This document shows positions 1 through 64,000 of a stretch of 64,000 nucleotides of DNA, one piece after another. Positions within the stretch are counted from its first letter, which is position 1; each line of letters opens with the position of its first letter. The notes under the pieces were generated by a model. That model was not told the origin of the DNA. It did not search any database and saw only the letters and a program-made list of their open reading frames with translations. Source of the DNA: Gluconacetobacter tumulisoli (GTDB taxonomy: Bacteria; Pseudomonadota; Alphaproteobacteria; Acetobacterales; Acetobacteraceae); the NCBI RefSeq assembly GCF_014174155.1, contig NZ_JABEQM010000005.1, forward strand, positions 186,001 through 250,000. The letters are read 5' to 3'. A program made the position numbers and the translations under genes.

Positions 1-2213
1 ACCACGGGCGCAATGGTGCCGTAGGCATCGTCCGGCAGTTTCTGCCCGACCAGACGGTCGGTCTTCAGGACCGCAAGGCCGACCGCCACATCCTCGCGCG
101 CCTGGGCCTCGTCCGCCGTGGGCGACATGACCTGTTCCTGCATCAGGCGGTCGTAATCCTCCAGGAACCGCTGCGTGTCGCCGACCGATTGCAGCCGCAG
201 GGACAGGCCGGCATAAGCCAGCCGCTGGCTGGGTCGGGGGGACGGGGTAATCGCGGCCTCATGCGCCACGACCCATCGCGCGCTGCCTACATCGTGCCCG
301 TCCAGCAGCGCGTTCACCAGGATCGCAGCGCGATCGCCCGTGGGATCGGGCTGGTCCGCCAGGACAAGGATCGAGCGCATGTCGTTGGGCGGCAGCGCCC
401 TGATCTGCCGGTACAGGGCAATCTGCCGCGTGATCCGCGCCATGTCGGCATTGTCCGCCGCAGGCGGCAGCCGGGCTATCAATCGTTGCGCCCAATCGAT
501 ATCATGACCGGACATGGCAAAGATGATCCCGGCCTGGAGATTGGCCGCCGGCGCATGGACGTCCTGTGTCAGCCCGGCCATCAGGTCGCGGGCGTCCCGC
601 GTCCGGCCGTCGCGGTACAGCGCCTGCGCAAGGCCCAGGGTCCGCCACGGATCGCCGGGCATCCTGTCCAGCGCCTGGCGCAGGAAGCCGATCCGTTCGA
701 CGTCGGTCCTGGCATGGGCGGCACGGTCCGCATCGTCGGCCGCCTGCAGCCGCGGCAGCAGCGCCGGCCGGTCCGTCGCCAGGCGCGCCATCAGAACCCG
801 GGCCTCGTCCCCCTGCCCGCGCTGGAACAGCAGGTCGGCCAGGTTGAAGCTGGCGTCGGGATCATGCGGACGACGACGCAGCACCTCGCGATAGATCCGT
901 TCGGCATCGGCGACGCGTCCCTGCCGCCGGTCCAGGCCGCCCTCCATCATCAGGACGGCCAGCGCCAGTTCGGGCCGCTGCTGCGCCAGGCGGGCCAGGG
1001 CGGCACGCGCCGCGTCATACTGGCCGTCCGCCATCAGACGGGTGATCCGGACGATGTCGGGATCATCCCCCCCGACCTCGTCAAGGCTCCTGATCGCCGC
1101 GCGCCAGTGCGGCGCGCGCGCCGCGTCCGCCGCGATCGCCCGACGGAAATAACCGCGCGCCACCGCCGGCTGCCGCCGCCGCTGGGCAGTCAGCCCCAGC
1201 CCGCCCAGCACGTCCGCATCCTGCGGATTGACGGCCAGGGCACGCTGGAACGCCGCGTCGGCCGCATCCAGCCGCCCATGGGCCAGCAGCACATAGCCTT
1301 CGGTCCGGTCGTTCCCCTCGTCGATCATCGCCTGGGTGGCCCGCGCCTTCTCCAGCCGGCCGACGATCATGGCGTCGTCGGGATGCAGCGCCAGCCAGTC
1401 CATGTAAAGCGGGATGCTGGCACCGACGATCGGCATCCACGACAGCGTATCCCGCCACGCCCGCACCGCCAGCCCGCGAATGACCGGCGGGGCGGTGCCC
1501 AGCGCCAGCCGGCGCAGTTCCGCCAGCCCCGCCGGACGCGTGACGTCGCGATAGGTCAGGATCTGGGCCAGCGTCAGGCGCGCATCCAGATCGTGCGGAC
1601 TGCTGGCGACCAGCGCCGACAGTTTCGCGCGGGCGTCGTTATATCCCAGGATGGTCCCACCCAGGACACGGTAGTATTCCAGCGCCAGCCCGGGCGGGGG
1701 ATCGCCATTGTGAAACAGGTCGCGGTAGCGAAGCATCGCCGCCAGCATGTTGCCCGATCCGGCAAGGCGGCGTGCCTCCGCCAGCCCCTGGGGATCGACC
1801 GGACCGAACCGCAGCGCCGCGCGCAGGCGTCCCACCTGGTCCGCGCTGCCGCCCGCCCTGACGAGGCGGTCCAGCGTGTTCCGGGCGCTGTCCAGATCGC
1901 CGCCGTCGACCTGGATGATCCCCAGCATCGCCAGCGCGTCCCCATTGCCGGGCTGGATGGCGAGCGCCCGCTGGATGCTGTCCAGCGCCTTGGCGGGCTG
2001 GCGTGCATCGATCCAGTAATGTCCTTCCTCCAGGACCAGGTCGAGAATGGATTCCGCATGCATGCGCCGCGCCTCGTCGGGCGACAGCGCGACCTGCTGG
2101 ATGCCCGCCGCCAACGACCCGTCGGGCGGCCCGCCCCGCAGCAGCGCCGGCGCGTCCTGGGCAAGCGCGGACGCACCCGCGACCAGTCCGCCCAGGAACA
2201 GCCCGCCCAGCAT
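1..2213 (-). CDS. bcsC: Cellulose synthase outer-membrane/TPR subunit BcsC (3' end outside window)
   Basis: Last visible gene of the minus-strand cellulose operon. BcsC is the periplasmic TPR scaffold plus outer-membrane beta-barrel through which the glucan chain leaves the cell; only the TPR-rich N-terminal part (about 737 codons) is seen before the window ends. The frame is open from ATG 2213 to position 1 and reads through repeated helical TPR-like units. The N-terminus MLGGLFLGGLVAGASALAQ is hydrophobic with an Ala-x-Ala cleavage site, but it lacks the basic residues expected before a signal peptide core. Those residues (MGRRRP) lie just upstream in another frame beginning at GTG 2256, exactly one base out of register, so the true start may have been lost to a 1-base insertion in the GGGG run. 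It lies 82 bp after bcsY. The identity is secure from context; the start is not. Confidence 0.85.
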   Translation of the reverse strand, partial: MLGGLFLGGLVAGASALAQDAPALLRGGPPDGSLAAGIQQVALSPDEARRMHAESILDLVLEEGHYWIDARQPAKALDSIQRALAIQPGNGDALAMLGIIQVDGGDLDSARNTLDRLVRAGGSADQVGRLRAALRFGPVDPQGLAEARRLAGSGNMLAAMLRYRDLFHNGDPPPGLALEYYRVLGGTILGYNDARAKLSALVASSPHDLDARLTLAQILTYRDVTRPAGLAELRRLALGTAPPVIRGLAVRAWRDTLSWMPIVGASIPLYMDWLALHPDDAMIVGRLEKARATQAMIDEGNDRTEGYVLLAHGRLDAADAAFQRALAVNPQDADVLGGLGLTAQRRRQPAVARGYFRRAIAADAARAPHWRAAIRSLDEVGGDDPDIVRITRLMADGQYDAARAALARLAQQRPELALAVLMMEGGLDRRQGRVADAERIYREVLRRRPHDPDASFNLADLLFQRGQGDEARVLMARLATDRPALLPRLQAADDADRAAHARTDVERIGFLRQALDRMPGDPWRTLGLAQALYRDGRTRDARDLMAGLTQDVHAPAANLQAGIIFAMSGHDIDWAQRLIARLPPAADNADMARITRQIALYRQIRALPPNDMRSILVLADQPDPTGDRAAILVNALLDGHDVGSARWVVAHEAAITPSPRPSQRLAYAGLSLRLQSVGDTQRFLEDYDRLMQEQVMSPTADEAQAREDVAVGLAVLKTDRLVGQKLPDDAYGTIAPV

Positions 2214-2295
2214 CGTCGCCCCACATGCATGCGCCCACGGGCCGCCGTCGACCCACGCGCGGGGGCGCCCGCCCCGGCCTGGAGGGGGAGGATGA

Positions 2296-3456
2296 CTAAT
2301 GGACACGGGACAGGGCCGAGATGGAGAACAGCACCAGCGCCAGCGTCGTGCAGGCCCCCACCAGGATACCGGCCCCACGCACCCGCGCGCCCGTGGGGGC
2401 CGTATTCTCGTAATCCAGCCCCACCCGCTCGACGAACAGGTAGCTCAGCAGGCTGGCGACCATGGCGATGCCCAGCACGGCCGCCATCGTCCAGCCCTGG
2501 ACCCGAAACGCCATCAGATAGTTCGCAATGACGATCGCGGGCCAGTGCCAGAGATAGATCGAATAGGAAATCACTCCGACCGGCGACAGGGGCACCAGTC
2601 CGCCCCGCGCGGCGGCGGTCTGTGGCAGCAGGATCAGCACGACGACGGCCAGGCACGGAAGCGCCATCATGTAGGACGGGCAGGCATAGTCCAGCCTGTA
2701 GGACAGCGCCACCCCGACAAGGACCGCATAGGCGGCAAGAAAGACCAGATTGGCCACCGTCCTGGACAGGCGCAGGGGCGGCAGGATCCAGATCATCGTC
2801 CCCAGCGAAAACTGCCACATCCGGTCGAAGATATTGTAATAGCCCTGCGTGTCGCCGCGCAGGTGGTCGACCATGCTGAAGGCGAACGACAGCAGGCAGA
2901 TGGCGCAGATCGCCCATTTGCGATGCCGGACAAAGGGCAGGAAAAGCGCCATCAGGAAAATGACGGCGTAGAACTGCATTTCCAGGGACAGCGACCAGGT
3001 GTGCAGGAACGGATAGGCGATGCTCTGCCCCTCGAAATAACCGACATGTCCCGATGCCCAGTTATTCGACAGATAGACCAGCGCATAGGCGCCGTTGAGG
3101 GCGATGTCGGCCCGGTCGCTCGGCAGGACCCACCACAGCATGCCGGCCGATACCAGCATGATCATGCACAGCAGGGCGGGCAGCAGGCGATAGAGACGCC
3201 TGCAGACGAAATTCACCGGCTTGAACGGATGTTGCATGAGCGCGGACCGGCCCATGAAATAACCTGATATGACGACGAAGATGTCGACACCGACAAAGCC
3301 GCCGCGCAGCCATCCGGCATGGAACAGAACCACCATCAGAACGGCCACGCCCCGCAGCCCGTCGATATCGCGTCGACGGTCCGTAGGGAAGAATTCATGC
3401 TGCAGGAGCCGTGTCCAGGACGTCTTCGCAGGGGGCATCACATAACGCTCAAGCAT
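2296..3456 (-). CDS. bcsY: Membrane acyltransferase BcsY (acyltransferase_3 family)
   Basis: A 386-residue multi-pass protein of the acyltransferase_3 (OafA/YrhL-like) family. Near the N-terminus it has the hallmark RRRDIDGLRGVAVLMVVLFH, with the catalytic-type His, followed by a GGFVGVDIFFVISGY-like stretch (here GFVGVDIFVVISGYFM) and a conserved HTWSLSLEMQFY block around residue 150. About ten hydrophobic segments follow. In type II cellulose operons of Komagataeibacter, BcsY is proposed to O-acetylate cellulose, moving acyl groups across the inner membrane. It sits between bcsX and bcsC, with an 87-bp gap to bcsX, and is probably co-transcribed. An internal ATG at 3438 is an alternative start, since neither start has a strong Shine-Dalgarno. 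Acylation of cellulose is inferred from operon context. Confidence 0.9.
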   Translation of the reverse strand: MLERYVMPPAKTSWTRLLQHEFFPTDRRRDIDGLRGVAVLMVVLFHAGWLRGGFVGVDIFVVISGYFMGRSALMQHPFKPVNFVCRRLYRLLPALLCMIMLVSAGMLWWVLPSDRADIALNGAYALVYLSNNWASGHVGYFEGQSIAYPFLHTWSLSLEMQFYAVIFLMALFLPFVRHRKWAICAICLLSFAFSMVDHLRGDTQGYYNIFDRMWQFSLGTMIWILPPLRLSRTVANLVFLAAYAVLVGVALSYRLDYACPSYMMALPCLAVVVLILLPQTAAARGGLVPLSPVGVISYSIYLWHWPAIVIANYLMAFRVQGWTMAAVLGIAMVASLLSYLFVERVGLDYENTAPTGARVRGAGILVGACTTLALVLFSISALSRVH

Positions 3457-3543
3457 GCCGGTGTTCCGTCAGAAGCGATATCGGGGGAAGAAACGAGGCG
3501 GCGGGACGTCCGCCCCTGCTCGGGCAGGACGTCCCGCATTCCC

Positions 3544-4212
3544 CTACAGAGCGGGCGCCCCTCCATCCTTCACCTTCTGCAGCATCGGAACCGTCGCCTG
3601 GACGATCAGGTCGCCCCAGACCTTGTAGCTGGCCGGCGTCGCGTGGATTCCGTCGATGGTCTGGACCGTTCCCGGCTTCATCAGGGCGGTGCCGTCGACA
3701 TAGGCGCAGGGGGCGACCTCGCCTTTCAGGAAGGTCGCCATTTCGGTCGCCCGCGCGTCCGTCTTGCCGTAGCGCGGGCTGTACTGCCCCCAGGTCGGAC
3801 CGATCCAGATGCAGGCGGTCTTGCCGATGGTGTAGGTCAGGGTCTTGACCTGCTGGTCGACCCAGTCCCTGGAAAACGAGTCCTGACCGTACGACGCCAT
3901 CGTATCGCCCAGAACCACCATCACGACATTCGGATGCCATTTGTCAATGAGCGACGAAATCGGCGGCGGCGAGGCCGGCTGCATGTTCGGCGGCCCCAGC
4001 GGTTCGTCATCAACCCGCTGGGCGGCGCCGCAGCCATTGTTGGGATTGGGCACGACCCAGTCCGCCGCCTGCGACGAACAGACGCCGTAGGCCACCACTC
4101 GCGCGCCCTGACGGGTCAGTTCGTCCGGAAGAATGGATAGAAGCGAGTCCTTGAACGTCACGTGGCTGTCCCCGATGATCAGCAACGTCAGACCCGCAAG
4201 AAGGGCACTCAT
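3544..4212 (-). CDS. bcsX: SGNH/GDSL-type hydrolase BcsX
   Basis: A 222-residue protein beginning MSALLAGLTLLIIGDSH. It has the SGNH block I (GDSH, with the nucleophile Ser near residue 16) and a C-terminal DGIHATPASYKVWGD block carrying the catalytic Asp-x-x-His. A conserved VLGDTMA segment lies between them. The family has esterase or acyl-transfer activity; within bcsII operons it is proposed to work with BcsY in cellulose acylation. The ORF is open to 4269, but ATG 4212 is preferred because AGGAG lies 8 nt upstream of it and the conserved block begins immediately. There is a 93-bp gap to bcsAB. The signal-peptide-like N-terminal hydrophobic stretch overlaps block I, so the protein may not be exported. 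Confidence 0.88.
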   Translation of the reverse strand: MSALLAGLTLLIIGDSHVTFKDSLLSILPDELTRQGARVVAYGVCSSQAADWVVPNPNNGCGAAQRVDDEPLGPPNMQPASPPPISSLIDKWHPNVVMVVLGDTMASYGQDSFSRDWVDQQVKTLTYTIGKTACIWIGPTWGQYSPRYGKTDARATEMATFLKGEVAPCAYVDGTALMKPGTVQTIDGIHATPASYKVWGDLIVQATVPMLQKVKDGGAPAL

Positions 4213-4220
4213 ACTCAACT

Positions 4221-4225
4221 CTCCT
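4221..4225 (-). promoter_or_regulatory. Shine-Dalgarno deciding the bcsX start
   Basis: AGGAG on the minus strand, 8 nt before ATG 4212. It favours this start over the in-frame upstream ATG at 4269, which would add 19 residues of non-conserved sequence. Confidence 0.7.
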
Positions 4226-4305
4226 GATTGCATGCGTCCGGCGGATTGCGTCCCCCGGACGGTCGACATGCCCTTCCACCTGCCCCGGGGCGGAAGGACA
4301 TGGCA

Positions 4306-7300
4306 TTAAGGCTCCTCGGCCGGGTCGGCGCTCCCGCCTCTGCGCACCGCGCGGACCCGCAGCCACCGCCATGCCACCAGCGCCAGCAGCCCCGCCCCGA
4401 CGAGCCCGACAAGATACAGCACGACCGGATTGTCGCCGAAATACCAGTCCGGCCACATCCAGAACGGCAGCGACCCGACCGTATAGGACGGGGCGGTGCG
4501 ATAGCTGGTGACCTGGTCGCCGTTCTTGAGCGCCAGGTCACCCTGGATCAGCGGGGCCGCGTGCCTGTCGCGCAGCGCCAGAACGACATCCTGCAGGCGC
4601 TGCGGCGTATCGCCCAGGACCGCGACGACCGAGCGATCGGCGGCGAAGGGCGACTGCGCGCCGATCAGCAGGCCCGCCCCCGCGATCGGCACGTTCAGGT
4701 TCGCCGAAATCCCGTTCCGTATCCCGCCATGGTCGCGATCGCCGAACAGGTACCCCATGCCCGGCAGAGCGATATGCTGCCCAACCGAGATCCGCCCCTC
4801 CGCGACGACATACGGCGAACGCGACAGCAGCGGTTCGGCGCCGTACAGACGATCGGCCGTCGACAGCAGCACGATGTCGCCCGACGGCGGATGACCGGCC
4901 AGTTCGTCGGGATAGGCGATCCGGACCCCGGTCGCCGGATACCATGTCGACGCGCCGAAGAACCCCATCAGGTCGAAATAGGCAGCCGCCGTCGCGACAT
5001 CCGGATTGCGCGGCATGACGATCGTGGTCTCCGACAGATCCGCCATGCGCGAGAAGGGAAAGGCCGCCCCGGTGAAATAGGACAGGTTCGGCAGGGTGGC
5101 GAAATGGCGGCCCCGGCGGAAATCGAGCGTGGAGTCGGAATCGACGCTCATGCGCAGGTCGCCGGGCACACGGCGGCAGGCGCCGTGGTCTATCGGACGC
5201 GCGTCGAAATCGAATTGCAGCCGGTTCTGCCCGAAGACCAGCCACGCCGGCAGCGCGGTCCGGTGACCGATGGCGCCCGCATGCGGATCCATCAGCCGCC
5301 GCGACCATCTGTCCCACGTGCCGGGGGGAACCAGGGAATAGCTCTGCAGGTAATTGTCGTTGAGACGGACATCCAGCCGCGACGTCTCCAGGTCCACGAT
5401 CGGACCGCCGGGCGCGCGGACCCACAGATTCATCATGAAGGGACGGTGCCGCCATGTATAAAGGTCGGGCGGCAGATGGAACGGAAGCGCCAGCGGGGCC
5501 GGCACGAAACCGTCGGCCTGGAGGTCCCTGGCCGGCACCAGCTCGCCAAAGCGCACCGGACGGTCGGTGGGCACGAAGGCCGGGGCGTCATAGGGGCGGC
5601 GCGGCGTCATCGTGACGTCCGTCACGACCTTGGACCCGACCGCCCCCAGCGTGTCCGGCGACAGGACCATCGTGCGCGCCGCGATCTCGACCTCCCGCGC
5701 GTCGCGCCCGGTGACCAGCAGCACCGTTCCCCAGCGATCGTGGGGGTTGGGGATTTCCGCCAGGGTAGGTCCCATGGGCAGCCTGCCGTCCGGATCGGTC
5801 GGCAGGTTCTCGCCGATCTCGATCGCGTTGCCCGCCACGGGGATGTCCGCCGTCACGGGGAAGGACACCGCGCGGAAATCCGCCACCTTTCCGAACCAGG
5901 ATGCGATCACGCCGCCAGCCTGCAGGCTGCCGCTGGTGGGCGACGGCAGCACGATCGGAATCCGCAGGGCCGAGCGCAGGTTCGGATCGAAGAACGGGGC
6001 CGGCAGGCGCGCCAGCATCCGTTCGGGCGCGATCCGGACCGTGGTCAGCGTAATCCGGGACAAGTCGGAAATACGCGCCCACAGGACCTCGTTATACAGA
6101 TCGTTGCAGTCCCGCCGGTACTCGCCGGCAAAATGAAAATTCAGGGTGTTCCTGCCGGCGAAATACAGGGGATTGACGTCGAACGTCAGCGGCCCGAATT
6201 CCGGATGTTCGGGATCGACCTTGATCGTCCCGATATATTGTTCGTTCAGCGTGACGGTGACGGCGCTGGCCTCGGGCAGCAGCGACGGCGACAGCGCGCC
6301 GGACAATGTCAACTGCGCATGGGTCACGACGCGATTGAACGGCACGGCGACGTCCAGGCCCTGAATCGGACTGGACCCCCGCAACGTCAGCGGACCGTTC
6401 ACCGCGCCCAAGTCGCGAAAGGACAGGGTGTTGGTGACCTCGACATCCGATACGCGGTCGGCCGCGGCCTGGTCGATCGCAGGCTGCGCCGCAGGCGCGA
6501 CGTCCCCCGCGTTGGGATCGCCCAGTGGCAGGTCGGATTGCACCGAGGGGGACGACAGGGGCGTCGTCGTCTGTGCCCGGGCCACAGCCATCGCACCCGT
6601 CGCGGCAATTCCGAACGCAATCATGAAGGAGGCAACCGCTCCACACCGGGCGGTACGTCGCGCAGGTTGCAGCACGAGGCTTCTCTTTTCCAATTTTTCT
6701 TCCTTGGCGGCGGCGCCGGCCGCCTTGTCCGTGACGGGGAGTGTCCGTCCCTCATAGCCCGCCCTGGGCTTGAACAGGCCGATGATGCTTTTCAGGACGA
6801 TGTAAAAGCTCCGGATCGGGCGATCCGGCGCGTAATTCGCCCATTCCGCCCAGGCATCGTGACGCCCGAAGACCATGGCCACAACCTGGCGTTCGTCGGC
6901 CAGACCACCCAGGACCCATTTCGCGTGCAGCAGGCCGTCACGCTGACGCAGGATCCGCGCCGGTACCGACACGTCGATAGCGTCCTGCGCGTTGCGATAG
7001 CCGATGGTCACCTGCATCTGTCCGGTCTGCATCTGTTCAGTCTGCGACGGCGTCCATGGCGATTTCATGCCCAGGCCGCCCAGCGAGATGTCGGTGGTCC
7101 GGGTGGTCCATACGTTCCCCGATGCGGTGGTAACCGTAATCGGCAGGACCGCCCGCACGCGGTGCTGCATGCGGGTCTGGCGCGTTTCGCGACCGACCGA
7201 AATGGAGGCCAGTACGGTGAACAGGCTGATTGCGGCCCACACCATGTTCAGCATCAGGGACTGGAAGACCAGACGGTCCTGATGCTGCCAGATCGCGCCA

Positions 7301-8913
7301 ATCACCCCGCGTACCAGCCCCGCGCCGAGAACGGCCGCCAGGATGACGTTCGGATATATCGCGCCGAAATCGAGGAAATCCTTTTCCAGCAGCGTCCCCT
7401 TGGCGGTGACGTTGAAGCGGCCGGATTGCGGCCGCAACAGCGTCATGACCGTCAGGCGGACCAGGAACAGGGCCAGCGACGTCTCGTAGATCTCGCTCCA
7501 GAACGTGTAGCGCCAGCGCCCTTCGATCCGGGACAGGGTCATGATCGAATGTACGATATGCGGCCCCACATAGACCATGATCGCCAGCGGCGACGCGGCG
7601 ACGATGTTCTGGCCCAGCGCCAGGAAGGCCAGGGGCGAAATCAGGAAAATAACCCGTGGAATCGCAAAGAGAAAATGCGACATCGCGGAGAGGTAGCACA
7701 GCCGCTGTTCCCAGCGGAGGCCACGTCCCGTCAGCGGGTTGTCCAGGCGCATGATCTGCAGCATGCCCCGTGCCCAGCGCATGCGCTGGCCGATATGGAA
7801 GATCAAACGTTCGGTCGCCAGCCCGCCGGCCAGCGGTTCGCGCAGATAGGCGGTGCTCCAGCCCTGGCGCTGCATCTTGAGCGCCGTGTGCGCATCCTCG
7901 GTAACCGTTTCGGTCGCGAAACCGCCGATCCCCAGCACCGCGGTACGCCGGATTACCGCGCAGGATCCGCAGAAGAAGGTCGCGTCCCAGAAATCGTTGC
8001 CGTCCTGGATCAGGCCGTAGAACATGTTTCCTTCGGGGGGCACTTCCTCGGCCGCCGTCAGGTTCCGCTGAAACGGATCGGAGGAATAGAAATGATGCGG
8101 CGTCTGCAGCATCGCCATCCCGGGTTCGGCAACCAGCCATCCTACCGTCTTCTTCAGGAACCCGCGGGTGGGCACATGGTCGCAATCGAAAACGACCATC
8201 AGTTCCCCGTCGGTGACGCTGACGGCGTGATTGAGGTTGCCGGCCTTGGCATGCCTGTTGTCGGCACGGGTGATGTAGCCTGCCCCGACCTCTATCGCGA
8301 AATCGCGAAATTCACGGCGCCGGCCATCGTCCAGAACATAGACATTCAGCTTGTCGGCGGGCCAGTCGAGATCCAGCGATGCCAGCACCGTCGGCCGCAC
8401 TACCGCCAGATCTTCTCCATAGGTCGGGATATATACGTCAATCGTGGGCCAGCCGTCCTGATCGGCCGGCAACGGATACGAACGGCGCCGCAACGGCCAT
8501 ACCATCTGGAAATAGCTGAGGCACAATATCAGCAGGGCGTATATTTCGGCCAGCAACAGCATCATGGACAATATCGCCTGGAGCCAGTTCCCCCATTCGA
8601 TCGTCGTGTTCAGCCGCCAGGCCATGTACCGCATCGACACCAGCAGCGACAGCGCCATCAGGTAGCAGTTCGCGGCACGCCCTTTCCGGCGTTTCACGAG
8701 AAGCATCAGGCCGATTGTCCCGATGGAAAGCAATCCCTGCTGGTACAGGCTCAGCTCGACACCTCCCACGACAAGCATCATGCCGATACCGAGGGCCGCG
8801 ACGGCCATCGAGACGAACGGAGAGCTGAGAAACCTCTCCGTCGTCGCAAGACCATTTTCCATATTCACATCACGCATCGCAGCCGTTCGTTTCGAACCCA
8901 CATCGGAAAGCAT
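4306..8913 (-). CDS. bcsAB: Fused cellulose synthase catalytic and periplasmic subunits BcsAB
   Basis: A 1535-residue BcsA-BcsB fusion. The N-terminal half is the GT2 membrane synthase that polymerises UDP-glucose into beta-1,4-glucan: N-terminal TM helices, a first Asp in VLDDGRRREF near residue 195, FDCDHVP (DxD) near 240, VTEDAHT (TED) near 340 and QRMRWARG (QxxRW) near 378. A PilZ c-di-GMP site follows near 580-620 (RHRVRAVLP and DISLGGLGM). From about residue 740 the sequence switches to BcsB: a basic/hydrophobic stretch (MIAFGIAATGAMAVARAQ) that looks like a retained signal sequence, then the periplasmic carbohydrate-binding region and a C-terminal TM helix (VVLYLVGLVGAGLLALVAWRW). Fusion of A and B is typical of the second cellulose operon of Komagataeibacter. 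ATG 8913 was chosen; ATG 8877 and 8862 are possible internal starts. First gene of the bcs operon. Confidence 0.95.
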   Translation of the reverse strand: MLSDVGSKRTAAMRDVNMENGLATTERFLSSPFVSMAVAALGIGMMLVVGGVELSLYQQGLLSIGTIGLMLLVKRRKGRAANCYLMALSLLVSMRYMAWRLNTTIEWGNWLQAILSMMLLLAEIYALLILCLSYFQMVWPLRRRSYPLPADQDGWPTIDVYIPTYGEDLAVVRPTVLASLDLDWPADKLNVYVLDDGRRREFRDFAIEVGAGYITRADNRHAKAGNLNHAVSVTDGELMVVFDCDHVPTRGFLKKTVGWLVAEPGMAMLQTPHHFYSSDPFQRNLTAAEEVPPEGNMFYGLIQDGNDFWDATFFCGSCAVIRRTAVLGIGGFATETVTEDAHTALKMQRQGWSTAYLREPLAGGLATERLIFHIGQRMRWARGMLQIMRLDNPLTGRGLRWEQRLCYLSAMSHFLFAIPRVIFLISPLAFLALGQNIVAASPLAIMVYVGPHIVHSIMTLSRIEGRWRYTFWSEIYETSLALFLVRLTVMTLLRPQSGRFNVTAKGTLLEKDFLDFGAIYPNVILAAVLGAGLVRGVIGAIWQHQDRLVFQSLMLNMVWAAISLFTVLASISVGRETRQTRMQHRVRAVLPITVTTASGNVWTTRTTDISLGGLGMKSPWTPSQTEQMQTGQMQVTIGYRNAQDAIDVSVPARILRQRDGLLHAKWVLGGLADERQVVAMVFGRHDAWAEWANYAPDRPIRSFYIVLKSIIGLFKPRAGYEGRTLPVTDKAAGAAAKEEKLEKRSLVLQPARRTARCGAVASFMIAFGIAATGAMAVARAQTTTPLSSPSVQSDLPLGDPNAGDVAPAAQPAIDQAAADRVSDVEVTNTLSFRDLGAVNGPLTLRGSSPIQGLDVAVPFNRVVTHAQLTLSGALSPSLLPEASAVTVTLNEQYIGTIKVDPEHPEFGPLTFDVNPLYFAGRNTLNFHFAGEYRRDCNDLYNEVLWARISDLSRITLTTVRIAPERMLARLPAPFFDPNLRSALRIPIVLPSPTSGSLQAGGVIASWFGKVADFRAVSFPVTADIPVAGNAIEIGENLPTDPDGRLPMGPTLAEIPNPHDRWGTVLLVTGRDAREVEIAARTMVLSPDTLGAVGSKVVTDVTMTPRRPYDAPAFVPTDRPVRFGELVPARDLQADGFVPAPLALPFHLPPDLYTWRHRPFMMNLWVRAPGGPIVDLETSRLDVRLNDNYLQSYSLVPPGTWDRWSRRLMDPHAGAIGHRTALPAWLVFGQNRLQFDFDARPIDHGACRRVPGDLRMSVDSDSTLDFRRGRHFATLPNLSYFTGAAFPFSRMADLSETTIVMPRNPDVATAAAYFDLMGFFGASTWYPATGVRIAYPDELAGHPPSGDIVLLSTADRLYGAEPLLSRSPYVVAEGRISVGQHIALPGMGYLFGDRDHGGIRNGISANLNVPIAGAGLLIGAQSPFAADRSVVAVLGDTPQRLQDVVLALRDRHAAPLIQGDLALKNGDQVTSYRTAPSYTVGSLPFWMWPDWYFGDNPVVLYLVGLVGAGLLALVAWRWLRVRAVRRGGSADPAEEP

Positions 8914-9828
8914 CCCTGACTGACACTTTCCTTCCTTCCCCTACGCGTGCACTGCACGTTGCCCGCTTCCGATACGCGGCGCGCACCCAAGAGCCGCCCC
9001 GACAGCCCGACCTCGAGAGCGTCGCCGCAAGCCGATTTACGCCCCCGACCGCTTGACCGGAGGGACGCAAACCCGCATCGTCCTGGCGCATCAAAACCTG
9101 CGTACCAACGGCCCGGCCACGGGACCACACCGTTGCGCCTCATGTACGTGCGGAGATACCCCATCGTAGCATTGCCCCCGCAATGAACCTTTATTTAATA
9201 GTAATTAATCCATAACGCAAAGGAACGAATAGCCTTTCAGGGGGATGGACAAATGCCGATAAACCCTATAAAGGCGAAAAAATTTTTTTAAATTATTTCC
9301 AGATCGATTCCCGCCTCGTTGAGATATGGCGGGTCTTCCCCGATATTATTTAAGCAGGGGCCGCTTTCCGGGAATCCCATAAGTAATGCCGATACCATCC
9401 CGGATCCTTCGGCATCTTGTCCCCCTTCCCGACCATTTCCCGCGCGGACGATTTTAAAGGGACGCAAGGTGCCCGATGGATTGTCGACGTTGCATATGAC
9501 GCATGCGGGACAACGGAGTCCCCCGACCAGAAAAGACAGTGCGGCATTACGCCACGCCCGTTGCCGAAAATCCGGCGAGGCCGGTTTAAAATTCGTCCTG
9601 CTGGGCAAGAGCCCCCCAGTGGCACGCCCATCGTATTTTCCCACGCATCGGAGCGCAGCAGCCTTATCGGCCATGCGCGGAGAAGCACCGGAAAAGCGCG
9701 AACATCCGCACAGGGCATACCCGACCATGGATGTCGAATACGGACCGCGCTACAAGCGGCACCTCGCCTTCCGCATCTGGGGACAGAAACAAATATTGCG
9801 CAAAAGGATCCAAATAAAACCGCGACAC
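8914..9828. other. Divergent intergenic region upstream of bcsAB
   Basis: About 915 bp between bcsAB (minus) and the GT87-like gene (plus). Several open frames exist but none looks like a conserved protein. Positions 9186-9300 are strikingly A+T-rich for this genome, with runs such as TTTATTTAATAGTAATTAAT and AAAAAATTTTTTTAAATTATTT. This is the likely location of promoters for both directions, though no specific promoter or operator can be assigned. Confidence 0.5.
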
Positions 9829-11061
9829 ATGTACGCTGGCGCAAAAGGCGAGTCCCCCGGAAGCCTGGTCGCCCGGCTCCGGGATGGCGCGTGGCCCACC
9901 CCCGATCGGGTGCATGCCTATTTCCGAATTTACGTTGCCGTCATGCTGGCCATCCTGATCGGATACGTGTTTTCCGTCGCCCTGGCCGCCCGTTCGGCCA
10001 CCCCTCCTGCCGGAGCGGATTTCGTCACCTTCTGGAGCGCAGCGCGCCAGGCCTGGGATGGACATCCGGCCGATGCCTACGTCCCGATGCTGCACGAAGC
10101 CACGACACGGCTGGCGTTCCGCACCGCCGCGTCATTCCGGCTTCCGTTTTTCTACCCGCCGCCCCTGCTGCTGCTTTGCCTGCCGTTGGCGGCACTCCCT
10201 TATCTGGCCGCTCTGGGCGCCTGGACAATCACGGGTCTCGTCGGCTGGATGGGCTGCCTGCGTGCGCTGTTCCATGACCGCCTTCCCATCCTGCCGGTGG
10301 CGCTTTCGCCCCTCGCGCTCCTGAACGCCCTCAACGGGCAGACGGGGTTCCTGACCGCGACCTGTTTCGCCGCGGGAACGGCGCTCCTGCGGCGCCGGCC
10401 GATGCTGGCGGGCATGTGCTTCGGGGCGCTGGTGATGAAGCCGCATCTCGCCCTGGCCGTTCCCGTGGTTTTCTGTGCTGCGTGCCGATGGCGGGCCATC
10501 GTTGGCGCCGCGGCGTCGATGGCGACCTTGTGCATGCTGTCCTGGGTCGCATTCGGGAATGCCATTTGGCGCAGCTTCCTGGACCATGCGCCGGCGGCCC
10601 GCACGGTCCTCACCCGGGGGATGCTGGACCCCGCCAGGATGTCCAGCATCTTCGGGGCGGCGCGCGTCATGCACCTGCCGCAGGACATGTCTTTCGCCGT
10701 TCAGGCCGCTGCCGCCGTTATCGTTCTGGGCTTCGCCTGGAAGATCGCCCGGCGCCGTCCGGGCGCCGAGGCGGAAGGGATGCTCATCATCGCCGCCGCG
10801 CCGCTCTGCACCCCTTATGTCGTGGATTACGACCTCGTCTGTCTCATGATCCCGATCATATGGCTTGCCGGTCGCGGCAATTGCACCGGATGGCTCCCGT
10901 GGGAGCGGACGATCCTGTGCATCGCCTATACGACCCCGCTGCTGTTCCGGACGATCGCGATCGATCTGCATGTCCCGATTGCCCCGATGGTAACCGTGCT
11001 TCTCTTTTTCGCCATCGGCCGACGCATTCTTTCCGACGACCCTCCCCGACGGCCCGCCTGA
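9829..11061 (+). CDS. DUF2029 / GT87-family membrane glycosyltransferase candidate
   Basis: About 410 residues, mostly transmembrane. After a short basic N-terminus and the first TM helix (VAVMLAILIGYVFSVALA) comes GADFVTFWSAARQAWDGHPADAYVP, the recognisable DUF2029/GT87 signature (Asp plus the 'FW.AA..A..G...AY' pattern). RLPFFYPPPLLLLCLPLA and LLNALNGQTGFLTA follow, both typical of this family of polyprenyl-phosphate-sugar-dependent glycosyltransferases. The open frame begins at 9319, but the first 170 codons look non-coding, so ATG 9829 is used; its ribosome site is weak. It stands alone, divergent from the cellulose operon; a role in exopolysaccharide or glycolipid mannosylation is possible but not shown. 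Confidence 0.75.
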   Translation: MYAGAKGESPGSLVARLRDGAWPTPDRVHAYFRIYVAVMLAILIGYVFSVALAARSATPPAGADFVTFWSAARQAWDGHPADAYVPMLHEATTRLAFRTAASFRLPFFYPPPLLLLCLPLAALPYLAALGAWTITGLVGWMGCLRALFHDRLPILPVALSPLALLNALNGQTGFLTATCFAAGTALLRRRPMLAGMCFGALVMKPHLALAVPVVFCAACRWRAIVGAAASMATLCMLSWVAFGNAIWRSFLDHAPAARTVLTRGMLDPARMSSIFGAARVMHLPQDMSFAVQAAAAVIVLGFAWKIARRRPGAEAEGMLIIAAAPLCTPYVVDYDLVCLMIPIIWLAGRGNCTGWLPWERTILCIAYTTPLLFRTIAIDLHVPIAPMVTVLLFFAIGRRILSDDPPRRPA

Positions 11062-11089
11062 CACGCCCCGACACCGGGAAGTTTTCAGA

Positions 11090-12400
11090 TCACCCGCGCA
11101 GGCGGGACAGGCGATCGGCCAGACGGCCCTGCATGACCTTCGCCGATACGCCCAGCGGCCAGGCGGCGTGGAACGGGATGGGGCGAAGGGGTCCCGGAGG
11201 CAGCAGGATATCCTCGGTCGTGGCGCCGAGCGCGCGGCGCGCGATCTCGCGGCCCAGCAGCGTCGCCATTGCGACGCCGCGCCCGTTATAACCCACGCAG
11301 GCCATGATGCCCGGCATCGGTTCGTGCCAGTGCGGGTAATGGTCCAGCGTCACCGCGATATGCCCGTTCCATCCATGCGTCCATTGCACGTCGCGCAGGA
11401 ACGGCCACAGCATCCGCGCGTGGCGTTGCAGGAACGGAAAGGCCTCCGGCCCGGATCGGGATGCAAGTGTCGAACGGCCGCCGATCAGCAGCCGCCCGGC
11501 ATCGTCGATCCGGTAATAGGTCGTGATCTCGCCGAGTTCGTACAGGACCTCGCGCGACGCCAGGATGCGCGCACGAATGTCCGGTGGCAGGGGGGCGGTG
11601 GCGACGATGGCGCTGGACAACGGCACCACGGTCCGGCGGAGGCGGTTCCACAGCCGGTCGGCATAGCCGTTGGTGGCGAAGATGACGCGGTCGGCCCGCA
11701 CCGCGCCGGCGCGGGTGCCGATGCGCCATTGTCCCTGCGCGCGGCGCAGCGACAGGGCGCGCGTTCCACCGAAGATCAGGGCGCCCTGCCCGATGGCGGC
11801 CTCGGCCATGCCGCGCGCCAGGCCCAGCGGATTGACCTGCCCGCCGCGCCGGTCCAGCAGGGCGGCCCGATAATGGGTCGTGCCGGTGCGTCCCGCGATC
11901 GCGTGGCCGTCCAGCCATTCGACGTCGCCGCCCCGCGCACGGCATTCGTCCGCCAACTGCCGCAGGGCCGGAATCTGGTCGTCGGCGGTTGCCCCGCGCA
12001 ATGTTCCGCCCCGGGCGGCGGCGCACGCGATGCCGTATCGCTCCACAAGGCCGAAGACCAGGTCGGGGGCGTTCCATGCCGCATGGGCCAGGCGCGCACC
12101 GCGTTCGGGGCCGAAATCGCGTTCGACCTCGGACGGCAGGGTCTTCAGGCCGGGATTGACCTGCCCGCCATTGCGGCCCGATGCGCCCCAGCCGGGGGCG
12201 TTGGCTTCCAGCACCGCAACGGCATGCCCGGCCTCGGCCAGGTGCAGCGCGGCCGACAGGGCGGTGAATCCGCCGCCGATCAGGGCGGTTCCGACGCGGA
12301 TCTCCCGGCTCAGGGGCGGGGTCGCGACGGCGGGCCGGGCGGTATCGGCATACAGGCTGGCCGGCAGGGGCTGACCTTCGGCCGGGGCGGCGTGGCTCAC
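11090..12400 (-). CDS. FAD-dependent oxidoreductase (DAO family, PuuB/OrdL-like)
   Basis: A 436-residue flavoprotein. A Rossmann dinucleotide-binding motif (LIGGGFTALSAALHLAEAGH) starts near residue 40 and is followed by VLEANAPGWGASGRNGGQVNPG, the FAD-contact block characteristic of gamma-glutamylputrescine oxidase-like DAO proteins. A conserved C-terminal block (CVGYNGRGVAMATLLGRE) ends the FAD site. The start is GTG 12400, overlapping the aldehyde dehydrogenase stop by 4 bases (GTGA), so translation is probably coupled. Together they suggest a two-step oxidation in which an amine is oxidised to an aldehyde that the partner converts to an acid, as in polyamine catabolism. The substrate is inferred from family and pairing only. 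Confidence 0.85.
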   Translation of the reverse strand: MSHAAPAEGQPLPASLYADTARPAVATPPLSREIRVGTALIGGGFTALSAALHLAEAGHAVAVLEANAPGWGASGRNGGQVNPGLKTLPSEVERDFGPERGARLAHAAWNAPDLVFGLVERYGIACAAARGGTLRGATADDQIPALRQLADECRARGGDVEWLDGHAIAGRTGTTHYRAALLDRRGGQVNPLGLARGMAEAAIGQGALIFGGTRALSLRRAQGQWRIGTRAGAVRADRVIFATNGYADRLWNRLRRTVVPLSSAIVATAPLPPDIRARILASREVLYELGEITTYYRIDDAGRLLIGGRSTLASRSGPEAFPFLQRHARMLWPFLRDVQWTHGWNGHIAVTLDHYPHWHEPMPGIMACVGYNGRGVAMATLLGREIARRALGATTEDILLPPGPLRPIPFHAAWPLGVSAKVMQGRLADRLSRLRG

Positions 12401-13833
12401 GCTTCCGGTCCGTATCCCAGGATGGCCTTGATTTCCAGAAAGTCAGTCAGGCCGTACTCGCCGCACTCGCGTCCGTTGCCCGATTGCTTGTAGCCGCCGA
12501 ACGGGGCGGCGACGGTCCAGGCGGCACCGTTGATGTTCACGTTGCCCGCCCGCAACCGCCGGGCCACCGCCCGGGCACGGGCCAGGTCGCCGGACTGCAC
12601 GTAGGCCGCCAGGCCATAGGGGGTGTCGTTGGCGATGACGATAGCGTCTTCCTCGTCGTCATAGGCGATGATCGACAGGACGGGCCCGAAGATTTCCTCG
12701 CGCGCGATGGTCATGGCCGGCGTCACGTCGCCGAAGATGGTCGGACGCACGTAATAACCGACCGGCAGCCCCTCGGGCCGCCCGGGACCACCGGCGACCA
12801 GGGTCGCGCCCTCGTCGAGGCCAGCCTGGATAAGGGCCTGGATCTTGGCGAACTGCACGTCGCTGACCACCGGTCCCAGACGGGTCTCCGGGGCATCCGG
12901 GGGGCCGACGACGAACGCGGCGGCGGCCTCGGCGGCGATGGCCATTGCCTCGGTCATCCGGGCGCGGGGGACCAGCATGCGGGTGGGAGCGTCGCAGGAC
13001 TGGCCCGAATTGCCGAAGCAGCCCGCCACCCCGCGCCGCACCGCGTCGGCGAAATCCGCGTCCGGCAGGATGATGTTCGGCGACTTGCCGCCCAGTTCCT
13101 GATGCACGCGCTTGACGGTGTCGGCGGCCAGGCGCGCGACGATGGTGCCGGCGCGGGTCGAACCGGTGAAGGATACCATCTCGATATCCTTATGGCGTGC
13201 GATGGCCTCGCCCACGCCTGGCCCATCGCCGTTCACCAGGTTGTAGACTCCGGGGGGCACCCCGGCCTCGTCCATGATTTCGGTGAAGACCAGGCCGCTC
13301 AACGGCGCGATCTCGCTGGGTTTCAGCACCATGGTGCATCCGGCCGCCAGCGCCGGGCCGACCTTGCAGGCGATCTGGTTCATCGGCCAGTTCCAGGGCG
13401 TGATCAGCCCGACCACGCCCACCGGCTCGCGGGTGATCAGCATGTCGTCCACCCGCTGGTCGAACGTAAAGTCGCGCAGGGCACGAACCATCTGTTCCAG
13501 GTGCGCCATGCCGGCCCAGGCCTGCGCATCGCGGGCGAAAGGCAGCGGCGCCCCCATTTCCTGCGAGATCGCGGCGGCCATGTCGTCCATGCGGCGACGA
13601 TAGATTGTCAGGATCTGTTCCATCAGTTCGATCCGTTCCGCCCGGGTCGAAACCGACCAGGTCCCGAACGCCCGGCGCGCGGCGGCCACGGCCAGGTCGA
13701 CATCCGCGGCGCTGCCCAGCGCAATGGTGGCGCAGGGGGCCTCGGTCGCCGGATTGATGACGTCGACCGTCCGGGGAACGATCGGATCGACCCATTTTCC
13801 GTCGATATACATCTGCAAGGCATGGGCCATCAT
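12397..13833 (-). CDS. NAD(P)-dependent aldehyde dehydrogenase
   Basis: A 478-residue ALDH-superfamily enzyme. The family motifs are all present: ITPWNWPMNQIACKVGPALAAG near residue 145, the glycine motif FTGSTRAGT near 225, the catalytic Glu in ELGGKSPNI near 250 and the catalytic Cys in FGNSGQSCDAPTR near 284. EEIFGPVLSI and the C-terminal block FGGYKQSGNGRECGEYGL follow. Length is standard. Start ATG 13833 has GGAG 5 nt upstream. First gene of a two-gene operon with the FAD oxidoreductase, overlapping it by 4 bases. It probably clears the aldehyde made by that partner; substrate specificity cannot be read. Confidence 0.92.
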   Translation of the reverse strand: MMAHALQMYIDGKWVDPIVPRTVDVINPATEAPCATIALGSAADVDLAVAAARRAFGTWSVSTRAERIELMEQILTIYRRRMDDMAAAISQEMGAPLPFARDAQAWAGMAHLEQMVRALRDFTFDQRVDDMLITREPVGVVGLITPWNWPMNQIACKVGPALAAGCTMVLKPSEIAPLSGLVFTEIMDEAGVPPGVYNLVNGDGPGVGEAIARHKDIEMVSFTGSTRAGTIVARLAADTVKRVHQELGGKSPNIILPDADFADAVRRGVAGCFGNSGQSCDAPTRMLVPRARMTEAMAIAAEAAAAFVVGPPDAPETRLGPVVSDVQFAKIQALIQAGLDEGATLVAGGPGRPEGLPVGYYVRPTIFGDVTPAMTIAREEIFGPVLSIIAYDDEEDAIVIANDTPYGLAAYVQSGDLARARAVARRLRAGNVNINGAAWTVAAPFGGYKQSGNGRECGEYGLTDFLEIKAILGYGPEA

Positions 13834-13913
13834 GGGTCTCCGGTCAGGCGGGGCCTCCCGTCACAAGGTCGCGGGGCGACAGCAGGCTCCCGGGGTAGGT
13901 ATGCGCCAGGCCG

Positions 13914-14951
13914 TCAGGCCTGGGACTGGCTCTGCGCGGGCGGAGGGGCGGGGGGCGGCTCCATGGGCGGCCAGAAGGCCTGGGCGATCTCGCCCTGGAC
14001 ATGCTGCAATTCGCGCTGCATCCAGTCGAGGAATTCATGCAGGCCGCGCAGGATGATGTCCTTGATCGTCTGCTCCGCCAGGGTGGCGCGCAGTTCCTCG
14101 ATCCGTTCGGCCGCCGCATAGCCATGCTTCAGCCCGTAATCCGTACGCAGGTGCCCCACCGCCCAGTGCAGCTGCCGCAGGCAGGTGGAAAGCGACCGGG
14201 GGAAGCCGTCGTTCTTCAGCAGGAAACCCGCGACGGTCCCCGGCGTCATCTCGCCCGACACGACGCGGCGGAACGCGTGATAGGCGGCGGCCGAGCGAAG
14301 GACGGCGGTCCACTGGCCGATATCGACCTCCGACCCCACGCCCGCGACGCTGGGCAGCAGCGTGTGGTATTTGATGTCAATCAGCCGCGTGATCTGGTCG
14401 CCCCGTTCCAGGTTCCGCCCGATGATGTAGAACAGCCAGGCCTGATCGCGATAGAACGTGCCTTCGGTAATGCCGTGATGGGTCTGGCATTCCTGCTTCA
14501 GCCGGGTGCACAGCGCGGACAGGTTCGACGATCGGATGTCCGTGGTGCCCAGCCCCCGGACGGTATTGGTGAAGATGTTGAGCTGCGTCCACATCTCGGT
14601 CGAAATCAGGGGGCGCAGGGCACGCGCGTTTTCCCGCGCCGCATGGGCAATCGAGGCGATGGAATTGGGATTTTCGCGGTCCGTGACATAGAAACCGACC
14701 ACGTTCTCCTCGGTTGCCACCGCGTGCCGTCCGAAGAACCGCTCTTCATCTGCATTGATCTGGATGATCGATTCCCAGCCGTTCACGGTGCTGCCCGACC
14801 GGACGAACGTCTCGGTCACGTCGATCAGGCGGGCGAGGTTCTCGATCCGCTCCATGTATCGCGCCAGCCAGATCGTGCATTCGGCATAGCGCGACAGCAG
14901 GTTGGGCATGGTCCCGCCCGCGGGCGGGGCATCGACGATGATCGGGTTCAT
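13914..14951 (-). CDS. Alpha-E domain protein (DUF403)
   Basis: 345 residues, nearly all helical. MPNLLSRYAECTIWLARYMERIENLARLIDVT at the N-terminus matches the alpha-E domain start (the '.L.R.AE...WLGRY.ER.E..AR.' pattern). The C-terminus ends in a proline-rich tail. These proteins are almost always encoded next to circularly permuted ATP-grasp and transglutaminase genes; the biochemical role is unknown. The start is ATG 14951, overlapping the ATP-grasp stop by 4 bases (ATGA), rather than the 57-codon upstream extension of the open frame, which lies inside the ATP-grasp gene. Confidence 0.88.
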   Translation of the reverse strand: MNPIIVDAPPAGGTMPNLLSRYAECTIWLARYMERIENLARLIDVTETFVRSGSTVNGWESIIQINADEERFFGRHAVATEENVVGFYVTDRENPNSIASIAHAARENARALRPLISTEMWTQLNIFTNTVRGLGTTDIRSSNLSALCTRLKQECQTHHGITEGTFYRDQAWLFYIIGRNLERGDQITRLIDIKYHTLLPSVAGVGSEVDIGQWTAVLRSAAAYHAFRRVVSGEMTPGTVAGFLLKNDGFPRSLSTCLRQLHWAVGHLRTDYGLKHGYAAAERIEELRATLAEQTIKDIILRGLHEFLDWMQRELQHVQGEIAQAFWPPMEPPPAPPPAQSQSQA

Positions 14952-16420
14952 GACGCCAGCACCCACGTATCCTTCGACCCCCCGCCCTGCGAGGAATTGA
15001 CCACCAGCGACCCCTTGCGCAGGGCCACGCGCGACAGCCCGCCCGGCAGCACCCAGGTGGACCGGCCCGTCACCGCGAACGGCCGCAGATCCACATGCCG
15101 GCCCTCGACCCCTGCCTCGCACAGGGTGGGGCAGACCGACAGGCTGATGACCGGCTGGCTGATGTAATTGGCCGGATCCGCCAGCAGCTTGACGCGAAAA
15201 TCGTCCAGTTCGGTCTGGGTCGCGTGCGGGCCGATGATCAGGCCATATCCGCCGGATTCGCCGACCGGCTTGACCACCAGCTTGTCCAGGTTGGCCAGGG
15301 TGTAGGCCAGGCCCTCGTCCTCGGCGCAGATATGGGTGTCGACATTCGACAGGATCGGTTCTTCCGACAGGTAATAGCGGATGATGCGCGGCATGTAGGC
15401 ATAGACCGCCTTGTCGTCGGCGACGCCGGTGCCGATCGCGTTGGCGATGGTCACGTTGCCGCGACGGTAGGCGTCCACCAGCCCGGGCACGCCCAGCATG
15501 CTGTCGCGATTGAAAACCTGGGGATCGAGGAAATCGTCATTCAGGCGGCGATAGATCGAATGGACCGGGCGCAGGCCGGCGACCGTGCGCATGTAGACGC
15601 GGCCGCCCTCCACCACCAGGTCGCGTCCTTCGACCAGCGGCACGCCCATTTCCCGGGCCAGGAACACATGCTCGAAATAGGCCGAATTATAGATGCCGGG
15701 CGACAGCAGCACGACCTGCGGGTCGATGACCCCCGGGGGGGCGACCTCGGCCAGGGCCTGCTGCAGGCGCATGCCGTACTCGTCGACCGGCATGAGGTCG
15801 AGCCCCGCAGCCAGGTCCGGCATGACGCGCAGCATCATGTGCCGGTTCTCGATCACGTACGACACGCCCGACGGCGTGCGCGCATTGTCCTCCAGGACCA
15901 GGAACCGGCCATCGCCATCGCGCACGATGTCGGTGCCGTTGATGTGGACGTAGACGCCGCCGGGAACGTTCAGGCCCTCCATTTCCGACCGGTAGTTGGG
16001 GTTGCCCAGCACCAGTTCGGCCGGGATGATCCCGTCCTTCAGGATCCGCTTCTCGTGGTAGATGTCCCACAGGAAATGGTTGATCGCGGTGACCCGCTGC
16101 CGCACCCCGCGTTCCACATGGTCCCATTCGGCGGCGGTCAGGACATGCGGGATCAGGTCGAAGGGCAGGATGCGGTCGATCGCGTCGCGATCGGTATAGA
16201 CGGTGAAGGTGATGCCCAGGTTGTAAAGCTCGGCTTCCGCCGCACTGGCCCGCTGGCGCAGTTCCGGCAGGTCGAAGCGCAACAGGCGCTCGCGCACCAG
16301 CGACAGGCTGTCGGGCGGGATATCCTTGCGGTTCATCAGTTCGCAGAAGAAATCCGGCGTGTCGTAGGTCACGAACAAGCCGGCCCGCCGGGCCGCATCC
16401 CGATCTGTCAGGTCACTCAT
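14948..16420 (-). CDS. Circularly permuted type 2 ATP-grasp protein (DUF404/DUF407)
   Basis: 490 residues. It shows the features of the circularly permuted ATP-grasp family: FTVYTDRDAIDRILPFDLIPH, RVTAINHFLWDIYHEKRIL, LVLGNPNYRSEM, GVYVHINGTDIVRDGDG and FLVLEDNARTPSGVSYVIENR, then LVVKPVGESGGYGLIIG, the nucleotide-binding Lys/Gly loop. ATP-grasp enzymes join a carboxylate to an amine or thiol, which suggests a peptide-ligase role, but no substrate is known for this branch. First gene of a two-gene minus-strand operon with the alpha-E protein, divergent from the large transglutaminase gene 286 bp away. Confidence 0.9.
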   Translation of the reverse strand: MSDLTDRDAARRAGLFVTYDTPDFFCELMNRKDIPPDSLSLVRERLLRFDLPELRQRASAAEAELYNLGITFTVYTDRDAIDRILPFDLIPHVLTAAEWDHVERGVRQRVTAINHFLWDIYHEKRILKDGIIPAELVLGNPNYRSEMEGLNVPGGVYVHINGTDIVRDGDGRFLVLEDNARTPSGVSYVIENRHMMLRVMPDLAAGLDLMPVDEYGMRLQQALAEVAPPGVIDPQVVLLSPGIYNSAYFEHVFLAREMGVPLVEGRDLVVEGGRVYMRTVAGLRPVHSIYRRLNDDFLDPQVFNRDSMLGVPGLVDAYRRGNVTIANAIGTGVADDKAVYAYMPRIIRYYLSEEPILSNVDTHICAEDEGLAYTLANLDKLVVKPVGESGGYGLIIGPHATQTELDDFRVKLLADPANYISQPVISLSVCPTLCEAGVEGRHVDLRPFAVTGRSTWVLPGGLSRVALRKGSLVVNSSQGGGSKDTWVLAS

Positions 16421-16706
16421 GGTCCTATGTCCCCCGTCCGGAACGGGGGATCAGGCGCGAAGGAGTCATGTCCACCCACCTGCTGGTCCGTTAATTCCGT
16501 TACAGCCAAGCAAGAAATCGCCCGCTCGCCAAGGCCCAATCCGACGGCGGATCATGTTGCCGCCCACATGCCGTTCCGTGGCGCGGCCGCCGGCGTCGTC
16601 AGGCCTGAAATTTCACGATATCCGATTTTCTCGGGCACCCCCTGTTCGTCCGTATGTCAGGTGGGTTAGCGTTCTGCGGGCGGAACACTCACCTTAAGGT
16701 CGATGC

Positions 16707-19700
16707 ATGACCCTGCACGTCGCGCTGACACATAGCACACGGTATCGTTACGATCGTCCGGTGACCCTCGGTCCACAGACGGTCCGGCTGCGGCCCGCGC
16801 CCCACGCCCGTACCCCGATCGTGTCCTACGCGCTGCGGATCGAGCCGAAGCCGCATTTCATCAACTGGATGCAGGACCCGTCGGGCAATTACCAGGCGCG
16901 AATCGTCTTTCCCGAGCCGGTGACGCATTTCGACGTCACGGTGGATCTGGTGGCCGACATGGCCACGATCAACCCGTTCGACTTCTTTCTGGAACCCGAG
17001 GCCGAGCAATGGCCGTTCGCCTACGATCCGGTCCTGGCCGGGGAGCTGGCGCCCTACCGCACGTGCGAGGCACCGGGCCCGCTGCTGCAGGGGCTGCTGG
17101 ACGGGATCGACCGCACGCCACGCCATACGGTGGACATGCTGGTCGCGCTGAACCAGCAGATCCAGGCGCGCATCGCCTATGTCGTGCGGATGGAGCCCGG
17201 CGTCTGGACGCCCGAGGAAACGCTGGAAAGCGGCACCGGCTCGTGCCGCGACAGCGCCTGGCTGCTGGTGCAGATCCTGCGGCACCTGGGCTTCGCGGCG
17301 CGGTTCGTGTCGGGCTACCTGATCCAGCTGGTCGCGGACCAGAAGCCGCTGACCGGTCCCGAAGGCCCGACCGAGGATTTCACCGACCTGCATGCCTGGG
17401 CCGAGGTCTACCTGCCCGGCGCCGGCTGGGTCGGGCTGGACGCGACGTCGGGCCTGCTGACCGGCGAGGGCCATATTCCGCTGGCCGCGACGCCGGAACC
17501 CGCCTCGGCCGCCGCGATTTCCGGCCTGATCGGAAAATGCGAGACCGAATTCGAGTTCGCCATGTCCGTCATCCGGGTCCTGGAAACGCCCCGGACCACC
17601 CGGCCCTACAGCGACGCGCAATGGCGGGCGATCCTGGACGCCGGACGGACGGTGGACGCCAGTCTGGACGCCGGCAACGTGGACCTGACGATGGGGGGCG
17701 AGCCCACCTTCATCGCCGCCGACGACATGGATGCGGCGGAATGGAACACCGACGCGCTGGGCCCGACCAAGCGCGCCTATGCCGGGCGGCTGCTGCGGCG
17801 GCTGATGCCGCTGTGGACCAAGGGGGCGGCCATCCAGCACGTGCTGGGCAAGCACTACCCGGGCGAGCAGCTGCCGCGCTGGGCGCTGCTGTGCCACTGG
17901 CGCCGGGATGGCGAACCGATCTGGACCGATCCGTCGCTTCTCGCGTCCGACGACGATTCGGATACCGCGACCGAGGCCGACGCCGCCGTGTTCTGCCGTG
18001 CGCTGGCCACCCGGTTGCAGGTCGATCCCGGGCTGGTCAATCCAGCCTATGAAGACATCCATTATTACCTGTGGCGCGAGCATCGCCTGCCCGCGAACGC
18101 GATCGTCGAGGACGCGAAGCTGCGCGACCCGCTGGAGCGCGAGCGCCTGGCCCGGGTCTATGGCCACGGCCTGAATGTGCCCGTCGGCAGCGTGCTGCCG
18201 CTGCGCGTGGTGGAACGCGATGGCGTGCGGCGATGGCAATCCGGCCGCTGGTTCTTCCGCGGCGATTTGATGTTCCTGGTGCCGGGCGACGCGCCGGTCG
18301 GCTTCCGCCTGCCCCTGCAAAGCCTGCTCTGGGCCGACGAGGCCAGCATCGACCATGATATGGAGCGCGACCCCTTCGCGCCCCGCCTGCCGCTGCCGCC
18401 CCATCCGGGGCTGGCCCGCCGCACGGGCGCCACGGGGACGGTCGCACCCGAATGGACCAGCCAGGGCGTGCCGTCCGGCGCGGTGCCGGGCGACGCGGCT
18501 GCGGGTGGCGCATCGGGCGGCGAGGTGCCGGCCCTGTCCGACCTGCCGGCATTGCCGCCCTATCCCGGCGGGGGCACCGGGCGAATGTCGCTGGACCAGG
18601 CGATGCGCGACCATCTGGTCGCCGTCGGCCAGGAGGATCCGGAATTGGTCCGCACCGCCCTGGCGGTGGAGGCGCGGGACGGCATCCTGCATGTGTTCTT
18701 CCCGCCGCTGTACGCCGTCGAGGACTGGCTGGACCTGTGCGCCGCGGTCGAGGATACGGCCCGGGCGGCCGGCCGCAAGGTGGTGCTGGAAGGATACCAG
18801 CCGCCGCGCGACCCCCGCCTGCTGAATTTCTCGATCACGCCGGACCCGGGGGTGATCGAGGTCAACGTCCATCCGGCCGCCAGCTGGGACGAGCACGTCA
18901 CCCGCAGCGAGCAGTTGTACGACCAGGCGCGGCACGTCGGCCTGATCGCCGAAAAATTCATGCTGGATGGCCGACATGTCGGCACCGGCGGCGGCAACCA
19001 CGTGGTGATGGGCGCCGCCCGCCCCACCGATAGCCCGTTCCTGCGCCGGCCGGACCTGCTGAAGTCGCTGGTGGGATTCTGGCATAACCATCCGTCGCTG
19101 TCCTACCTGTTCAGCGGGCTGTTCATCGGCCCCTCCTCGCAGCATCCCCGCGTCGACGAGGCCCGCGACGACAGCGTCGCGGAACTGGAAATCGCCTTTT
19201 CCCAGGTCCATCCGGACCAGCCCACGCCGCCCTGGCTGACCGACCGCCTGTTCCGCAACATCCTGGCGGACATGACGGGCAATACGCACCGCACGGAATT
19301 CTGCATCGACAAGCTCTATGCGCCCGAAAGCAGCACGGGACGGCTGGGCCTGGTGGAATATCGCGCGTTCGAGATGCCGCCCCATCACCAGATGGCGGCG
19401 GCGCAGATGCTGCTGATGCGGGCCGCGGTGGCGGCGTTCTGGAAGCAGCCCTATGAACGGCGGCTGGTACGCTGGGGTACGCGCCTGCATGACGATTTCA
19501 TGCTGCACCATTACGTCCGGCAGGATTTCGACGATGCATTGGCCGAACTGCGTGCGCTGGGCGCGCCGCTGGATCCCGACTGGTTCGCGCCGCACATGGA
19601 TTTCCGTTTTCCCGAAATCGGATCGGTGTCCGTGCTGGGCATGACACTGGACCTGCGCCATGCGCTGGAACCGTGGAATACCCTGGCCGAGGAGCCGGGA

Positions 19701-20150
19701 TCGGGCGGCACCGTCCGTTATGTCGACAGTTCGGCCGAACGGGTGCAGGCGCGGGTGACCGGCTGGGTGGACGAACGCTATGTCCTCGCCTGCAACGGCG
19801 TCGGCATCCCGCTGACGCGGACCGACCGCCAGGGCGAATATGTCGGCGGCGTCCGCTTCAAGGCCTGGAACCCGCCCAGCGCCCTGCATCCCACGGTGGG
19901 TGTGCAGTCGCCGCTGATCTTCGACATCTACGACAGCTGGACGGGGCGCAGCGTGGGCGGCCTGACCCATCATGTCGCCCATCCGGGCGGCCGCAATTAC
20001 GAGACGCGGCCCGTCAACGCCAACGAGGCCGAGGCCCGGCGGCGCACGCGCTTCTTCCCGTTCGGCCATACCGTGGGCACGATGACGCCCCCGGTCCTGC
20101 GCCGATCGCTGGAGCAGCCGCGCACGCTGGATCTGCGCCGCTTTTCCTGA
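16707..20150 (+). CDS. Large transglutaminase-like protein with DUF2126 domain
   Basis: 1147 residues. The N-terminal bacterial transglutaminase N domain ([18 protein letters not shown]) leads to a transglutaminase/protease-like core: catalytic Cys in [14 protein letters not shown] near residue 180, His in [12 protein letters not shown] near 228 and Asp in GLDATSG near 244. About residues 320-1140 match the DUF2126 layout ([63 protein letters not shown]). The fold suggests cleavage or formation of amide bonds, but no substrate has been assigned to this two-domain architecture. It begins a plus-strand run of four genes; ATG 16707 lies just after CTTAAGGTCG. Confidence 0.9.
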   Translation: [1147 protein letters not shown]

Positions 20151-20238
20151 CGCATCCCCCTTTCCCCGCCTGGGGGGAACGGCCGCCGCCGCCCCGGCGT
20201 TATTCCCTTTTCGGGGACAACTGCCGTGGGGGCACGTC

Positions 20239-21321
20239 GTGAAACTGTTTGCCTGTCAGTCCTGCAACCAGATCCTGTTCTTCGAGAACACGATGTGCGA
20301 GCGCTGCCATCATGTGCTCGGCTACCTGCCCGATTGCAACGACCTGACCGCGCTGGAACCCGTCGAGGACAGCGAGGGGACATGGCGCCCGCTGTCGGAA
20401 GCGGCCGGCACCGATACGGTGCGCTTCTGCGCCAACGCCGAGCATGGGGTGTGCAACTGGCTGGTGCCGGACGGGGGCGACGCCTTCTGCGTGGCCTGCC
20501 GCCATAACCGGGTGATCCCCGATTTGTCGATCGACGGCAACGCCGAACGCTGGCGGCAGCTGGAATCGGCCAAGCACCGGCTGTTCTATACCCTGCTGCG
20601 CCTGGACCTGCCCATGCGGACCCGCCAGGAAGACCCGCAGGGCGGCCTGGCCTTCGATTTCCTGGAAGACCCGACGGGCGGCGGCCGGGTGATGACCGGC
20701 CATCAGGACGGCGTCATCACCATTGCGGTGCGCGAGGCCGACGACGCCACGCGCGAGACCATGCGCGTCGAGATGGGCGAGCATTATCGCACCCTGCTGG
20801 GCCATTTCCGGCACGAGGTCGGCCATTATTACTGGAACGTCCTGGTCCGTGACGGCGGCCGGCTGGAGGAGTGCCGCGCGGTGTTCGGTGACGACAGCCA
20901 GGACTACCAGGCCGCGTTGCAGCGCCATTACGACTCGGGCCCGCCTCCGGGCTGGCAGGACGAATATGTCAGCGAGTACGCCACCACCCACCCGTGGGAG
21001 GATTTCGCCGAAACCTGGGCACATTACCTGCATATCGTCTCGACGCTGGAAACCGCGCAGGCGTACGGATTGTCGGTCGGGGTGCGGATTTCCAGCGACC
21101 CGTCCTTCCAGACGGCGGTCGATTTCAACCCCTATACGGTGGATTCGTTCGATCAGGTGGCGCGGGCATGGCTGCCGTTGACCTATGCGGTGAACAGCCT
21201 CAACCGGTCGATGGGCCAGCCGGATTTCTACCCGTTCGTCCTGCCGCTGGCGGTGCTGCGGAAGCTCGCCTTCATCCATGCTCTGGTGCATCGCGCGGCG
21301 GTGTCTCCGGCAACGACCTAG
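20239..21321 (+). CDS. Putative zinc-binding metallopeptidase (Peptidase_Mx family)
   Basis: 360 residues. An N-terminal zinc ribbon (FACQSCNQILFFENTMCERC, then CNWLVPDGG and FCVACRHN) gives four or more Cys pairs. In the middle, FRHEVGHYYWNVLV near residue 190 carries an HExxH-like HEVGH zinc site followed by a downstream EEFAETWAHYLH-type segment (here WEDFAETWAHYLH near 255). This combination defines the zinc-binding metallopeptidase family usually found beside transglutaminase, ATP-grasp and alpha-E genes. There is an 88-bp gap after the DUF2126 gene. Its peptidase activity and target are inferred from the motif alone. Confidence 0.88.
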   Translation: MKLFACQSCNQILFFENTMCERCHHVLGYLPDCNDLTALEPVEDSEGTWRPLSEAAGTDTVRFCANAEHGVCNWLVPDGGDAFCVACRHNRVIPDLSIDGNAERWRQLESAKHRLFYTLLRLDLPMRTRQEDPQGGLAFDFLEDPTGGGRVMTGHQDGVITIAVREADDATRETMRVEMGEHYRTLLGHFRHEVGHYYWNVLVRDGGRLEECRAVFGDDSQDYQAALQRHYDSGPPPGWQDEYVSEYATTHPWEDFAETWAHYLHIVSTLETAQAYGLSVGVRISSDPSFQTAVDFNPYTVDSFDQVARAWLPLTYAVNSLNRSMGQPDFYPFVLPLAVLRKLAFIHALVHRAAVSPATT

Positions 21322-21380
21322 GGGCACGGCGACGCAAGGTCGTTTACTGTTGACCGCCGTTCGCCCATACATCGGGCATC

Positions 21381-23942
21381 ATGAACCTGGAGCGCATCCC
21401 CCTCGACGAAATGGTGGACGGACGCGGCGGCGTCCGACCCCATTGGCGCGGCCTGCTGGGCACGATCAGCGATCTCGGTCACCGGGAACTGCTGGAACGG
21501 GCGCGGCAGATGGCACGCTCATTGCACGACCAGACCGGCGTCGCGGGCGCGGCGGCCTCGCTTGCCGGGGGATGCGATCCGGTCCCGCTGCTGCTGACGG
21601 CACAGGAATTCGCCCGCCTGGGGGAAGGAATCGTGCAGCGCGCGCGCATCCTGGAGGAGACGCTGCGCGACCTGTACGGCCCGCGGACCCTGCTCGCCGA
21701 TGGCGTTCTGCCGCCGGCGCTGGTTTATCCGGCACGGGGCTTCCTGCGCATGGGCGACGATCCCGCATCGAAGCCGGAGGCCCCGGCCCGTCGTTTCCTC
21801 TCCTTCTATTCGGCGGACCTGATCCGTGGACCGGATGGCGCGTGGCGGGTGGTGGCCGACCGGGTGGCGCGGGCCAACGGGATCGGACGGGCACTGGAAA
21901 ACCGCCGGCAGATGGCGCGCGTCCTGCCGGAACTGTTTTCGGGCCGCGAGGTCCGGCGCCTGACGCCATTTTTCGAATCTTGGCAGGACAGCCTGCAACG
22001 CCTGGCGGACCTGCCCGACCGCAATCCGGGGCTGGCGCTGCTGACGCCGGGACCGCGCGGGCCGCACTGGGCGGAACATGTGATCCTGGCGCGGGAACTG
22101 GGCTGCGTCCTGGCCGAGGCCGGGGACCTGACGGTGCGCGACGGTGCCTTGTGGCTCAAGACCGTGCGGGGCCTGCGCCGGGTGGATGTGTTGCTGCTGC
22201 GGCAGGACGGGTGGACGGTCGATCCGCTGGAACTGGACGGCGGGCCGGTGCCGGGCATCGCGGGGTTGCTGGATGCCGCCCGCGGCGGGGCCGTGCATCT
22301 GGTGAACGACCCGGCCGCCGGCGTGGTGGAGGCCCCGGGAGTCGCCGCCTTCATGCCCGATCTGGCCGCCCGGTTCCTGGATCAGGACCTGCTGCTGCCC
22401 GACATCCGGACCATCTGGCTGGGCGGGCATCGATCGGATGCCGGCCGGCTGGACGATCTTCTGGCCGGCGACCGGTCTCGCTGGTGGCTGCGTCCTGTCG
22501 CGGATGCCGCGGCGCCGGCCCGGCGTCTGGACCGGCAGACCGACGAGGCCATCGCGGCCTTGCGCCGCGCACCCGACCGGTTCGTGGCGGTCGAGGCCCT
22601 GTCGCCCTCGGTGATGCCGTCGATCCAGCCCGGCGGGATCGAGCCCGGCGCGGTCGTGCTGCGCCTGTTCGCCCTGTTCGACGGCGCGGACTGGCAGGTG
22701 CTGCCCGGCGGCCTGGCGCGCCTGCTGCCCGACGCCGACGCGCCGCCGGGCCGGCCCTGGAGCGGACAGGTCGTCACCAAGGACGTCTGGGTCACGGCCG
22801 AGGACAGCACCGAAATCATCGGGGCGGCGGTGCTGCCGACGATGACGCTGGCCATCCGCCGCGGGCAGGGAGATTTGCCCAGCCGGGCCGCCGACGATTT
22901 CTTCTGGTTGGGCCGATACCTGGAACAGCTGGAAGACGCCGGCCGCGTGCTGCGCATCGTGACGCGGCGCATCGGCCGGGTCGACGGTTCGCCACGCGAA
23001 CGGGTGGAACTGGAAACCATGCTGCGGCTGGCGGGCCATGTCGGCCTGCTGCAGGACGAACCGGCAAGCGGTGCCGGGTTTTCGACCCTGGTGCGGACGC
23101 TGTCGGGCGTCACGTTCGACTCCGGCCTGCCGCAGCGCCTGCTGTCCGAGATCGCGCGGGTCGCGGCGGGATTGCAGGATCGCCTGACGGCAGAGACCTA
23201 CGACACCGTGGTCCAGGGAACCGGCTCCCTGCGCAGCCAGTTGCAGGATGCCCGCGTGCCGGGCGATCCGGGCCGCACCCTTGAACGGATCGAGCGCGTC
23301 ACGGACGGGCTGCTGCGCTATGGCGCCACGATTTCAGGCCTGACGGCCGAGAACATGGTACGCAATGGGGGACGGCAGTTCCTCGATCTCGGCCGGCGGA
23401 TCGAACGCGCGGGGGCGATCCTGACCTCCGTCGCGCTGGTGTTGCAGCAGAAGGACGTCGCCCAGCGCGGCCGGATGGAGGGCGCGCTGCGCCTGATGCT
23501 GGAACTGAGCGACTGCGTCATCACCTATCGCTCGCGCTATTTCGCGGTGCTGCAGCCCGCGCCGGTCCTGGACCTGCTGCTGCTGGACGAGGGCAATCCG
23601 CGCGGCGTCGCCAGCCAGCTGGCGATGATCGGCGACGCGCTGGCCGATCTGGGCCAGGCCGATCCAGACCGGCCGCTCGCCGAGCAGGCGGCGGGGGCGG
23701 ACCTGGTCCTGGCCGTCCGCGCGATCATGGACCGACTGCGCGGAGTGGTCGGTGACGTGCTGGCGGCCCCGCGGCAGGACAGCATGGCCGCGACCCTGCC
23801 GGACCGGATCCTGGACATCCGCGACGATATCCGCGACCTGGCCCGGCAGATCGCGCGCCGGTATTTCGTCGTGCTGATGCCTCCGCGCGCGGTCGGCGGC
23901 GGCCATTACGTCGACAGGGGCGGAACGGGGGACGAATCATGA
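21381..23942 (+). CDS. Fused circularly permuted ATP-grasp and alpha-E protein
   Basis: 853 residues. The N-terminal part (to about 490) is a circularly permuted ATP-grasp domain: ILEETLRDLYGPRTLLADGVLPPALVY, LSFYSADLIRGPDGAWRVVADR and NGIGRALENRRQMARVLPE. From about residue 505, DDFFWLGRYLEQLEDAGRVLRIV begins a full alpha-E domain, so this single protein combines the two proteins encoded separately at 13914-16420. The next gene overlaps its stop by 4 bases (ATGA), implying coupled translation. Parts of the ATP-grasp half look divergent from the separate copy, so the two sets are probably paralogous rather than recent duplicates. Function is unknown beyond the family inference of amide ligation. 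Confidence 0.88.
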   Translation: MNLERIPLDEMVDGRGGVRPHWRGLLGTISDLGHRELLERARQMARSLHDQTGVAGAAASLAGGCDPVPLLLTAQEFARLGEGIVQRARILEETLRDLYGPRTLLADGVLPPALVYPARGFLRMGDDPASKPEAPARRFLSFYSADLIRGPDGAWRVVADRVARANGIGRALENRRQMARVLPELFSGREVRRLTPFFESWQDSLQRLADLPDRNPGLALLTPGPRGPHWAEHVILARELGCVLAEAGDLTVRDGALWLKTVRGLRRVDVLLLRQDGWTVDPLELDGGPVPGIAGLLDAARGGAVHLVNDPAAGVVEAPGVAAFMPDLAARFLDQDLLLPDIRTIWLGGHRSDAGRLDDLLAGDRSRWWLRPVADAAAPARRLDRQTDEAIAALRRAPDRFVAVEALSPSVMPSIQPGGIEPGAVVLRLFALFDGADWQVLPGGLARLLPDADAPPGRPWSGQVVTKDVWVTAEDSTEIIGAAVLPTMTLAIRRGQGDLPSRAADDFFWLGRYLEQLEDAGRVLRIVTRRIGRVDGSPRERVELETMLRLAGHVGLLQDEPASGAGFSTLVRTLSGVTFDSGLPQRLLSEIARVAAGLQDRLTAETYDTVVQGTGSLRSQLQDARVPGDPGRTLERIERVTDGLLRYGATISGLTAENMVRNGGRQFLDLGRRIERAGAILTSVALVLQQKDVAQRGRMEGALRLMLELSDCVITYRSRYFAVLQPAPVLDLLLLDEGNPRGVASQLAMIGDALADLGQADPDRPLAEQAAGADLVLAVRAIMDRLRGVVGDVLAAPRQDSMAATLPDRILDIRDDIRDLARQIARRYFVVLMPPRAVGGGHYVDRGGTGDES

Positions 23943-24838
23943 TCTATCGCGTGCGCCACGCGACCCGGTACGCCTATGGCCGCCCGGTCGACCTGGCCGC
24001 CCATATCGTCCATGTGACGCCGCGCGCCCTGCCCGGACAGAAAATCCATTGGACGCGGCTGGAGGTCACGCCCGCCCCGGTGCGACGCGTCGACGGCGTC
24101 GATTATTTCGGCAATCCCGTCGCCTGGCTGTATCACGAGGCCCCGCACCGGACGTTCGACGTCCTGACGGAATCGGAGGTCGACGTCGATTTCGCCCCGC
24201 CCCCGCCCGAGGCATCGACCCCGGCGTGGGAGGATATCGTAACCCTGGCCCGAACGGGTGGCGCCCCGGCCTGGGATGCCGCGGAATTCCTGTTCGACAG
24301 CCCGATGTGCGCGGCCAGCTCGGCGGCGGGGGAGTACGCCGCCCTGTCCTTCACTCCGGGCCGCTCGATCCTGGCGGCGCTGCTGGATCTGAACCGGCGG
24401 ATCTTCACCGAATTCCGCTTTCGCGCCGGCGTGACGACACTGTCCACCCCGGTCGACCAGGTCCTGAGCCGACGCGAGGGCGTATGCCAGGATTTCACGC
24501 ATCTGATGATCAGCGCGCTGCGCCAGGTCGGCGTACCGGCGCGCTACATGTCCGGCTATATCCGCACGCGGCCCCCTCCGGGACAGAAGCGCCGCCTGGG
24601 ATCCGACCAGTCGCATGCCTGGGTGGCGGCTTGGCTGGGGCCGGAGCACGGCTGGGTCGGGCTGGACCCGACGAACGGGATCGTGGTGGGGACCGAGCAC
24701 GTGGTGCTGGGCTGGGGCCGCGACTACGGCGACATCAGCCCGGTGCGGGGCCTGATCCTGGGGGGCGGGGACGACGTGCTGACGGTGGGAGTCGACCTGG
24801 TTCCCGCCGACGAATGGCCCGCGCTCGTCCCGGCCTGA
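23939..24838 (+). CDS. Transglutaminase-like family protein
   Basis: 299 residues. The N-terminal domain (MIYRVRHATRYAYGRPVDLAAH) is the bacterial transglutaminase-like N region. The catalytic triad follows: Cys in REGVCQDFTHLMISALRQ near residue 182, His in SDQSHAWVAAWLG near 223 and Asp in GLDPTNG near 242. It is coupled to the ATP-grasp/alpha-E fusion by a 4-base overlap and closes the plus-strand cluster. Members of this family act like cysteine proteases or transglutaminases; here the neighbours suggest processing of a peptide-linked substrate, which remains unknown. Confidence 0.9.
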   Translation: MIYRVRHATRYAYGRPVDLAAHIVHVTPRALPGQKIHWTRLEVTPAPVRRVDGVDYFGNPVAWLYHEAPHRTFDVLTESEVDVDFAPPPPEASTPAWEDIVTLARTGGAPAWDAAEFLFDSPMCAASSAAGEYAALSFTPGRSILAALLDLNRRIFTEFRFRAGVTTLSTPVDQVLSRREGVCQDFTHLMISALRQVGVPARYMSGYIRTRPPPGQKRRLGSDQSHAWVAAWLGPEHGWVGLDPTNGIVVGTEHVVLGWGRDYGDISPVRGLILGGGDDVLTVGVDLVPADEWPALVPA

Positions 24839-24871
24839 CGGGCTCCCGCGCGATCGCGGGGCGGGGGGGCG

Positions 24872-25033
24872 TCAGGGGGTGCCGGTCTTCTGCAATCCGT
24901 CGCGGTAGCCCAGATCCTGCCATCGTTCCCGCTGGCTCACGGGACCATGATGATGCTTTCCGCCGCCCCCGCCACAGGCGGCGAGCAGGAGAAGAACAGC
25001 GGTCATGCTGAAAAGCCGGATTGTATGGGTCAA
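24872..25033 (-). CDS. Small putative lipoprotein (53 aa, TTG start)
   Basis: A short gene read directly from the minus strand. A TTG start at 25033 has AGGAGG 5-6 nt upstream. The peptide begins MTHTIRLFSM, continues with a hydrophobic core and a clear lipobox LAAC near residue 20, then a Gly-rich stretch, HHH and a short charged tail (RERWQDLGYRDGL). The pattern fits an acylated, membrane-anchored small lipoprotein. A less likely start is ATG 25006, which would remove the basic n-region. It lies between two opposite-facing plus-strand genes and has no recognised homologue; function unknown. Confidence 0.65.
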   Translation of the reverse strand: MTHTIRLFSMTAVLLLLAACGGGGGKHHHGPVSQRERWQDLGYRDGLQKTGTP

Positions 25034-25217
25034 GGATGCCTCCTGCCGGGGAAGGCACCGTCCTTAGCAGACAACCCCGCCTGCGCGGAAGATGCGCAGG
25101 CGAAACGTGGGGCGGGGCGTATTCCGCCGACCCGAATCGCGCGGGGCTTCCCCTGGCGCGGGATCGGGCCGATATATCCCGGCAAGGACAGTCTCCCAAA
25201 GGGAATGGCAGAATACC

Positions 25218-26117
25218 ATGCTGAAGACGCTTACGCCCGAGATGCGCACGGTCCATACGGTCGAAGCCCTGCGGCGCATCGTGCGCGGCTGGAAGCAGGA
25301 CGGGTTGACGGTCGGACTGGTGCCCACCATGGGCGCGCTGCATGACGGGCATCTCAGCTTGGTGCGGGCGGCGCTGAGGACGATGGACCGGGTGATCGTC
25401 TCGATCTTCGTCAATCCGATGCAATTCGACAACCCGTCCGATCTTGGCACCTACCCCAGGACCGAGGACGAGGATTCGCAGATGCTGGCCGAAGCCGGGA
25501 CGCATCTGCTGTACGCCCCCACGGCGACGGAAATGTACCCCCCGGGCTTTTCGACCAGCATCTCGGTCGGCAGCGTGGCCGAGGGGCTGTGCGGCGCCCA
25601 CCGTCCCGGCCATTTCGACGGGGTAGCGACGGTGGTCTGCAAGCTGTTTTTGCAAAGCCAGGCCGACGCCGCCTTTTTCGGGGAAAAGGATTTCCAGCAG
25701 ATCCATGTCGTCCGGCGCATGGCGACCGACCTGGATATCCCGATCCGCCTGGTGGCCTGCCCCACCCGGCGCGAGGAGGACGGGCTGGCGATGTCGTCGC
25801 GCAACCGGCGGTTGACAGGCACGGGCGACCGCGACCGCGCCGGCGCCCTGCCGGCGGCCCTGACCGACGCCGCGCGAGAGATCGCGTCCGGCCGCCCGGT
25901 GGGAACCGTACTGGCGGCAACCCGCGCGCGGCTGCTGAAGGCCGGCTTTGCCGAAATCGAATATCTCGAACTCCGGCGGGACGCCGACCTTGCGCCGCTG
26001 TCGGAACGCGACGGCCAGCCGGCGCGCCTGCTGGCGGCGGGCCGGGTGGGGACGGTCAGGCTGATCGACAACGTGCCGGTGGACGGCCCGAGCGGTCTGG
26101 ACGACCGCACCGCCTGA
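25218..26117 (+). CDS. panC: Pantothenate synthetase PanC
   Basis: 299 residues. It joins pantoate and beta-alanine using ATP, the last step of vitamin B5 synthesis, in the cytoplasm. The nucleotide-binding HIGH-type motif is seen in VPTMGALHDGHLSLVR (residues 35-50), followed by VSIFVNPMQFDNPSDLGTYPR, FFGEKDFQQIHVVRRM and RREEDGLAMSSRNR (KMSKS-equivalent). The open frame extends upstream to 25092, but homology begins only after ATG 25218. No panB is adjacent in this window. Confidence 0.95.
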   Translation: MLKTLTPEMRTVHTVEALRRIVRGWKQDGLTVGLVPTMGALHDGHLSLVRAALRTMDRVIVSIFVNPMQFDNPSDLGTYPRTEDEDSQMLAEAGTHLLYAPTATEMYPPGFSTSISVGSVAEGLCGAHRPGHFDGVATVVCKLFLQSQADAAFFGEKDFQQIHVVRRMATDLDIPIRLVACPTRREEDGLAMSSRNRRLTGTGDRDRAGALPAALTDAAREIASGRPVGTVLAATRARLLKAGFAEIEYLELRRDADLAPLSERDGQPARLLAAGRVGTVRLIDNVPVDGPSGLDDRTA

Positions 26118-26162
26118 TGCGGCGCAGCGCCCGGCCCGCGGCTGCGCCCGCCCGCGACCCGC

Positions 26163-26369
26163 TTACGGCTGCAGCGGGCGCGCCTCGTCCGGCAGCATGA
26201 TCGGAATGCCGTCGCGAATCGGGAAGGCCAGGCCGGCCTGGCGGCTGATCAGTTCCCCGGCCTCCCGGTCATAGATCAGCGGCCCCTTGGTGACGGGGCA
26301 GACCAGAACCGACAGCAGCCGGGGATCGAGGGGCGGTTGCGGGGGGGACGGTTGGGCGGTTTCGGTCAT
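26163..26369 (-). CDS. Trm112-family protein
   Basis: 68 residues. [23 protein letters not shown], then [18 protein letters not shown], is the compact Trm112/UPF0434 fold. The usual zinc Cys set is reduced: only one Cys is visible in the LVCPVTKG knuckle, as in many alphaproteobacterial members. In other organisms Trm112 activates methyltransferases that act on tRNA, rRNA or release factors. It is followed by the LON-domain and cnoX genes in the same direction, a common neighbourhood in Acetobacteraceae. Confidence 0.88.
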
Positions 26370-26392
26370 CGGATCGGCTTCCCTGCGAAAGA

Positions 26393-27130
26393 TCAGGATA
26401 ATGGGGGCCGGGATGCACCTTCGTCGGGTTCATGTCCAGCCAGGTCAAGAAGGGTCTGAAGAGTACGCGCGCGATCGGCCAGTGTGCCCGATTCCAGCAA
26501 CGCCTGCTTTTCGGCGGCCAGGAAGGGACAGATCATCGGCAGCGTGACCAGCAGGGCCTCGTCGTCCATCTGCTCGATCATGCTCCATCGCGCGCCGATG
26601 CCGCGGCTGCGGCAGTAGCGGCGCAGGGCCTGCATCATCCGTTCCCGGTCGTAGAATGTCGCTTCGGCCTCGGTCAGGTCGCTGGCGAAGGACGAAACAT
26701 CGATGCGGGCCCGGCGATAGCCGCGATGCAGCCCGCTTTCCCGCAACAGCCTGAAGCGCGCCAGACCGGTCAGGGTCACGGCATAGGTGCCGTCCGATCG
26801 CTCGGTCATCGAGGTTATGCGCCCGACGCAGCCGATTCGGTACAGGGCGGGGAACGGCCCGTCCATCCCGTCGTCCCGGCCTCCCTCCCCGTCCTCGTCC
26901 TCATCCCGTTCGTCATGGCGCGGCTGGATCATACCGATCAGCCGCGTTCCGGCCAGCGCGTCTTCGACCAGTGCGACATAGCGCGGTTCGAACACGTTCA
27001 GCGGCAGCTTGCCCTGCGGCAGCAGCAGGGCCTCGCGCAGGGGAAACAGCCCCAGCTCCGGCGGAATGTCCGCCAGCGTCATGTCGCGGGGGCGCGGAAT
27101 CCTGCGGGGTATGTCATCCTCGCCCGTCAC
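26393..27130 (-). CDS. LON peptidase substrate-binding domain protein
   Basis: About 245 residues from GTG 27130, or 229 from ATG 27082. [34 protein letters not shown]-type sequence (here [20 protein letters not shown]) and the later GCVGRI and [16 protein letters not shown] segments match the N-terminal domain of Lon, without an ATPase or protease domain. Such stand-alone proteins are conserved but uncharacterised. GTG 27130 is preferred because the extra residues ([11 protein letters not shown]) are charged and look coding; neither start has a strong ribosome site. It sits 25 bp downstream of cnoX and is probably co-transcribed with it. Confidence 0.82.
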
Positions 27131-27155
27131 CGGCGGCGTGCCATCCGTGCTCGGG

Positions 27156-28157
27156 TCACGAGAACAGCAGCGACGACATGCGCCTGCGCGCCAGCAGGGT
27201 TGCGGGATCGTCATGTCCCCAGGATTCGAACAGTCGGATCAGCTGCAGGCGGGCCGCGCCATCATTCCAGGTCCGGTCCTGCCGCATGATGGTCAGCAAT
27301 TCGTCGGCGGCTTCCTGCCGCTTGCCCGCGGCATTCAGGGCGGCCGCCAGTTCGTAGCGCGCCGCATGGTCGGCCGGATTGGCGGCCAGGCGCTGCCGCA
27401 GGCTTTCGGCTTCCTCGGCGGCCTTGCGGCCTTCGCGCTTCAGGTCCAGCGCCGCGCGGGCGCCGGTGATCTCCGCATGGTCGGCGATCTTGGCCGGGAC
27501 GTCGGCCAGCGCGGCTTCGGCCGCCTCCTCGTCGCTCATCAGAATCAGGGCGCGCACCAGCCCGCCCCAGGCCGCGGGGTTTTCGGGCTCGATCTCGATG
27601 GTCTGGGAATACAGGCCGGCGGCCTCTTCGGCGCTGCCGTTTTCCAGAGCCGCGCGGGCGGCAGCGATCAGGTCGGCGGCCGGCATCGTGCCGCCCCCGG
27701 CGGAAGCCAGCAGGCCCTCGACGAATCGCTTGATCTCGCTCTCGGGCAAGGCACCCTGGAATAGATCAAGGATCTGTCCCTGCCAGAACGCCGCCACCAG
27801 CGGAATCGACTGCAGCGGCAGCCCCACCTGGGTCAGCTGCTGCGCCAGGGCACGGTTGGCGTCGATATCGATCTTCACCAGCCGCACACGGCCACCAGCG
27901 GCCCGGACGATCTTTTCCAGGACCGGGGTCAACTGGCGGCACGGACCGCACCAGCTGGCCCAGAAATCGACCAGGACCGGCAGGGTACGGCTGGCTTCCA
28001 GCACGTCCTGCATGAAACTGTCCTGGTTGCCGTCGATGATCAGGCCCGCATCAGCAGCCCCTGCCCTGCCCGAGGCCGAGGTCGAAGCACCCGCCTCGTC
28101 CACCAGTCCGTTGGCGGGGCGCTGGCCTGCGCGGGGCTGCCCGATGATATAATCCAT
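27156..28157 (-). CDS. cnoX: Thioredoxin-TPR chaperedoxin CnoX (YbbN)
   Basis: 333 residues. A thioredoxin fold with the active site WCGPC at residues 69-73 (LVDFWASWCGPCRQLTPVLEKIV) is followed from about residue 190 by helical TPR repeats (LENGSAEEAAGLYSQTIEIEPENPAAWGGLVRAL and similar). CnoX holds substrates and passes them to GroEL/ES under oxidative or bleach stress. The intact CxxC implies possible redox activity in this copy. ATG 28157 is used; the frame is open to 28286 but the upstream part is low-complexity. GCAGGA lies before the start. Confidence 0.92.
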   Translation of the reverse strand: MDYIIGQPRAGQRPANGLVDEAGASTSASGRAGAADAGLIIDGNQDSFMQDVLEASRTLPVLVDFWASWCGPCRQLTPVLEKIVRAAGGRVRLVKIDIDANRALAQQLTQVGLPLQSIPLVAAFWQGQILDLFQGALPESEIKRFVEGLLASAGGGTMPAADLIAAARAALENGSAEEAAGLYSQTIEIEPENPAAWGGLVRALILMSDEEAAEAALADVPAKIADHAEITGARAALDLKREGRKAAEEAESLRQRLAANPADHAARYELAAALNAAGKRQEAADELLTIMRQDRTWNDGAARLQLIRLFESWGHDDPATLLARRRMSSLLFS

Positions 28158-28386
28158 AGAACCCGATCCTGCTTGCCTGTGTCGTTCCCCGCCGCCGGTC
28201 CGGGACCTGGGCGGCCGGGACGGCGCCGGGCTGCGGCGCCGTGGGATAATCCAAGGGATAACATTGTTATCCGCGCGATGTCCCACAAGCCACTCCCCCT
28301 TCCCGCCATAAAAAACGCAGCAAGCGTTTTTCCCCCCTTGTCAGGCCATCCAGTTTCCCTTAAACCGCCGTTCACCGACACGGTGG

Positions 28387-28461
28387 GCGGGCGTAGCTCA
28401 GGGGTAGAGCACAACCTTGCCAAGGTTGGGGTCGTGGGTTCGAATCCCATCGCCCGCTCCA
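28387..28461 (+). tRNA. tRNA-Gly (GCC anticodon)
   Basis: A complete cloverleaf. The acceptor stem GCGGGCG pairs with CGCCCGC, the D-arm carries AGCTCAGGGGTAGAGC, the anticodon stem CAACC/GGTTG encloses TTGCCAA (anticodon GCC), and the T-arm carries GGGTTCGAATCCC. The CCA end is encoded (discriminator U then CCA at 28459-28461). It is the last core-chromosome feature before the accessory region, and its 3' end is the presumed attachment site of the integrated element. Confidence 0.97.
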
Positions 28462-28491
28462 GATTTTCCACGGAAAATCAGTCGGTTAAAG

Positions 28492-28513
28492 CGGCCCTTC
28501 GGGGCCGTTTTTT
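28492..28513 (+). terminator. Rho-independent terminator after tRNA-Gly
   Basis: CGGCCC-TTCG-GGGCCG stem-loop (28492-28507) followed by six T residues. The stem has 6 bp and a stable UUCG tetraloop, about 30 nt after the tRNA end. Confidence 0.9.
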
Positions 28514-28936
28514 GCTTCCCCGCCCCTGGCAGACTGACCGGGGAAGCAGGGGGGAAGCAAACGGCGGCGTAATCGCGGTCGGTTGCGGATACTCGCGGCA
28601 TGAGTCGTCTCCCATGACAGGCGTGTGACGAACGGTGGCTTTCCGCTGTTGTGACGGTCCTCTGAACCTATCCCAATCCGCGAGTTGAAGCGATGCGTTT
28701 CACGGGCCGACTTGCCTGGAGTTGCGTACCTCGCTCCGTATTCTCGTAAATCCACTGCGGCTCCAGTGTCGCCATTTGGTCGCGCCGGCGGCGAGCCATC
28801 ACGGTTTGGCCGTGTGGAATCCTGTTCCGATTATTCGGTGTGTGACCGGGAAAGAGCTAAAGGGAAGTGGCGGTTTCGCGACGGATTCAGGGGATGGAAG
28901 AGAGGCTTTCGCCCGTCCGTCGCGGAGTGTTCCATC
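28514..28936. other. Non-coding leader upstream of the ParB-like gene
   Basis: No conserved ORF is visible in this stretch. It contains an inverted repeat, CGCGACGGA (28877-28885) and TCCGTCGCG (28916-28924), ending 13 bp before the ParB-like start. That position suits autoregulation or a 5' UTR hairpin. The rest holds nothing recognised. Confidence 0.45.
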
Positions 28937-31009
28937 ATGGCAACCGCCATCCAGAAAATCACCCTTAGCCCCTCCCGTGACATCCCGTTCGGCAAGCTGG
29001 TGCTGTCGCAGGCTAACGTGCGGCGAGTAAAATCCGGCCTGTCGATCGAGGAACTGGCCGCCGACATCGAGCGCCGTGGGCTGCTCCAGAGCCTGAACGT
29101 CCGCCCGGTCCTCGACGCCGAGGGCGCGGAGACCGGCACGTTCGAGGTGCCGGCCGGCGGCCGCCGCTATCGTGCCCTGGCCCTTCTGGTCAAGCTGAAG
29201 AAGCTCACGAAGACGGCGCCGATCCCCTGCGTCGTGCGCGAAGCCGGATCGGCGATCCCGGCCGAAGAAGACTCGCTGGCAGAGAATGTCCGGCGGCTGG
29301 ATCTGCACCCGCTCGACCAGTTCCGGGCCTTCCGCGCGCTGCTGGACAAGGGCCGCTCCGAGGAGGAGATCGCGGCCCGCTTCTTCGTCACGCCAGCTGT
29401 GGTGAAGCAGCGTTTGCGCCTGACGACCGTCTCCGACAAGCTTCTGTCGCTCTATGAAGATGATAGTATCCGGCTCGATCAGCTCATGGCGTTTTCGATT
29501 TGCGATGACCCCCTGCGGCAGGAGCAGGTCTGGGAGATCGTATCCCAGGGCCATAATCGCGAACCGTATCTGATCCGCCGCATGCTGACCGAGAAAACCG
29601 TGCGGGCATCGGATCGCCGCGTGCGTTTCATCGGGCTGGGGACCTATCTCGCTGCGGGTGGGCACATCATGCGTGACCTGTTCGAGGCCGACGACGGCGG
29701 CTGGCTGCAGGATCCGACGCTGCTCGACCGGCTGCTCATAGAAAAACTCCAAGAGGCGGCCGAACAAATCCGCGCCGAAGGCTGGAAATGGGTTGAGACG
29801 GCATTGTCCTTCCCGTGGGGGCATACCCGGCAGTTTGCAGAGATCGATGGCGTGCCGGCCGCCCTTTCGGAAGACGAAGCTGCGCGTCTTGCGGCGCTGC
29901 ACAGCGAGCAGGAAATCATCGAGGCGGAATACGCGCATGCCGATGAATACCCCGAAAACGTCGATGTCCGGCTGGGTGAAATCGAACACGCCATCGAGGC
30001 TTTGGAAGAGCGCCCGTTGGCGTTCGACCCGGAGGACATTGTGCGGGCCGGCGCTTTCGTTAGTCTTGACACGGACGGCACGCTGCTGGTCGAGCGGGGT
30101 TTCGTGCGGGCGGAAGACGCGCCGGCGGAACTGGAGGAAGATGCCATTGGGGCCGAAGGCAGCGGTGAAACGACAACCTATGGAGACGGTGAAGAGACCG
30201 ATGTCGAGGTGCTCAATTCCGAGGGCGAAAAGGTCCCCGAAATCGAGCCTGAGGAGGAAGACGGACTGAAGCCGCTGCCCGACCGCCTGCTGACCGAACT
30301 GACAGCCTGGCGTACACTTGCCCTACGCGACGCCTTTGCGGCCAATCCGCATATTGCCTTGACCGAACTGCTGCACACGCTGGTTCGCGATCTCTACTGG
30401 CAGGTCTCGGGTGCGGATTGCCTGGAAGCCTATGTTCGGGACATCCCGCTGTTGGTCCATTCGCCCGATATGCCTGGCAGCGTTCCCGCTCATGAGCTTC
30501 GCCAGCGCAACGAGGGCTGGAAGCACGACCTGTCGGAGGACGAGCAGGGGCTCTGGCAGTGGCTCGACCGGCTGGACGATACCAGCCGCCTGGCACTGCT
30601 GGCCCATTGCCTGTCCTTCGGCATCAACGCGCTTTACGAGCGGATGCCGCCCTACGGTGCGGTGTCACAGCGTAGCGTCTCAGAACGACTGGCCCGCGCC
30701 GACCGGCTCGCCACCGCGCTCCGGCTCGACCTGGCCGAGGCAGGCTGGCAACCGACGGTGGACAATTATCTCGGCCGCGTCACCAAGGCGCGTATCCTCG
30801 AAGCCGTACGCGAGGCACGGGGTGACGAGGCGGCAGATCGCATCGCCCATCTGAAGAAGGCCGACATGGCACATGCGGCCGAACAGGTGCTCGACGGGTC
30901 CGCCTGGCTGCCCGAGGCGTTGCGGACAAAGGGTTTGGCGGGGCGGTCTGAGACGGCAGAAGCGCAGGTGCGCACGCCCAATAGCCCTGAAGCAGCTGCG
31001 GCGGAGTGA
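28937..31009 (+). CDS. ParB-like partition/DNA-binding protein of the mobile element
   Basis: 690 residues from ATG 28937; the longer open frame to 28685 lacks conserved sequence. The ParB/Srx N-terminal domain is seen in SKLVLSQANVRR-like sequence, LSIEELAADIERRGLLQSLNVRPV and GTFEVPAGGRRYRALALLVK, with the ENVRR box (AEDSLAENVRRLDLHPLDQF, here EEDSLAENVRRLDLHP) near residue 112. An HTH (SEEEIAARFFVTPAVVKQRLRL) follows near 140. The long acidic C-terminal half (~400 residues) is typical of the ParB-like proteins of alphaproteobacterial ICEs. It probably aids maintenance or regulation of the element. A terminator follows 20 bp after the stop. Confidence 0.88.
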   Translation: MATAIQKITLSPSRDIPFGKLVLSQANVRRVKSGLSIEELAADIERRGLLQSLNVRPVLDAEGAETGTFEVPAGGRRYRALALLVKLKKLTKTAPIPCVVREAGSAIPAEEDSLAENVRRLDLHPLDQFRAFRALLDKGRSEEEIAARFFVTPAVVKQRLRLTTVSDKLLSLYEDDSIRLDQLMAFSICDDPLRQEQVWEIVSQGHNREPYLIRRMLTEKTVRASDRRVRFIGLGTYLAAGGHIMRDLFEADDGGWLQDPTLLDRLLIEKLQEAAEQIRAEGWKWVETALSFPWGHTRQFAEIDGVPAALSEDEAARLAALHSEQEIIEAEYAHADEYPENVDVRLGEIEHAIEALEERPLAFDPEDIVRAGAFVSLDTDGTLLVERGFVRAEDAPAELEEDAIGAEGSGETTTYGDGEETDVEVLNSEGEKVPEIEPEEEDGLKPLPDRLLTELTAWRTLALRDAFAANPHIALTELLHTLVRDLYWQVSGADCLEAYVRDIPLLVHSPDMPGSVPAHELRQRNEGWKHDLSEDEQGLWQWLDRLDDTSRLALLAHCLSFGINALYERMPPYGAVSQRSVSERLARADRLATALRLDLAEAGWQPTVDNYLGRVTKARILEAVREARGDEAADRIAHLKKADMAHAAEQVLDGSAWLPEALRTKGLAGRSETAEAQVRTPNSPEAAAAE

Positions 31010-31029
31010 CATCAATTCCATTTGACACG

Positions 31030-31060
31030 GCGGCTTCCAATCTTCGGGAGCCGCTTTTTT
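31030..31060 (+). terminator. Terminator of the ParB-like gene
   Basis: GCGGCTTCC (31030-31038) pairs with GGGAGCCGC (31046-31054), allowing one G-U pair, and is followed by a run of T (31055-31060). It ends transcription before the low-GC cargo pair. Confidence 0.8.
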
Positions 31061-31298
31061 GCTTCTCGGGTTACTTCCGCTTCCGCCCTCATGTCGGTCG
31101 TTCAGCCCAGGGACATGCTGTTACCAAAAACGGACGTAGATTTAATATGTTGTGCCCAACCGGACGGGCCGATTCCGGCACGGCGGTTTCCGGAAACTGA
31201 AGTAAAATTCTGTATTTTCTCTGAATATGAGGAGAAGGTTGGGGCCACGTCAATTGCTTAGATAGGCCTCTGGTTTCTCGAATGGTAATTGCGCTGTC

Positions 31299-32018
31299 TC
31301 AGATGATAGGACAACGATCGCGTATTTTCCAGAGAGAGCGCACATGCTCAATGCGTTCTGAATCGAACTGATAGCCTAGCCCAGATATACTTGAATCTAC
31401 TTCGAAAATCAGTTTCGTTGGATAAGCTATGGCTAGGTGATCAGGAAGATAAGTGTAGAGGAAAGTGGCGTCGTCGCGATAGATTCTAAATCTCCGCCCA
31501 AGATCTAATTGATCATAGACCAAGCATCGATGCAAAGTTGGGTCCGTAAATGCATGCGTGTAATTCACATTCTCGCGATATTCTCGCAAAAAAGCGTATG
31601 CATCCTGAGAGTCTTGCGACGTAAACCAGTCATACTTAAGAACCGTCTGTCGAACTGAGTGCCAATTCCAGTGGTGGCTCGATTTACCGCCCTTGTAAAA
31701 TTTTCCAGTCGAGGCATCGAGAAGCATCTCTTCGCCCCCATTAAATGGTATGATAGAGCGTATCAGCATCATCGTCTTTATGGAGTAGAATGCTGAATAA
31801 TATAAGCGTATGATAGACCACGAAGACGATCCTTGTTGTATGCCTGAAATCGCTTCGATGTAAGAGATGATTGCCGCGTACGCCGTGTCTATTATTGCCA
31901 CTGGCATTTGTTGGACTATTGACTGCAATTCCAGCGACGAAATGCTGAATTTAGTATAAGGAGTTCCCTTAGGCTTTCCAGAGAAACCTTTCTTCGCGAG
32001 TCTTGCCGGATCTGACAT
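31299..32018 (-). CDS. HEPN-like helical protein, partner of the DGQHR gene
   Basis: 239 residues, not matched to a named family. A helical N-terminal half includes SIIRLYYSAFYSIKTMMLIR (residues 68-87), which resembles the first helix of HEPN proteins. Further on, REYRENVNYTH (residues 145-155) contains R148-x6-H155, the spacing of the HEPN RNase catalytic motif. The rest is a beta-rich C-terminal region of unknown function. It starts 17 bp after the DGQHR gene stop on the same strand, so the two form an operon. GC is visibly lower than in neighbours, indicating recent transfer. A role as an RNA-cleaving effector is inference. Confidence 0.6.
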   Translation of the reverse strand: MSDPARLAKKGFSGKPKGTPYTKFSISSLELQSIVQQMPVAIIDTAYAAIISYIEAISGIQQGSSSWSIIRLYYSAFYSIKTMMLIRSIIPFNGGEEMLLDASTGKFYKGGKSSHHWNWHSVRQTVLKYDWFTSQDSQDAYAFLREYRENVNYTHAFTDPTLHRCLVYDQLDLGRRFRIYRDDATFLYTYLPDHLAIAYPTKLIFEVDSSISGLGYQFDSERIEHVRSLWKIRDRCPII

Positions 32019-32035
32019 GATGGGGGCGCCTGTGA

Positions 32036-33055
32036 CTAGATTTTGAAACCGTGGGCGGCCGTTGCGGGCCGGAAGGCGCTGATAAGCCGATCGCGGACTG
32101 CGTTCGCTGCTTCGGTACCTCCGAGGCCCTTCACGTCAACTTGGAGAATCCTAGCCGTCTCTTCAGCATCAAGCGCATCCTTGATCGTGTCGACTTCGAA
32201 TGAAGACCGTCCCTTGCAATAATCGAACATATGGCTACGAAAGAATTCGATCGCTCCGATAAATCCCGATGCATAAATGAAGGCATTACTCCGATCGTTC
32301 CAAGAATGCCCATAAAGCGCTCGAAGCGCAGAAAAGTAATTTGAGAAAATCGCCTTTTGCATTTCGAGTTCAGTAATTCCTACCTGCTCCAGTATGCCTT
32401 TTCCATCCACCGTCGGCTTTATTGCGCTCACAGCTGTTGATAGGGCAACGCCCCCTCTTTGCCGCTCTTGGTTAGGGAGCTTTATCCAGCCGTGATAAGG
32501 CTGACCTTCGGAGCCAATGTGAGCTACGATGTCTCCGGCGCGCAAGGCTGTCGGGTCCATTAAATCGGAAGCGATGACACCATATAAATCAAATACCAAG
32601 CTCTTGGGTGCCGGACGCTGCTCAGTATTGATCGAGATGAAGATTCTAGCGCTGTTTGGCGTGTCGAGCCCCTCGTAGATTGCGACAGGTATCTCATAGG
32701 CGGCTGCAAGCGGGTTCTCTGCGATCGCATCCTTCAGTCCCGCAACTCGATGCTGACCATCTAAGATCTGCGCCAATTTCTCTTCATCTGGAATCTTAAT
32801 TGAGCTTCCGTTGGAAACAAGAGGAGCTTTATTCCAATTCAAAACGATCGAAGCTGGGAAGTCCCCAATCCTTAAAGCGAAGTCTTTTACGCCTGCGATG
32901 CGAGCACCATTCAGAACACGTTGCACGGCACCTTCCTCGACATCCTTTCGACGAACTGCGGCGTATGCAATCTTCGTCAGCAATCCCGCTGGAAGAGAGG
33001 TGAGCTTAAAGGAGTGTTCCTTCTGCTTAACGGTGATGAACGGAAAATCTGGCAT
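32036..33055 (-). CDS. DGQHR domain protein (DndB-like)
   Basis: 339 residues. The diagnostic DGQHRVAGL motif is at residues 99-107, and a ParB/Srx-like core continues into RIFISINTEQRPAPKSLVFDLYG (residues 137-159), the conserved 'F..INT.Q.P....L' block. DGQHR proteins include DndB, the regulator of DNA phosphorothioation, and others found in phage-defence islands; no dnd modification genes are adjacent here. It is the first gene of a two-gene operon with the HEPN-like protein, and both are low in GC compared with the surrounding island. The function of this copy is not established. Confidence 0.82.
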   Translation of the reverse strand: MPDFPFITVKQKEHSFKLTSLPAGLLTKIAYAAVRRKDVEEGAVQRVLNGARIAGVKDFALRIGDFPASIVLNWNKAPLVSNGSSIKIPDEEKLAQILDGQHRVAGLKDAIAENPLAAAYEIPVAIYEGLDTPNSARIFISINTEQRPAPKSLVFDLYGVIASDLMDPTALRAGDIVAHIGSEGQPYHGWIKLPNQERQRGGVALSTAVSAIKPTVDGKGILEQVGITELEMQKAIFSNYFSALRALYGHSWNDRSNAFIYASGFIGAIEFFRSHMFDYCKGRSSFEVDTIKDALDAEETARILQVDVKGLGGTEAANAVRDRLISAFRPATAAHGFKI

Positions 33056-33249
33056 AGGTCCCCGATGTGCTTTAGCGATCGTCTAAGTCGAGCGCTGCGT
33101 TTCGTATAGACTGCTGGACAATTGCATAGAATTATAGTTTCACGCTCTCTCGCACAGAAATGTTCGTTCTGCCATAGGGCGCGGACATTTTCTCGTTTCA
33201 GGCTCCGGCCAGTCCAACGGGGTTACGGATCTCTCGGTGACCCGAGCCA

Positions 33250-33795
33250 GAGCGGTTTCTGTCCGATTTGAATCATTTGGGATTCCCCGATCAGGCATGA
33301 TCTGATTCAAGGTGACGGCCGGGCCTGAATGTCGTCACGTACGTTGTCTCTTGATCTTCGGGAACGTGTTGTCGCAGCCGTGTCCGGTGGCCTGTCCCGC
33401 CGCCAAGCCGCCGAACGGTTTAGCGTCAGTCCAGCCAGTGCGATCCGCTGGTGCGCCCTGGCCCGAGAGACCGGCAGTGCCACGCCGAAGCCGCGCGGCG
33501 GCGATCGCCTCTCAGACCTGATCGAGGCGCAGGCCGCGCGTATTTGCGGCCTGATCGACGAGAAGGATGACCTGACGCTGGTCGAAATCCGGGCGCAACT
33601 GGATGAAGAAGGCCATCATTTCCGCGTCGGCTCGCTGTGGCGCTTCTTTGCCCAGCACCGGATCACATGGAAAAAAAAGACCGCCCATGCGGCAGAGCAA
33701 GACCGACCGGACGTCCTGAAGCGTCGGCAAGACTGGTTCGACAGTCAGCCTACCTAGACGACGACAGACTGCGCCGTCAGCGTGGTGCTCGCGTC
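33250..33795 (+). mobile_element. Truncated IS630-family insertion sequence (left part)
   Basis: The left end is likely near GAGCGGTTTCTGTCCGATTTGAAT. An inverted TTGAATCA/TGATTCAA pair (33268-33275 and 33303-33310) precedes the transposase start. Only the DNA-binding half of the transposase remains; similarity stops around 33790, next to an alternating TA run (IS630 elements insert at TA). Exact ends cannot be set by eye. Confidence 0.6.
33329..33757 (+). pseudogene. IS630-family transposase, N-terminal fragment
   Basis: 142 residues with the HTH region (LDLRERVVAAVSGGLSRRQAAERF, VSPASAIRWCAL) and the linker WRFFAQHRITWKKKTAHAAEQDRPDV, ending at FDSQPT. A stop appears where an intact transposase would continue into its first catalytic Asp; the expected L-D-D-D-R-L stretch is present in another frame, so a frameshift precedes the deletion. 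The DDE domain is missing, so it is inactive. Confidence 0.85.
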
Positions 33796-34288
33796 GATAT
33801 ATATATGTAAATGAACAAGCTCTTCTGGGCCCGGCATAGCGCATCCCTGAATGCTTCAAATGAGCGCGGAACCGTCTCTAATGAATATCTCTTGAACGAC
33901 CGCTTTCCTTGTCCCGCCGCCCGGAACCGGACGGCCTGGTTTCCCCGCCAAGCTCTCCATCTGCTCAACGGTCGTTGGTCGGATAGGCGGCAGCCGCCTC
34001 AACGCAGACATTGGGCACGGCGACCTCCATTCCCGTTAGCGGACATGACTTAAATCACAGCACAGCAGCCGGCTTGGGCCGAGAGCGGACTGGCGGCCTT
34101 CGGGTCAGAGTATCGTGGAAGTGGATACGTGCGCATTATCGGCGGGCACGGCTGTCATAGGGCCGGTTTCGGGCTGGCACCTATCGGCGTGCAAGGGGCG
34201 ATGCCTGATTTTATGCAGATAGCCACGTTGCAGATTCGGCCAGTTCCACCAGTATCTTGGGCGGCACTTTATTTTGAGGGGGACGCAA
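33796..34288. other. Intergenic region between IS630 remnant and the STAND gene
   Basis: About 490 bp without a recognisable gene or promoter. Composition shifts from A+T-rich near the IS end to G+C-rich toward the STAND gene. The region probably includes the promoter for that gene. The only confident element is the Shine-Dalgarno at its end. Confidence 0.4.
34276..34282 (+). promoter_or_regulatory. Shine-Dalgarno deciding the TTG start of the STAND gene
   Basis: GAGGGGG, 6 nt before TTG 34289. It favours this start over TTG 34274, which lies upstream of the SD, and over ATG 34319, which has no SD. Confidence 0.6.
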
Positions 34289-37200
34289 TTGGCTAGCGAA
34301 ACGCCACGGACACCTAGAATGAACGCGGGTGGGCGGGCAACCGAAGCTGGGATGGACTTCCAGGCCGAGGTCGGCACTTGGCTCGCCGCCCATCTGCTGG
34401 CGCGGATGCCGGTTGGCAGGCGTTTCGGCCTTGCCAACACCGCCTTGCTGGCCTCAATCCAGCTTGAAACCGGCGACGGGCTCGACGACATCCGTGTGGA
34501 ACTGGACGACGCTGGCCGCATCGACCTGCAGAGCAAGACCAGCGCCGGGCTGGACACCAGTCCTAAGAGCCCGCTCGGCAAGACCATCAGCCAGCTTGTT
34601 CGCGTCATGATCGATGCCCGCGCCGCTGGCGTCGTGGGCGATCCGGCGAAAGCGAGCGCCGTGCTGGCGGTTGCCGCCAATGCGCCGCGCACGCTCGACG
34701 TGCTGGAGCGCGGGTGCCGAGCATTCGATCTTGGTGGCAGCTGGGCAACCACCAAGGCCGGGAGATCCTCGACCGAGCGGGACGCGCTCGATCTCTTCGA
34801 GACCCATGCGCGAATCGCATGGTCGACGCACTCTGCCCGGCCGCCGACCGACGACGAGTTCGCGATGATGGCGCGGCTGTTCCGCATCGTGCGCTTCTCA
34901 ATGAACGAGGGCGAAGACAATTGGCGAGAAGCTTCGCGGCTGCTCGGCGCACGGCTTTATGGTTCGGAAGCCGCCGGCGACGCGCCGTTGCGCGAGTTGA
35001 AGGGCATCATCCGGGGCATGATCGGCAGCGGCGCGTCCGCGAATCGTGTCGGCTTGCTGCGCGAGCTTCGTCGGCTGGGCCACAATGAGGTTGGCGCGGC
35101 AGACTACACCGTCGATCTGGAGCGCCTGTCGGCCGCGACCGAGACCGAGCTTGCGCGTCTCGCCGGACACACGCGCCTGCCGATCGCCGGCGGCATTCCG
35201 ATCGCGCGGGCCAGCGACGGTCCGCTTGGCGCGGCGGTCGATACAGGCTCGCTGATCGTCATCGGTGAGCCCGGCGCTGGCAAGACCGGTGCGCTGGTCA
35301 CGCTGGCGCACGCGCGCCGCGTGGCGGGCGACACGGTAGTGTTCCTCTCAGTCGATCGCTTCCCGGGCGTCGCCATCGCTGCCGATCTCCAGTCCGATCT
35401 GGGGTTGGCGCACCCGCTGACCGAGGTGCTCGCCGCCGCGCCGGGTTCGGGACGCAAGCTGCTCGTCATCGATGCGCTGGATGCCGCGCGCGGCGGTCCG
35501 GCGGAGGGCGTGTTCGCCCAGTTGATCGAGGGGCTGGGAGTATCGGCGCCGGACTGGACCGTCATCGCCTCGATCCGCACGTTCGATCTGCGCAACGGTC
35601 GGCGGTTCCGCGACGCCATGCTGGGCACTTCACCCGATCCGGCTTATGCGGCGACGGGCTTGGGCAATGTCCGGCATTTCCAGGTGCCGCGGCTCGCGGA
35701 CGATGATCTCGACGCCGCCGGCGTCGCTGCCGCCGATCTTGGCGGGCTGCTTGCCGCCGCGCCCGACAAGCTGCGCGACCTGCTGCGCAACGTCTTCAAC
35801 CTCTCGCTCGCCGCGCAACTGCTCGCTGATGGCGCAAGCCCCGACAGCATCCGCACCGCCGCCACCCAGTCAGATCTGATCGACGCCTATGAGGATCGTC
35901 GGCTCGTTGGAACATCGGTGCATCAGGCCGCAGCTGCGACGGTCGGTGCCATGGTGCAGCGCCGCCGTCTCGCGGTGCGGAAGGTGGTCGTCGGGCATGA
36001 TCAGCTCGACATGGTCATCCAAACCGGCGTGCTTGCCGAATCTGGCGATCTGGTCAGCTTTGCCCATCATGTGCTGTTTGACCATGTCGCCGGTCGCTTT
36101 TTTCTCGAATGGGACGATCCCGCGCGGCTGATCTCCCAGCTCGGCGGTGACAGCTCAATCGCGCTCATGCTCGCACCGGCGCTGCGCTTCGCGATCGAGC
36201 GGCTGTGGCGGCATGATGCAGGCGGCAAGGCGCGCGTCTGGCGCCTGATAGCCGATATCTACGCCGATCCGGCGGTCGATCCGGTGCTCGCCAATGGCGC
36301 ATTGCGCACCGCGATTGAGCGCGTGGGCACGCAGGCTGATATCGCGGGGCTAGTCGCGCTGATCGCGGCCCGCGCGAGCGACGAGGCATTGGCGACGATG
36401 CTCTCGCGGCTTGCCCGCTTCGTCAGTCTGGCGGTCGATGCAGTCGGCAGCGCCGTGCCGGACGAAGCGCTCGCCTGGGCGATGGTCGCCGACGCCGCGA
36501 TCAGGGCGGGCTCGCGCGGCCTTTCCGACGCGACGCGCATCCTGCTCCACACCTTGTTCGACAAGGGCAATCTCGCCGAACCTGAGTTGGTCAATGTGTT
36601 CAACCGCGTCGCGCGGGCGCTGCTGGCCTTTGCCTGGGCCGCCGATCCACCGATGCAGCAGACGGCGACCAACGCGATCCGCTTCGTCGGCAAGAGCTTC
36701 GCGGCCGATCCCGCCGCGTCGCGGGCATCGCTCGACCGGATGCTCCGTGATCCGCATTTTTCGGCCCATGCCGACAAGGAGGCGACCTGGCTTTCCGAGC
36801 AGATCATGCCGATCGCGCGGGCCGACGCCGATTTCGCAATCGAGATCTACCGCGTGCTTTACTCGCGCGACATCACCGATAACAGCACCTCGTTCATGGG
36901 CGGGCACGCGAGCCGGATCATGCCGCTCTCGTCCAACCGCAGCCAGGATTACCGTCACTGCCGCTATAATCTGGGCCGGCAGGTCACACGCCTCCTCGAA
37001 CTGTCGGTGCTGTTGGGCACCCGCGCGATCGTGGAGGCATCGCTCGGTGACACCGATCGCGCGGGGCCCTTGGGCGATCGCAAACAGGTCGTCGTGCCGG
37101 ACCGCGCGTCGTTCGACCTGCTCGGTCACGATCATGAGTATAGGGCCTGGGACGACACGAAGGATCGCCACGGCACGCAGGACGACGATGTGCTCGCGCA

Positions 37201-39214
37201 ACTCGTCGCGCATCTGCGTAGCTGCTCGCCTGCCGCCTTTGCCGAGACGGTCGATGCGGCCGCAACCGGCTATGCCGGGCCAGCGGTGTGGACGCGTATC
37301 CTCGGCATCGGCGCCGAGCGCGTCGGCGAGGTCGGAGACCTGTTGTGGCCGTTCGCATGCAACATCACGATCCTGGCGCACGGCGATATTGTCCGCGACG
37401 CCGTCCGCTTTTTGGCGGCGGTCTATCCGTCGCGTTCGCTTTCCGAGCGGGCGGCATTCGAGGACGAAGCGCTGCGGGCAAGTCTGTTTACGGGTGAAGC
37501 CGAGCAGCGTTGGTGGCGCCGCACGCTCAGCCGCTTCCTCTCGCTGGTCGATGCGGGCGTAACCGCGACCGATCCGATGCGTGCGCTGCGCGAGGAACTA
37601 ATGGCGGCGGACGAACTGGCCGGCAACCCGCCGACGCGCTCGATGTTGGTGCGCTGGGAATCGTCGCGCGGCGCCGTGCGCGAGCAACTCGCCAGTGAAG
37701 GCGTCGATGTCGAGGGAGGCGTGGATGCCAAGATAATTTCTCGGTCCGAGGCGCTCGCCGAGAAAGTGGAGGCCACGCCCTCGTCCAGCGGCGGCCTGGG
37801 GCTCGCCGAGCTTTGGGCAGACGTGTTGGCGACGATCGGCTTATACGATGCTCATGCCGATACACTGCACGCGAAGGTCGAGCAGCTAGCCTGGGGGCGT
37901 ATCAGTGATGCGGTCAAGCGCATCGCCGGCGCCACAGCCTATATGCCTGGCATCGATGACATGCCGTCGATCGAGAAACTGCTCGCCGTGTTGCGGCGGC
38001 TATGGGCGAACCGCTTCCCGTCAACCAGCGAGAAGGGCGACGATTCCAGGCTGTGCTGGGGAGATAGCGACGTGCGCGTCAATGCGGCCAGTGCCTATGT
38101 CTCTCTCGCTGATAGGTTCGGCGAAGATTATGGCGAGATCGTTGATATCTTCGATGCTATCCTCGACGATCCGGCTCCACAGGTCCGCCTGAAGGCAGTG
38201 CAGAATTTGCAGGTTCTGAGCCGCATCGCGCTCAACAGGATGTGGGCCCTGGCCGAGCGCGTCGCGCGAAATGAGGCACACATCGAGGTGCTCAGAGACC
38301 TCCTGCACGATGTGATCCGGCATTTCATTCGCCACGATGTCGAGAAGTGCAAACCGATCATCGAGATCGTCCGCACCCGCTGCGAGACGGCCAAGTGCGA
38401 CAACGGACCTGCCTGCAACGAGGTCGCCGAAGAGCTCGGCGGCCTGACTGCACAGCTCTGGTGCTGGCAAGCAGAGACGTTCGCGCTCGGATGGCTCAAG
38501 GCCTGGGCCAGCGATCCTGCTACGCACCGTGAGTTCTGCACCGCCTTCCTGTCGATGTTGCGCGGCGCGTTCTTCGCCCGCTATGCGGATGGCGAAGAGC
38601 GCGACGTCGGGCTTGCCGATCGCTCGCAACAGGCGGCGATGGTCATTCTGGAGGCGTGCTCGGCGGCCGCAGAAGCTAGCCATGCTGCGGTAACGGGCGG
38701 GACGGTAGAGGGCGCCGAGCGCGATGCCACCATCGCCACCTACAGGGCGGCGGAGTCGGTGATCAGCCACCTTACGAACCAGCTCTACTTCGGCTCGGGC
38801 GCGTATGCCGGTAACCGCGAGGCGGCTGTCGGCCTTATGTCGCTCGACGCGAAGCGACGGTTCCTTGTCGATTTTCGCCCGATGCTCGCGCTGCTGGCGG
38901 CGTCGCACGAACCTTCGACGCATCATCGCCTCGTCGAACTCTACGAGTTTCTAATCCCCGGCGATCCGCCCGCCGTGTTCGACGCGCTCCATGTATTGCT
39001 TACAGGCCCGGCCGCGCAAGAGGGGTATCATCACGAAGGTCTTGCCGCGCCGGTCATCGTGCGGATGATCACCCGCTACATCGCTGATCATCGTTCGATC
39101 TTCGAGGATGACACGCGCCGCTCCGCGCTCGTCGAGATCCTACGCCTGTTCTCCGACGTCGGTTGGTCGGACGCGTTGAAACTGCTTTATGAACTCCCCG
39201 ACCTGCTTCGCTGA
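34289..39214 (+). CDS. Large nuclease-STAND NTPase protein, AVAST-like immune sensor candidate
   Basis: 1641 residues. The N-terminal ~100 residues resemble PD-(D/E)xK (Cap4/Mrr-type) nucleases: an acidic DD pair in GDGLDDIRVELDD (residues 64-73) and IDLQSKTS with a QxK at 81-83. In the middle, a P-loop GEPGAGKTG (about 326-334) and a Walker B LLVIDALDAARG (about 391-402) mark a STAND-type NTPase. From about 600 to the end are long helical repeats with no named domain. This nuclease-STAND-repeat layout is that of Avs (AVAST) proteins, which detect phage proteins through the repeats and then activate the nuclease. It stands alone between broken IS copies. TTG start is chosen on the SD. The Avs subtype and trigger are unknown. 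Confidence 0.72.
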   Translation: MASETPRTPRMNAGGRATEAGMDFQAEVGTWLAAHLLARMPVGRRFGLANTALLASIQLETGDGLDDIRVELDDAGRIDLQSKTSAGLDTSPKSPLGKTISQLVRVMIDARAAGVVGDPAKASAVLAVAANAPRTLDVLERGCRAFDLGGSWATTKAGRSSTERDALDLFETHARIAWSTHSARPPTDDEFAMMARLFRIVRFSMNEGEDNWREASRLLGARLYGSEAAGDAPLRELKGIIRGMIGSGASANRVGLLRELRRLGHNEVGAADYTVDLERLSAATETELARLAGHTRLPIAGGIPIARASDGPLGAAVDTGSLIVIGEPGAGKTGALVTLAHARRVAGDTVVFLSVDRFPGVAIAADLQSDLGLAHPLTEVLAAAPGSGRKLLVIDALDAARGGPAEGVFAQLIEGLGVSAPDWTVIASIRTFDLRNGRRFRDAMLGTSPDPAYAATGLGNVRHFQVPRLADDDLDAAGVAAADLGGLLAAAPDKLRDLLRNVFNLSLAAQLLADGASPDSIRTAATQSDLIDAYEDRRLVGTSVHQAAAATVGAMVQRRRLAVRKVVVGHDQLDMVIQTGVLAESGDLVSFAHHVLFDHVAGRFFLEWDDPARLISQLGGDSSIALMLAPALRFAIERLWRHDAGGKARVWRLIADIYADPAVDPVLANGALRTAIERVGTQADIAGLVALIAARASDEALATMLSRLARFVSLAVDAVGSAVPDEALAWAMVADAAIRAGSRGLSDATRILLHTLFDKGNLAEPELVNVFNRVARALLAFAWAADPPMQQTATNAIRFVGKSFAADPAASRASLDRMLRDPHFSAHADKEATWLSEQIMPIARADADFAIEIYRVLYSRDITDNSTSFMGGHASRIMPLSSNRSQDYRHCRYNLGRQVTRLLELSVLLGTRAIVEASLGDTDRAGPLGDRKQVVVPDRASFDLLGHDHEYRAWDDTKDRHGTQDDDVLAQLVAHLRSCSPAAFAETVDAAATGYAGPAVWTRILGIGAERVGEVGDLLWPFACNITILAHGDIVRDAVRFLAAVYPSRSLSERAAFEDEALRASLFTGEAEQRWWRRTLSRFLSLVDAGVTATDPMRALREELMAADELAGNPPTRSMLVRWESSRGAVREQLASEGVDVEGGVDAKIISRSEALAEKVEATPSSSGGLGLAELWADVLATIGLYDAHADTLHAKVEQLAWGRISDAVKRIAGATAYMPGIDDMPSIEKLLAVLRRLWANRFPSTSEKGDDSRLCWGDSDVRVNAASAYVSLADRFGEDYGEIVDIFDAILDDPAPQVRLKAVQNLQVLSRIALNRMWALAERVARNEAHIEVLRDLLHDVIRHFIRHDVEKCKPIIEIVRTRCETAKCDNGPACNEVAEELGGLTAQLWCWQAETFALGWLKAWASDPATHREFCTAFLSMLRGAFFARYADGEERDVGLADRSQQAAMVILEACSAAAEASHAAVTGGTVEGAERDATIATYRAAESVISHLTNQLYFGSGAYAGNREAAVGLMSLDAKRRFLVDFRPMLALLAASHEPSTHHRLVELYEFLIPGDPPAVFDALHVLLTGPAAQEGYHHEGLAAPVIVRMITRYIADHRSIFEDDTRRSALVEILRLFSDVGWSDALKLLYELPDLLR

Positions 39215-39371
39215 CGATGACCCAACCCGGCTATCGCGGAAGATCTGGCCAAGCTGCTGGATCTTGCGAGGACTCCAGATGAACCAAACGGCCACGTTCG
39301 GAGGCGCCTTCTCACACATCGAACAGCGGCTGAATTCGCGCTCATCCCGCACGCCTAGGTAATAACAACGG

Positions 39372-39660
39372 TTATTGGCACTGACCTGTGTGAGCCCACT
39401 TCCTGAGCCCGATGGATCGGATGGTGTCAGGCAGGGCGGCAAGGTTATTCCAAGCGGAACAGGCGGCGTCGATGATGTGCTCGATGCCATCGAAGACGGT
39501 ATTGGACAGCCAGTTGGCGCGGAGGATCTGCCAGACATTCTCGACCGGGTTCAGTTCGGGCGCGCGTGACGGCAGAAAGATCAGGCTGACGTTGCGGGGC
39601 AGCTTCAGCTTGTCGGTAGTATGCCAGCCGCTCGGGGTCGTCTGGCGAAAGGAACGACGC
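39372..39660 (-). pseudogene. IS630-family transposase, C-terminal fragment
   Basis: Read on the minus strand: GWHTTDKLKLPRNVSLIFLP, then SRAPELNPVENVWQILR with the catalytic Glu of the DDE triad, then WLSNTVFDGIEHIIDAACSAWN and the C-terminal IGLRKWAH. The N-terminal and DDE Asp regions are missing, replaced by unrelated sequence joined at about 39660. It is in opposite orientation to the 33329 fragment and is probably a separate copy. Confidence 0.85.
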
Positions 39661-39685
39661 CTAGTGCCGTGGAGCGGATCGCGCC

Positions 39686-39935
39686 GTTGACGCCGCATCC
39701 CGGACGTCGTGGACAGCCGCGCGAAATTGAGTTCCGCGAGGTTATCAACTCGGTGCGCCATCTGGTGTGTCCGGGCTGCGGCTAGCGAAGGTTGCCGATC
39801 CACTTCGGGCACTGGCGGACTCTTTACGGCTGGTTCCGCGAGCTGGCCCAATGCTTCTGTTTCAGTCCGTTCATGACGTGGAATTGGTGATGGACCGGGC
39901 TCCGGATATCGCACGGAAGGGCCGATCAGGGGGCC
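39686..39935 (+). pseudogene. IS5-family transposase remnant
   Basis: Two plus-strand frames together give the IS5 N-terminal pattern: GRRGQPREIEFREVINSVRH, LVCPGCG, a stop, LPIHFGHWRTLYGWFREL, then, shifted, MLLFQSVHDVELVMDR. At least one internal stop and a frameshift break the gene and the rest is absent. It abuts the IS630 remnant, showing repeated insertion at this spot. Confidence 0.7.
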
Positions 39936-40021
39936 CGTTTCAAAATAACTTCACTGTTTCTGCCGCCGCCTTTTCGCTGAGTGTCGCACTGTCTTAGCGC
40001 CTTGGGCCAAGGGGGAAAGCC

Positions 40022-40357
40022 TTGTCGGAAACGTCCATAGCGAGCAGGCGCTTTCTGTGCTCAGGAATTGACAGCGGAGAGGCGCCCGCGTTCAGGATAT
40101 CCTTCCTGGCCACGCTGGCATGTGCGCGGAGCTTCGAATTCGTCAACGGCTCCCACGATACGGCGAACGCGGTCGCGACCGTGATCTACACCAACAGCCT
40201 GCCGGCCGTGGTGGCTGTCATGTGGTCGGACGCGCGGAATCTGTTGGGCGTGCTGGTGGTCTCCGGTGCCATCGTCTGGAACCTCGCGACGTGGGCGATG
40301 TGGGTGTCGATGTTGATCAGCGGCGCGCGGCTCTTCATCTCGAGGCATGTCTTCTGA
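40022..40357 (+). pseudogene. Inorganic phosphate transporter (Pit) fragment
   Basis: From about residue 38 the sequence FEFVNGSHDTANAVATVIYTNSL matches the N-terminal signature of the complete Pit encoded at 48647-50002 (FEFVNGFHDTANAVATVIYTNSL). After LLGVLVVSG it jumps to IVWNLATWAMWV, skipping residues present in the full copy, and then ends. It is an internally deleted, divergent remnant. It lies 9 bp before the porin gene, suggesting an original pit-oprB-ppk2 cluster. Confidence 0.8.
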
Positions 40358-40366
40358 GCTGCAGAC

Positions 40367-41836
40367 ATGATGCGCAAGCTTCTCGGTCCCATTTCGCGCC
40401 ACGTGGCGGGTCTCATGGTTGCCATCAGCCCGCTGATGGCCGGTGGCGCCGCCTTGGCCGCCAGCACGCCGCTGGTGACTGATATCCTGCCGTCGGGCGT
40501 GCCGCTGCCCTCTCCTGCACCCGGATTCGTGCTGCCGGCGGAGGATTCCAGCACCGAACTTCTGGGCGAGGCCGGGGGTGCGCGGCCCTGGCTGGCCCGT
40601 CATGGTATCCGCGTCAATATTCAGGATGTCGAGGAGTTATGGGGCGTCGCGGCAGGTGGTCTTCAGCCCGGACCTACCTATGATGGCATGACGGCTATGG
40701 CCCTGATGTTCGATACCCGGCGCGGCTTCGGCTGGCCCGACGGGCTGCTGAACGTCAGCGCGTTGCAGATCCGTGGCCGGTCGCTGACGGGTGAACGGCT
40801 CGGCGCAGTGAATGCCGTCAGCGGCTATGACGCGGGCCGTTCGACCCGTTTGTTCGAACTCTGGTATGATCAAGGATTCTTCGCGAACCGGCTGGATATC
40901 CGTCTAGGGTCAATCGATCTCGATACCGAGTTCCTCGTCAGCCAGAACGCCTCCTTCTTCCTCAATTCCAGTTTTGGCTGGCCACTCTCGACCTCCAGCA
41001 ACCTGTATTCCGGCGGGCCGTCCTGGCCGTTTTCGGCCTTGGGGGCGCGGGTGAAATGGGTGCCTACCTATGCGCTGGTGCTGATGGGTGCCGTTACCAA
41101 TGACAATCCGACAGGTGGCCCGTTCTACAGCGACGTCGCCCCCACGCAGCGCGATCCCTCTGGCACCGCGTTTTCTACCAGAGGAGGCACGCTGTTCATT
41201 GGCGAGGCCCAGCTTTCGCTCGATCTTGCCCGCCGGTTCGCCGGCAAGGACGCGCCGGCCCTTCCAGGCACGTGGAAGCTCGGCGGGCTCTACGACACCG
41301 GCCGTTTCCCCGATCAACGATACGACAGTCGTGGCGGCCTGCTGGCCGAGCCGGACAGCACCGGCCAGCCGCTCTATCATCATGACAACTGGATGGTCTT
41401 CATGGTGGCCGACCAGATGATCTGGCGGGCGTCTTCGGAGTCGAGCAAGACCATCAGCCTGTTCGTGCGCGCCACCGCCAATGACGGTTCGCGCAACCGG
41501 TTTTCGACCGAAATCCAAGGTGGCGTGACGTTCGACGGGCTGGTTCCGGGCCGGACCGACGACACGATCGGTATCGCCTGGGGGACCGGGTTCTACGGCA
41601 GTCGTGCGATCGGTAATGCGCGCGACGCCGCGCGCCTGGGCACCAGCCTGGCAGGCGCGCTGAAGCCCGAGCAGCATATCGAAGCGACCTATCAGGCCGC
41701 CGTGACCCCGTACCTCATAATCCAGCCCGATTTTCAATATTTCTGGCATGTTGGCGGCACGTCGTTCGATCCCCAGACGGGGCGGCCGATCGGCAATGGT
41801 GTCGTGCTGGGCGTAAACGTGACCACCACGTTCTGA
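40367..41836 (+). CDS. OprB-family carbohydrate-selective porin
   Basis: 489 residues. An N-terminal signal peptide (RHVAGLMVAISPLMAGGAALA, cleavage after ALA) precedes a beta-barrel-rich body. Family features are LARHGIRVNIQDVEELWGVAAGG, RLFELWYDQGFFANRLDIRLGSIDLDTEF and the C-terminal strand ending in FDPQTGRPIGNGVVLGVNVTTTF, with the terminal Phe needed for outer-membrane assembly. OprB porins admit glucose and other sugars. It sits between a pit remnant and ppk2, possibly a cluster for phosphate-linked or sugar uptake; the substrate here is unknown. Confidence 0.88.
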   Translation: MMRKLLGPISRHVAGLMVAISPLMAGGAALAASTPLVTDILPSGVPLPSPAPGFVLPAEDSSTELLGEAGGARPWLARHGIRVNIQDVEELWGVAAGGLQPGPTYDGMTAMALMFDTRRGFGWPDGLLNVSALQIRGRSLTGERLGAVNAVSGYDAGRSTRLFELWYDQGFFANRLDIRLGSIDLDTEFLVSQNASFFLNSSFGWPLSTSSNLYSGGPSWPFSALGARVKWVPTYALVLMGAVTNDNPTGGPFYSDVAPTQRDPSGTAFSTRGGTLFIGEAQLSLDLARRFAGKDAPALPGTWKLGGLYDTGRFPDQRYDSRGGLLAEPDSTGQPLYHHDNWMVFMVADQMIWRASSESSKTISLFVRATANDGSRNRFSTEIQGGVTFDGLVPGRTDDTIGIAWGTGFYGSRAIGNARDAARLGTSLAGALKPEQHIEATYQAAVTPYLIIQPDFQYFWHVGGTSFDPQTGRPIGNGVVLGVNVTTTF

Positions 41837-41939
41837 CGGTTTCGGGTTATGGATTTCATGAAAATTTCAAGGCGCTTGCCTGTCGGAAATCCTATTCCCG
41901 TGAATGCGGCGCACGGTGCGCGGCGAGGAGGCAACGACG

Positions 41940-42857
41940 ATGGACGATGAGGATCTGAACAGCCTGTCGGCGGAAGAACGCGAGCGTGTGCAGATGCGCC
42001 GCGAACTCATCGACGACCTCGACGAGGAATTCGAACTCTCCCTGGAGGAAGAGGCGATCGGCGGGACGCTTGATGAAGCCGATCGCGCGTTCCGGCGCGT
42101 CTATTTCCGAGAACTGGTCCGCCTCCAGGGCGAACTGATCAAGTTGCAGGACTGGGTAAAGGCAACCGGCCATCGCCTGGTCGTGATCTTCGAGGGGCGA
42201 GACGCCGCCGGCAAAGGCGGCGCGATCAAGCGGATCACCCAGCGACTGAATCCGCGCCTGTGCCGCGTGGCCGCCCTGCCGGCGCCCAATGACCGCGAAC
42301 GCACGCAATGGTATTTCCAGCGCTATGTGGCCCACCTGCCGGCGGCAGGTGAGATCGTTCTGTTCGACCGGAGCTGGTACAACCGTGCTGGGGTCGAGCG
42401 CGTCATGGGCTTCTGCACCGAGGATGAATATGAGGAGTTCTTCCGCTCGGTGCCAGAGTTCGAGCGGATGCTCGTCCGCAGTGGCATCCAGATCGTCAAG
42501 TTCTGGTTTTCGATCACAGATGACGAGCAGGAGGCCCGCTTCCGCGCACGGATCGAAGATCCGCTGAAACAGTGGAAGCTCAGCCCGATGGATCTGGAAA
42601 GCCGCCGCCGCTGGGAGGATTATACCCGTGCGAAGGAGACGATGCTCGAACGTTCCAGCATCGACGAAGCCCCATGGTGGGTGGTCCAGGCGGTCGACAA
42701 GAAGCGCGCCCGCCTGAACTGCATCGCCCACCTGCTCTCGCTCGTGCCCTATGAGCCGGTGGCGAAGCCGGACGTGTTGCTGCCCGAGCGCGTGCATCAC
42801 CCCGATTACGAACGGCAGCAGACGCCAGATGCCATGATCGTGCCCGCGCGTTACTGA
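41940..42857 (+). CDS. ppk2: Polyphosphate kinase 2 family protein
   Basis: 305 residues. The PPK2 core is complete: Walker A GRDAAGKGG at 86-94, VAALPAPNDRERTQWYFQRYV with the conserved Glu-Arg, and Walker B/lid FDRSWYNRAGVERVMGF at 142-158. KFWFSITDDEQEARF and the C-terminal AVDKKRARLNCI follow. PPK2 transfers phosphate between polyphosphate and nucleotides. ATG 41940 is preferred over 41904 because GGAGG lies 8 nt before it. A long acidic N-terminal extension precedes the core. On the island it may support phosphate storage with the Pit transporter. Confidence 0.95.
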   Translation: MDDEDLNSLSAEERERVQMRRELIDDLDEEFELSLEEEAIGGTLDEADRAFRRVYFRELVRLQGELIKLQDWVKATGHRLVVIFEGRDAAGKGGAIKRITQRLNPRLCRVAALPAPNDRERTQWYFQRYVAHLPAAGEIVLFDRSWYNRAGVERVMGFCTEDEYEEFFRSVPEFERMLVRSGIQIVKFWFSITDDEQEARFRARIEDPLKQWKLSPMDLESRRRWEDYTRAKETMLERSSIDEAPWWVVQAVDKKRARLNCIAHLLSLVPYEPVAKPDVLLPERVHHPDYERQQTPDAMIVPARY

Positions 42858-43419
42858 GGCGGCTTATGCGGCTCCACGGGCGACACCATCGCTCATGGGG
42901 CCGCGGCCCAGCGTCCTGCCTCCGGCCGCCCCGATCGCGGAGGCACGTGCCGTCGTGCGCCCAAGCCTGATGTCCATGGGGCGAACCTTCGATCCAAACC
43001 GTGCGGACGAAAATCCGAGCGGAAAGCTCGTGGTGTGAGTCATTTGTGACATTGAATATTCGCCACTTCGTTTAGTGCGCAGGAAGGCGAAACTGCTGGG
43101 GCCGTTCATGCGAGCCCGGTGCCTCTCTTCCATATTCTTGATCTACCGACACTCCTTTCTGTCCCTGATAGGCGGGCTGATGGTGACCGACGCCATCAGC
43201 GTCCGGGCGATTGATTGAATCATCTTCGTAGCGAATATACCCGCGTCGTAACGGTATCCGTTCCCGTCGTCAAAGCTGCTTGAACTTCGATAAGAACGTG
43301 TCTTTTCGCCTTCGGAGGTGGGGACGACCCGGCGATGTACCGTGCGTGAGGGAGCGGCGAAAGGGAGAGGGCGGCTTTGCCTCGGGTGCTGACTGGTCAG
43401 CATCAGAGGAGAGTCGATC
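42858..43419. other. Intergenic region upstream of the DUF932 gene
   Basis: 562 bp without a convincing gene; a minus-strand frame at 42864-43133 has no recognised similarity. Just before the DUF932 ribosome site lies a perfect palindrome (listed separately). Otherwise nothing assigned. Confidence 0.4.
43387..43402. promoter_or_regulatory. Palindromic operator candidate upstream of DUF932
   Basis: TGCTGAC-TG-GTCAGCA, 7-bp perfect arms, ending 17 nt before ATG 43420 and adjacent to the AGAGGAGAG ribosome site. The position fits a repressor site or an RNA hairpin masking translation; no protein has been linked to it. Confidence 0.5.
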
Positions 43420-44604
43420 ATGAACACTATTTCTTCCTCCTGCACGCGGTCCGGCTTCCGCGTGGACACTTCGCGCGGCACCACAGTCGGACGGGTTTCC
43501 TCCGAATGGTGGTCCCGTCCTGACGACGAGCGGTTTCTGTCACTGGCGGATTTGCACGACGCAACGCTCGCCCGCGCCGACCGGGCCACCGCCCGCACGG
43601 TCGAGAGCCGTGCCGTTCGCGTGGAGGCGTCTCGCGACAACACCGAGCGCCTGACCCTGGGTGTGCCGGGGCAGGAGGAGTCCATCGCCCCGACACACTG
43701 GTCCTTCGGCCAGCTTTGCAGTCTGGTCGGGGCGCCTTCTTCCTATCTGCGCGACCTACCGGCTCCGTTGGCGGCGATCAATCTCCAGCACGGGCTGCTG
43801 TCGCACCGTGCCGAACTGGTCAAGACGCTGGAGACAGACGACGGCCGTGTCGAGCTGCGCGCTGTGACCGGACCCGATTATGGCCGCATTTGGGATCATG
43901 AGCTGGTCGGTGCCGTGCGGAAGATTGCTGGTGACGGGACTGGCGATACCAACTGGAAGGTGCCCGGTGTGATCGACTGGGCCACGATGACCCATAACCC
44001 CTATGTGGACATCACCAAGGAAACCACGACGCTGTATGCGTCAGACAGGGACGTTTTTTTATTCCTTGTGGACGATATGCACCCCATCGAGGCCGGGCGC
44101 CTGCCGAACGGCGACCCCGACCTCTATTTCCGGGGGTTCTATGCCTGGAACAGCGAGGTCGGTAGCAAGAGCCTCGGTATCGCCTCCTTCTATCTGCGCG
44201 GAGTGTGTCAAAATAGGATGCTTTGGGGCGTAGAAAACTTCGAACAGATCACGATCCGGCATAGCAAGTTTGCCGCGTCGCGTTTCGTGCAGCAGGCAGC
44301 ACCCGCGCTGCGGAATTTTGCGACGGCCAGCCCGGCGTCGTTCGTCTCGGGTATCCGGGCGTCTCGGCAGGCCCTGGTCGCGAAGACCGATGAGGACCGT
44401 GAAAGTTTCCTGCGTCGCCGAGGTTTCTCGAAGCCGGAAACCGTGAAAATCATCGAAACCGTGCTGCATGAGGAAGGGCGCAAGCCCGAGAGCGTGTTCG
44501 ATTTCGTGCAAGGGATCACGGCGCTGGCCCGCACCAGGGCCAATCAGGACACGCGGCTGGATCTGGAAGAGAAAGCCCGCAGACTGATGGAGCGTGCTTC
44601 CTGA
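43420..44604 (+). CDS. DUF932 domain protein of the mobile element
   Basis: 394 residues, recognised by THWSFGQLCSLVGAPSSYLRDLP, YLRGVCQNRMLWGVENFEQI and RHSKFAASRFVQQA, typical of the phage/plasmid DUF932 (DUF945-like) family. It is an early backbone gene in alphaproteobacterial ICEs; function unknown, though the family is often found near recombination and antirestriction genes. GAGGAGAG precedes the start at an ideal distance. A strong terminator follows the stop, so it is probably transcribed alone. Confidence 0.85.
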   Translation: MNTISSSCTRSGFRVDTSRGTTVGRVSSEWWSRPDDERFLSLADLHDATLARADRATARTVESRAVRVEASRDNTERLTLGVPGQEESIAPTHWSFGQLCSLVGAPSSYLRDLPAPLAAINLQHGLLSHRAELVKTLETDDGRVELRAVTGPDYGRIWDHELVGAVRKIAGDGTGDTNWKVPGVIDWATMTHNPYVDITKETTTLYASDRDVFLFLVDDMHPIEAGRLPNGDPDLYFRGFYAWNSEVGSKSLGIASFYLRGVCQNRMLWGVENFEQITIRHSKFAASRFVQQAAPALRNFATASPASFVSGIRASRQALVAKTDEDRESFLRRRGFSKPETVKIIETVLHEEGRKPESVFDFVQGITALARTRANQDTRLDLEEKARRLMERAS

Positions 44605-44643
44605 AAGACCACTGCACGTTTTTCCGTAAAGACGTTTTTACGA

Positions 44644-44668
44644 GCCCGGCCACTGCGCCGGGCTTTTT
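44644..44668 (+). terminator. Terminator after DUF932
   Basis: GCCCGGC (44644-44650), loop CACTGC, GCCGGGC (44657-44663) and TTTTT: a 7-bp GC stem with a T-run. Confidence 0.9.
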
Positions 44669-44687
44669 CGTTTCGGGAGTTCTTCCG

Positions 44688-45128
44688 ATGGCCGATTTCT
44701 TCACGCATTTTTCCTGCGTTCTCGATGTGGGCACGGTGGAAAACGCTGCAAAGGCGCTCGACCTCTATAATAAATTCATGGACGATCTGGAGGCGGAAGA
44801 CCCGCGCTCTGACGGGTTTCGGCTTTCCGTAGAACCGGAATACGGTGGAACCAAGCTCTGGATGCGCGACGAGACGACCGGCGATCCGCAGCAGGTCGTG
44901 GAATTCGTGCTGCGCTGCGCGAGGGCGTTCCGGCTGACGGGCAGATGGGGGTTCCAGTGGGCCAATAGCTGTTCGCGCCCCCGGATCGGGGCATTCAGCG
45001 GCGGTGCGCATGTGGTGGATCTGGGCAAACGCCGGACGGTTTCGTGGGTCACGACCGATCGCTGGCTGGCGCAGATGACCGGGCAGGACAAACGTCACCG
45101 TGCGCCGCGGGATGCGGATACGCCCTGA
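44688..45128 (+). CDS. Hypothetical protein of the ICE backbone
   Basis: 146 residues, not recognised. It begins MADFFTHFSCVLDVGTVENAAKAL and contains GFQWANSCSRPRIGAFSGGAHVVDLGKR, a pattern seen in small proteins beside DUF932 in similar elements. GGGAG lies 9 nt before ATG 44688. Mostly soluble and mildly acidic, with no membrane segment. It precedes the Toprim gene by 131 bp and may share its transcript. Confidence 0.7.
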   Translation: MADFFTHFSCVLDVGTVENAAKALDLYNKFMDDLEAEDPRSDGFRLSVEPEYGGTKLWMRDETTGDPQQVVEFVLRCARAFRLTGRWGFQWANSCSRPRIGAFSGGAHVVDLGKRRTVSWVTTDRWLAQMTGQDKRHRAPRDADTP

Positions 45129-45259
45129 TGATGTGTCCTGTCAGGATGTCCGATTTCTATCCGATGTCCCGCTCTTCCCCGTCATATGCGTTTTCCAGCT
45201 TTTGCGCCCGGCGGGCGCATGGGATTTCCACACGGTTCAGGATCTCGGGAGGGATTGTT

Positions 45260-46324
45260 GTGAGCATGCACGATGCCGGCGACCTGTCGCGTTGCCTTGC
45301 GCAGCAGGCTGAGGCAGTCTGCCGTCACTATCTTTCCAATGGTCGCCGACACGGCAATTACTGGCAGGTCGGTGATGCGCGCAACGCGCTGGGCCGGTCT
45401 CTGTTCGTTCGGTTGCACGGGCCGGAGAGCGGAAAGGGGGCGGCGGGGAAATGGACCGACGCCGCCAGCGGCGAGCACGGCGATCTCCTCGACATCATCC
45501 GCGAGGTGCTCGGTCTGGTGGACTTCCGCGATGTCGCGGACGAGGCGCGCGCTTTCCTCGCGCTTCCGCGGCCAGAACCCATGCCGCGACAAGACCGGCG
45601 AGATGTCGAAAGCGCGCCGTCTGGTTCCACCGGGGCTGCGCGTCGGCTGTTCCATATGGCGCGCCCGCTGTCGGGCACGATCGTGGAAGCGTATCTCCGT
45701 AAACGCGGCATTACGGCTTTGCACGAAGCCGACGCCCTGCGCTGTCATCCGGCCTGCTATTATCGGCCCGAGGATGGCGGTCCGATGGAAACCTGGCCCG
45801 CGATGATCGCGGCGGTGACGGATGCGGAGGGTCATCTGACTGGGGTGCATCGGACCTGGCTCGCGCCTGACGGCGACAAGGCACCGGTCGCATTTCCCCG
45901 CCGGGCGATGGGCGCGCTGCTCGGCCATGGTGTGCGTTTCGGCGTGGCTGGTGAGATCATGGCCGTCGGCGAGGGCATCGAGACGGTGCTGGCGCTGCGC
46001 TCGGCGCTTCCGATCATGGCGATGGTGGCCTGCCTGTCCTCGGCGCATCTCTCCGCCTTTCTCTTTCCGTCTACGCTACGCCGGCTCTATATCGCCCGCG
46101 ACCGCGATCCGGCCGGCGATCATGCGAGCATGACCCTGCATCAGCGCGCCGATCAGGCCGGGATCGAGGCGCTGACGCTCAATCCGCGTCTCGGCGACTT
46201 CAACGACGATCTGCAAGCCTTCGGACGGGACGCGCTCCGGACGACGTTGCGGGCCCAGCTCGCGCCCCAGGACGTGGCCCGGTTCATCGAGAATGTCGGC
46301 TGGTCCGGCTTACCGCCGGATTAG
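45260..46324 (+). CDS. Toprim domain protein (DUF7146-Toprim)
   Basis: 354 residues from GTG 45260 (GGGAGGG 6 nt upstream), against ATG 45266. The N-terminal region (CRHYLSNGRRHGNYWQVGDARNALGRSLFV) and GKWTDAASGEHGDLLDIIR resemble primase-like zinc-less domains. The Toprim core has the Glu in VGEGIETVLALR near residue 235 and the acidic pair in IARDRDPAGDHA near 282. Proteins like this are found on ICEs and phages and are thought to act in primer or replication processing. The downstream DUF2905 gene overlaps its 3' end on the other strand. Confidence 0.85.
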   Translation: MSMHDAGDLSRCLAQQAEAVCRHYLSNGRRHGNYWQVGDARNALGRSLFVRLHGPESGKGAAGKWTDAASGEHGDLLDIIREVLGLVDFRDVADEARAFLALPRPEPMPRQDRRDVESAPSGSTGAARRLFHMARPLSGTIVEAYLRKRGITALHEADALRCHPACYYRPEDGGPMETWPAMIAAVTDAEGHLTGVHRTWLAPDGDKAPVAFPRRAMGALLGHGVRFGVAGEIMAVGEGIETVLALRSALPIMAMVACLSSAHLSAFLFPSTLRRLYIARDRDPAGDHASMTLHQRADQAGIEALTLNPRLGDFNDDLQAFGRDALRTTLRAQLAPQDVARFIENVGWSGLPPD

Positions 46325-46510
46325 CCAGAGGATCAGCGAAAGGACCACGCTGATCACGACACAGGTCGCGATCAGCGCGTAGAAGGTAAAATTCGGCCGC
46401 TGGATCACGATATCGCCGGGCAGTCGCCCAAGCGGTAGCCGGGCCAGGAACGGCCACAGCATGCCGGCGAGCACCAGCGCGACGCCGACGGCGATCAGGG
46501 ATTTGGACAT
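46310..46510 (-). CDS. DUF2905 small membrane protein
   Basis: 66 residues. Two transmembrane helices flank PLGRLPGDIVIQRPNFTFY, the defining motif of DUF2905. GGAG is 4 nt upstream of the ATG. It converges on and overlaps the Toprim 3' end by 15 bp. Function unknown; probably in an operon with the two small minus-strand genes upstream. Confidence 0.88.
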   Translation of the reverse strand: MSKSLIAVGVALVLAGMLWPFLARLPLGRLPGDIVIQRPNFTFYALIATCVVISVVLSLILWLIRR

Positions 46511-46519
46511 ACGGCTCCG

Positions 46520-46675
46520 TCAGCGTTGGGCGAGCTGGCCTTCGAGCTTCTTCTTCTCTTCCGTCAGCGCGTGGACGTGCTCCGGATTGTCCTTCTCCGC
46601 GCGTGCCAAATCGCGTTCCACCTCTTTCAGGCGGTGGGCGAGGCTTGCGGCGGACGGTTCGTGATGCGTGGTCAT
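46520..46675 (-). CDS. Small coiled-coil protein (51 aa)
   Basis: 51 residues from ATG 46675 with AGGAG 7 nt upstream; the longer open frame has no conservation. MTTHHEPSAASLAHRLKEVE then a heptad-like charged segment ending KKKLEGQLAQR suggests a coiled coil. It stands between two other small minus-strand genes. Not recognised. Confidence 0.6.
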   Translation of the reverse strand: MTTHHEPSAASLAHRLKEVERDLARAEKDNPEHVHALTEEKKKLEGQLAQR

Positions 46676-46685
46676 GCTCTCGCTC

Positions 46686-46925
46686 CTATTTCCGGTCCAG
46701 AACCTTGCGGGCGAGCGCCACGAGGTCGGATTTCTCCATGCCCTCGGGGTTATGCCGCGCTTTCTTCGCAATCTCGCGTTCCAACTCCGAGGCATGTTCG
46801 CCGCCCTTGAGCACGAAATCCGCCAGTTCCGTGACATCGGCCTTCGTCAGCAGCTTGGGCTCCTTGACGGCCCGCTCGGCGAGGGCGTGCAAACTGCTCG
46901 TTTCATGAGGAAGCCTGTCAGTCAT
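46686..46925 (-). CDS. Small hypothetical protein (79 aa)
   Basis: 79 residues, strongly helical and charged: HALAERAVKEPKLLTKADVT, then FVLKGGEHASELEREIAKKA and a Lys-rich end. AGGATGGGA precedes the ATG. No family recognised. It is followed 10 bp later by the 51-residue coiled-coil gene, so the two are probably co-transcribed. Confidence 0.6.
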   Translation of the reverse strand: MTDRLPHETSSLHALAERAVKEPKLLTKADVTELADFVLKGGEHASELEREIAKKARHNPEGMEKSDLVALARKVLDRK

Positions 46926-47424
46926 GTCGATCCCATCCTGTTCTGCGGGTGCGTTTCCAATTCTCTAGACGTGGGGATGCGACCGGGCAGGTTACAGGGG
47001 CGCCAATGCGGGGCAGCGATGCACGAGCGGGTCCAGGCATCAGCCTGGTGTCTATCGCCCGGAGGGATCGCGTGCTTTCCCCGGATGGCCGGGACGGGAA
47101 AGCAGGAGGGGGGCTCGGCCCGATGTCCGTGCTCGAGGATGTTCCCCGGTGAAGCGCGCGCCGGCCTTCCCGAGGAGGGGAGCGGGCGTCAGCCGGGCCG
47201 GGCCTGCAATGGCGGAGGCCGGCTATTTTCCGTCGCGCGCCCCGCCCCACGCGACAGGTCGCGTGGGGCGGGGCGCGCTTTACATCGCGAGGCAAAATAG
47301 CCGTCCTCCCTGCCATCCTGCGCGGTGCTCCGGCCGCGCGATGCGCGGTTCCGGCCTGTCCCGGCCGCCGCTGTCCGCCCCCAGGGAAGGCCGCGATGGG
47401 CGCGGCTCCCCGGAGGAATGCATC
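46926..47424. other. Structured intergenic region upstream of DUF2493
   Basis: About 500 bp with no convincing gene but several hairpins. The first is GCTTTCCC (47074-47081) with GGGAAAGC (47096-47103). Next is structured element A at 47221-47335, described separately. The final ~60 bp lead to the GGAGGA ribosome site of the DUF2493 gene. Confidence 0.5.
47221..47335 (+). repeat. Structured repeat, copy A, upstream of DUF2493
   Basis: Outer arms GGCTATTTT (47221-47229) and AAAATAGCC (47294-47302) enclose a 21-bp perfect inverted repeat (47235-47255 with 47258-47278) with a 2-nt centre. TCGCGAGGCAA (47285-47295) and the 20-mer TCCTGCGCGGTGCTCCGGCC (47316-47335) are shared with copy B at 54241-54326, although the stems differ. 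It lies about 90 bp before a gene start, so an RNA leader or DNA site is likely. Confidence 0.6.
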
Positions 47425-48354
47425 ATGACCGCCGCCGACACCGATCCCTTCGAGCCGCCGCACGCCGCTTCATCCACCGCCCACGTCCTGACCGAGCTTC
47501 AGCTCTATGGCTACCGTCCCTTCGCGGATGAGCCGGATCCGAGGCCACTGCCTGACGCCGGACGCATCGGCGGCGCGGTGGCCGACATATTCGACGCCCT
47601 GGCCGCCACGCTGACCGACACGAGGCTCGAACCTGATCTCGAAGCACTGCTCTGGTCGGCCGTGAACATCTTCCACCGCATGGCCGGCCAGGTGGAGCGT
47701 GAGCTTGACCGCAACGAGCAGGCGCAGAAACGCAGCCAGCAGGCGCAGGATGGCAGCGAAATTCGTTCGGTGGAACTGGAGCGGCTGATTGCGGAAGGGC
47801 TGACCCTGATCGAGCGCCGCACTGCCTACGAGATCTTCCGCGACGAGGCGCAGGAGCAGTTCGAGCGCCTGACCATGAGCGCGTGGCGTCCGAAGACGGG
47901 ATCGCTGGTCTCTCGCCGCACCATGACGGCCTCGATGATCGACAGCCGTGACTTCCTCAACGCCCGTCGCCGCGCCGAGGGCGAACTGCTGGTGCCGCCC
48001 GGACCCAAGGTGATCGTCACCGGGGGCCTGGACTTCGAGGATCACACGCTGATCTGGGACCGTCTCGACAAGGTCCGCACCAAGCATCCCGACATGGTGC
48101 TGCTGCATGGCGGTTCGCCCAGGGGTGCGGAGTTCATCGCCTCGCGCTGGGCCGATCACCGGCAGGTCGTGCAGATCGCTTTCAAGCCGGACTGGACGAA
48201 GCACCGCAAGGCAGCGCCCTTCCGCCGCAACGATGCGATGCTCGACACTATGCCGATCGGGGTTCTGCACTTCCCCGGCAATGGTATCAATGCCAACCTT
48301 GCCGACAAGGCGAAGGGTTTTGGCATCCCGGTCTGGACGTTCGGCGGTGCGTAG
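47425..48354 (+). CDS. DUF2493 domain protein
   Basis: 309 residues. A helical N-terminal region precedes the C-terminal DUF2493 fold: KVIVTGGLDFEDHTLIWDRLDKV, VLLHGGSPRGAEFIASRWAD, and FRRNDAMLDTMPIGVLHFPGNGINANLADKA with a Rossmann-like pattern also related to SLOG/DprA-type nucleotide binding. Backbone gene of alphaproteobacterial ICEs; exact role unknown. ATG 47425 with GGAGGA 8 nt upstream; the longer frame upstream passes through the structured repeat and is not coding. Confidence 0.88.
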   Translation: MTAADTDPFEPPHAASSTAHVLTELQLYGYRPFADEPDPRPLPDAGRIGGAVADIFDALAATLTDTRLEPDLEALLWSAVNIFHRMAGQVERELDRNEQAQKRSQQAQDGSEIRSVELERLIAEGLTLIERRTAYEIFRDEAQEQFERLTMSAWRPKTGSLVSRRTMTASMIDSRDFLNARRRAEGELLVPPGPKVIVTGGLDFEDHTLIWDRLDKVRTKHPDMVLLHGGSPRGAEFIASRWADHRQVVQIAFKPDWTKHRKAAPFRRNDAMLDTMPIGVLHFPGNGINANLADKAKGFGIPVWTFGGA

Positions 48355-48646
48355 GCACCGCCGCTTCGTCAGATCCGGAAACCGCCTTCTCATTGCAACC
48401 GAGTGCCGCCGATAAAGCTAGGAGTTCATCTACGATCAATATAGCGAACTGATACCGGTGATCATCCATTGCCGCGCACCGCGGCACCGCCCGCCGCGCG
48501 ATCGGCACCGCCGTGAAACCCGGCGTCGCCCAAATCGGATATTGGCTAGGCAGTTCGCCCACGGTCACGTTGATTTCCGCACATGCAGCGTGCCAGTAAA
48601 CTTCGGTTACCCGAATATACGGCCGCTGCGCGATCAGGCGCGGCCA

Positions 48647-50002
48647 TCACATGCTCAGGACGTAGAACAGACCCGTCGCGATGGCGATGGTCACCGGCAG
48701 GGTGAAGATCCAGGCCAGCGCGATCTTGACCAGCATGCCCCGATTGATGCCCGAACCCGAGCCCAGCATCGTCCCGGCGATGCCGGCGGTGATGATGTGG
48801 GTAGTGCTGACCGGGAGCCCCGTATAGCCGGCGGTGGCGATCAGCCCCGCGCCCACCAGTTCGGCCGAAGCCCCCTGCGCCGGGGTCAGATGGGTATTGC
48901 CGATCTTTTCCCCCAGCGTATGGACGATACGCTTGTAGCCCACCATCGTGCCGATCCCCAGGCACAGAGCGCTGAGCAGACGAACCCACCAGGGCGCGTA
49001 CTCGACCGTGGGGCGGAACTGGCTGCCGATGGATTTCGCCACCTTCTTTTCCTCAGCCGACGCCGCCGGATTGGCGGCAACGGCCTTCAGACCGGCCACC
49101 ACCTCGTAGATATCGGCACGCAGTTGCGATGGCACCACGGCATCCGGCTTCGTCTGCTGCAGTCGGCCGGCGGCGGCCAGGGCTTCGCCCCGCAATCCAT
49201 CATGGTCGTATCTGTCGAGCAGCGGGGCCACGATCGCCGCGCGTTCGGCTACATGCGACACATCCGGCGCGGCGCCCGGATTGAGCGCGAAAGTCGCCGG
49301 CAGGATGCCGATGATCGTCAGCATGATCAGGCCGATGCTTTTCTGGCCGTCATTGCTGCCATGCGAGAAGCTGACCCCAGTGCAGGTCAGGATCAACAGA
49401 CCGCGCACCCAGCCGTGCGGCGGCTTATCGCCCTTCGGCGGGCTATACAGGTCGGGATCCTTCACCAGATGCTTCAGGATGAAATAGAGCCCCCCGGCGC
49501 CGACGAGGCCGAGGATGGGTGAGATTGCCAGCGCGCGGAGAACCTTCCAAATTTGCGACCAGTCGACACTGTTTCCCAGATCGCGTGTGTGCAGCAGCGC
49601 ATCGCCGATCGCCACCCCGATCAGGGCCCCGATGACGCAGTGGGAGCTGGAGTTCGGGATACCAAACCACCACGTGAACAGGTTCCACGCCAGCGCCGTG
49701 CCGAACAACGCCATCAGCATCGGGACCGCCGGATCGCCATTGGGCGGCGACAGCACATCCGCCGGCAACAGCTCCACCAGGCCATAAGCCACGCTGATGC
49801 CACCCAGAATGACGCCCACGAAATTCATCAGACCCGACCAGATGACCGCGGTCCTGGGCTTGAGCGAATTGGTGTAGATCACGGTCGCCACCGCATTGGC
49901 CGTATCATGAAATCCGTTCACGAACTCAAAGACGCAGACCAGCAGAAAGCAGACGACTAGAGCGAGAATGGACAACGCCGAAAAGGGAACGAAATGCAGC
50001 AT
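48647..50002 (-). CDS. pit: Inorganic phosphate transporter (Pit/PHO4 family)
   Basis: 451 residues. Both halves carry the PHO4 duplicated signature: FVNGFHDTANAVATVIYTN at the N-terminus, GIPNSSSHCVIGALIGVAIG, then FSHGSNDGQKSIGLIML and, near the C-terminus, GLPVSTTHIITAGIAGTMLG. About ten TM helices with a charged central loop. Pit proteins take up phosphate (often as metal-phosphate) with protons. ATG 50002 is chosen since upstream codons are not conserved. A broken relative lies at 40022. It may work with PPK2 in phosphate storage. Confidence 0.95.
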   Translation of the reverse strand: MLHFVPFSALSILALVVCFLLVCVFEFVNGFHDTANAVATVIYTNSLKPRTAVIWSGLMNFVGVILGGISVAYGLVELLPADVLSPPNGDPAVPMLMALFGTALAWNLFTWWFGIPNSSSHCVIGALIGVAIGDALLHTRDLGNSVDWSQIWKVLRALAISPILGLVGAGGLYFILKHLVKDPDLYSPPKGDKPPHGWVRGLLILTCTGVSFSHGSNDGQKSIGLIMLTIIGILPATFALNPGAAPDVSHVAERAAIVAPLLDRYDHDGLRGEALAAAGRLQQTKPDAVVPSQLRADIYEVVAGLKAVAANPAASAEEKKVAKSIGSQFRPTVEYAPWWVRLLSALCLGIGTMVGYKRIVHTLGEKIGNTHLTPAQGASAELVGAGLIATAGYTGLPVSTTHIITAGIAGTMLGSGSGINRGMLVKIALAWIFTLPVTIAIATGLFYVLSM

Positions 50003-50379
50003 GGGGAAGCGCACCTGATCTGTTTTGGCCCGCTCATAGCCGAAACATCGGGGAGCTTTCATCCTCTGAATAGGATGTTCATAAAACCTTAATGACTCTC
50101 GGGCTCGGAAGGCTTCGATATCGGACATCTGACATTATATAGAAAATATCCCATCATTGAGACATTGTTGGCTCAATTTCGAGAACGGTCGACCTTATAG
50201 ATGGCCCATGCATAGGGTCCAAATAAGGGCATTCTTGACGATAGAGCGCATCCTTGAAACATCATTAGACCGATTGATGCTCCAAAGACTGCGTATTCAG
50301 AATGAGCCTCAAATTGCAGTTGTGTCGCGGCTACCGCTCATGGATCCTTTTTTCCAATTACCTCCGCCGGAGGCACGTC
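50003..50379. other. Divergent intergenic region, pit / NepR-like gene
   Basis: 377 bp of A+T-richer sequence between the divergent genes, likely carrying both promoters. No recognised motif apart from the GGAGG ribosome site of the NepR-like gene at its end. Confidence 0.4.
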
Positions 50380-50622
50380 ATGACCGATAGCGCTTTTTCG
50401 ATGTTTTTAAGACAAAATCTTAAGAGTTTGTACGATGATACACTCTCGGTTCCAATCCCGGACGCCCTTGCCCGGCTCCTTGAACCATTTGATGAGGACA
50501 AGAGCGGCTTCCTAACCGCTGAACACGAACGCGGCGACATGTGTCAAGATGGCGCGCGGATCTATACAAATACTGAGGATTCCGGGGATGAAAATTTTCC
50601 TCCGCATCCGAGCCGTGTCTAG
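50380..50622 (+). CDS. nepR: NepR-family anti-sigma factor
   Basis: 80 residues. FLRQNLKSLYDDTLSVPIPDAL (residues 9-30) then ARLL matches the NepR core (the 'G..LR.LYD..L.EPVPDRL..LL' pattern). NepR binds EcfG-type sigma factors and is released by the response regulator PhyR in the alphaproteobacterial general stress response. No phyR or ecfG is adjacent, so it may titrate the host sigma factor. ATG 50380 has GGAGG 7 nt upstream. The tail is unrelated and acidic. Confidence 0.75.
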   Translation: MTDSAFSMFLRQNLKSLYDDTLSVPIPDALARLLEPFDEDKSGFLTAEHERGDMCQDGARIYTNTEDSGDENFPPHPSRV

Positions 50623-50858
50623 AGACATGGGTGCATGATGGACAGGCGCACTTGAGCGCGTTTCTCCGAGGCGTCCGGGCAGGAAAAGTTCCGTTTCCTC
50701 GTCCCTCTCGCTGCCGCGAGCGACAAACGTTGGCAAACGCCATGCAGCGTTCGTCCTGATCGTTGGTAGCCAAAGCCTCCTACCTTCCCAATGCGCACCG
50801 CAGTTCTGATCCGGGCCGCGGGGACCATGATCCGAGAGATTACAGAGAAATCTACAAC

Positions 50859-51302
50859 ATGCGTATTCTGTTAACAGGTTTGGTAGCTCCTCTTTTCGCA
50901 ATTAGCGCGGCTCTGGCTACGCCGACCAAGCCATTGCCTTCATTACAGGGGAGCATTACCACCCCGTTTGGGGTCAAAGTGTTCCAGGATCGACATGTCA
51001 ACCATGGGATGATTTCAGTCCACGCCAGCTTTTCTGGTCGAATGGACTCAACACTCCAGCGCGTGTTTGTCGATAGCGGGCCAAATATATTTAAGTTTGA
51101 AAATCAAGATTTCGAATACAATGTTGCGCTTTGGGCAGAATCGTCTCTCTCCGGCATCCACCTGTTCGCATGCGCGAAAAGCAACGATGCGAGTACTTGC
51201 TCGGATATTCCGCTAAAGGCACACGACGCCACTCACGCCGTGCTGAGCAATCCTGTCAACGGTCACTTGCTGTGGCTCGATATTAACGAGGTATCCAAAT
51301 AG
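50859..51302 (+). CDS. Putative secreted protein (147 aa)
   Basis: 147 residues with a signal peptide (MRILLTGLVAPLFAISAALA, cleavage after ALA). The mature part is beta-rich, with two Cys in FACAKSNDASTCSD that could form a disulfide. GC is visibly lower than in adjacent island genes, suggesting separate acquisition. No recognised family. It lies between the NepR-like and GST genes. Confidence 0.6.
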   Translation: MRILLTGLVAPLFAISAALATPTKPLPSLQGSITTPFGVKVFQDRHVNHGMISVHASFSGRMDSTLQRVFVDSGPNIFKFENQDFEYNVALWAESSLSGIHLFACAKSNDASTCSDIPLKAHDATHAVLSNPVNGHLLWLDINEVSK

Positions 51303-51378
51303 ACCCTCCGAGTCTCGCCGATCACGTGCGTGCCTTCGCCAGAGCAGGTGCTTGTTTTGGCCTAGATCCCCAATTTCC

Positions 51379-52167
51379 TTAAGACGCGATTGGAATATAT
51401 CCCGGCAGGGCTTCTATCCGCGTCATCCATGCGCGGATCGCATCGTACGGCTCCAGATCTATTCCGCCGTCCGGGGCGAGGGCAATATAGGGATAGGCCG
51501 CACAGTCGGCGATGCTGGGCCCGCGCAGGGCCAACCAGTCGCGATCCGTGAGGTGCGCATTGATCGTAGCAAGGACGTGCGATGAGAGACGCACAGCCTG
51601 ATCGTAATTCAGGGGATAATCGAATTTGCGCACCAGCCGCGCATCGGCTGGGCCGTGCTGGATCTCATTGGCGCTGACCGAGAGCCATTGCATAACCTTC
51701 GCACGCGACAATGGGTCCGGGGGATACCATTCCGGTTCCGCATATCTTTCCGCCAGATAGACCAGGATCGCCTGGGAATCCCAGATGACGACCTCGCCGT
51801 CCTGCAACACCGGCACCTGCTGCCAGGGATTCAGCGCCGTGAACGCGGGCTGCCTGTGCTCGCCACCTGCCAGGTCGACCTCCAGGGTCTTCAACGGAAT
51901 GCCGGCAAGCGCCGCGAACAGGCGCACTTTGTAGCAATTCCCGGATGGTCCGCAATCATACAGTACACGCCGCGCCATGATGTGCTCCCCCGTTTTGGCG
52001 GATTGTATTCCAGCCTTCGCTTGAGGATAAGGCGGTCTGACCAGGCGCAAAAGCGCGTCTGGAACCGGCTCTTTCGTCACGTTATCAAACGTGCGCCGCA
52101 AGGCACCTTTCAGCCAGACATCAAATGCCCGATCTCGGAATTCCCACTCGCGGATGGACCTCGGCAT
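51379..52167 (-). CDS. NepR-like domain continuous with glutathione S-transferase
   Basis: One open frame of 262 residues from ATG 52167 (a TTG at 52179 overlaps the preceding stop). Residues 17-45 read VWLKGALRRTFDNVTKEPVP then DALLRLV, a good NepR core. From about residue 64, ARRVLYDCGPSGNCYKVRLFAALAGIPL and later ALNPWQQVPVLQDGEVVIWDSQAILVYLAERY form a complete GST (thioredoxin-like plus helical C-terminal domain). An internal SD (51985-51989) and ATG 51978 could also make GST alone. Whether one fused or two proteins are made is unresolved. GST conjugates glutathione to electrophiles; NepR controls stress sigma activity, so the link may couple detoxification to stress response. Confidence 0.75.
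   Translation of the reverse strand: MPRSIREWEFRDRAFDVWLKGALRRTFDNVTKEPVPDALLRLVRPPYPQAKAGIQSAKTGEHIMARRVLYDCGPSGNCYKVRLFAALAGIPLKTLEVDLAGGEHRQPAFTALNPWQQVPVLQDGEVVIWDSQAILVYLAERYAEPEWYPPDPLSRAKVMQWLSVSANEIQHGPADARLVRKFDYPLNYDQAVRLSSHVLATINAHLTDRDWLALRGPSIADCAAYPYIALAPDGGIDLEPYDAIRAWMTRIEALPGYIPIAS
51985..51989 (-). promoter_or_regulatory. Internal Shine-Dalgarno for a separate GST start
   Basis: GGGAG within GGGGGAGCACATC, ending 6 nt before the in-frame ATG 51978 (MARRVLYD). It would allow GST to be translated without the NepR-like part. Confidence 0.55.
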
Positions 52168-52175
52168 GTGGCGGG

Positions 52176-52496
52176 TCAATGGCGTGTTCCGCCGTAATCC
52201 TGCTCCATCTTCAGCAGGATTTCAGCCTGGTTTCGCACCTTTAGCCAGAATTCAGCGTCATCGATCAACCCATCTTCCAGACAGCGTGCGACATGACGTC
52301 GGATCGTGACAAGGGCTGCCATGCCGCAGGTCCAGATCATGGTCGACGCCACGGCGAGAGCCGTCATGCCTGGCCCATCATAGTCGTTCTGCATCGCTAT
52401 GCGCCCGGTTGCGTCCGATGGATGTGCAACGGCAGGCAGCAGGTGATAACACGCCGCTTCTGGCGTTGGGGGTAACAGCGTATCGTCATGAGACAT
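52176..52496 (-). CDS. Hypothetical protein (106 aa), coupled to the NepR-GST gene
   Basis: 106 residues with one hydrophobic segment (MTALAVASTMIWTCGMAALV near residues 44-63), then a charged helix (RHVARCLEDGLIDDAEFWLK). AGAAGG precedes the ATG. Its stop overlaps a TTG start of the next frame (TTGA), so it and the NepR-GST gene are probably translated together. Not recognised. Confidence 0.55.
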   Translation of the reverse strand: MSHDDTLLPPTPEAACYHLLPAVAHPSDATGRIAMQNDYDGPGMTALAVASTMIWTCGMAALVTIRRHVARCLEDGLIDDAEFWLKVRNQAEILLKMEQDYGGTRH

Positions 52497-53057
52497 GGGT
52501 ATGACCTTCTTATCCCCATTTAAAAAACAAGTTTCCCCATTCGCCGCTGGTTATGGTCCGATGTTGTATGAGTCGATACCCGACAGTGGTGCTCGACTCC
52601 ACGCAAGAAGCGCTGCGACACGCCACCTCCCGGATGTCACACAGTATTGCCCATCGCTATCCGTAGGCAACTATTTTAGACGCCTTTTAACTGGAGCCTG
52701 TCTGATGACACGCGCGGCTGCCCCGGTGCCGCTGATCCGGCCCTTCGGGTTCTCTTGCCCCACGCCTGCGGTATCATCCGGCTGCCCCAGGTTGACCTCT
52801 GCGAAATCTGGAAGGGGGGCCGTCTCTTCAGTCTGCCCATCCTACCATGCGTGGCCGAACCGCGTCGTGGACGGGCGGTGCCCCCAATTTTGCCGAACGG
52901 AGCAAGGAGCGTGCTGCCGCGCGCCATGTTCCTGGCCCCATTCGACAAAATCGGCTCCCCCACCCACCGGCAAGCCGGTCGCCCAGGGGCGATCCAAGAC
53001 CCGGTCCGTCCCCGCATGACCCATCTGTCCTGTCTTCAATACGAAAGGAGCAGGACA
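52497..53057. other. Intergenic region with inverted repeat
   Basis: 561 bp with several open frames on both strands but no conserved protein. It contains the inverted repeat CCAATTTTGCCGAA/TTCGACAAAATCGG (listed separately) and ends in a clean SD, AAGGAG, for the next small gene. Confidence 0.4.
52884..52954. repeat. Inverted repeat, 14-bp arms
   Basis: CCAATTTTGCCGAA (52884-52897) and TTCGACAAAATCGG (52941-52954) are complementary at 12 of 14 positions, with 43 bp between. It lies in the leader of the 52-residue gene, recalling the hairpins before DUF2493 and DUF736, though the sequence is different. Confidence 0.5.
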
Positions 53058-53216
53058 ATGACCACGCTGTACGACACCATCCAGCAACTGCGCGCCGAAC
53101 TCGCCAGCTTCCATCTCACCCGCCGGGAGCGGGCGGCGATCGAGGCCGAACTCGCGGCGGCGATTGCCCGGCAGGCGGAACGCGACCGGGCTGCCGATGA
53201 GGAGGCTCCCGCATGA
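53058..53216 (+). CDS. Small helical protein (52 aa)
   Basis: 52 residues, MTTLYDTIQQLRAELASFHL followed by TRRERAAIEAELAAAIARQA and a short acidic end; almost entirely predicted helix, possibly a coiled coil. AAGGAG is 8 nt before ATG 53058. A hairpin (53205-53225) covers its stop codon. Similar tiny genes accompany ICE backbones; no function known. Confidence 0.65.
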   Translation: MTTLYDTIQQLRAELASFHLTRRERAAIEAELAAAIARQAERDRAADEEAPA

Positions 53217-53229
53217 CGCGGGAGCTTTC
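53205..53229 (+). terminator. Hairpin over the stop of the 52-aa gene
   Basis: GCTCCCGC (53205-53212), loop ATGAC, GCGGGAGC (53218-53225), then TTTCT. The 8-bp stem suggests termination, though the T-run is weak. Confidence 0.6.
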
Positions 53230-53384
53230 TGACCTTTGGGCGCGCGGCCCCGCCTATGGGCTTGTGTTCTCTCCGCTGCCGTAACTTCCTGATGGAATTT
53301 CGCGCTCAAAGCGTCTATATTAGTCGTGCGCTGGGGAGGTGGTGGAAAGCGCGATCATCCAATCCTGTACAACGGAGATCGCAG

Positions 53385-53864
53385 ATGGTTATCTTCGCGC
53401 CCTTCATCCTCCTGTCCGCTCTCGGTCTTTTCTGCTGGCTGATCTTTGTGGTCGCCGTTTACGCGCTGCCCTTCTATGTCGGGCTCAACGCCTTCTTCGG
53501 CAGCCTGCATACCGGCGCAGGCTACCTCGGTGCCATTGTGATCGGCATCGTCGCCGGTGCGGCAACGCAGGCTGCCGGGCAGATGGCGTTTGCGATGGTG
53601 CCAGTCGTCTGGTTCCGGATGGCACTCGGCCTGCTCTACACCATTCCCGCCGTCATCGCCGGCTACTGCGCCATGCTCGACGTATCGCAGCTCTGCGTCC
53701 CGTCCTCTCTCTGGCGGCACATCTTCGCCGTGATCGGTGCGGTCTTTGTCGGCGGCACGGCCTGGGTCCGTATCGGCGCGGAACTCCCGCCGGCGACGCC
53801 GGCTCTTGGCAAGGATGGCACGCTCCCCGGTCGCGCGCTGATCGATCCGACCGGACAGGCATAG
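53385..53864 (+). CDS. Small multi-pass membrane protein (159 aa)
   Basis: 159 residues from ATG 53385 (GGAG 8 nt upstream); the frame extends further but only this part is conserved in character. Four hydrophobic segments: FILLSALGLFCWLIFVVAVY, AIVIGIVAGAATQAAGQMAF, a VVWFRMALGLLYTIPAVIAG-like segment and IFAVIGAVFVGGTAWV, with a hydrophilic C-terminal tail. A common hypothetical of alphaproteobacterial ICEs; function unknown. Confidence 0.7.
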   Translation: MVIFAPFILLSALGLFCWLIFVVAVYALPFYVGLNAFFGSLHTGAGYLGAIVIGIVAGAATQAAGQMAFAMVPVVWFRMALGLLYTIPAVIAGYCAMLDVSQLCVPSSLWRHIFAVIGAVFVGGTAWVRIGAELPPATPALGKDGTLPGRALIDPTGQA

Positions 53865-54417
53865 GCCGCGCTCTGCTGTTCCGGCCGCCATGGAGACGGT
53901 CGGGGCATCAAGGCCGGGATCATCCAGCCTGATCCAGACCGCGAATGCGGCCGCTCGGACGAAAGATCTTCTCCCGCCGCTCCAACTCCGTCGCTTGGGC
54001 ACTCAGGTGGCCGCGCGCAGCACATCGTCCCCGACGTCGCCTTCTTCGAAATAGGGCAGCGTCCATCGTCCGTCGGAGGAGCTTGTATCTCGACCCGACT
54101 CTCCGCGCGACCTGACGGAAACACGCCGGTCAGCCACATTTCTCCCGGAGATGCTGTGAGGCAACGACCACCCCGTCCTCTTCTGGCCTGATCTGCCCGA
54201 GGTCGGCTTCGCCTTGATCGCCCTTGGGCAACGCCGTCGTCAGGACTTTCTTCCCCTGGCGCCAGGGCGCCATTCCTCGCGAGGCAAGAAAGTCCTGCCG
54301 CCGCCGTCCTGCGCGGTGCTCCGGCCCGCAAGCGGGTGCCCAGGTCGCTCGCCCTCGTGCGGACGATCGCCATCGAGGCCGCGGTGGTCGCCGCCCGATA
54401 ACAGCAGGAGAAGTCAC
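53865..54417. other. Intergenic region upstream of DUF736
   Basis: About 550 bp without a convincing gene. Its right half holds structured repeat copy B (54241-54326), described separately, and it ends in an AGGAG ribosome site for DUF736. Confidence 0.45.
54241..54326 (+). repeat. Structured repeat, copy B, upstream of DUF736
   Basis: Outer arms CAGGACTTTCTT (54241-54252) and AAGAAAGTCCTG (54286-54297) pair perfectly over 12 bp and enclose the palindrome CCCTGGCGCCAGGG (54254-54267). TCGCGAGGCAA (54277-54287) and TCCTGCGCGGTGCTCCGGCC (54307-54326) match copy A (47221-47335), with nearly the same spacing (30 against 31 bp), while the stem sequences are different but still complementary. Confidence 0.65.
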
Positions 54418-54744
54418 ATGGCCAACATCGGTTCCTTCAAGAAGGCCGGCAACGAGATCCAGGGCGAGATCGTCACCCTGTCCCTCCAGACGAAGAACGT
54501 CCGCTTCGTCGCCGAAGCCAACCGGAGCAACGACAACGCGCCCAGCCACCGGGTCTTCGTCGGCCGGATCGAAATCGGGGCGGCATGGAAGAAGATCTCC
54601 AACGAGGGCCGCGACTATCTCTCGGTCAAGCTGGACGATCCGAGCTTCAACGCGCCGATCTACGCCAATCTCTTCCGGGACGAGGATGGCGAGGATTACA
54701 GCCTGATCTGGTCCCGGCCCAACGGGCGGCGCAACGGGGAGTGA
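54418..54744 (+). CDS. DUF736 family protein
   Basis: 108 residues, MANIGSFKKAGNEIQGEIVT at the start and WKKISNEGRDYLSVKLDDPS, then LIWSRPNGRR at the end, the typical DUF736 pattern. A small beta-rich protein common in ICEs and plasmids of Alphaproteobacteria; proposed roles include replication or stability, none proven. AGGAG lies before ATG 54418; a strong terminator follows. Confidence 0.92.
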   Translation: MANIGSFKKAGNEIQGEIVTLSLQTKNVRFVAEANRSNDNAPSHRVFVGRIEIGAAWKKISNEGRDYLSVKLDDPSFNAPIYANLFRDEDGEDYSLIWSRPNGRRNGE

Positions 54745-54754
54745 GCCGCCTCGG

Positions 54755-54781
54755 CCCCGCCCGGCTCTCCGGGCGGGGTTT
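54755..54781 (+). terminator. Terminator after DUF736
   Basis: CCCCGCCCGG (54755-54764), loop CTCT, CCGGGCGGGG (54769-54778), then TTT. A 10-bp perfect GC stem. Confidence 0.9.
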
Positions 54782-54903
54782 CGTCTTCCCCAAGGGACGC
54801 CGGCAGGCCCCGAGCAAGGGACCCACCGGTCACGGCGAAGATGTGCCGCGACCGATTCGGAAAGCGGCACGTCTTGAAAAAATACACTTGAATCGTCGTT
54901 ATG

Positions 54904-54918
54904 CGACTAATATAGTCG
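54904..54918. promoter_or_regulatory. Operator candidate upstream of the XRE gene
   Basis: CGACT-AATAT-AGTCG inverted repeat with an A+T spacer, 42 bp before ATG 54961, in a locally A+T-rich promoter-like stretch. It fits a site for the encoded XRE regulator or another repressor. Confidence 0.6.
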
Positions 54919-54960
54919 TATTTCTGGTGTGCGCCCATCTCTTGTCGGATGTGATCGTGG

Positions 54961-55245
54961 ATGATCACTGGCCGACAGGTACGGGCAGCGCGGGCACTCC
55001 TGAACTGGACGCAGGAACGGCTCGCCGAAGAGGCCCTTGTAGCATTGACCGCGCTGAAGCGTCTCGAATCCCAGCGTGGTCTCGGTGTCCATGAGGGCAC
55101 GATCGACCAGGTCCGCCGCGCGCTGGAGGCGGCGGGCATCCTGTTCATCGAGTCCAGACAAGGGCGTGGCGTCATGTTTCTTCACGAGACTTCCGGCACC
55201 GAGACGCGGCAGGGTAGGATCCGTCGCGTCCGTTCCTCGACCTGA
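54961..55245 (+). CDS. XRE-family transcriptional regulator
   Basis: 94 residues. The HTH is read as GRQVRAARALLNWTQERLAE (residues 4-23) then ALVALTALKRLE, with a short C-terminal region (RRALEAAGILFIES) common in small XRE regulators of ICEs. Probably controls its own promoter (the operator is 42 bp upstream) and possibly excision or transfer. The DUF2285-linked gene follows after 11 bp, possibly in the same operon. Confidence 0.88.
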   Translation: MITGRQVRAARALLNWTQERLAEEALVALTALKRLESQRGLGVHEGTIDQVRRALEAAGILFIESRQGRGVMFLHETSGTETRQGRIRRVRSST

Positions 55246-55256
55246 TCGGTTCAATC

Positions 55257-55535
55257 ATGCAGCAGCCCCCGCTCGACCCCTCCGTCGCCGACAGCGCCCC
55301 GGAGGCGTCCTGTCTGACCGGCTATGACGAACAGCACCTCATCACATATCTCCGCCTGCTGGACGCCGAGGCCGACGGCGCCGATTGGCGCGAGGTCGCC
55401 CGCATCGTGCTCCACCGCGACCCGGCGGCCGATCCCGAGGGCGTCCACCGCTGCTGGCACAGCCATCTGGCGCGAGCGCACTGGATGACAGAGCACGGCT
55501 ACCAGCATCTCCTCCGTGGCGGCGCCCCCCACTGA
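55257..55535 (+). CDS. Conserved ICE-associated small protein
   Basis: 92 residues. CLTGYDEQHLITYLRLLDAE, then WREVARIVLHRDPAADPEGV and HWMTEHGYQHLLRGG, matches small DNA-binding-like proteins encoded just before DUF2285 genes in alphaproteobacterial ICEs. 11 bp after the XRE stop. Function unknown; a regulatory role is plausible. Confidence 0.75.
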   Translation: MQQPPLDPSVADSAPEASCLTGYDEQHLITYLRLLDAEADGADWREVARIVLHRDPAADPEGVHRCWHSHLARAHWMTEHGYQHLLRGGAPH

Positions 55536-55667
55536 CACCCTTAATCGTTGCGTGATTCGCAAGACCTGTTGCATGGCCGGGGCGTAGCGGGCACCGGGAT
55601 GGGCTGGCATACTCCCGCGAGCAAGTGCTTGCCCTGCTCCCACCCGTTACGCAATGGAGACGACGCC

Positions 55668-56433
55668 ATGAACCGCGCCAACTGGCGGTCGGCGGGCGCG
55701 TATGAGGGCCTGCGGTCGCTCGACGCCCCTGCCTTTGCCTTGCAGTGTGTCAGCCGTAACCGTGACTTCCTCCGTGAGCGGGCCGCCCTTCAGCGCGCCA
55801 CGCGCCGGGCTGCGCTGTCCGCATCAGACGCCGAGGCGTTCGCCCGGCGCTGGGGGTTGCGATTTCGAAAGTGTGCGCAGTGCGCTGAACCCGCGCACTG
55901 CCTTATGGACTGCTGCGGCGCTGCCGGGCGTGATCGCACTGACGGATCTTCCGGCCGGTCTGGCTGATCCGGATCACCCGCCGCTTTCCTCCGTTTTCAT
56001 CGGCTTGCCGCCAGGCGAGGCTGGTGAACTCCTGATCCAGCGTCCGGGCGCCGTTCTTCGCCTGCATCTCGCCCCGCCCGGGATCGAAACGGCCTCTGTC
56101 GTCCTGCCGCTCGACGCCTTGTTCGAGGTGCGCGTCCAGGCCGCGTTGCGGCTCTGGCGCGCCCTGATGGGGCGGCGTCCTGGGCCCGATCCTTCGATCC
56201 TGTCGCGTGGGCGGATCAGCCGGCTGATCCTGGCGCTTCGTACACTCGATGGCTTGGCCGCCGGCGTCTCGCAACGCGAAATTGCGTCCGTTCTCTTTGG
56301 CCAGGACATTTCCGCGCGGCACTGGCTCTCGCACGATCTGCATTTCCGCACGAAACGGTTGGTGTCGTTCGCACGTGGTCTCGCCGAGGGTGGCTACCGT
56401 CGCCTGCTCCTGCATCCGTTCCGGGGGCGATAG
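55668..56433 (+). pseudogene. DUF2285 domain protein interrupted by a 1-base frameshift
   Basis: ATG 55668 (GGAG upstream) gives NWRSAGAYEGLRSLDAPAF and DAEAFARRWGLRF, the N-terminal regulator-like domain (DUF6499). At about 55866 the frame must shift by one base (an extra C after TTT) to continue FESVRSALNPRTALWTAAAL and then the DUF2285 core (LILALRTLDGLAAGVSQREIASVLFG, RRLLLHPFRGR). Read together they make a normal length of about 255 residues. It could be a recent mutation, a sequencing error or, less likely, programmed shifting. Backbone regulator of ICEs when intact. Confidence 0.75.
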
Positions 56434-56592
56434 CGGGGCACGTATTTCGGTGGTGCCGTCCCTGTCAATTTCGATCTCGTTTTTTGCCAGGACAACACGG
56501 CGCTCCGCGCCGCGAACGGAAGGCGCCAAGGCGCCGTCTCGGCTCCTGTTCCGTTCTCTCGGCCCGTCTCGGACCTCGTTGGGATGACGGGC

Positions 56593-56698
56593 CTCACACG
56601 ATTTGCCTTTTCGCATGAAACGGCTGGTACGTTTCGCGCGGGGGCTGACAGAAGGAGGATACCCGCGCCTGCTGCTTCATCCGTTCCGGGGACGATAG
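56593..56698 (+). repeat. Duplicated 3' end of the DUF2285 gene
   Basis: CTCACACGATTTGCCTTTT then ATGAAACGGCTGG... reads (as protein) RMKRLVRFARGLTEGGYPRLLLHPFRGR*, a diverged copy of the DUF2285 C-terminus ending at 56433 (TKRLVSFARGLAEGGYRRLLLHPFRGR*). It has no start or upstream part and is a remnant of a second DUF2285 gene or of a recombination event. Confidence 0.8.
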
Positions 56699-56707
56699 CG
56701 AGAGGGG

Positions 56708-57370
56708 CTATTGCTGTGGCGGTGGGTCTTCCGGGGTCGCCCTGGCAACGATGGTCAGGGTCCCGTCAGGCAACGGGTGCTGCAAGCGCAGCGCATCGTC
56801 GATCGGCGCCGTCATCCAGCGGTCGATCTCCTCCTTGCTGGTCAGGATCACTGGCATGGCCTCGGGATGAATGGCTCCGACTTCGTGATTCGCCTGGGTC
56901 GTGAGAAAGCCGAACAGGTCATCCGTCGTCTCTCCGTCCTTCGCTTTGCGCACGGACGTCCACCGGCACCAGATGCCGGCAAAGAAAGCGAGTGGACGGG
57001 TTTCGCCGAACGCGAACCAGGCCGACGGCCGGGAACCGTCCGGCTGCGGTTCGGGCTCGGCGAAACTGGTAAAGGGCACGACGCAGCGATGCACGACATC
57101 GAGCCACGGCCGCCAATGCGGCGACTGCGGATTGCGGATGTTGGTCACGCCCCGATCCACCGTCTTGCCGACGAGATAGCGGGGCGGCGTCGGCATCCCC
57201 CAGCGCGCCATCACCAGTTCGCGACCCTCCGCCGAATTGCGGACGATCGGCGCCATCATGTTGGGATAGATACCAGGCAATGGCGGCAGATTACCGGTGC
57301 GGTCGACCATGATCTTTGCGAGGTCGCGGATCGCCTGCTGGTTGGTGGTCATCGAAAACAGATTGCACAC
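56708..57370 (-). CDS. SOS response-associated peptidase (SRAP, YedK/HMCES family)
   Basis: 220 residues from GTG 57370, chosen because it places the essential Cys at position 2 (VCNLFSMTTNQQ), exposed after Met removal. The other catalytic residues are visible: Asn in GVTNIRNPQSPHW, Glu in TSFAEPEP and His in AIHPEAMPVILT. The protein crosslinks to abasic sites in single-stranded DNA, shielding them from error-prone repair. It is near imuA-imuB-dnaE2, another DNA-damage cassette, but in the opposite direction. Confidence 0.92.
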   Translation of the reverse strand: MCNLFSMTTNQQAIRDLAKIMVDRTGNLPPLPGIYPNMMAPIVRNSAEGRELVMARWGMPTPPRYLVGKTVDRGVTNIRNPQSPHWRPWLDVVHRCVVPFTSFAEPEPQPDGSRPSAWFAFGETRPLAFFAGIWCRWTSVRKAKDGETTDDLFGFLTTQANHEVGAIHPEAMPVILTSKEEIDRWMTAPIDDALRLQHPLPDGTLTIVARATPEDPPPQQ

Positions 57371-57405
57371 GGATCGCTTTCTCTTCTCTTTCTCGCACGC
57401 GATGG

Positions 57406-57816
57406 CTACGCCCGCGAAATCCAGCCGACGAAGCTCAGCCAAAGGCCTAACAGCAGCACGATTGCGGCGGCGATCAGCAGCAGCGGGGGCGTTTCCACGA
57501 CCGCGGCCGTCATGGCGGCGCCGAGGCTCGGCACGACCATGAGCGTCGCGCCCTTGAGTGTGATGACAATGCCGATCAGAGAGAGCGCAATCGCGCTCGG
57601 GCTCTCCCACCGAAGATGCAGCGCGACGATGGCGAGGCCCGCCATGAGGGTGAACGCGCCGGTGGCCAGCACGAGCGGGCCGTTCTGCATGAAGACCGGC
57701 AGCAGCATGGGCAATGTGCCCAGGCGGGCGAACAACGCGACAGCGAGCACGACGAGATAGGGCCCGATGATACGGGCCAGGGTTTGCGTCCGAACCGCGG
57801 GAAGATCGTCGGGCAT
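57406..57816 (-). CDS. Four-helix membrane protein
   Basis: 136 residues with four predicted TM helices (IIGPYLVVLAVALFARLG, LVLATGAFTLMAGLAIVALH, SAIALSLIGIVITLKGATLMV and LLLIAAAIVLLLGLWLSFVG). GGAG precedes the ATG. It lies 35 bp upstream of the SRAP gene in the same direction and may share its transcript. Common in ICE cargo; function unknown. Confidence 0.7.
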   Translation of the reverse strand: MPDDLPAVRTQTLARIIGPYLVVLAVALFARLGTLPMLLPVFMQNGPLVLATGAFTLMAGLAIVALHLRWESPSAIALSLIGIVITLKGATLMVVPSLGAAMTAAVVETPPLLLIAAAIVLLLGLWLSFVGWISRA

Positions 57817-57824
57817 GGGTATCT

Positions 57825-57836
57825 CCGTACATACGG
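57825..57836. promoter_or_regulatory. Short palindrome upstream of the membrane protein gene
   Basis: CCGTA-CA-TACGG, 5-bp arms, 9 bp upstream of the ATG at 57816, in its presumed promoter-leader. Possible operator; weak evidence. Confidence 0.3.
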
Positions 57837-58202
57837 CAATGGCAGGAACGCATGGGCGAAGGCAAGGAACACATCATTTTTCGTGAAATTGCGCCATCCT
57901 GACCGGCCTCCGGTGGGCGGGGACTCGGGCGGACGGCCGATCCCCGCTCTGGCGCGATGCATGGCGGCCTGGCTTTGCGCCGCGTTCAAGCCGTCGAGAG
58001 GGGCCGCTCTCATGATGCGGATGTAACCCGCTGTCCTGCAATGGAATCACGGTGTCGCCGCCACGATGTCGATCCCGGCCTCTCCATTTGGGGCGACCCC
58101 CGCACGCCCGATGCGGCGTTGACTCTTGGGCAGGGTCAGGAACAGATAGGGAACAAACTGCCCGACCGCCGGTTGGGAAACCATCCCGGAAACCGATCGA
58201 CC
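57837..58202. other. Divergent intergenic region upstream of imuA
   Basis: About 366 bp between the membrane-protein gene and imuA. It contains a promoter-like TTGACT (58119-58124) with the SOS box at 58140-58154 near the -10 position. The rest has no recognised element. Confidence 0.5.
58140..58154 (+). promoter_or_regulatory. LexA (SOS) box upstream of imuA
   Basis: GAAC-AGATAGG-GAAC, the reverse complement of the alphaproteobacterial LexA site GTTC-N7-GTTC. It lies 49 bp before ATG 58203 and overlaps where a -10 would fall 17-18 bp after TTGACT at 58119, so LexA would block the promoter until DNA damage. Confidence 0.8.
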
Positions 58203-58964
58203 ATGTCCACGCCCCTATCCCGTCCCCCGCTGGAGGCGCTGCGGGACCAGATCCGCCGCCTCGAAGGATCGGCCACCCGCCGGCGGGCCGTGCTGCCCTT
58301 TGGCATCCGTGACATCGATCGCCGCCTGCCGGGTGGCGGCCTGGCGCTCGGCGCCTTGCACGAGGTGGCAGGCGGCGGGAACGACGCTCTCAACAGCGCG
58401 GCCGCCGGGCAGTTTGCCGCCGGCATCGCCGCGCGCACCAAGGGCAAGGTGCTGTGGATCGTCACCCGCCAGGATCTGTTCGCCCCCGCCCTGAAACAGG
58501 TCGGACTGGGCGGGAGCCGGGTGATCTATGTCGAGGCTGGGGCGGACCAGGATGTCCTGGCCTGCTTCGAGGAGGGGCTGCGGCATGGCGGTCTGGGCGC
58601 CGTCGTGGCTGAGGTCGCGCGCCTGTCGATGACCGCCTCCCGCCGGCTGCAACTGGCGGCCGAAACGTCCGGCGCGCTGGGGATCGCCGTCCGCCGCTGG
58701 CGACGGCAGACCGAGGCGGCTGATTTCGGCCAGCCGACCGCCAGTGTCACGCGCTGGCGGATTTCGGTCCTGCCGTCCGAAACCCTGCCGGTGCCAGGCG
58801 TCGGACGGGCGCGCTGGCTGCTGGAACTGATCCGGGCGCGGGCCGGGGAATCCGCCGATTTCGAAGTGGAGGCTTGCGATGGCAAGGGTCGTCTCTCTCT
58901 TCCTGCCGCTGTGGCCGACGGACCGGATCAGGAAAAGGCTGGGCGCCGACGCACCCGCGCCTGA
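58203..58964 (+). CDS. imuA: ImuA, mutasome accessory protein
   Basis: 253 residues. RecA/SulA-like fold: RRAVLPFGIRDIDRRLPGGG then ALGALHEVAGGG at the place where RecA has its P-loop, but the GKT is not conserved. ImuA supports ImuB and DnaE2 in error-prone translesion synthesis. First gene of the SOS-regulated imuA-imuB-dnaE2 operon; its 3' end overlaps imuB by 86 bp in another frame. Confidence 0.9.
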   Translation: MSTPLSRPPLEALRDQIRRLEGSATRRRAVLPFGIRDIDRRLPGGGLALGALHEVAGGGNDALNSAAAGQFAAGIAARTKGKVLWIVTRQDLFAPALKQVGLGGSRVIYVEAGADQDVLACFEEGLRHGGLGAVVAEVARLSMTASRRLQLAAETSGALGIAVRRWRRQTEAADFGQPTASVTRWRISVLPSETLPVPGVGRARWLLELIRARAGESADFEVEACDGKGRLSLPAAVADGPDQEKAGRRRTRA

Positions 58965-60402
58965 GGCGCCGCTGGCGCTGGTCGGGCGCGAGGGACGACG
59001 CCGCGTCGTGCTGTCGGTTGACCTCGCCGCCCGCAAGGCGGGCGTGCGCCCTGGCACACCAGTCGCCAAGGCGCAGGCGCTTTACCCTGATCTGATCATC
59101 ATGGATGCCGACCAGGAGGGCGACCGGATCGGGCTGGAGAAGCTGGCGCTGTGGTTCCAGCAGCGGATCGCCCCCCTGGTGGCGGTGGATGTGCCGGACG
59201 GTCTGGTGCTGGATACGACGGGCGCCGATCATCTGCATGGCGGCGAGCCGGCCATGCTGGCGGAGATGGTGCGGCGGCTGCGAGAAGCCGGCATCACCGC
59301 CAAGGCTGTGGTCGCCGACACGCTGGGCGCGGCCCATGCGCTGGCGCGCTATGGCCGTGCGCGCGCCCTGGTGGTGTCGGCCGGGGAGACGGCCGCCACG
59401 ATCGCGGACCTGCCGATCGAGGCCCTGCGCCTGCCGGACAATATGATCGAGGGCCTGCGGGCGCTGGGCGTCGCGACCATCGCTTCGCTCGCCGCGATGC
59501 CACGCGCGCCGCTGGCGCTCCGCTTCGGGCCGGACGTCGCCCGCCGGCTGGACCAGGCTTATGGTCGCATCAGTGAGGCCATCTTGCCGGTTCGGCCGGT
59601 TGACCCGGTCACGGTCAGCCGGAATTTTGCCGAGCCGATCGGGGCCGCCGAGACGATCGCCCGCTATATCGGCAAGCTGGTCCTGCCGCTCTGTCAGGGA
59701 CTGGAAGAGCGCGGGCAAGGAGCCCGGCGTCTCGACCTGGTGCTGCACCGCGTCGACAGCCGCACCGAGGCGATCCGCATCGCCACCGCGACGCCGGTGC
59801 GTGACGTCAAACGCCTGACCAGGCTGCTGTGCGAGAAGATCGAAACCATCGATCCGGGCTTTGGCATCGAGCGTATGGTCCTGACCGCCACGCTGGCCGA
59901 GCCGATCGCGCCGCGCCAGAAAATCTCCTCGCTGATCGCGGAGGAGGAGCCCGATGTCTCGGATCTGATCGACACCTTGGCCAATCGTGTCGGCCATCAT
60001 TCCCTGTACCGCTTCGCTCCGGTGGAGAGCGATGTGCCGGAGCGGTCCTTCTGCCGGGTGCCGGCGCTGGCACCGGACGACCAGAAGGACTGGCCCCATC
60101 ACTGGCCCCGGCCGACCCGGCTGCTGCCGCGGCCGGAGCCGATCGAGACGATGGCCGTGCTGCCGGACCATCCGCCGGTGTTCTTCGTGTGGCGCGGCAT
60201 TCGCCGCCGGGTGAAATGCGCCGACGGTCCGGAGCGGGTGTTCGGCGAATGGTGGCAGGGGGATGCCGAACTGACCACGGTGCGCGATTATTTCCGTCTG
60301 GAAGACACGTCCGGCGAGCGGTTCTGGGTCTATCGGTCGGGCGACGGCGAGCACGGTGAAACCGGCTCGCAGGGGTGGTTTCTGCACGGGATCTTCGGAT
60401 GA
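58879..60402 (+). CDS. imuB: ImuB, Y-family polymerase-like protein
   Basis: 507 residues. [20 protein letters not shown] and [26 protein letters not shown] show the Y-family polymerase fold, but the catalytic acidic residues of active polymerases are not seen, as is typical of ImuB, which serves as the hub linking ImuA, DnaE2 and the sliding clamp. The start overlaps imuA by 86 bp. Stop TGA overlaps dnaE2 ATG (ATGA), so translation is coupled. Confidence 0.92.
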
Positions 60403-63400
60403 CCCGCTACGCCGAATTGCAGGTGACGAGCTATTTCTCGTTCCTGCGCGGGGCGTCATCGCCGCTTGAACTGTTCGAGCAGGCGAAGGCGCTCGGTATC
60501 GCGGCGCTGGGTGTCGCCGACCGCAATTCCCTGGCCGGCATGGTGCAGGCCCATGTCGCGGCGAAGGCCTCCGGCGTCCGGCTGGTCGTCGGCTGTCGCC
60601 TCGACCTCGCCGATTTCCCGCCGGTGCTGGTCTATCCGACCGACCGCGCAGCCTACGGCCGCCTATGCCGGCTGCTCAGCCTGGGCAAGAGCCGTGCCGG
60701 CAAAGCCAGATGCCATCTGCTCTGGGAAGACCTGGTGGCCTGGGGCGACGGGTTGCTCGCCATCCTGGTCCCCGACGTCGCGGACGAGGCCTGCGCCCTG
60801 CATCTGCGCAAGCTGAAGGATGCGTTCCATGACCGCGCTTACATGGCGCTGACCCTGCTGCGCCGGCCCAATGACCAGATGCGGCTCTATGAACTGGCGA
60901 ACCTGGCCCATCAGGCACGCGTGCCGACCGTGGTGACCAACGATGTGCTGTTCCACACCCACGACCGCCGCATCCTGCAGGATGTCGTGACCTGCATTCG
61001 GCACAATACCACCATCGACGAGGCGGGTTTCGCGCGTGAGCGCCATGCCGATCGCTATCTCAAGCCACCCCAGGAGATGGCGCGTCTGTTCGGGCGCTAT
61101 CCCGAGGCGGTCGACCGCACGATTGCGATCATGGAGCGCTGTCGCTTCAGCCTCGATGACCTGGCCTACCAATATCCCGATGAAGTCTCGGTGCCGGGCC
61201 AAACGCCGCAGCAGGCCCTCGAAGCGCTGACCTGGGAAGGGGCGCGGTCATTCTATCCCGAAGGGATTCCTGACGAGGTAACGGCCAGCCTGAATCACGA
61301 ACTCGCCCTGATCGGCCGGATGCAATACGCGCCGTATTTCCTCACCGTGAACAGCATCGTCCGCTATGCCCGCAGCCAGGACATTCTCTGTCAGGGGCGT
61401 GGCTCGGCGGCCAATAGTGCGGTCTGCTATGTGCTGGGCATCACCGCCATCGATCCGGCGCGCAATTCGCTGCTGTTCGAGCGGTTCGTATCGGAGGAGC
61501 GGGGCGAGCCGCCGGATATCGACGTCGATTTCGAACACGCCCGGCGCGAGCGGGTGATTCAATGGGTCTATGGGCATTATGGCCGTGAGCGCGCCGCCCT
61601 GACCGCGGTGGTGATCCGCTATCGCGCCAAGGGCGCGTTGAGGGATGTGGGTAAAGTGATGGGCCTGCCGGAGGATCTGATCGGCACCTTGTCCGGTCAG
61701 ATCTGGGGCTGGTCGAAAAATGCCGATCCGGAGCAGTTCAGGGACACCGGCATCGACCTGTCCGATCGGCGCATCCGGCTGACGCTGGATCTGGCGTGCT
61801 GCCTGATTGGTGTCCCGCGCCACCTCTCGCAGCATCCGGGAGGCTTCGTGCTGACCCATGACCGGCTCGACGAGCTGGTGCCGATCGAGCCCGCCGCGAT
61901 GGATGATCGTCAGATCATCGAATGGGACAAGGACGATATCGACGTCCTCAAATTCATGAAGGTCGATATCCTGGCGCTGGGCATGCTCACCTGCATGAAA
62001 AAGGGGCTCGACCTGCTGGCCGAGCATAAGGGGCAGCGCTTCGCGCTCGCCACCATCCCGGCCGAGGATCCGCTGACCTACGCCATGATCCGCCGGGCGG
62101 ACACGATCGGCGTCTTCCAGATCGAGAGCCGCGCCCAGATGTCGATGTTGCCGCGCCTGAAGCCGCGCGTGTTCTACGACCTGGTGATCGAGGTTGCCAT
62201 CGTCCGCCCCGGTCCGATTCAGGGTGATATGGTCCATCCCTATTTGCGCCGGCGTGAGGGCATCGAGCCGGAAGAGTATCCCACCCCGGAACTGGAAAAG
62301 GTTCTGAAAAAGACCTTGGGCATCCCGCTGTTCCAGGAACAGGCGATGCAGGTGGCCATGGTGTGCGCTGATTTCACCGCCAGTGAGGCCGATCAATTAC
62401 GTCGCGCGATGGCCACCTTCAAGAACACCGGCACGATCGGCCGGTTCCAGACCAAGCTGATCGAGGGCATGAAGGCGAACGGCTATACGGAAGAATTCGC
62501 CGAGCGGATCTACCTGCAGCTCGAAGGGTTCGGATCCTATGGATTCCCGGAGAGCCACGCCGCGAGTTTCGCGATTCTCTCTTATTCCTCCTCCTGGCTG
62601 AAATGCCATCATCCTGATGTGTTTCTGGCCGCCTTGCTCAATTCCCAGCCGCTTGGCTTCTACGCGCCCGCGCAACTGGTGCGCGATGCGCGCGAGCATG
62701 GTGTCGAGATCCGGCCGATCTGCGTCGACGCTTCCCGCTGGGACAGTAGGCTAGAAGGACCGGAAACGGCGGGCGGCCGGTTCGCCGTCCGGCTCGGCAT
62801 GAGCCTGGTCAAGGGTCTGGCCAACACCGACGCCGCCCGCATCGTGGCGGCGCGCGGGGCGCGGCCCTTCGCATCGGTGGACGATCTCTGGCGCCGCGCC
62901 GGCGTGCCGGTCGCGGCACTGACCCATCTCGCGGAAGCCGATGCCTTCCGGCCGGCGCTCGGCCTCGCCCGACGCGAGGCGCTATGGGCGATCAAGGCGC
63001 TGCGGGACGAGCCTTTGCCACTGTTCGCGGCGGCGGCGGTCGCCCGCGAGGCCGAGGAGCCGGACGTGCTGCTCCAGCCGATGCGCGCCGGGGCCGAGGT
63101 CACGCGCGATTATAACCGGATCGGCCTGACGCTGCGCGATCATCCCGTCTCCTTTCTCCGCGACGATCTGCGCCAGCGGAAATTTTTTTCCTGCCGTGCG
63201 GCCCTGGACGCGCGCGACGGCAAGCGGCTGGATGCCGCGGGCCTGGTTCTGGTCCGTCAGCGCCCGGGCTCCGCCGAAGGCGTCGTGTTCCTGACCCTGG
63301 AGGATGAAAGCGGCGTCCTCAATGTCATCATCTGGAAGGATATTTTCGAAAAATATCGCCGCGTCGTCCTCGCGGGGCAAATGCTCGGCATCAAGGGGCG

Positions 63401-63563
63401 GCTCCAGAAAGAAGGCGAGGTCGTGCATCTGGTGGCGCTCGAGATCACTGATCTCTCCGCCCTGCTCGCCGATGTCGGCAACCGCGATTTCGACCGGGTC
63501 CACGGGGCCGTCGCAGATCGTTCTGTCGAGACACTCTCCGTAAAATCAAGAAACTTTCATTGA
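60399..63563 (+). CDS. dnaE2: DnaE2, error-prone DNA polymerase III alpha-like
   Basis: 1054 residues. N-terminal PHP-like domain ([21 protein letters not shown], with the usual metal-binding His replaced), then the C-family polymerase core with catalytic PDIDVDFEH near residue 370. [17 protein letters not shown] and [14 protein letters not shown] follow, with a C-terminal OB-fold ([17 protein letters not shown]) near 960. DnaE2 carries out mutagenic translesion synthesis with ImuA/B under SOS control. Coupled to imuB by a 4-base overlap. A copy on a mobile element would be in addition to the host's DnaE. Confidence 0.95.
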
Positions 63564-63611
63564 TTCCGTAGCCGATAGCGGTGAGCCGTCATGGCCATTC
63601 TATCCGCTTGT

Positions 63612-63648
63612 CTAGGACCGATCTCGCCCCCCGGTGAGATCGGTCCTA
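63612..63648. repeat. Perfect 14-bp inverted repeat after dnaE2
   Basis: CTAGGACCGATCTC (63612-63625) and GAGATCGGTCCTAG (63635-63648), loop of 9. Ends of the stem contain CTAG. No T-run follows, so it may be a bidirectional terminator or protein site. Between dnaE2 and the AlpA-like gene. Confidence 0.7.
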
Positions 63649-63733
63649 GTCCCGAAAGACCCCGCTCCGCCACGCTGATCCCTGCTGGCCGCATCTGTCC
63701 CGCGGCCCCAGACAGCGATCACGGAGCTTTCTC

Positions 63734-64000
63734 ATGTCCGCCAATTACAGCGACCTGCCGCCGCGCTATCTGCGCACGCCTGACGCTTCGCGCTTCGTCG
63801 GGCTTTCCATTCGCACCCTGGAAAAACACCGTATTTACGGCACCGGCCCGCGCTATTCGAAGCTCGGTGGCCGCGTAGTCTATCGGGTCGATGAGTTGCA
63901 GGCCTGGGTCGAGAGCGGGGCACGTGCCCACACCTCCGACACCACCGCCGGCACGGTGTCGGCCGCCGCGCGGCAGAGCCCGCTGATCCCGCCGACACCG
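63734..64000 (+). CDS. AlpA/MerR-like helix-turn-helix protein (3' end outside window)
   Basis: Partial, 89 codons visible and still open. LPPRYLRTPDASRFVGLSIRTLEKHRIYGTGPRYSKLGGRVVYRVDELQAWV-type sequence (e.g. DASRFVGLSIRTLEKHRIYG) is the winged-helix HTH of AlpA/excisionase-like regulators, which in ICEs precede repA and parA. GGAG precedes ATG 63734. Probably regulates excision or replication genes lying beyond the window. Confidence 0.85.
   Translation, partial: MSANYSDLPPRYLRTPDASRFVGLSIRTLEKHRIYGTGPRYSKLGGRVVYRVDELQAWVESGARAHTSDTTAGTVSAAARQSPLIPPTP

Follow-up and report, generated by a model that had tools for sequence, protein, structure and literature searches.

Proteins of the PDC-M54A family may form a conserved nuclease-STAND chassis that recruits interchangeable effectors encoded by neighbouring genes (PDC-M54B, SduA, LA2681-type HEPN and perhaps OLD-like and DUF4365 proteins), a reading that we advance tentatively and rate a little short of evenly balanced. 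The member analysed here lies in a window of 64,000 nucleotides (the whole stretch of DNA examined); it is genuine and intact, an Avs-like nuclease-STAND protein whose family is already catalogued though uncharacterised. What is new here, and worth following, is how partner genes are exchanged around a single conserved sensor. The original prediction for this locus had overlooked both the PDC-M54A family and the missing partner gene. The features concerned are the following:

33241..33758 (+), second IS630-type remnant, 5' part of the transposase, upstream of the gene (homology)
34275..34283 (+), purine-rich ribosome-binding-like stretch TGAGGGGGA, 5' of the TTG (sequence)
34289..39214 (+), PDC-M54A-like nuclease-STAND protein, 1641 aa, TTG start (open reading frame, PADLOC, alignment)
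34331..34678 (+), PD-(D/E)xK-like nuclease domain, residues 15-130 (predicted model, invariance)
34484-34489 (+), D66-D67, and 34529-34537 (+), Q81-K83 (invariant residues)
35192..36103 (+), STAND/NACHT-like NTPase module, about residues 302-605 (model, Foldseek, invariance, Pfam matches of family members)
35264-35290 (+), Walker A GEPGAGKT, residues 326-333 (sequence)
35459-35494 (+), Walker B LVIDALD, residues 392-398 (sequence)
36119..39211 (+), putative C-terminal sensor region, about residues 611-1641, HEAT-like in part (Pfam HEAT)
39215..39326 (no strand), spacer homologous to the spacer between this gene and HEPN in Gemmobacter, stopping 19-20 bp before the HEPN start position (blastn)
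39359..39634 (-), IS630 remnant, 3' part of the transposase, just past the spacer (homology)

The gene (hereafter A; PDC-M54B is called B) is open without interruption from either of two in-frame TTG codons, 34274 or 34289, to the stop at 39214 (+), giving 1646 or 1641 aa. The TTG at 34289 is common to both nearest relatives (L003 and L026) and is preceded in the window by the purine-rich stretch, in keeping with the single 1641-residue frame, TTG start and strong Shine-Dalgarno sequence originally proposed. Annotations of three related plasmids (L003-L005) start A at a later methionine (MDFQ); homology favours the upstream start in all three, and L004 and L005 give a further argument, since by our reading of the junctions the stop codon of a preceding SduA gene overlaps an ATG in frame with A. 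A scan for sigma-70 promoters found 0, against a mean of 0.9 in shuffled sequence.

The best PADLOC model, PDC-M54A, matched residues 3-1641 of 1641 with 1185.6 bits. The PADLOC library contains AVAST models, and none of them matched the window protein at E values up to 10, all matches being to the three PDC-M54A models; the original reading saw no obvious match of the repeat region to a named Avs class, but the protein as a whole belongs to a family that already had a name. In PADLOC-DB, PDC-M54 is a two-gene candidate system (A models PDLC04700-04702, B models PDLC04703-04706). The available text of PMC12988326 describes PDCs as putative candidates from guilt-by-embedding, mostly unvalidated, and a literature search found no paper naming PDC-M54. 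The full-length match, together with pairwise dN/dS values of 0.155-0.197 (Nei-Gojobori) within the trio of window copy, L003 and L026, argues that the frame is real and more than a chance one.

Residues E60, D66, D67, Q81 and K83 did not vary among the 10 proteins aligned, nor among the 21 of a wider set. An AlphaFold2 model of residues 1-660 (mean pLDDT 86.5, pTM 0.65), built from an 8-row alignment of the window protein and seven relatives, places helices at 15-37 and 95-112 and strands at 54-59, 68-72, 77-83 and 122-129. We read this helix-strand-strand-strand-helix-strand order of residues 15-129 as PD-(D/E)xK-like topology, with D66/D67 and Q81-K83 positioned in the model as we would expect for such nucleases. 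The alpha-beta-beta-beta-alpha-beta core and the conserved acidic and (Q/E)xK residues that mark the PD-(D/E)xK superfamily were thus found, the core in the predicted model and the residues in 21/21 proteins, and the foreseen QxK nuclease-like motif sits at the expected residues (D66, D67, Q81 and K83) on a fold that suits it. Pfam assigned no nuclease family to the window protein, nor was there one among the 25 families listed of 31 when ten family members were scanned.

In the NTPase module, G326, G331, K332, D395 and D398 were identical in the same 10/10 and 21/21 proteins; S428, R430, F503, N504, H593 and H594 are further invariant residues. A Foldseek search of residues 1-660 against the PDB ranked Avs4 (8dgf, E 3.2e-12) and Avs3 (8dgc, E 4.1e-12) first, followed by NLRP14, NLRP3, NLRP9 and NLRC4, with EfAvs5 at rank 22 and the LmuA nuclease at rank 40. 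Pfam gave only sub-threshold AAA and HEAT matches to the window protein, and NCBIfam gave none; across ten members the Pfam matches (E up to 0.5) were weak yet recurrent, with AAA_22 in 10, AAA_16 in 7, NACHT in 6, HEAT in 6 and nSTAND3 in 5. The NACHT-like fold with Walker A and B motifs, the NLR structures among the top Foldseek matches and the NACHT and nSTAND3 matches of family members place the predicted P-loop and Walker B NTPase in the STAND class. As for the helical repeats that had been proposed to extend over more than 1000 residues, the long C-terminal region is present, and repeats in it are weakly suggested by one sub-threshold HEAT match in the window protein (residues 1285-1312, E 0.031) and by HEAT matches in 6/10 members (best E 0.00011).

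The domain arrangement resembles that of Avs proteins, which the available text of PMC12931631 describes as an N-terminal effector, a central NTPase and a C-terminal sensor: model and Foldseek support the first two parts, and the long C-terminal region would be the third. Over the whole 1-660 model, the TM-scores to Avs4 and Avs3 reach only 0.29 and 0.24 (TMq), with an rmsd of about 26 Å, which suggests that the domains correspond while their relative placement differs. With sequence profiles A1 and A2, the strongest PDB match was 9n00 (E 6.4e-10 and 1.3e-14, respectively), and no Avs chain appeared among the 60 PDB matches listed of 66 (A1) and of 108 (A2). Membership of Avs1-5 was therefore rejected on the absence of AVAST models and of Avs chains among the matches listed; of the original Avs-like assignment, the nuclease-like domain, the NTPase and the long C-terminal region are supported and the membership is not, and we keep the protein as one that, by analogy, may work like an Avs. 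The closest solved protein by profile is the 1523-aa 'AAA family ATPase' of 9n00/9n01/9yix. The stretches that score are the NTPase, the region downstream of it and a short HEAT-like piece, whereas the alignment over DD...QxK contributes no score by itself (-1.8 bits) and 9n00 is not among the best 50 Foldseek rows for residues 1-660. Searching the literature for these three PDB codes returned no paper and no published name.

The PDC-M54A family is rare. Counting the window's own genome, A was found in 2/240 genomes drawn from the class (the second carrier has a fragment with internal stops), 3/347 from the taxonomic family and 5/299 from the phylum (two broken or fragmentary); 3/297 genomes from the order of another carrier had it, that carrier included. 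At the survey cut-offs 0/14 control genomes matched, except at one loose cut-off, where three did. Fourteen plasmid records match A, nine of them covering 80% or more of its length, and 8/14 are predicted to be conjugative. No match was found in 50,697 phage records or in two scans of viral contigs, and a phage origin of A was rejected on these grounds. Within the genus, block 34203-39326 occurs only in the own genome among the matches listed for 14 genomes (13 others), which fits an accessory gene; the OprB-PPK2 flank, again among matches listed, is present at 81-86% identity in six other genomes, and a seventh has it split in two.

Partner genes were counted over 21 A copies, window included. 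The 21-protein tree left out fragments and contig-end copies (L002, L018, L023/L025 and L024), the split copy L034 and repeats of one locus (L001 = window; L020 = L026; L019 = L027 = L012; L021 = L028; L022 = L029; L037 = L040 = L016; L038 = L039). Among the plasmid matches, H5 (same scores and positions as H4) and the partial H13 and H14 were left out. In L034 (4938-9831), an Agrobacterium plasmid, the A gene is broken into separate open frames and is likely a pseudogene.

B lies directly downstream of A in 6/21 loci (L007, L008, L009, L014, L017 and L028); the annotations of L007-L009 have the two genes overlapping by 4 bp. An alignment of the six B proteins shows a common N-terminal D-Y-G ... 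E-A-K motif, which we read as PD-(D/E)xK-like, and a C-terminal Cys/His cluster. Pfam gave a chance-level HSDR_N match over the D-Y-G ... E-A-K stretch (E 0.25) in one of three B proteins scanned, and in a scan of three at E up to 0.1 no nuclease support for it.

A different enzyme adjoins A in two plasmids of Rhizobium CB782 and Agrobacterium T29 (L004 and L005), whose A proteins are 62% identical to that of the window. Directly upstream of A stands the Shedu gene sduA (DUF4263; PADLOC E 4e-148 and 2e-141), which is not in the window. Shedu is a defence nuclease in its own right. Between the two plasmids SduA is 84% and A 83% identical, and their main homology block consists of SduA, A and about 120 bp, with one further common block at 15674-16923 of L004.

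The two nearest relatives of the window copy, on Gemmobacter plasmid p3 (L003, 80%) and in a genome of the window's taxonomic family (L026, 79%), have yet another neighbour. The gene 3' of A encodes in both an LA2681-type HEPN protein (PF18733) with weak TPR matches, which is absent from the window. The two HEPN proteins are 88% identical, and A and HEPN together make up a common DNA block of 6.65 kb; measured from the aligned HEPN methionine, the genes are separated by 106 bp (L026) and 122 bp (L003). We read an Rx4H motif, RNALEH, in the L026 HEPN. The available text of PMC3710099 lists LA2681-type HEPN as a TPR fusion and does not mention a STAND partner there. Four other LA2681-HEPN loci had A in 0/4 and a helicase gene near HEPN in 3/4, so adjacency alone is weak evidence.

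Single cases completed the set: an OLD-like TOPRIM gene about 100 to 290 bp upstream of A, depending on the start codon (L029), and a DUF4365 gene 186 bp downstream of it (L035). The latter, from Streptomyces canus (L035:9798-12779), encodes 994 aa with weak HEAT matches. Eight of the 21 copies have no recognised partner, that is, no B, SduA, HEPN, OLD or DUF4365 gene beside A, a definition that leaves room for other partners; A may thus work alone. Candidates outside these labels are a HARE-HTH gene 105 bp upstream of A in L015 and HipA in L010. In L039, a 1521-aa gene (1630-6192) about 480 bp upstream of A matched nothing in PADLOC (E up to 0.001) or the PDB (E up to 0.01).

Defence-type neighbours (SduA, LA2681-HEPN, Abi_C, DUF262, Vsr and a DNA methyltransferase) were seen in several relatives, and some A genes have ordinary ones (sugar-transport genes in L007, an efflux pump in L008). 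Divergent from A in Gemmobacter is a NACHT protein (L003:4942-8457, -) whose N-terminus weakly matches LmuA (E 1.3e-4) and the PDC-M54A N-terminus (E 2.3e-4), which suggests a common nuclease-type domain. Around the A-HEPN pair of L026 (2389-9307 and 16270-19878) are an 890-aa gene with no clear PADLOC match, PDC-S36 (NOV_C) and a DUF4062-AAA-TPR protein; these surroundings are likely a defence island.

On the 21-protein tree, partner labels jointly cluster (7 changes versus a shuffled mean of 11.6; 0/200 shuffles as low), part of this being contributed by near relatives and near-copies. Taken singly, B clusters (7/500 shuffles as low) and so does SduA (18/500), but HEPN does not (500/500). 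The window copy, L003 and L026 form a clade with 100/100 support, which is sister to the SduA pair, again with 100/100; the grouping of the window with L003 (93/90) is below the tool's strong level.

Against this background the window copy appears orphaned. It matches PDC-M54A over its full length, but no PDC-M54B or remnant of it is in the window, and its clade is accompanied by HEPN or SduA instead. Homology to L003 runs from 34203 to 39326, through the A-HEPN spacer, and that to L026 only from 34225 to 39223. The Gemmobacter homology thus ends about 20 bp before the HEPN start, where an IS630 remnant follows, and we conclude that the HEPN partner appears to have gone next to it. The simplest reading is that the common ancestor of the window copy, L003 and L026 had HEPN and that the window lost it. 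A tblastn search of the window for a HEPN remnant gave a best E of 1.5 (chance level). In the own genome HEPN_LA2681 had no match, a weak absence since the control matched nowhere, and one of the four B models had none either. IS630-type remnants do flank the gene on both sides, as predicted, whereas the single-gene state, which had been taken as natural, appears secondary.

By branch, dN/dS is 0.215 for the window copy versus 0.164 and 0.182 for its two sisters; the window branch partly predates any loss, so these low values are no proof of present function, and without HEPN the system could have become non-functional here.

We consider it probable, by analogy, that A serves in immunity as an NLR-like (STAND) sensor carrying its own nuclease, triggered through its C-terminal region and leading to cell death or arrest. 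At rest, the long C-terminal region and a nucleotide-bound NTPase would keep the protein inactive. Binding of a phage or plasmid infection product by the C-terminal region would allow the NACHT-like module to drive assembly, bringing together N-terminal PD-(D/E)xK domains (E60, D66/D67, Q81, K83) that would cut DNA and so kill or arrest the infected cell. This sequence from ligand to assembly to nuclease is modelled on Avs, whose Avs1-4 nucleases cut phage and host DNA according to the available text of PMC12931631. In relatives, a separately encoded PDC-M54B, SduA or LA2681-type HEPN would probably be recruited as a second effector, and the window copy would act through its own nuclease alone.

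The roles might instead be reversed, the adjoining enzyme being the essential effector, A its sensor or regulator and the window copy a decaying relic. The overlapping codons of SduA and A in two plasmids and of A and B in three annotated loci, the homology blocks made up of SduA plus A or A plus HEPN, the B gene 3' of A in 6/21 loci and the lack of a match to the one B model in the own genome (with the weaker absence of HEPN_LA2681) all speak for such dependence. The nuclease motif of A is nevertheless invariant in 21/21 proteins, partner-bearing copies included, 8/21 copies have no recognised partner, and the window frame is intact with a dN/dS only slightly above its sisters; we regard the relic reading as unlikely. 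Equally improbable, in our judgement, is that A is a stand-alone system and its association with HEPN, SduA and B the coincidental company of a defence island. The helicase, not A, found near HEPN in 3/4 other loci agrees with coincidence, as do the uninformative HEPN label and the small number of cases (HEPN and SduA twice each, each pair closely related; OLD and DUF4365 once each). Overlapping codons, homology blocks spanning both genes and the joint clustering of labels, to which near-copies contribute, argue the other way.

That A is a true AVAST protein sensing terminase or portal is favoured by the same domain order and by Avs4 and Avs3 as best structural matches. Against it stand the PADLOC search, which gave no AVAST model at E up to 10, and the two profiles, which found 9n00 and no Avs chain among the PDB matches listed. 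Published Avs proteins moreover sense terminase, portal and other proteins, as the available text of PMC12931631 has it, and we hold this identity to be very unlikely.

If the chassis reading is true, PDC-M54A would be a bacterial NLR with two enzymes to switch on simultaneously, its built-in nuclease and a swappable second one, and natural orphans such as the window copy would show the chassis surviving without the latter. Accessory genes accompany some Avs types. For most bacterial NLR-like sensors, according to the available text of PMC12931631, the effector is described as part of the sensor protein itself. Here the neighbours of one sensor family with an invariant nuclease centre come from at least three gene families, and twice the coupling to a Shedu gene is direct. 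Should the sensor really activate its partners, STAND control would extend to Shedu and LA2681-HEPN in these loci, and natural swaps and an orphan would be available for testing effector choice.

Elsewhere in the window, a tRNA-Gly (28387-28461) followed by a 774-aa ParB-like gene (28387-31009 in all) is a plausible island edge; integration at the tRNA was rejected, as no exact direct repeat of 14-30 nt from that region was found elsewhere on the + strand of the window. A DndB/DpdB-like gene lies at 32036-33055 (-; Pfam DndB E 1.8e-15, PADLOC DpdB 2e-8), adjoined by a 239-aa gene (31299-32018) with no Pfam or PADLOC match, where GC falls to 49%. ARAGORN called a tRNA-Ile at 41644-41732 (-) inside the OprB porin gene (40367-41836), probably falsely. 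At 58879-63563 (+), a DNA polymerase IV-like gene (ImuB type by our reading, below the curated cut-off) overlaps that of an error-prone DNA polymerase (DnaE2-like), and the two likely form an SOS mutagenesis cassette.
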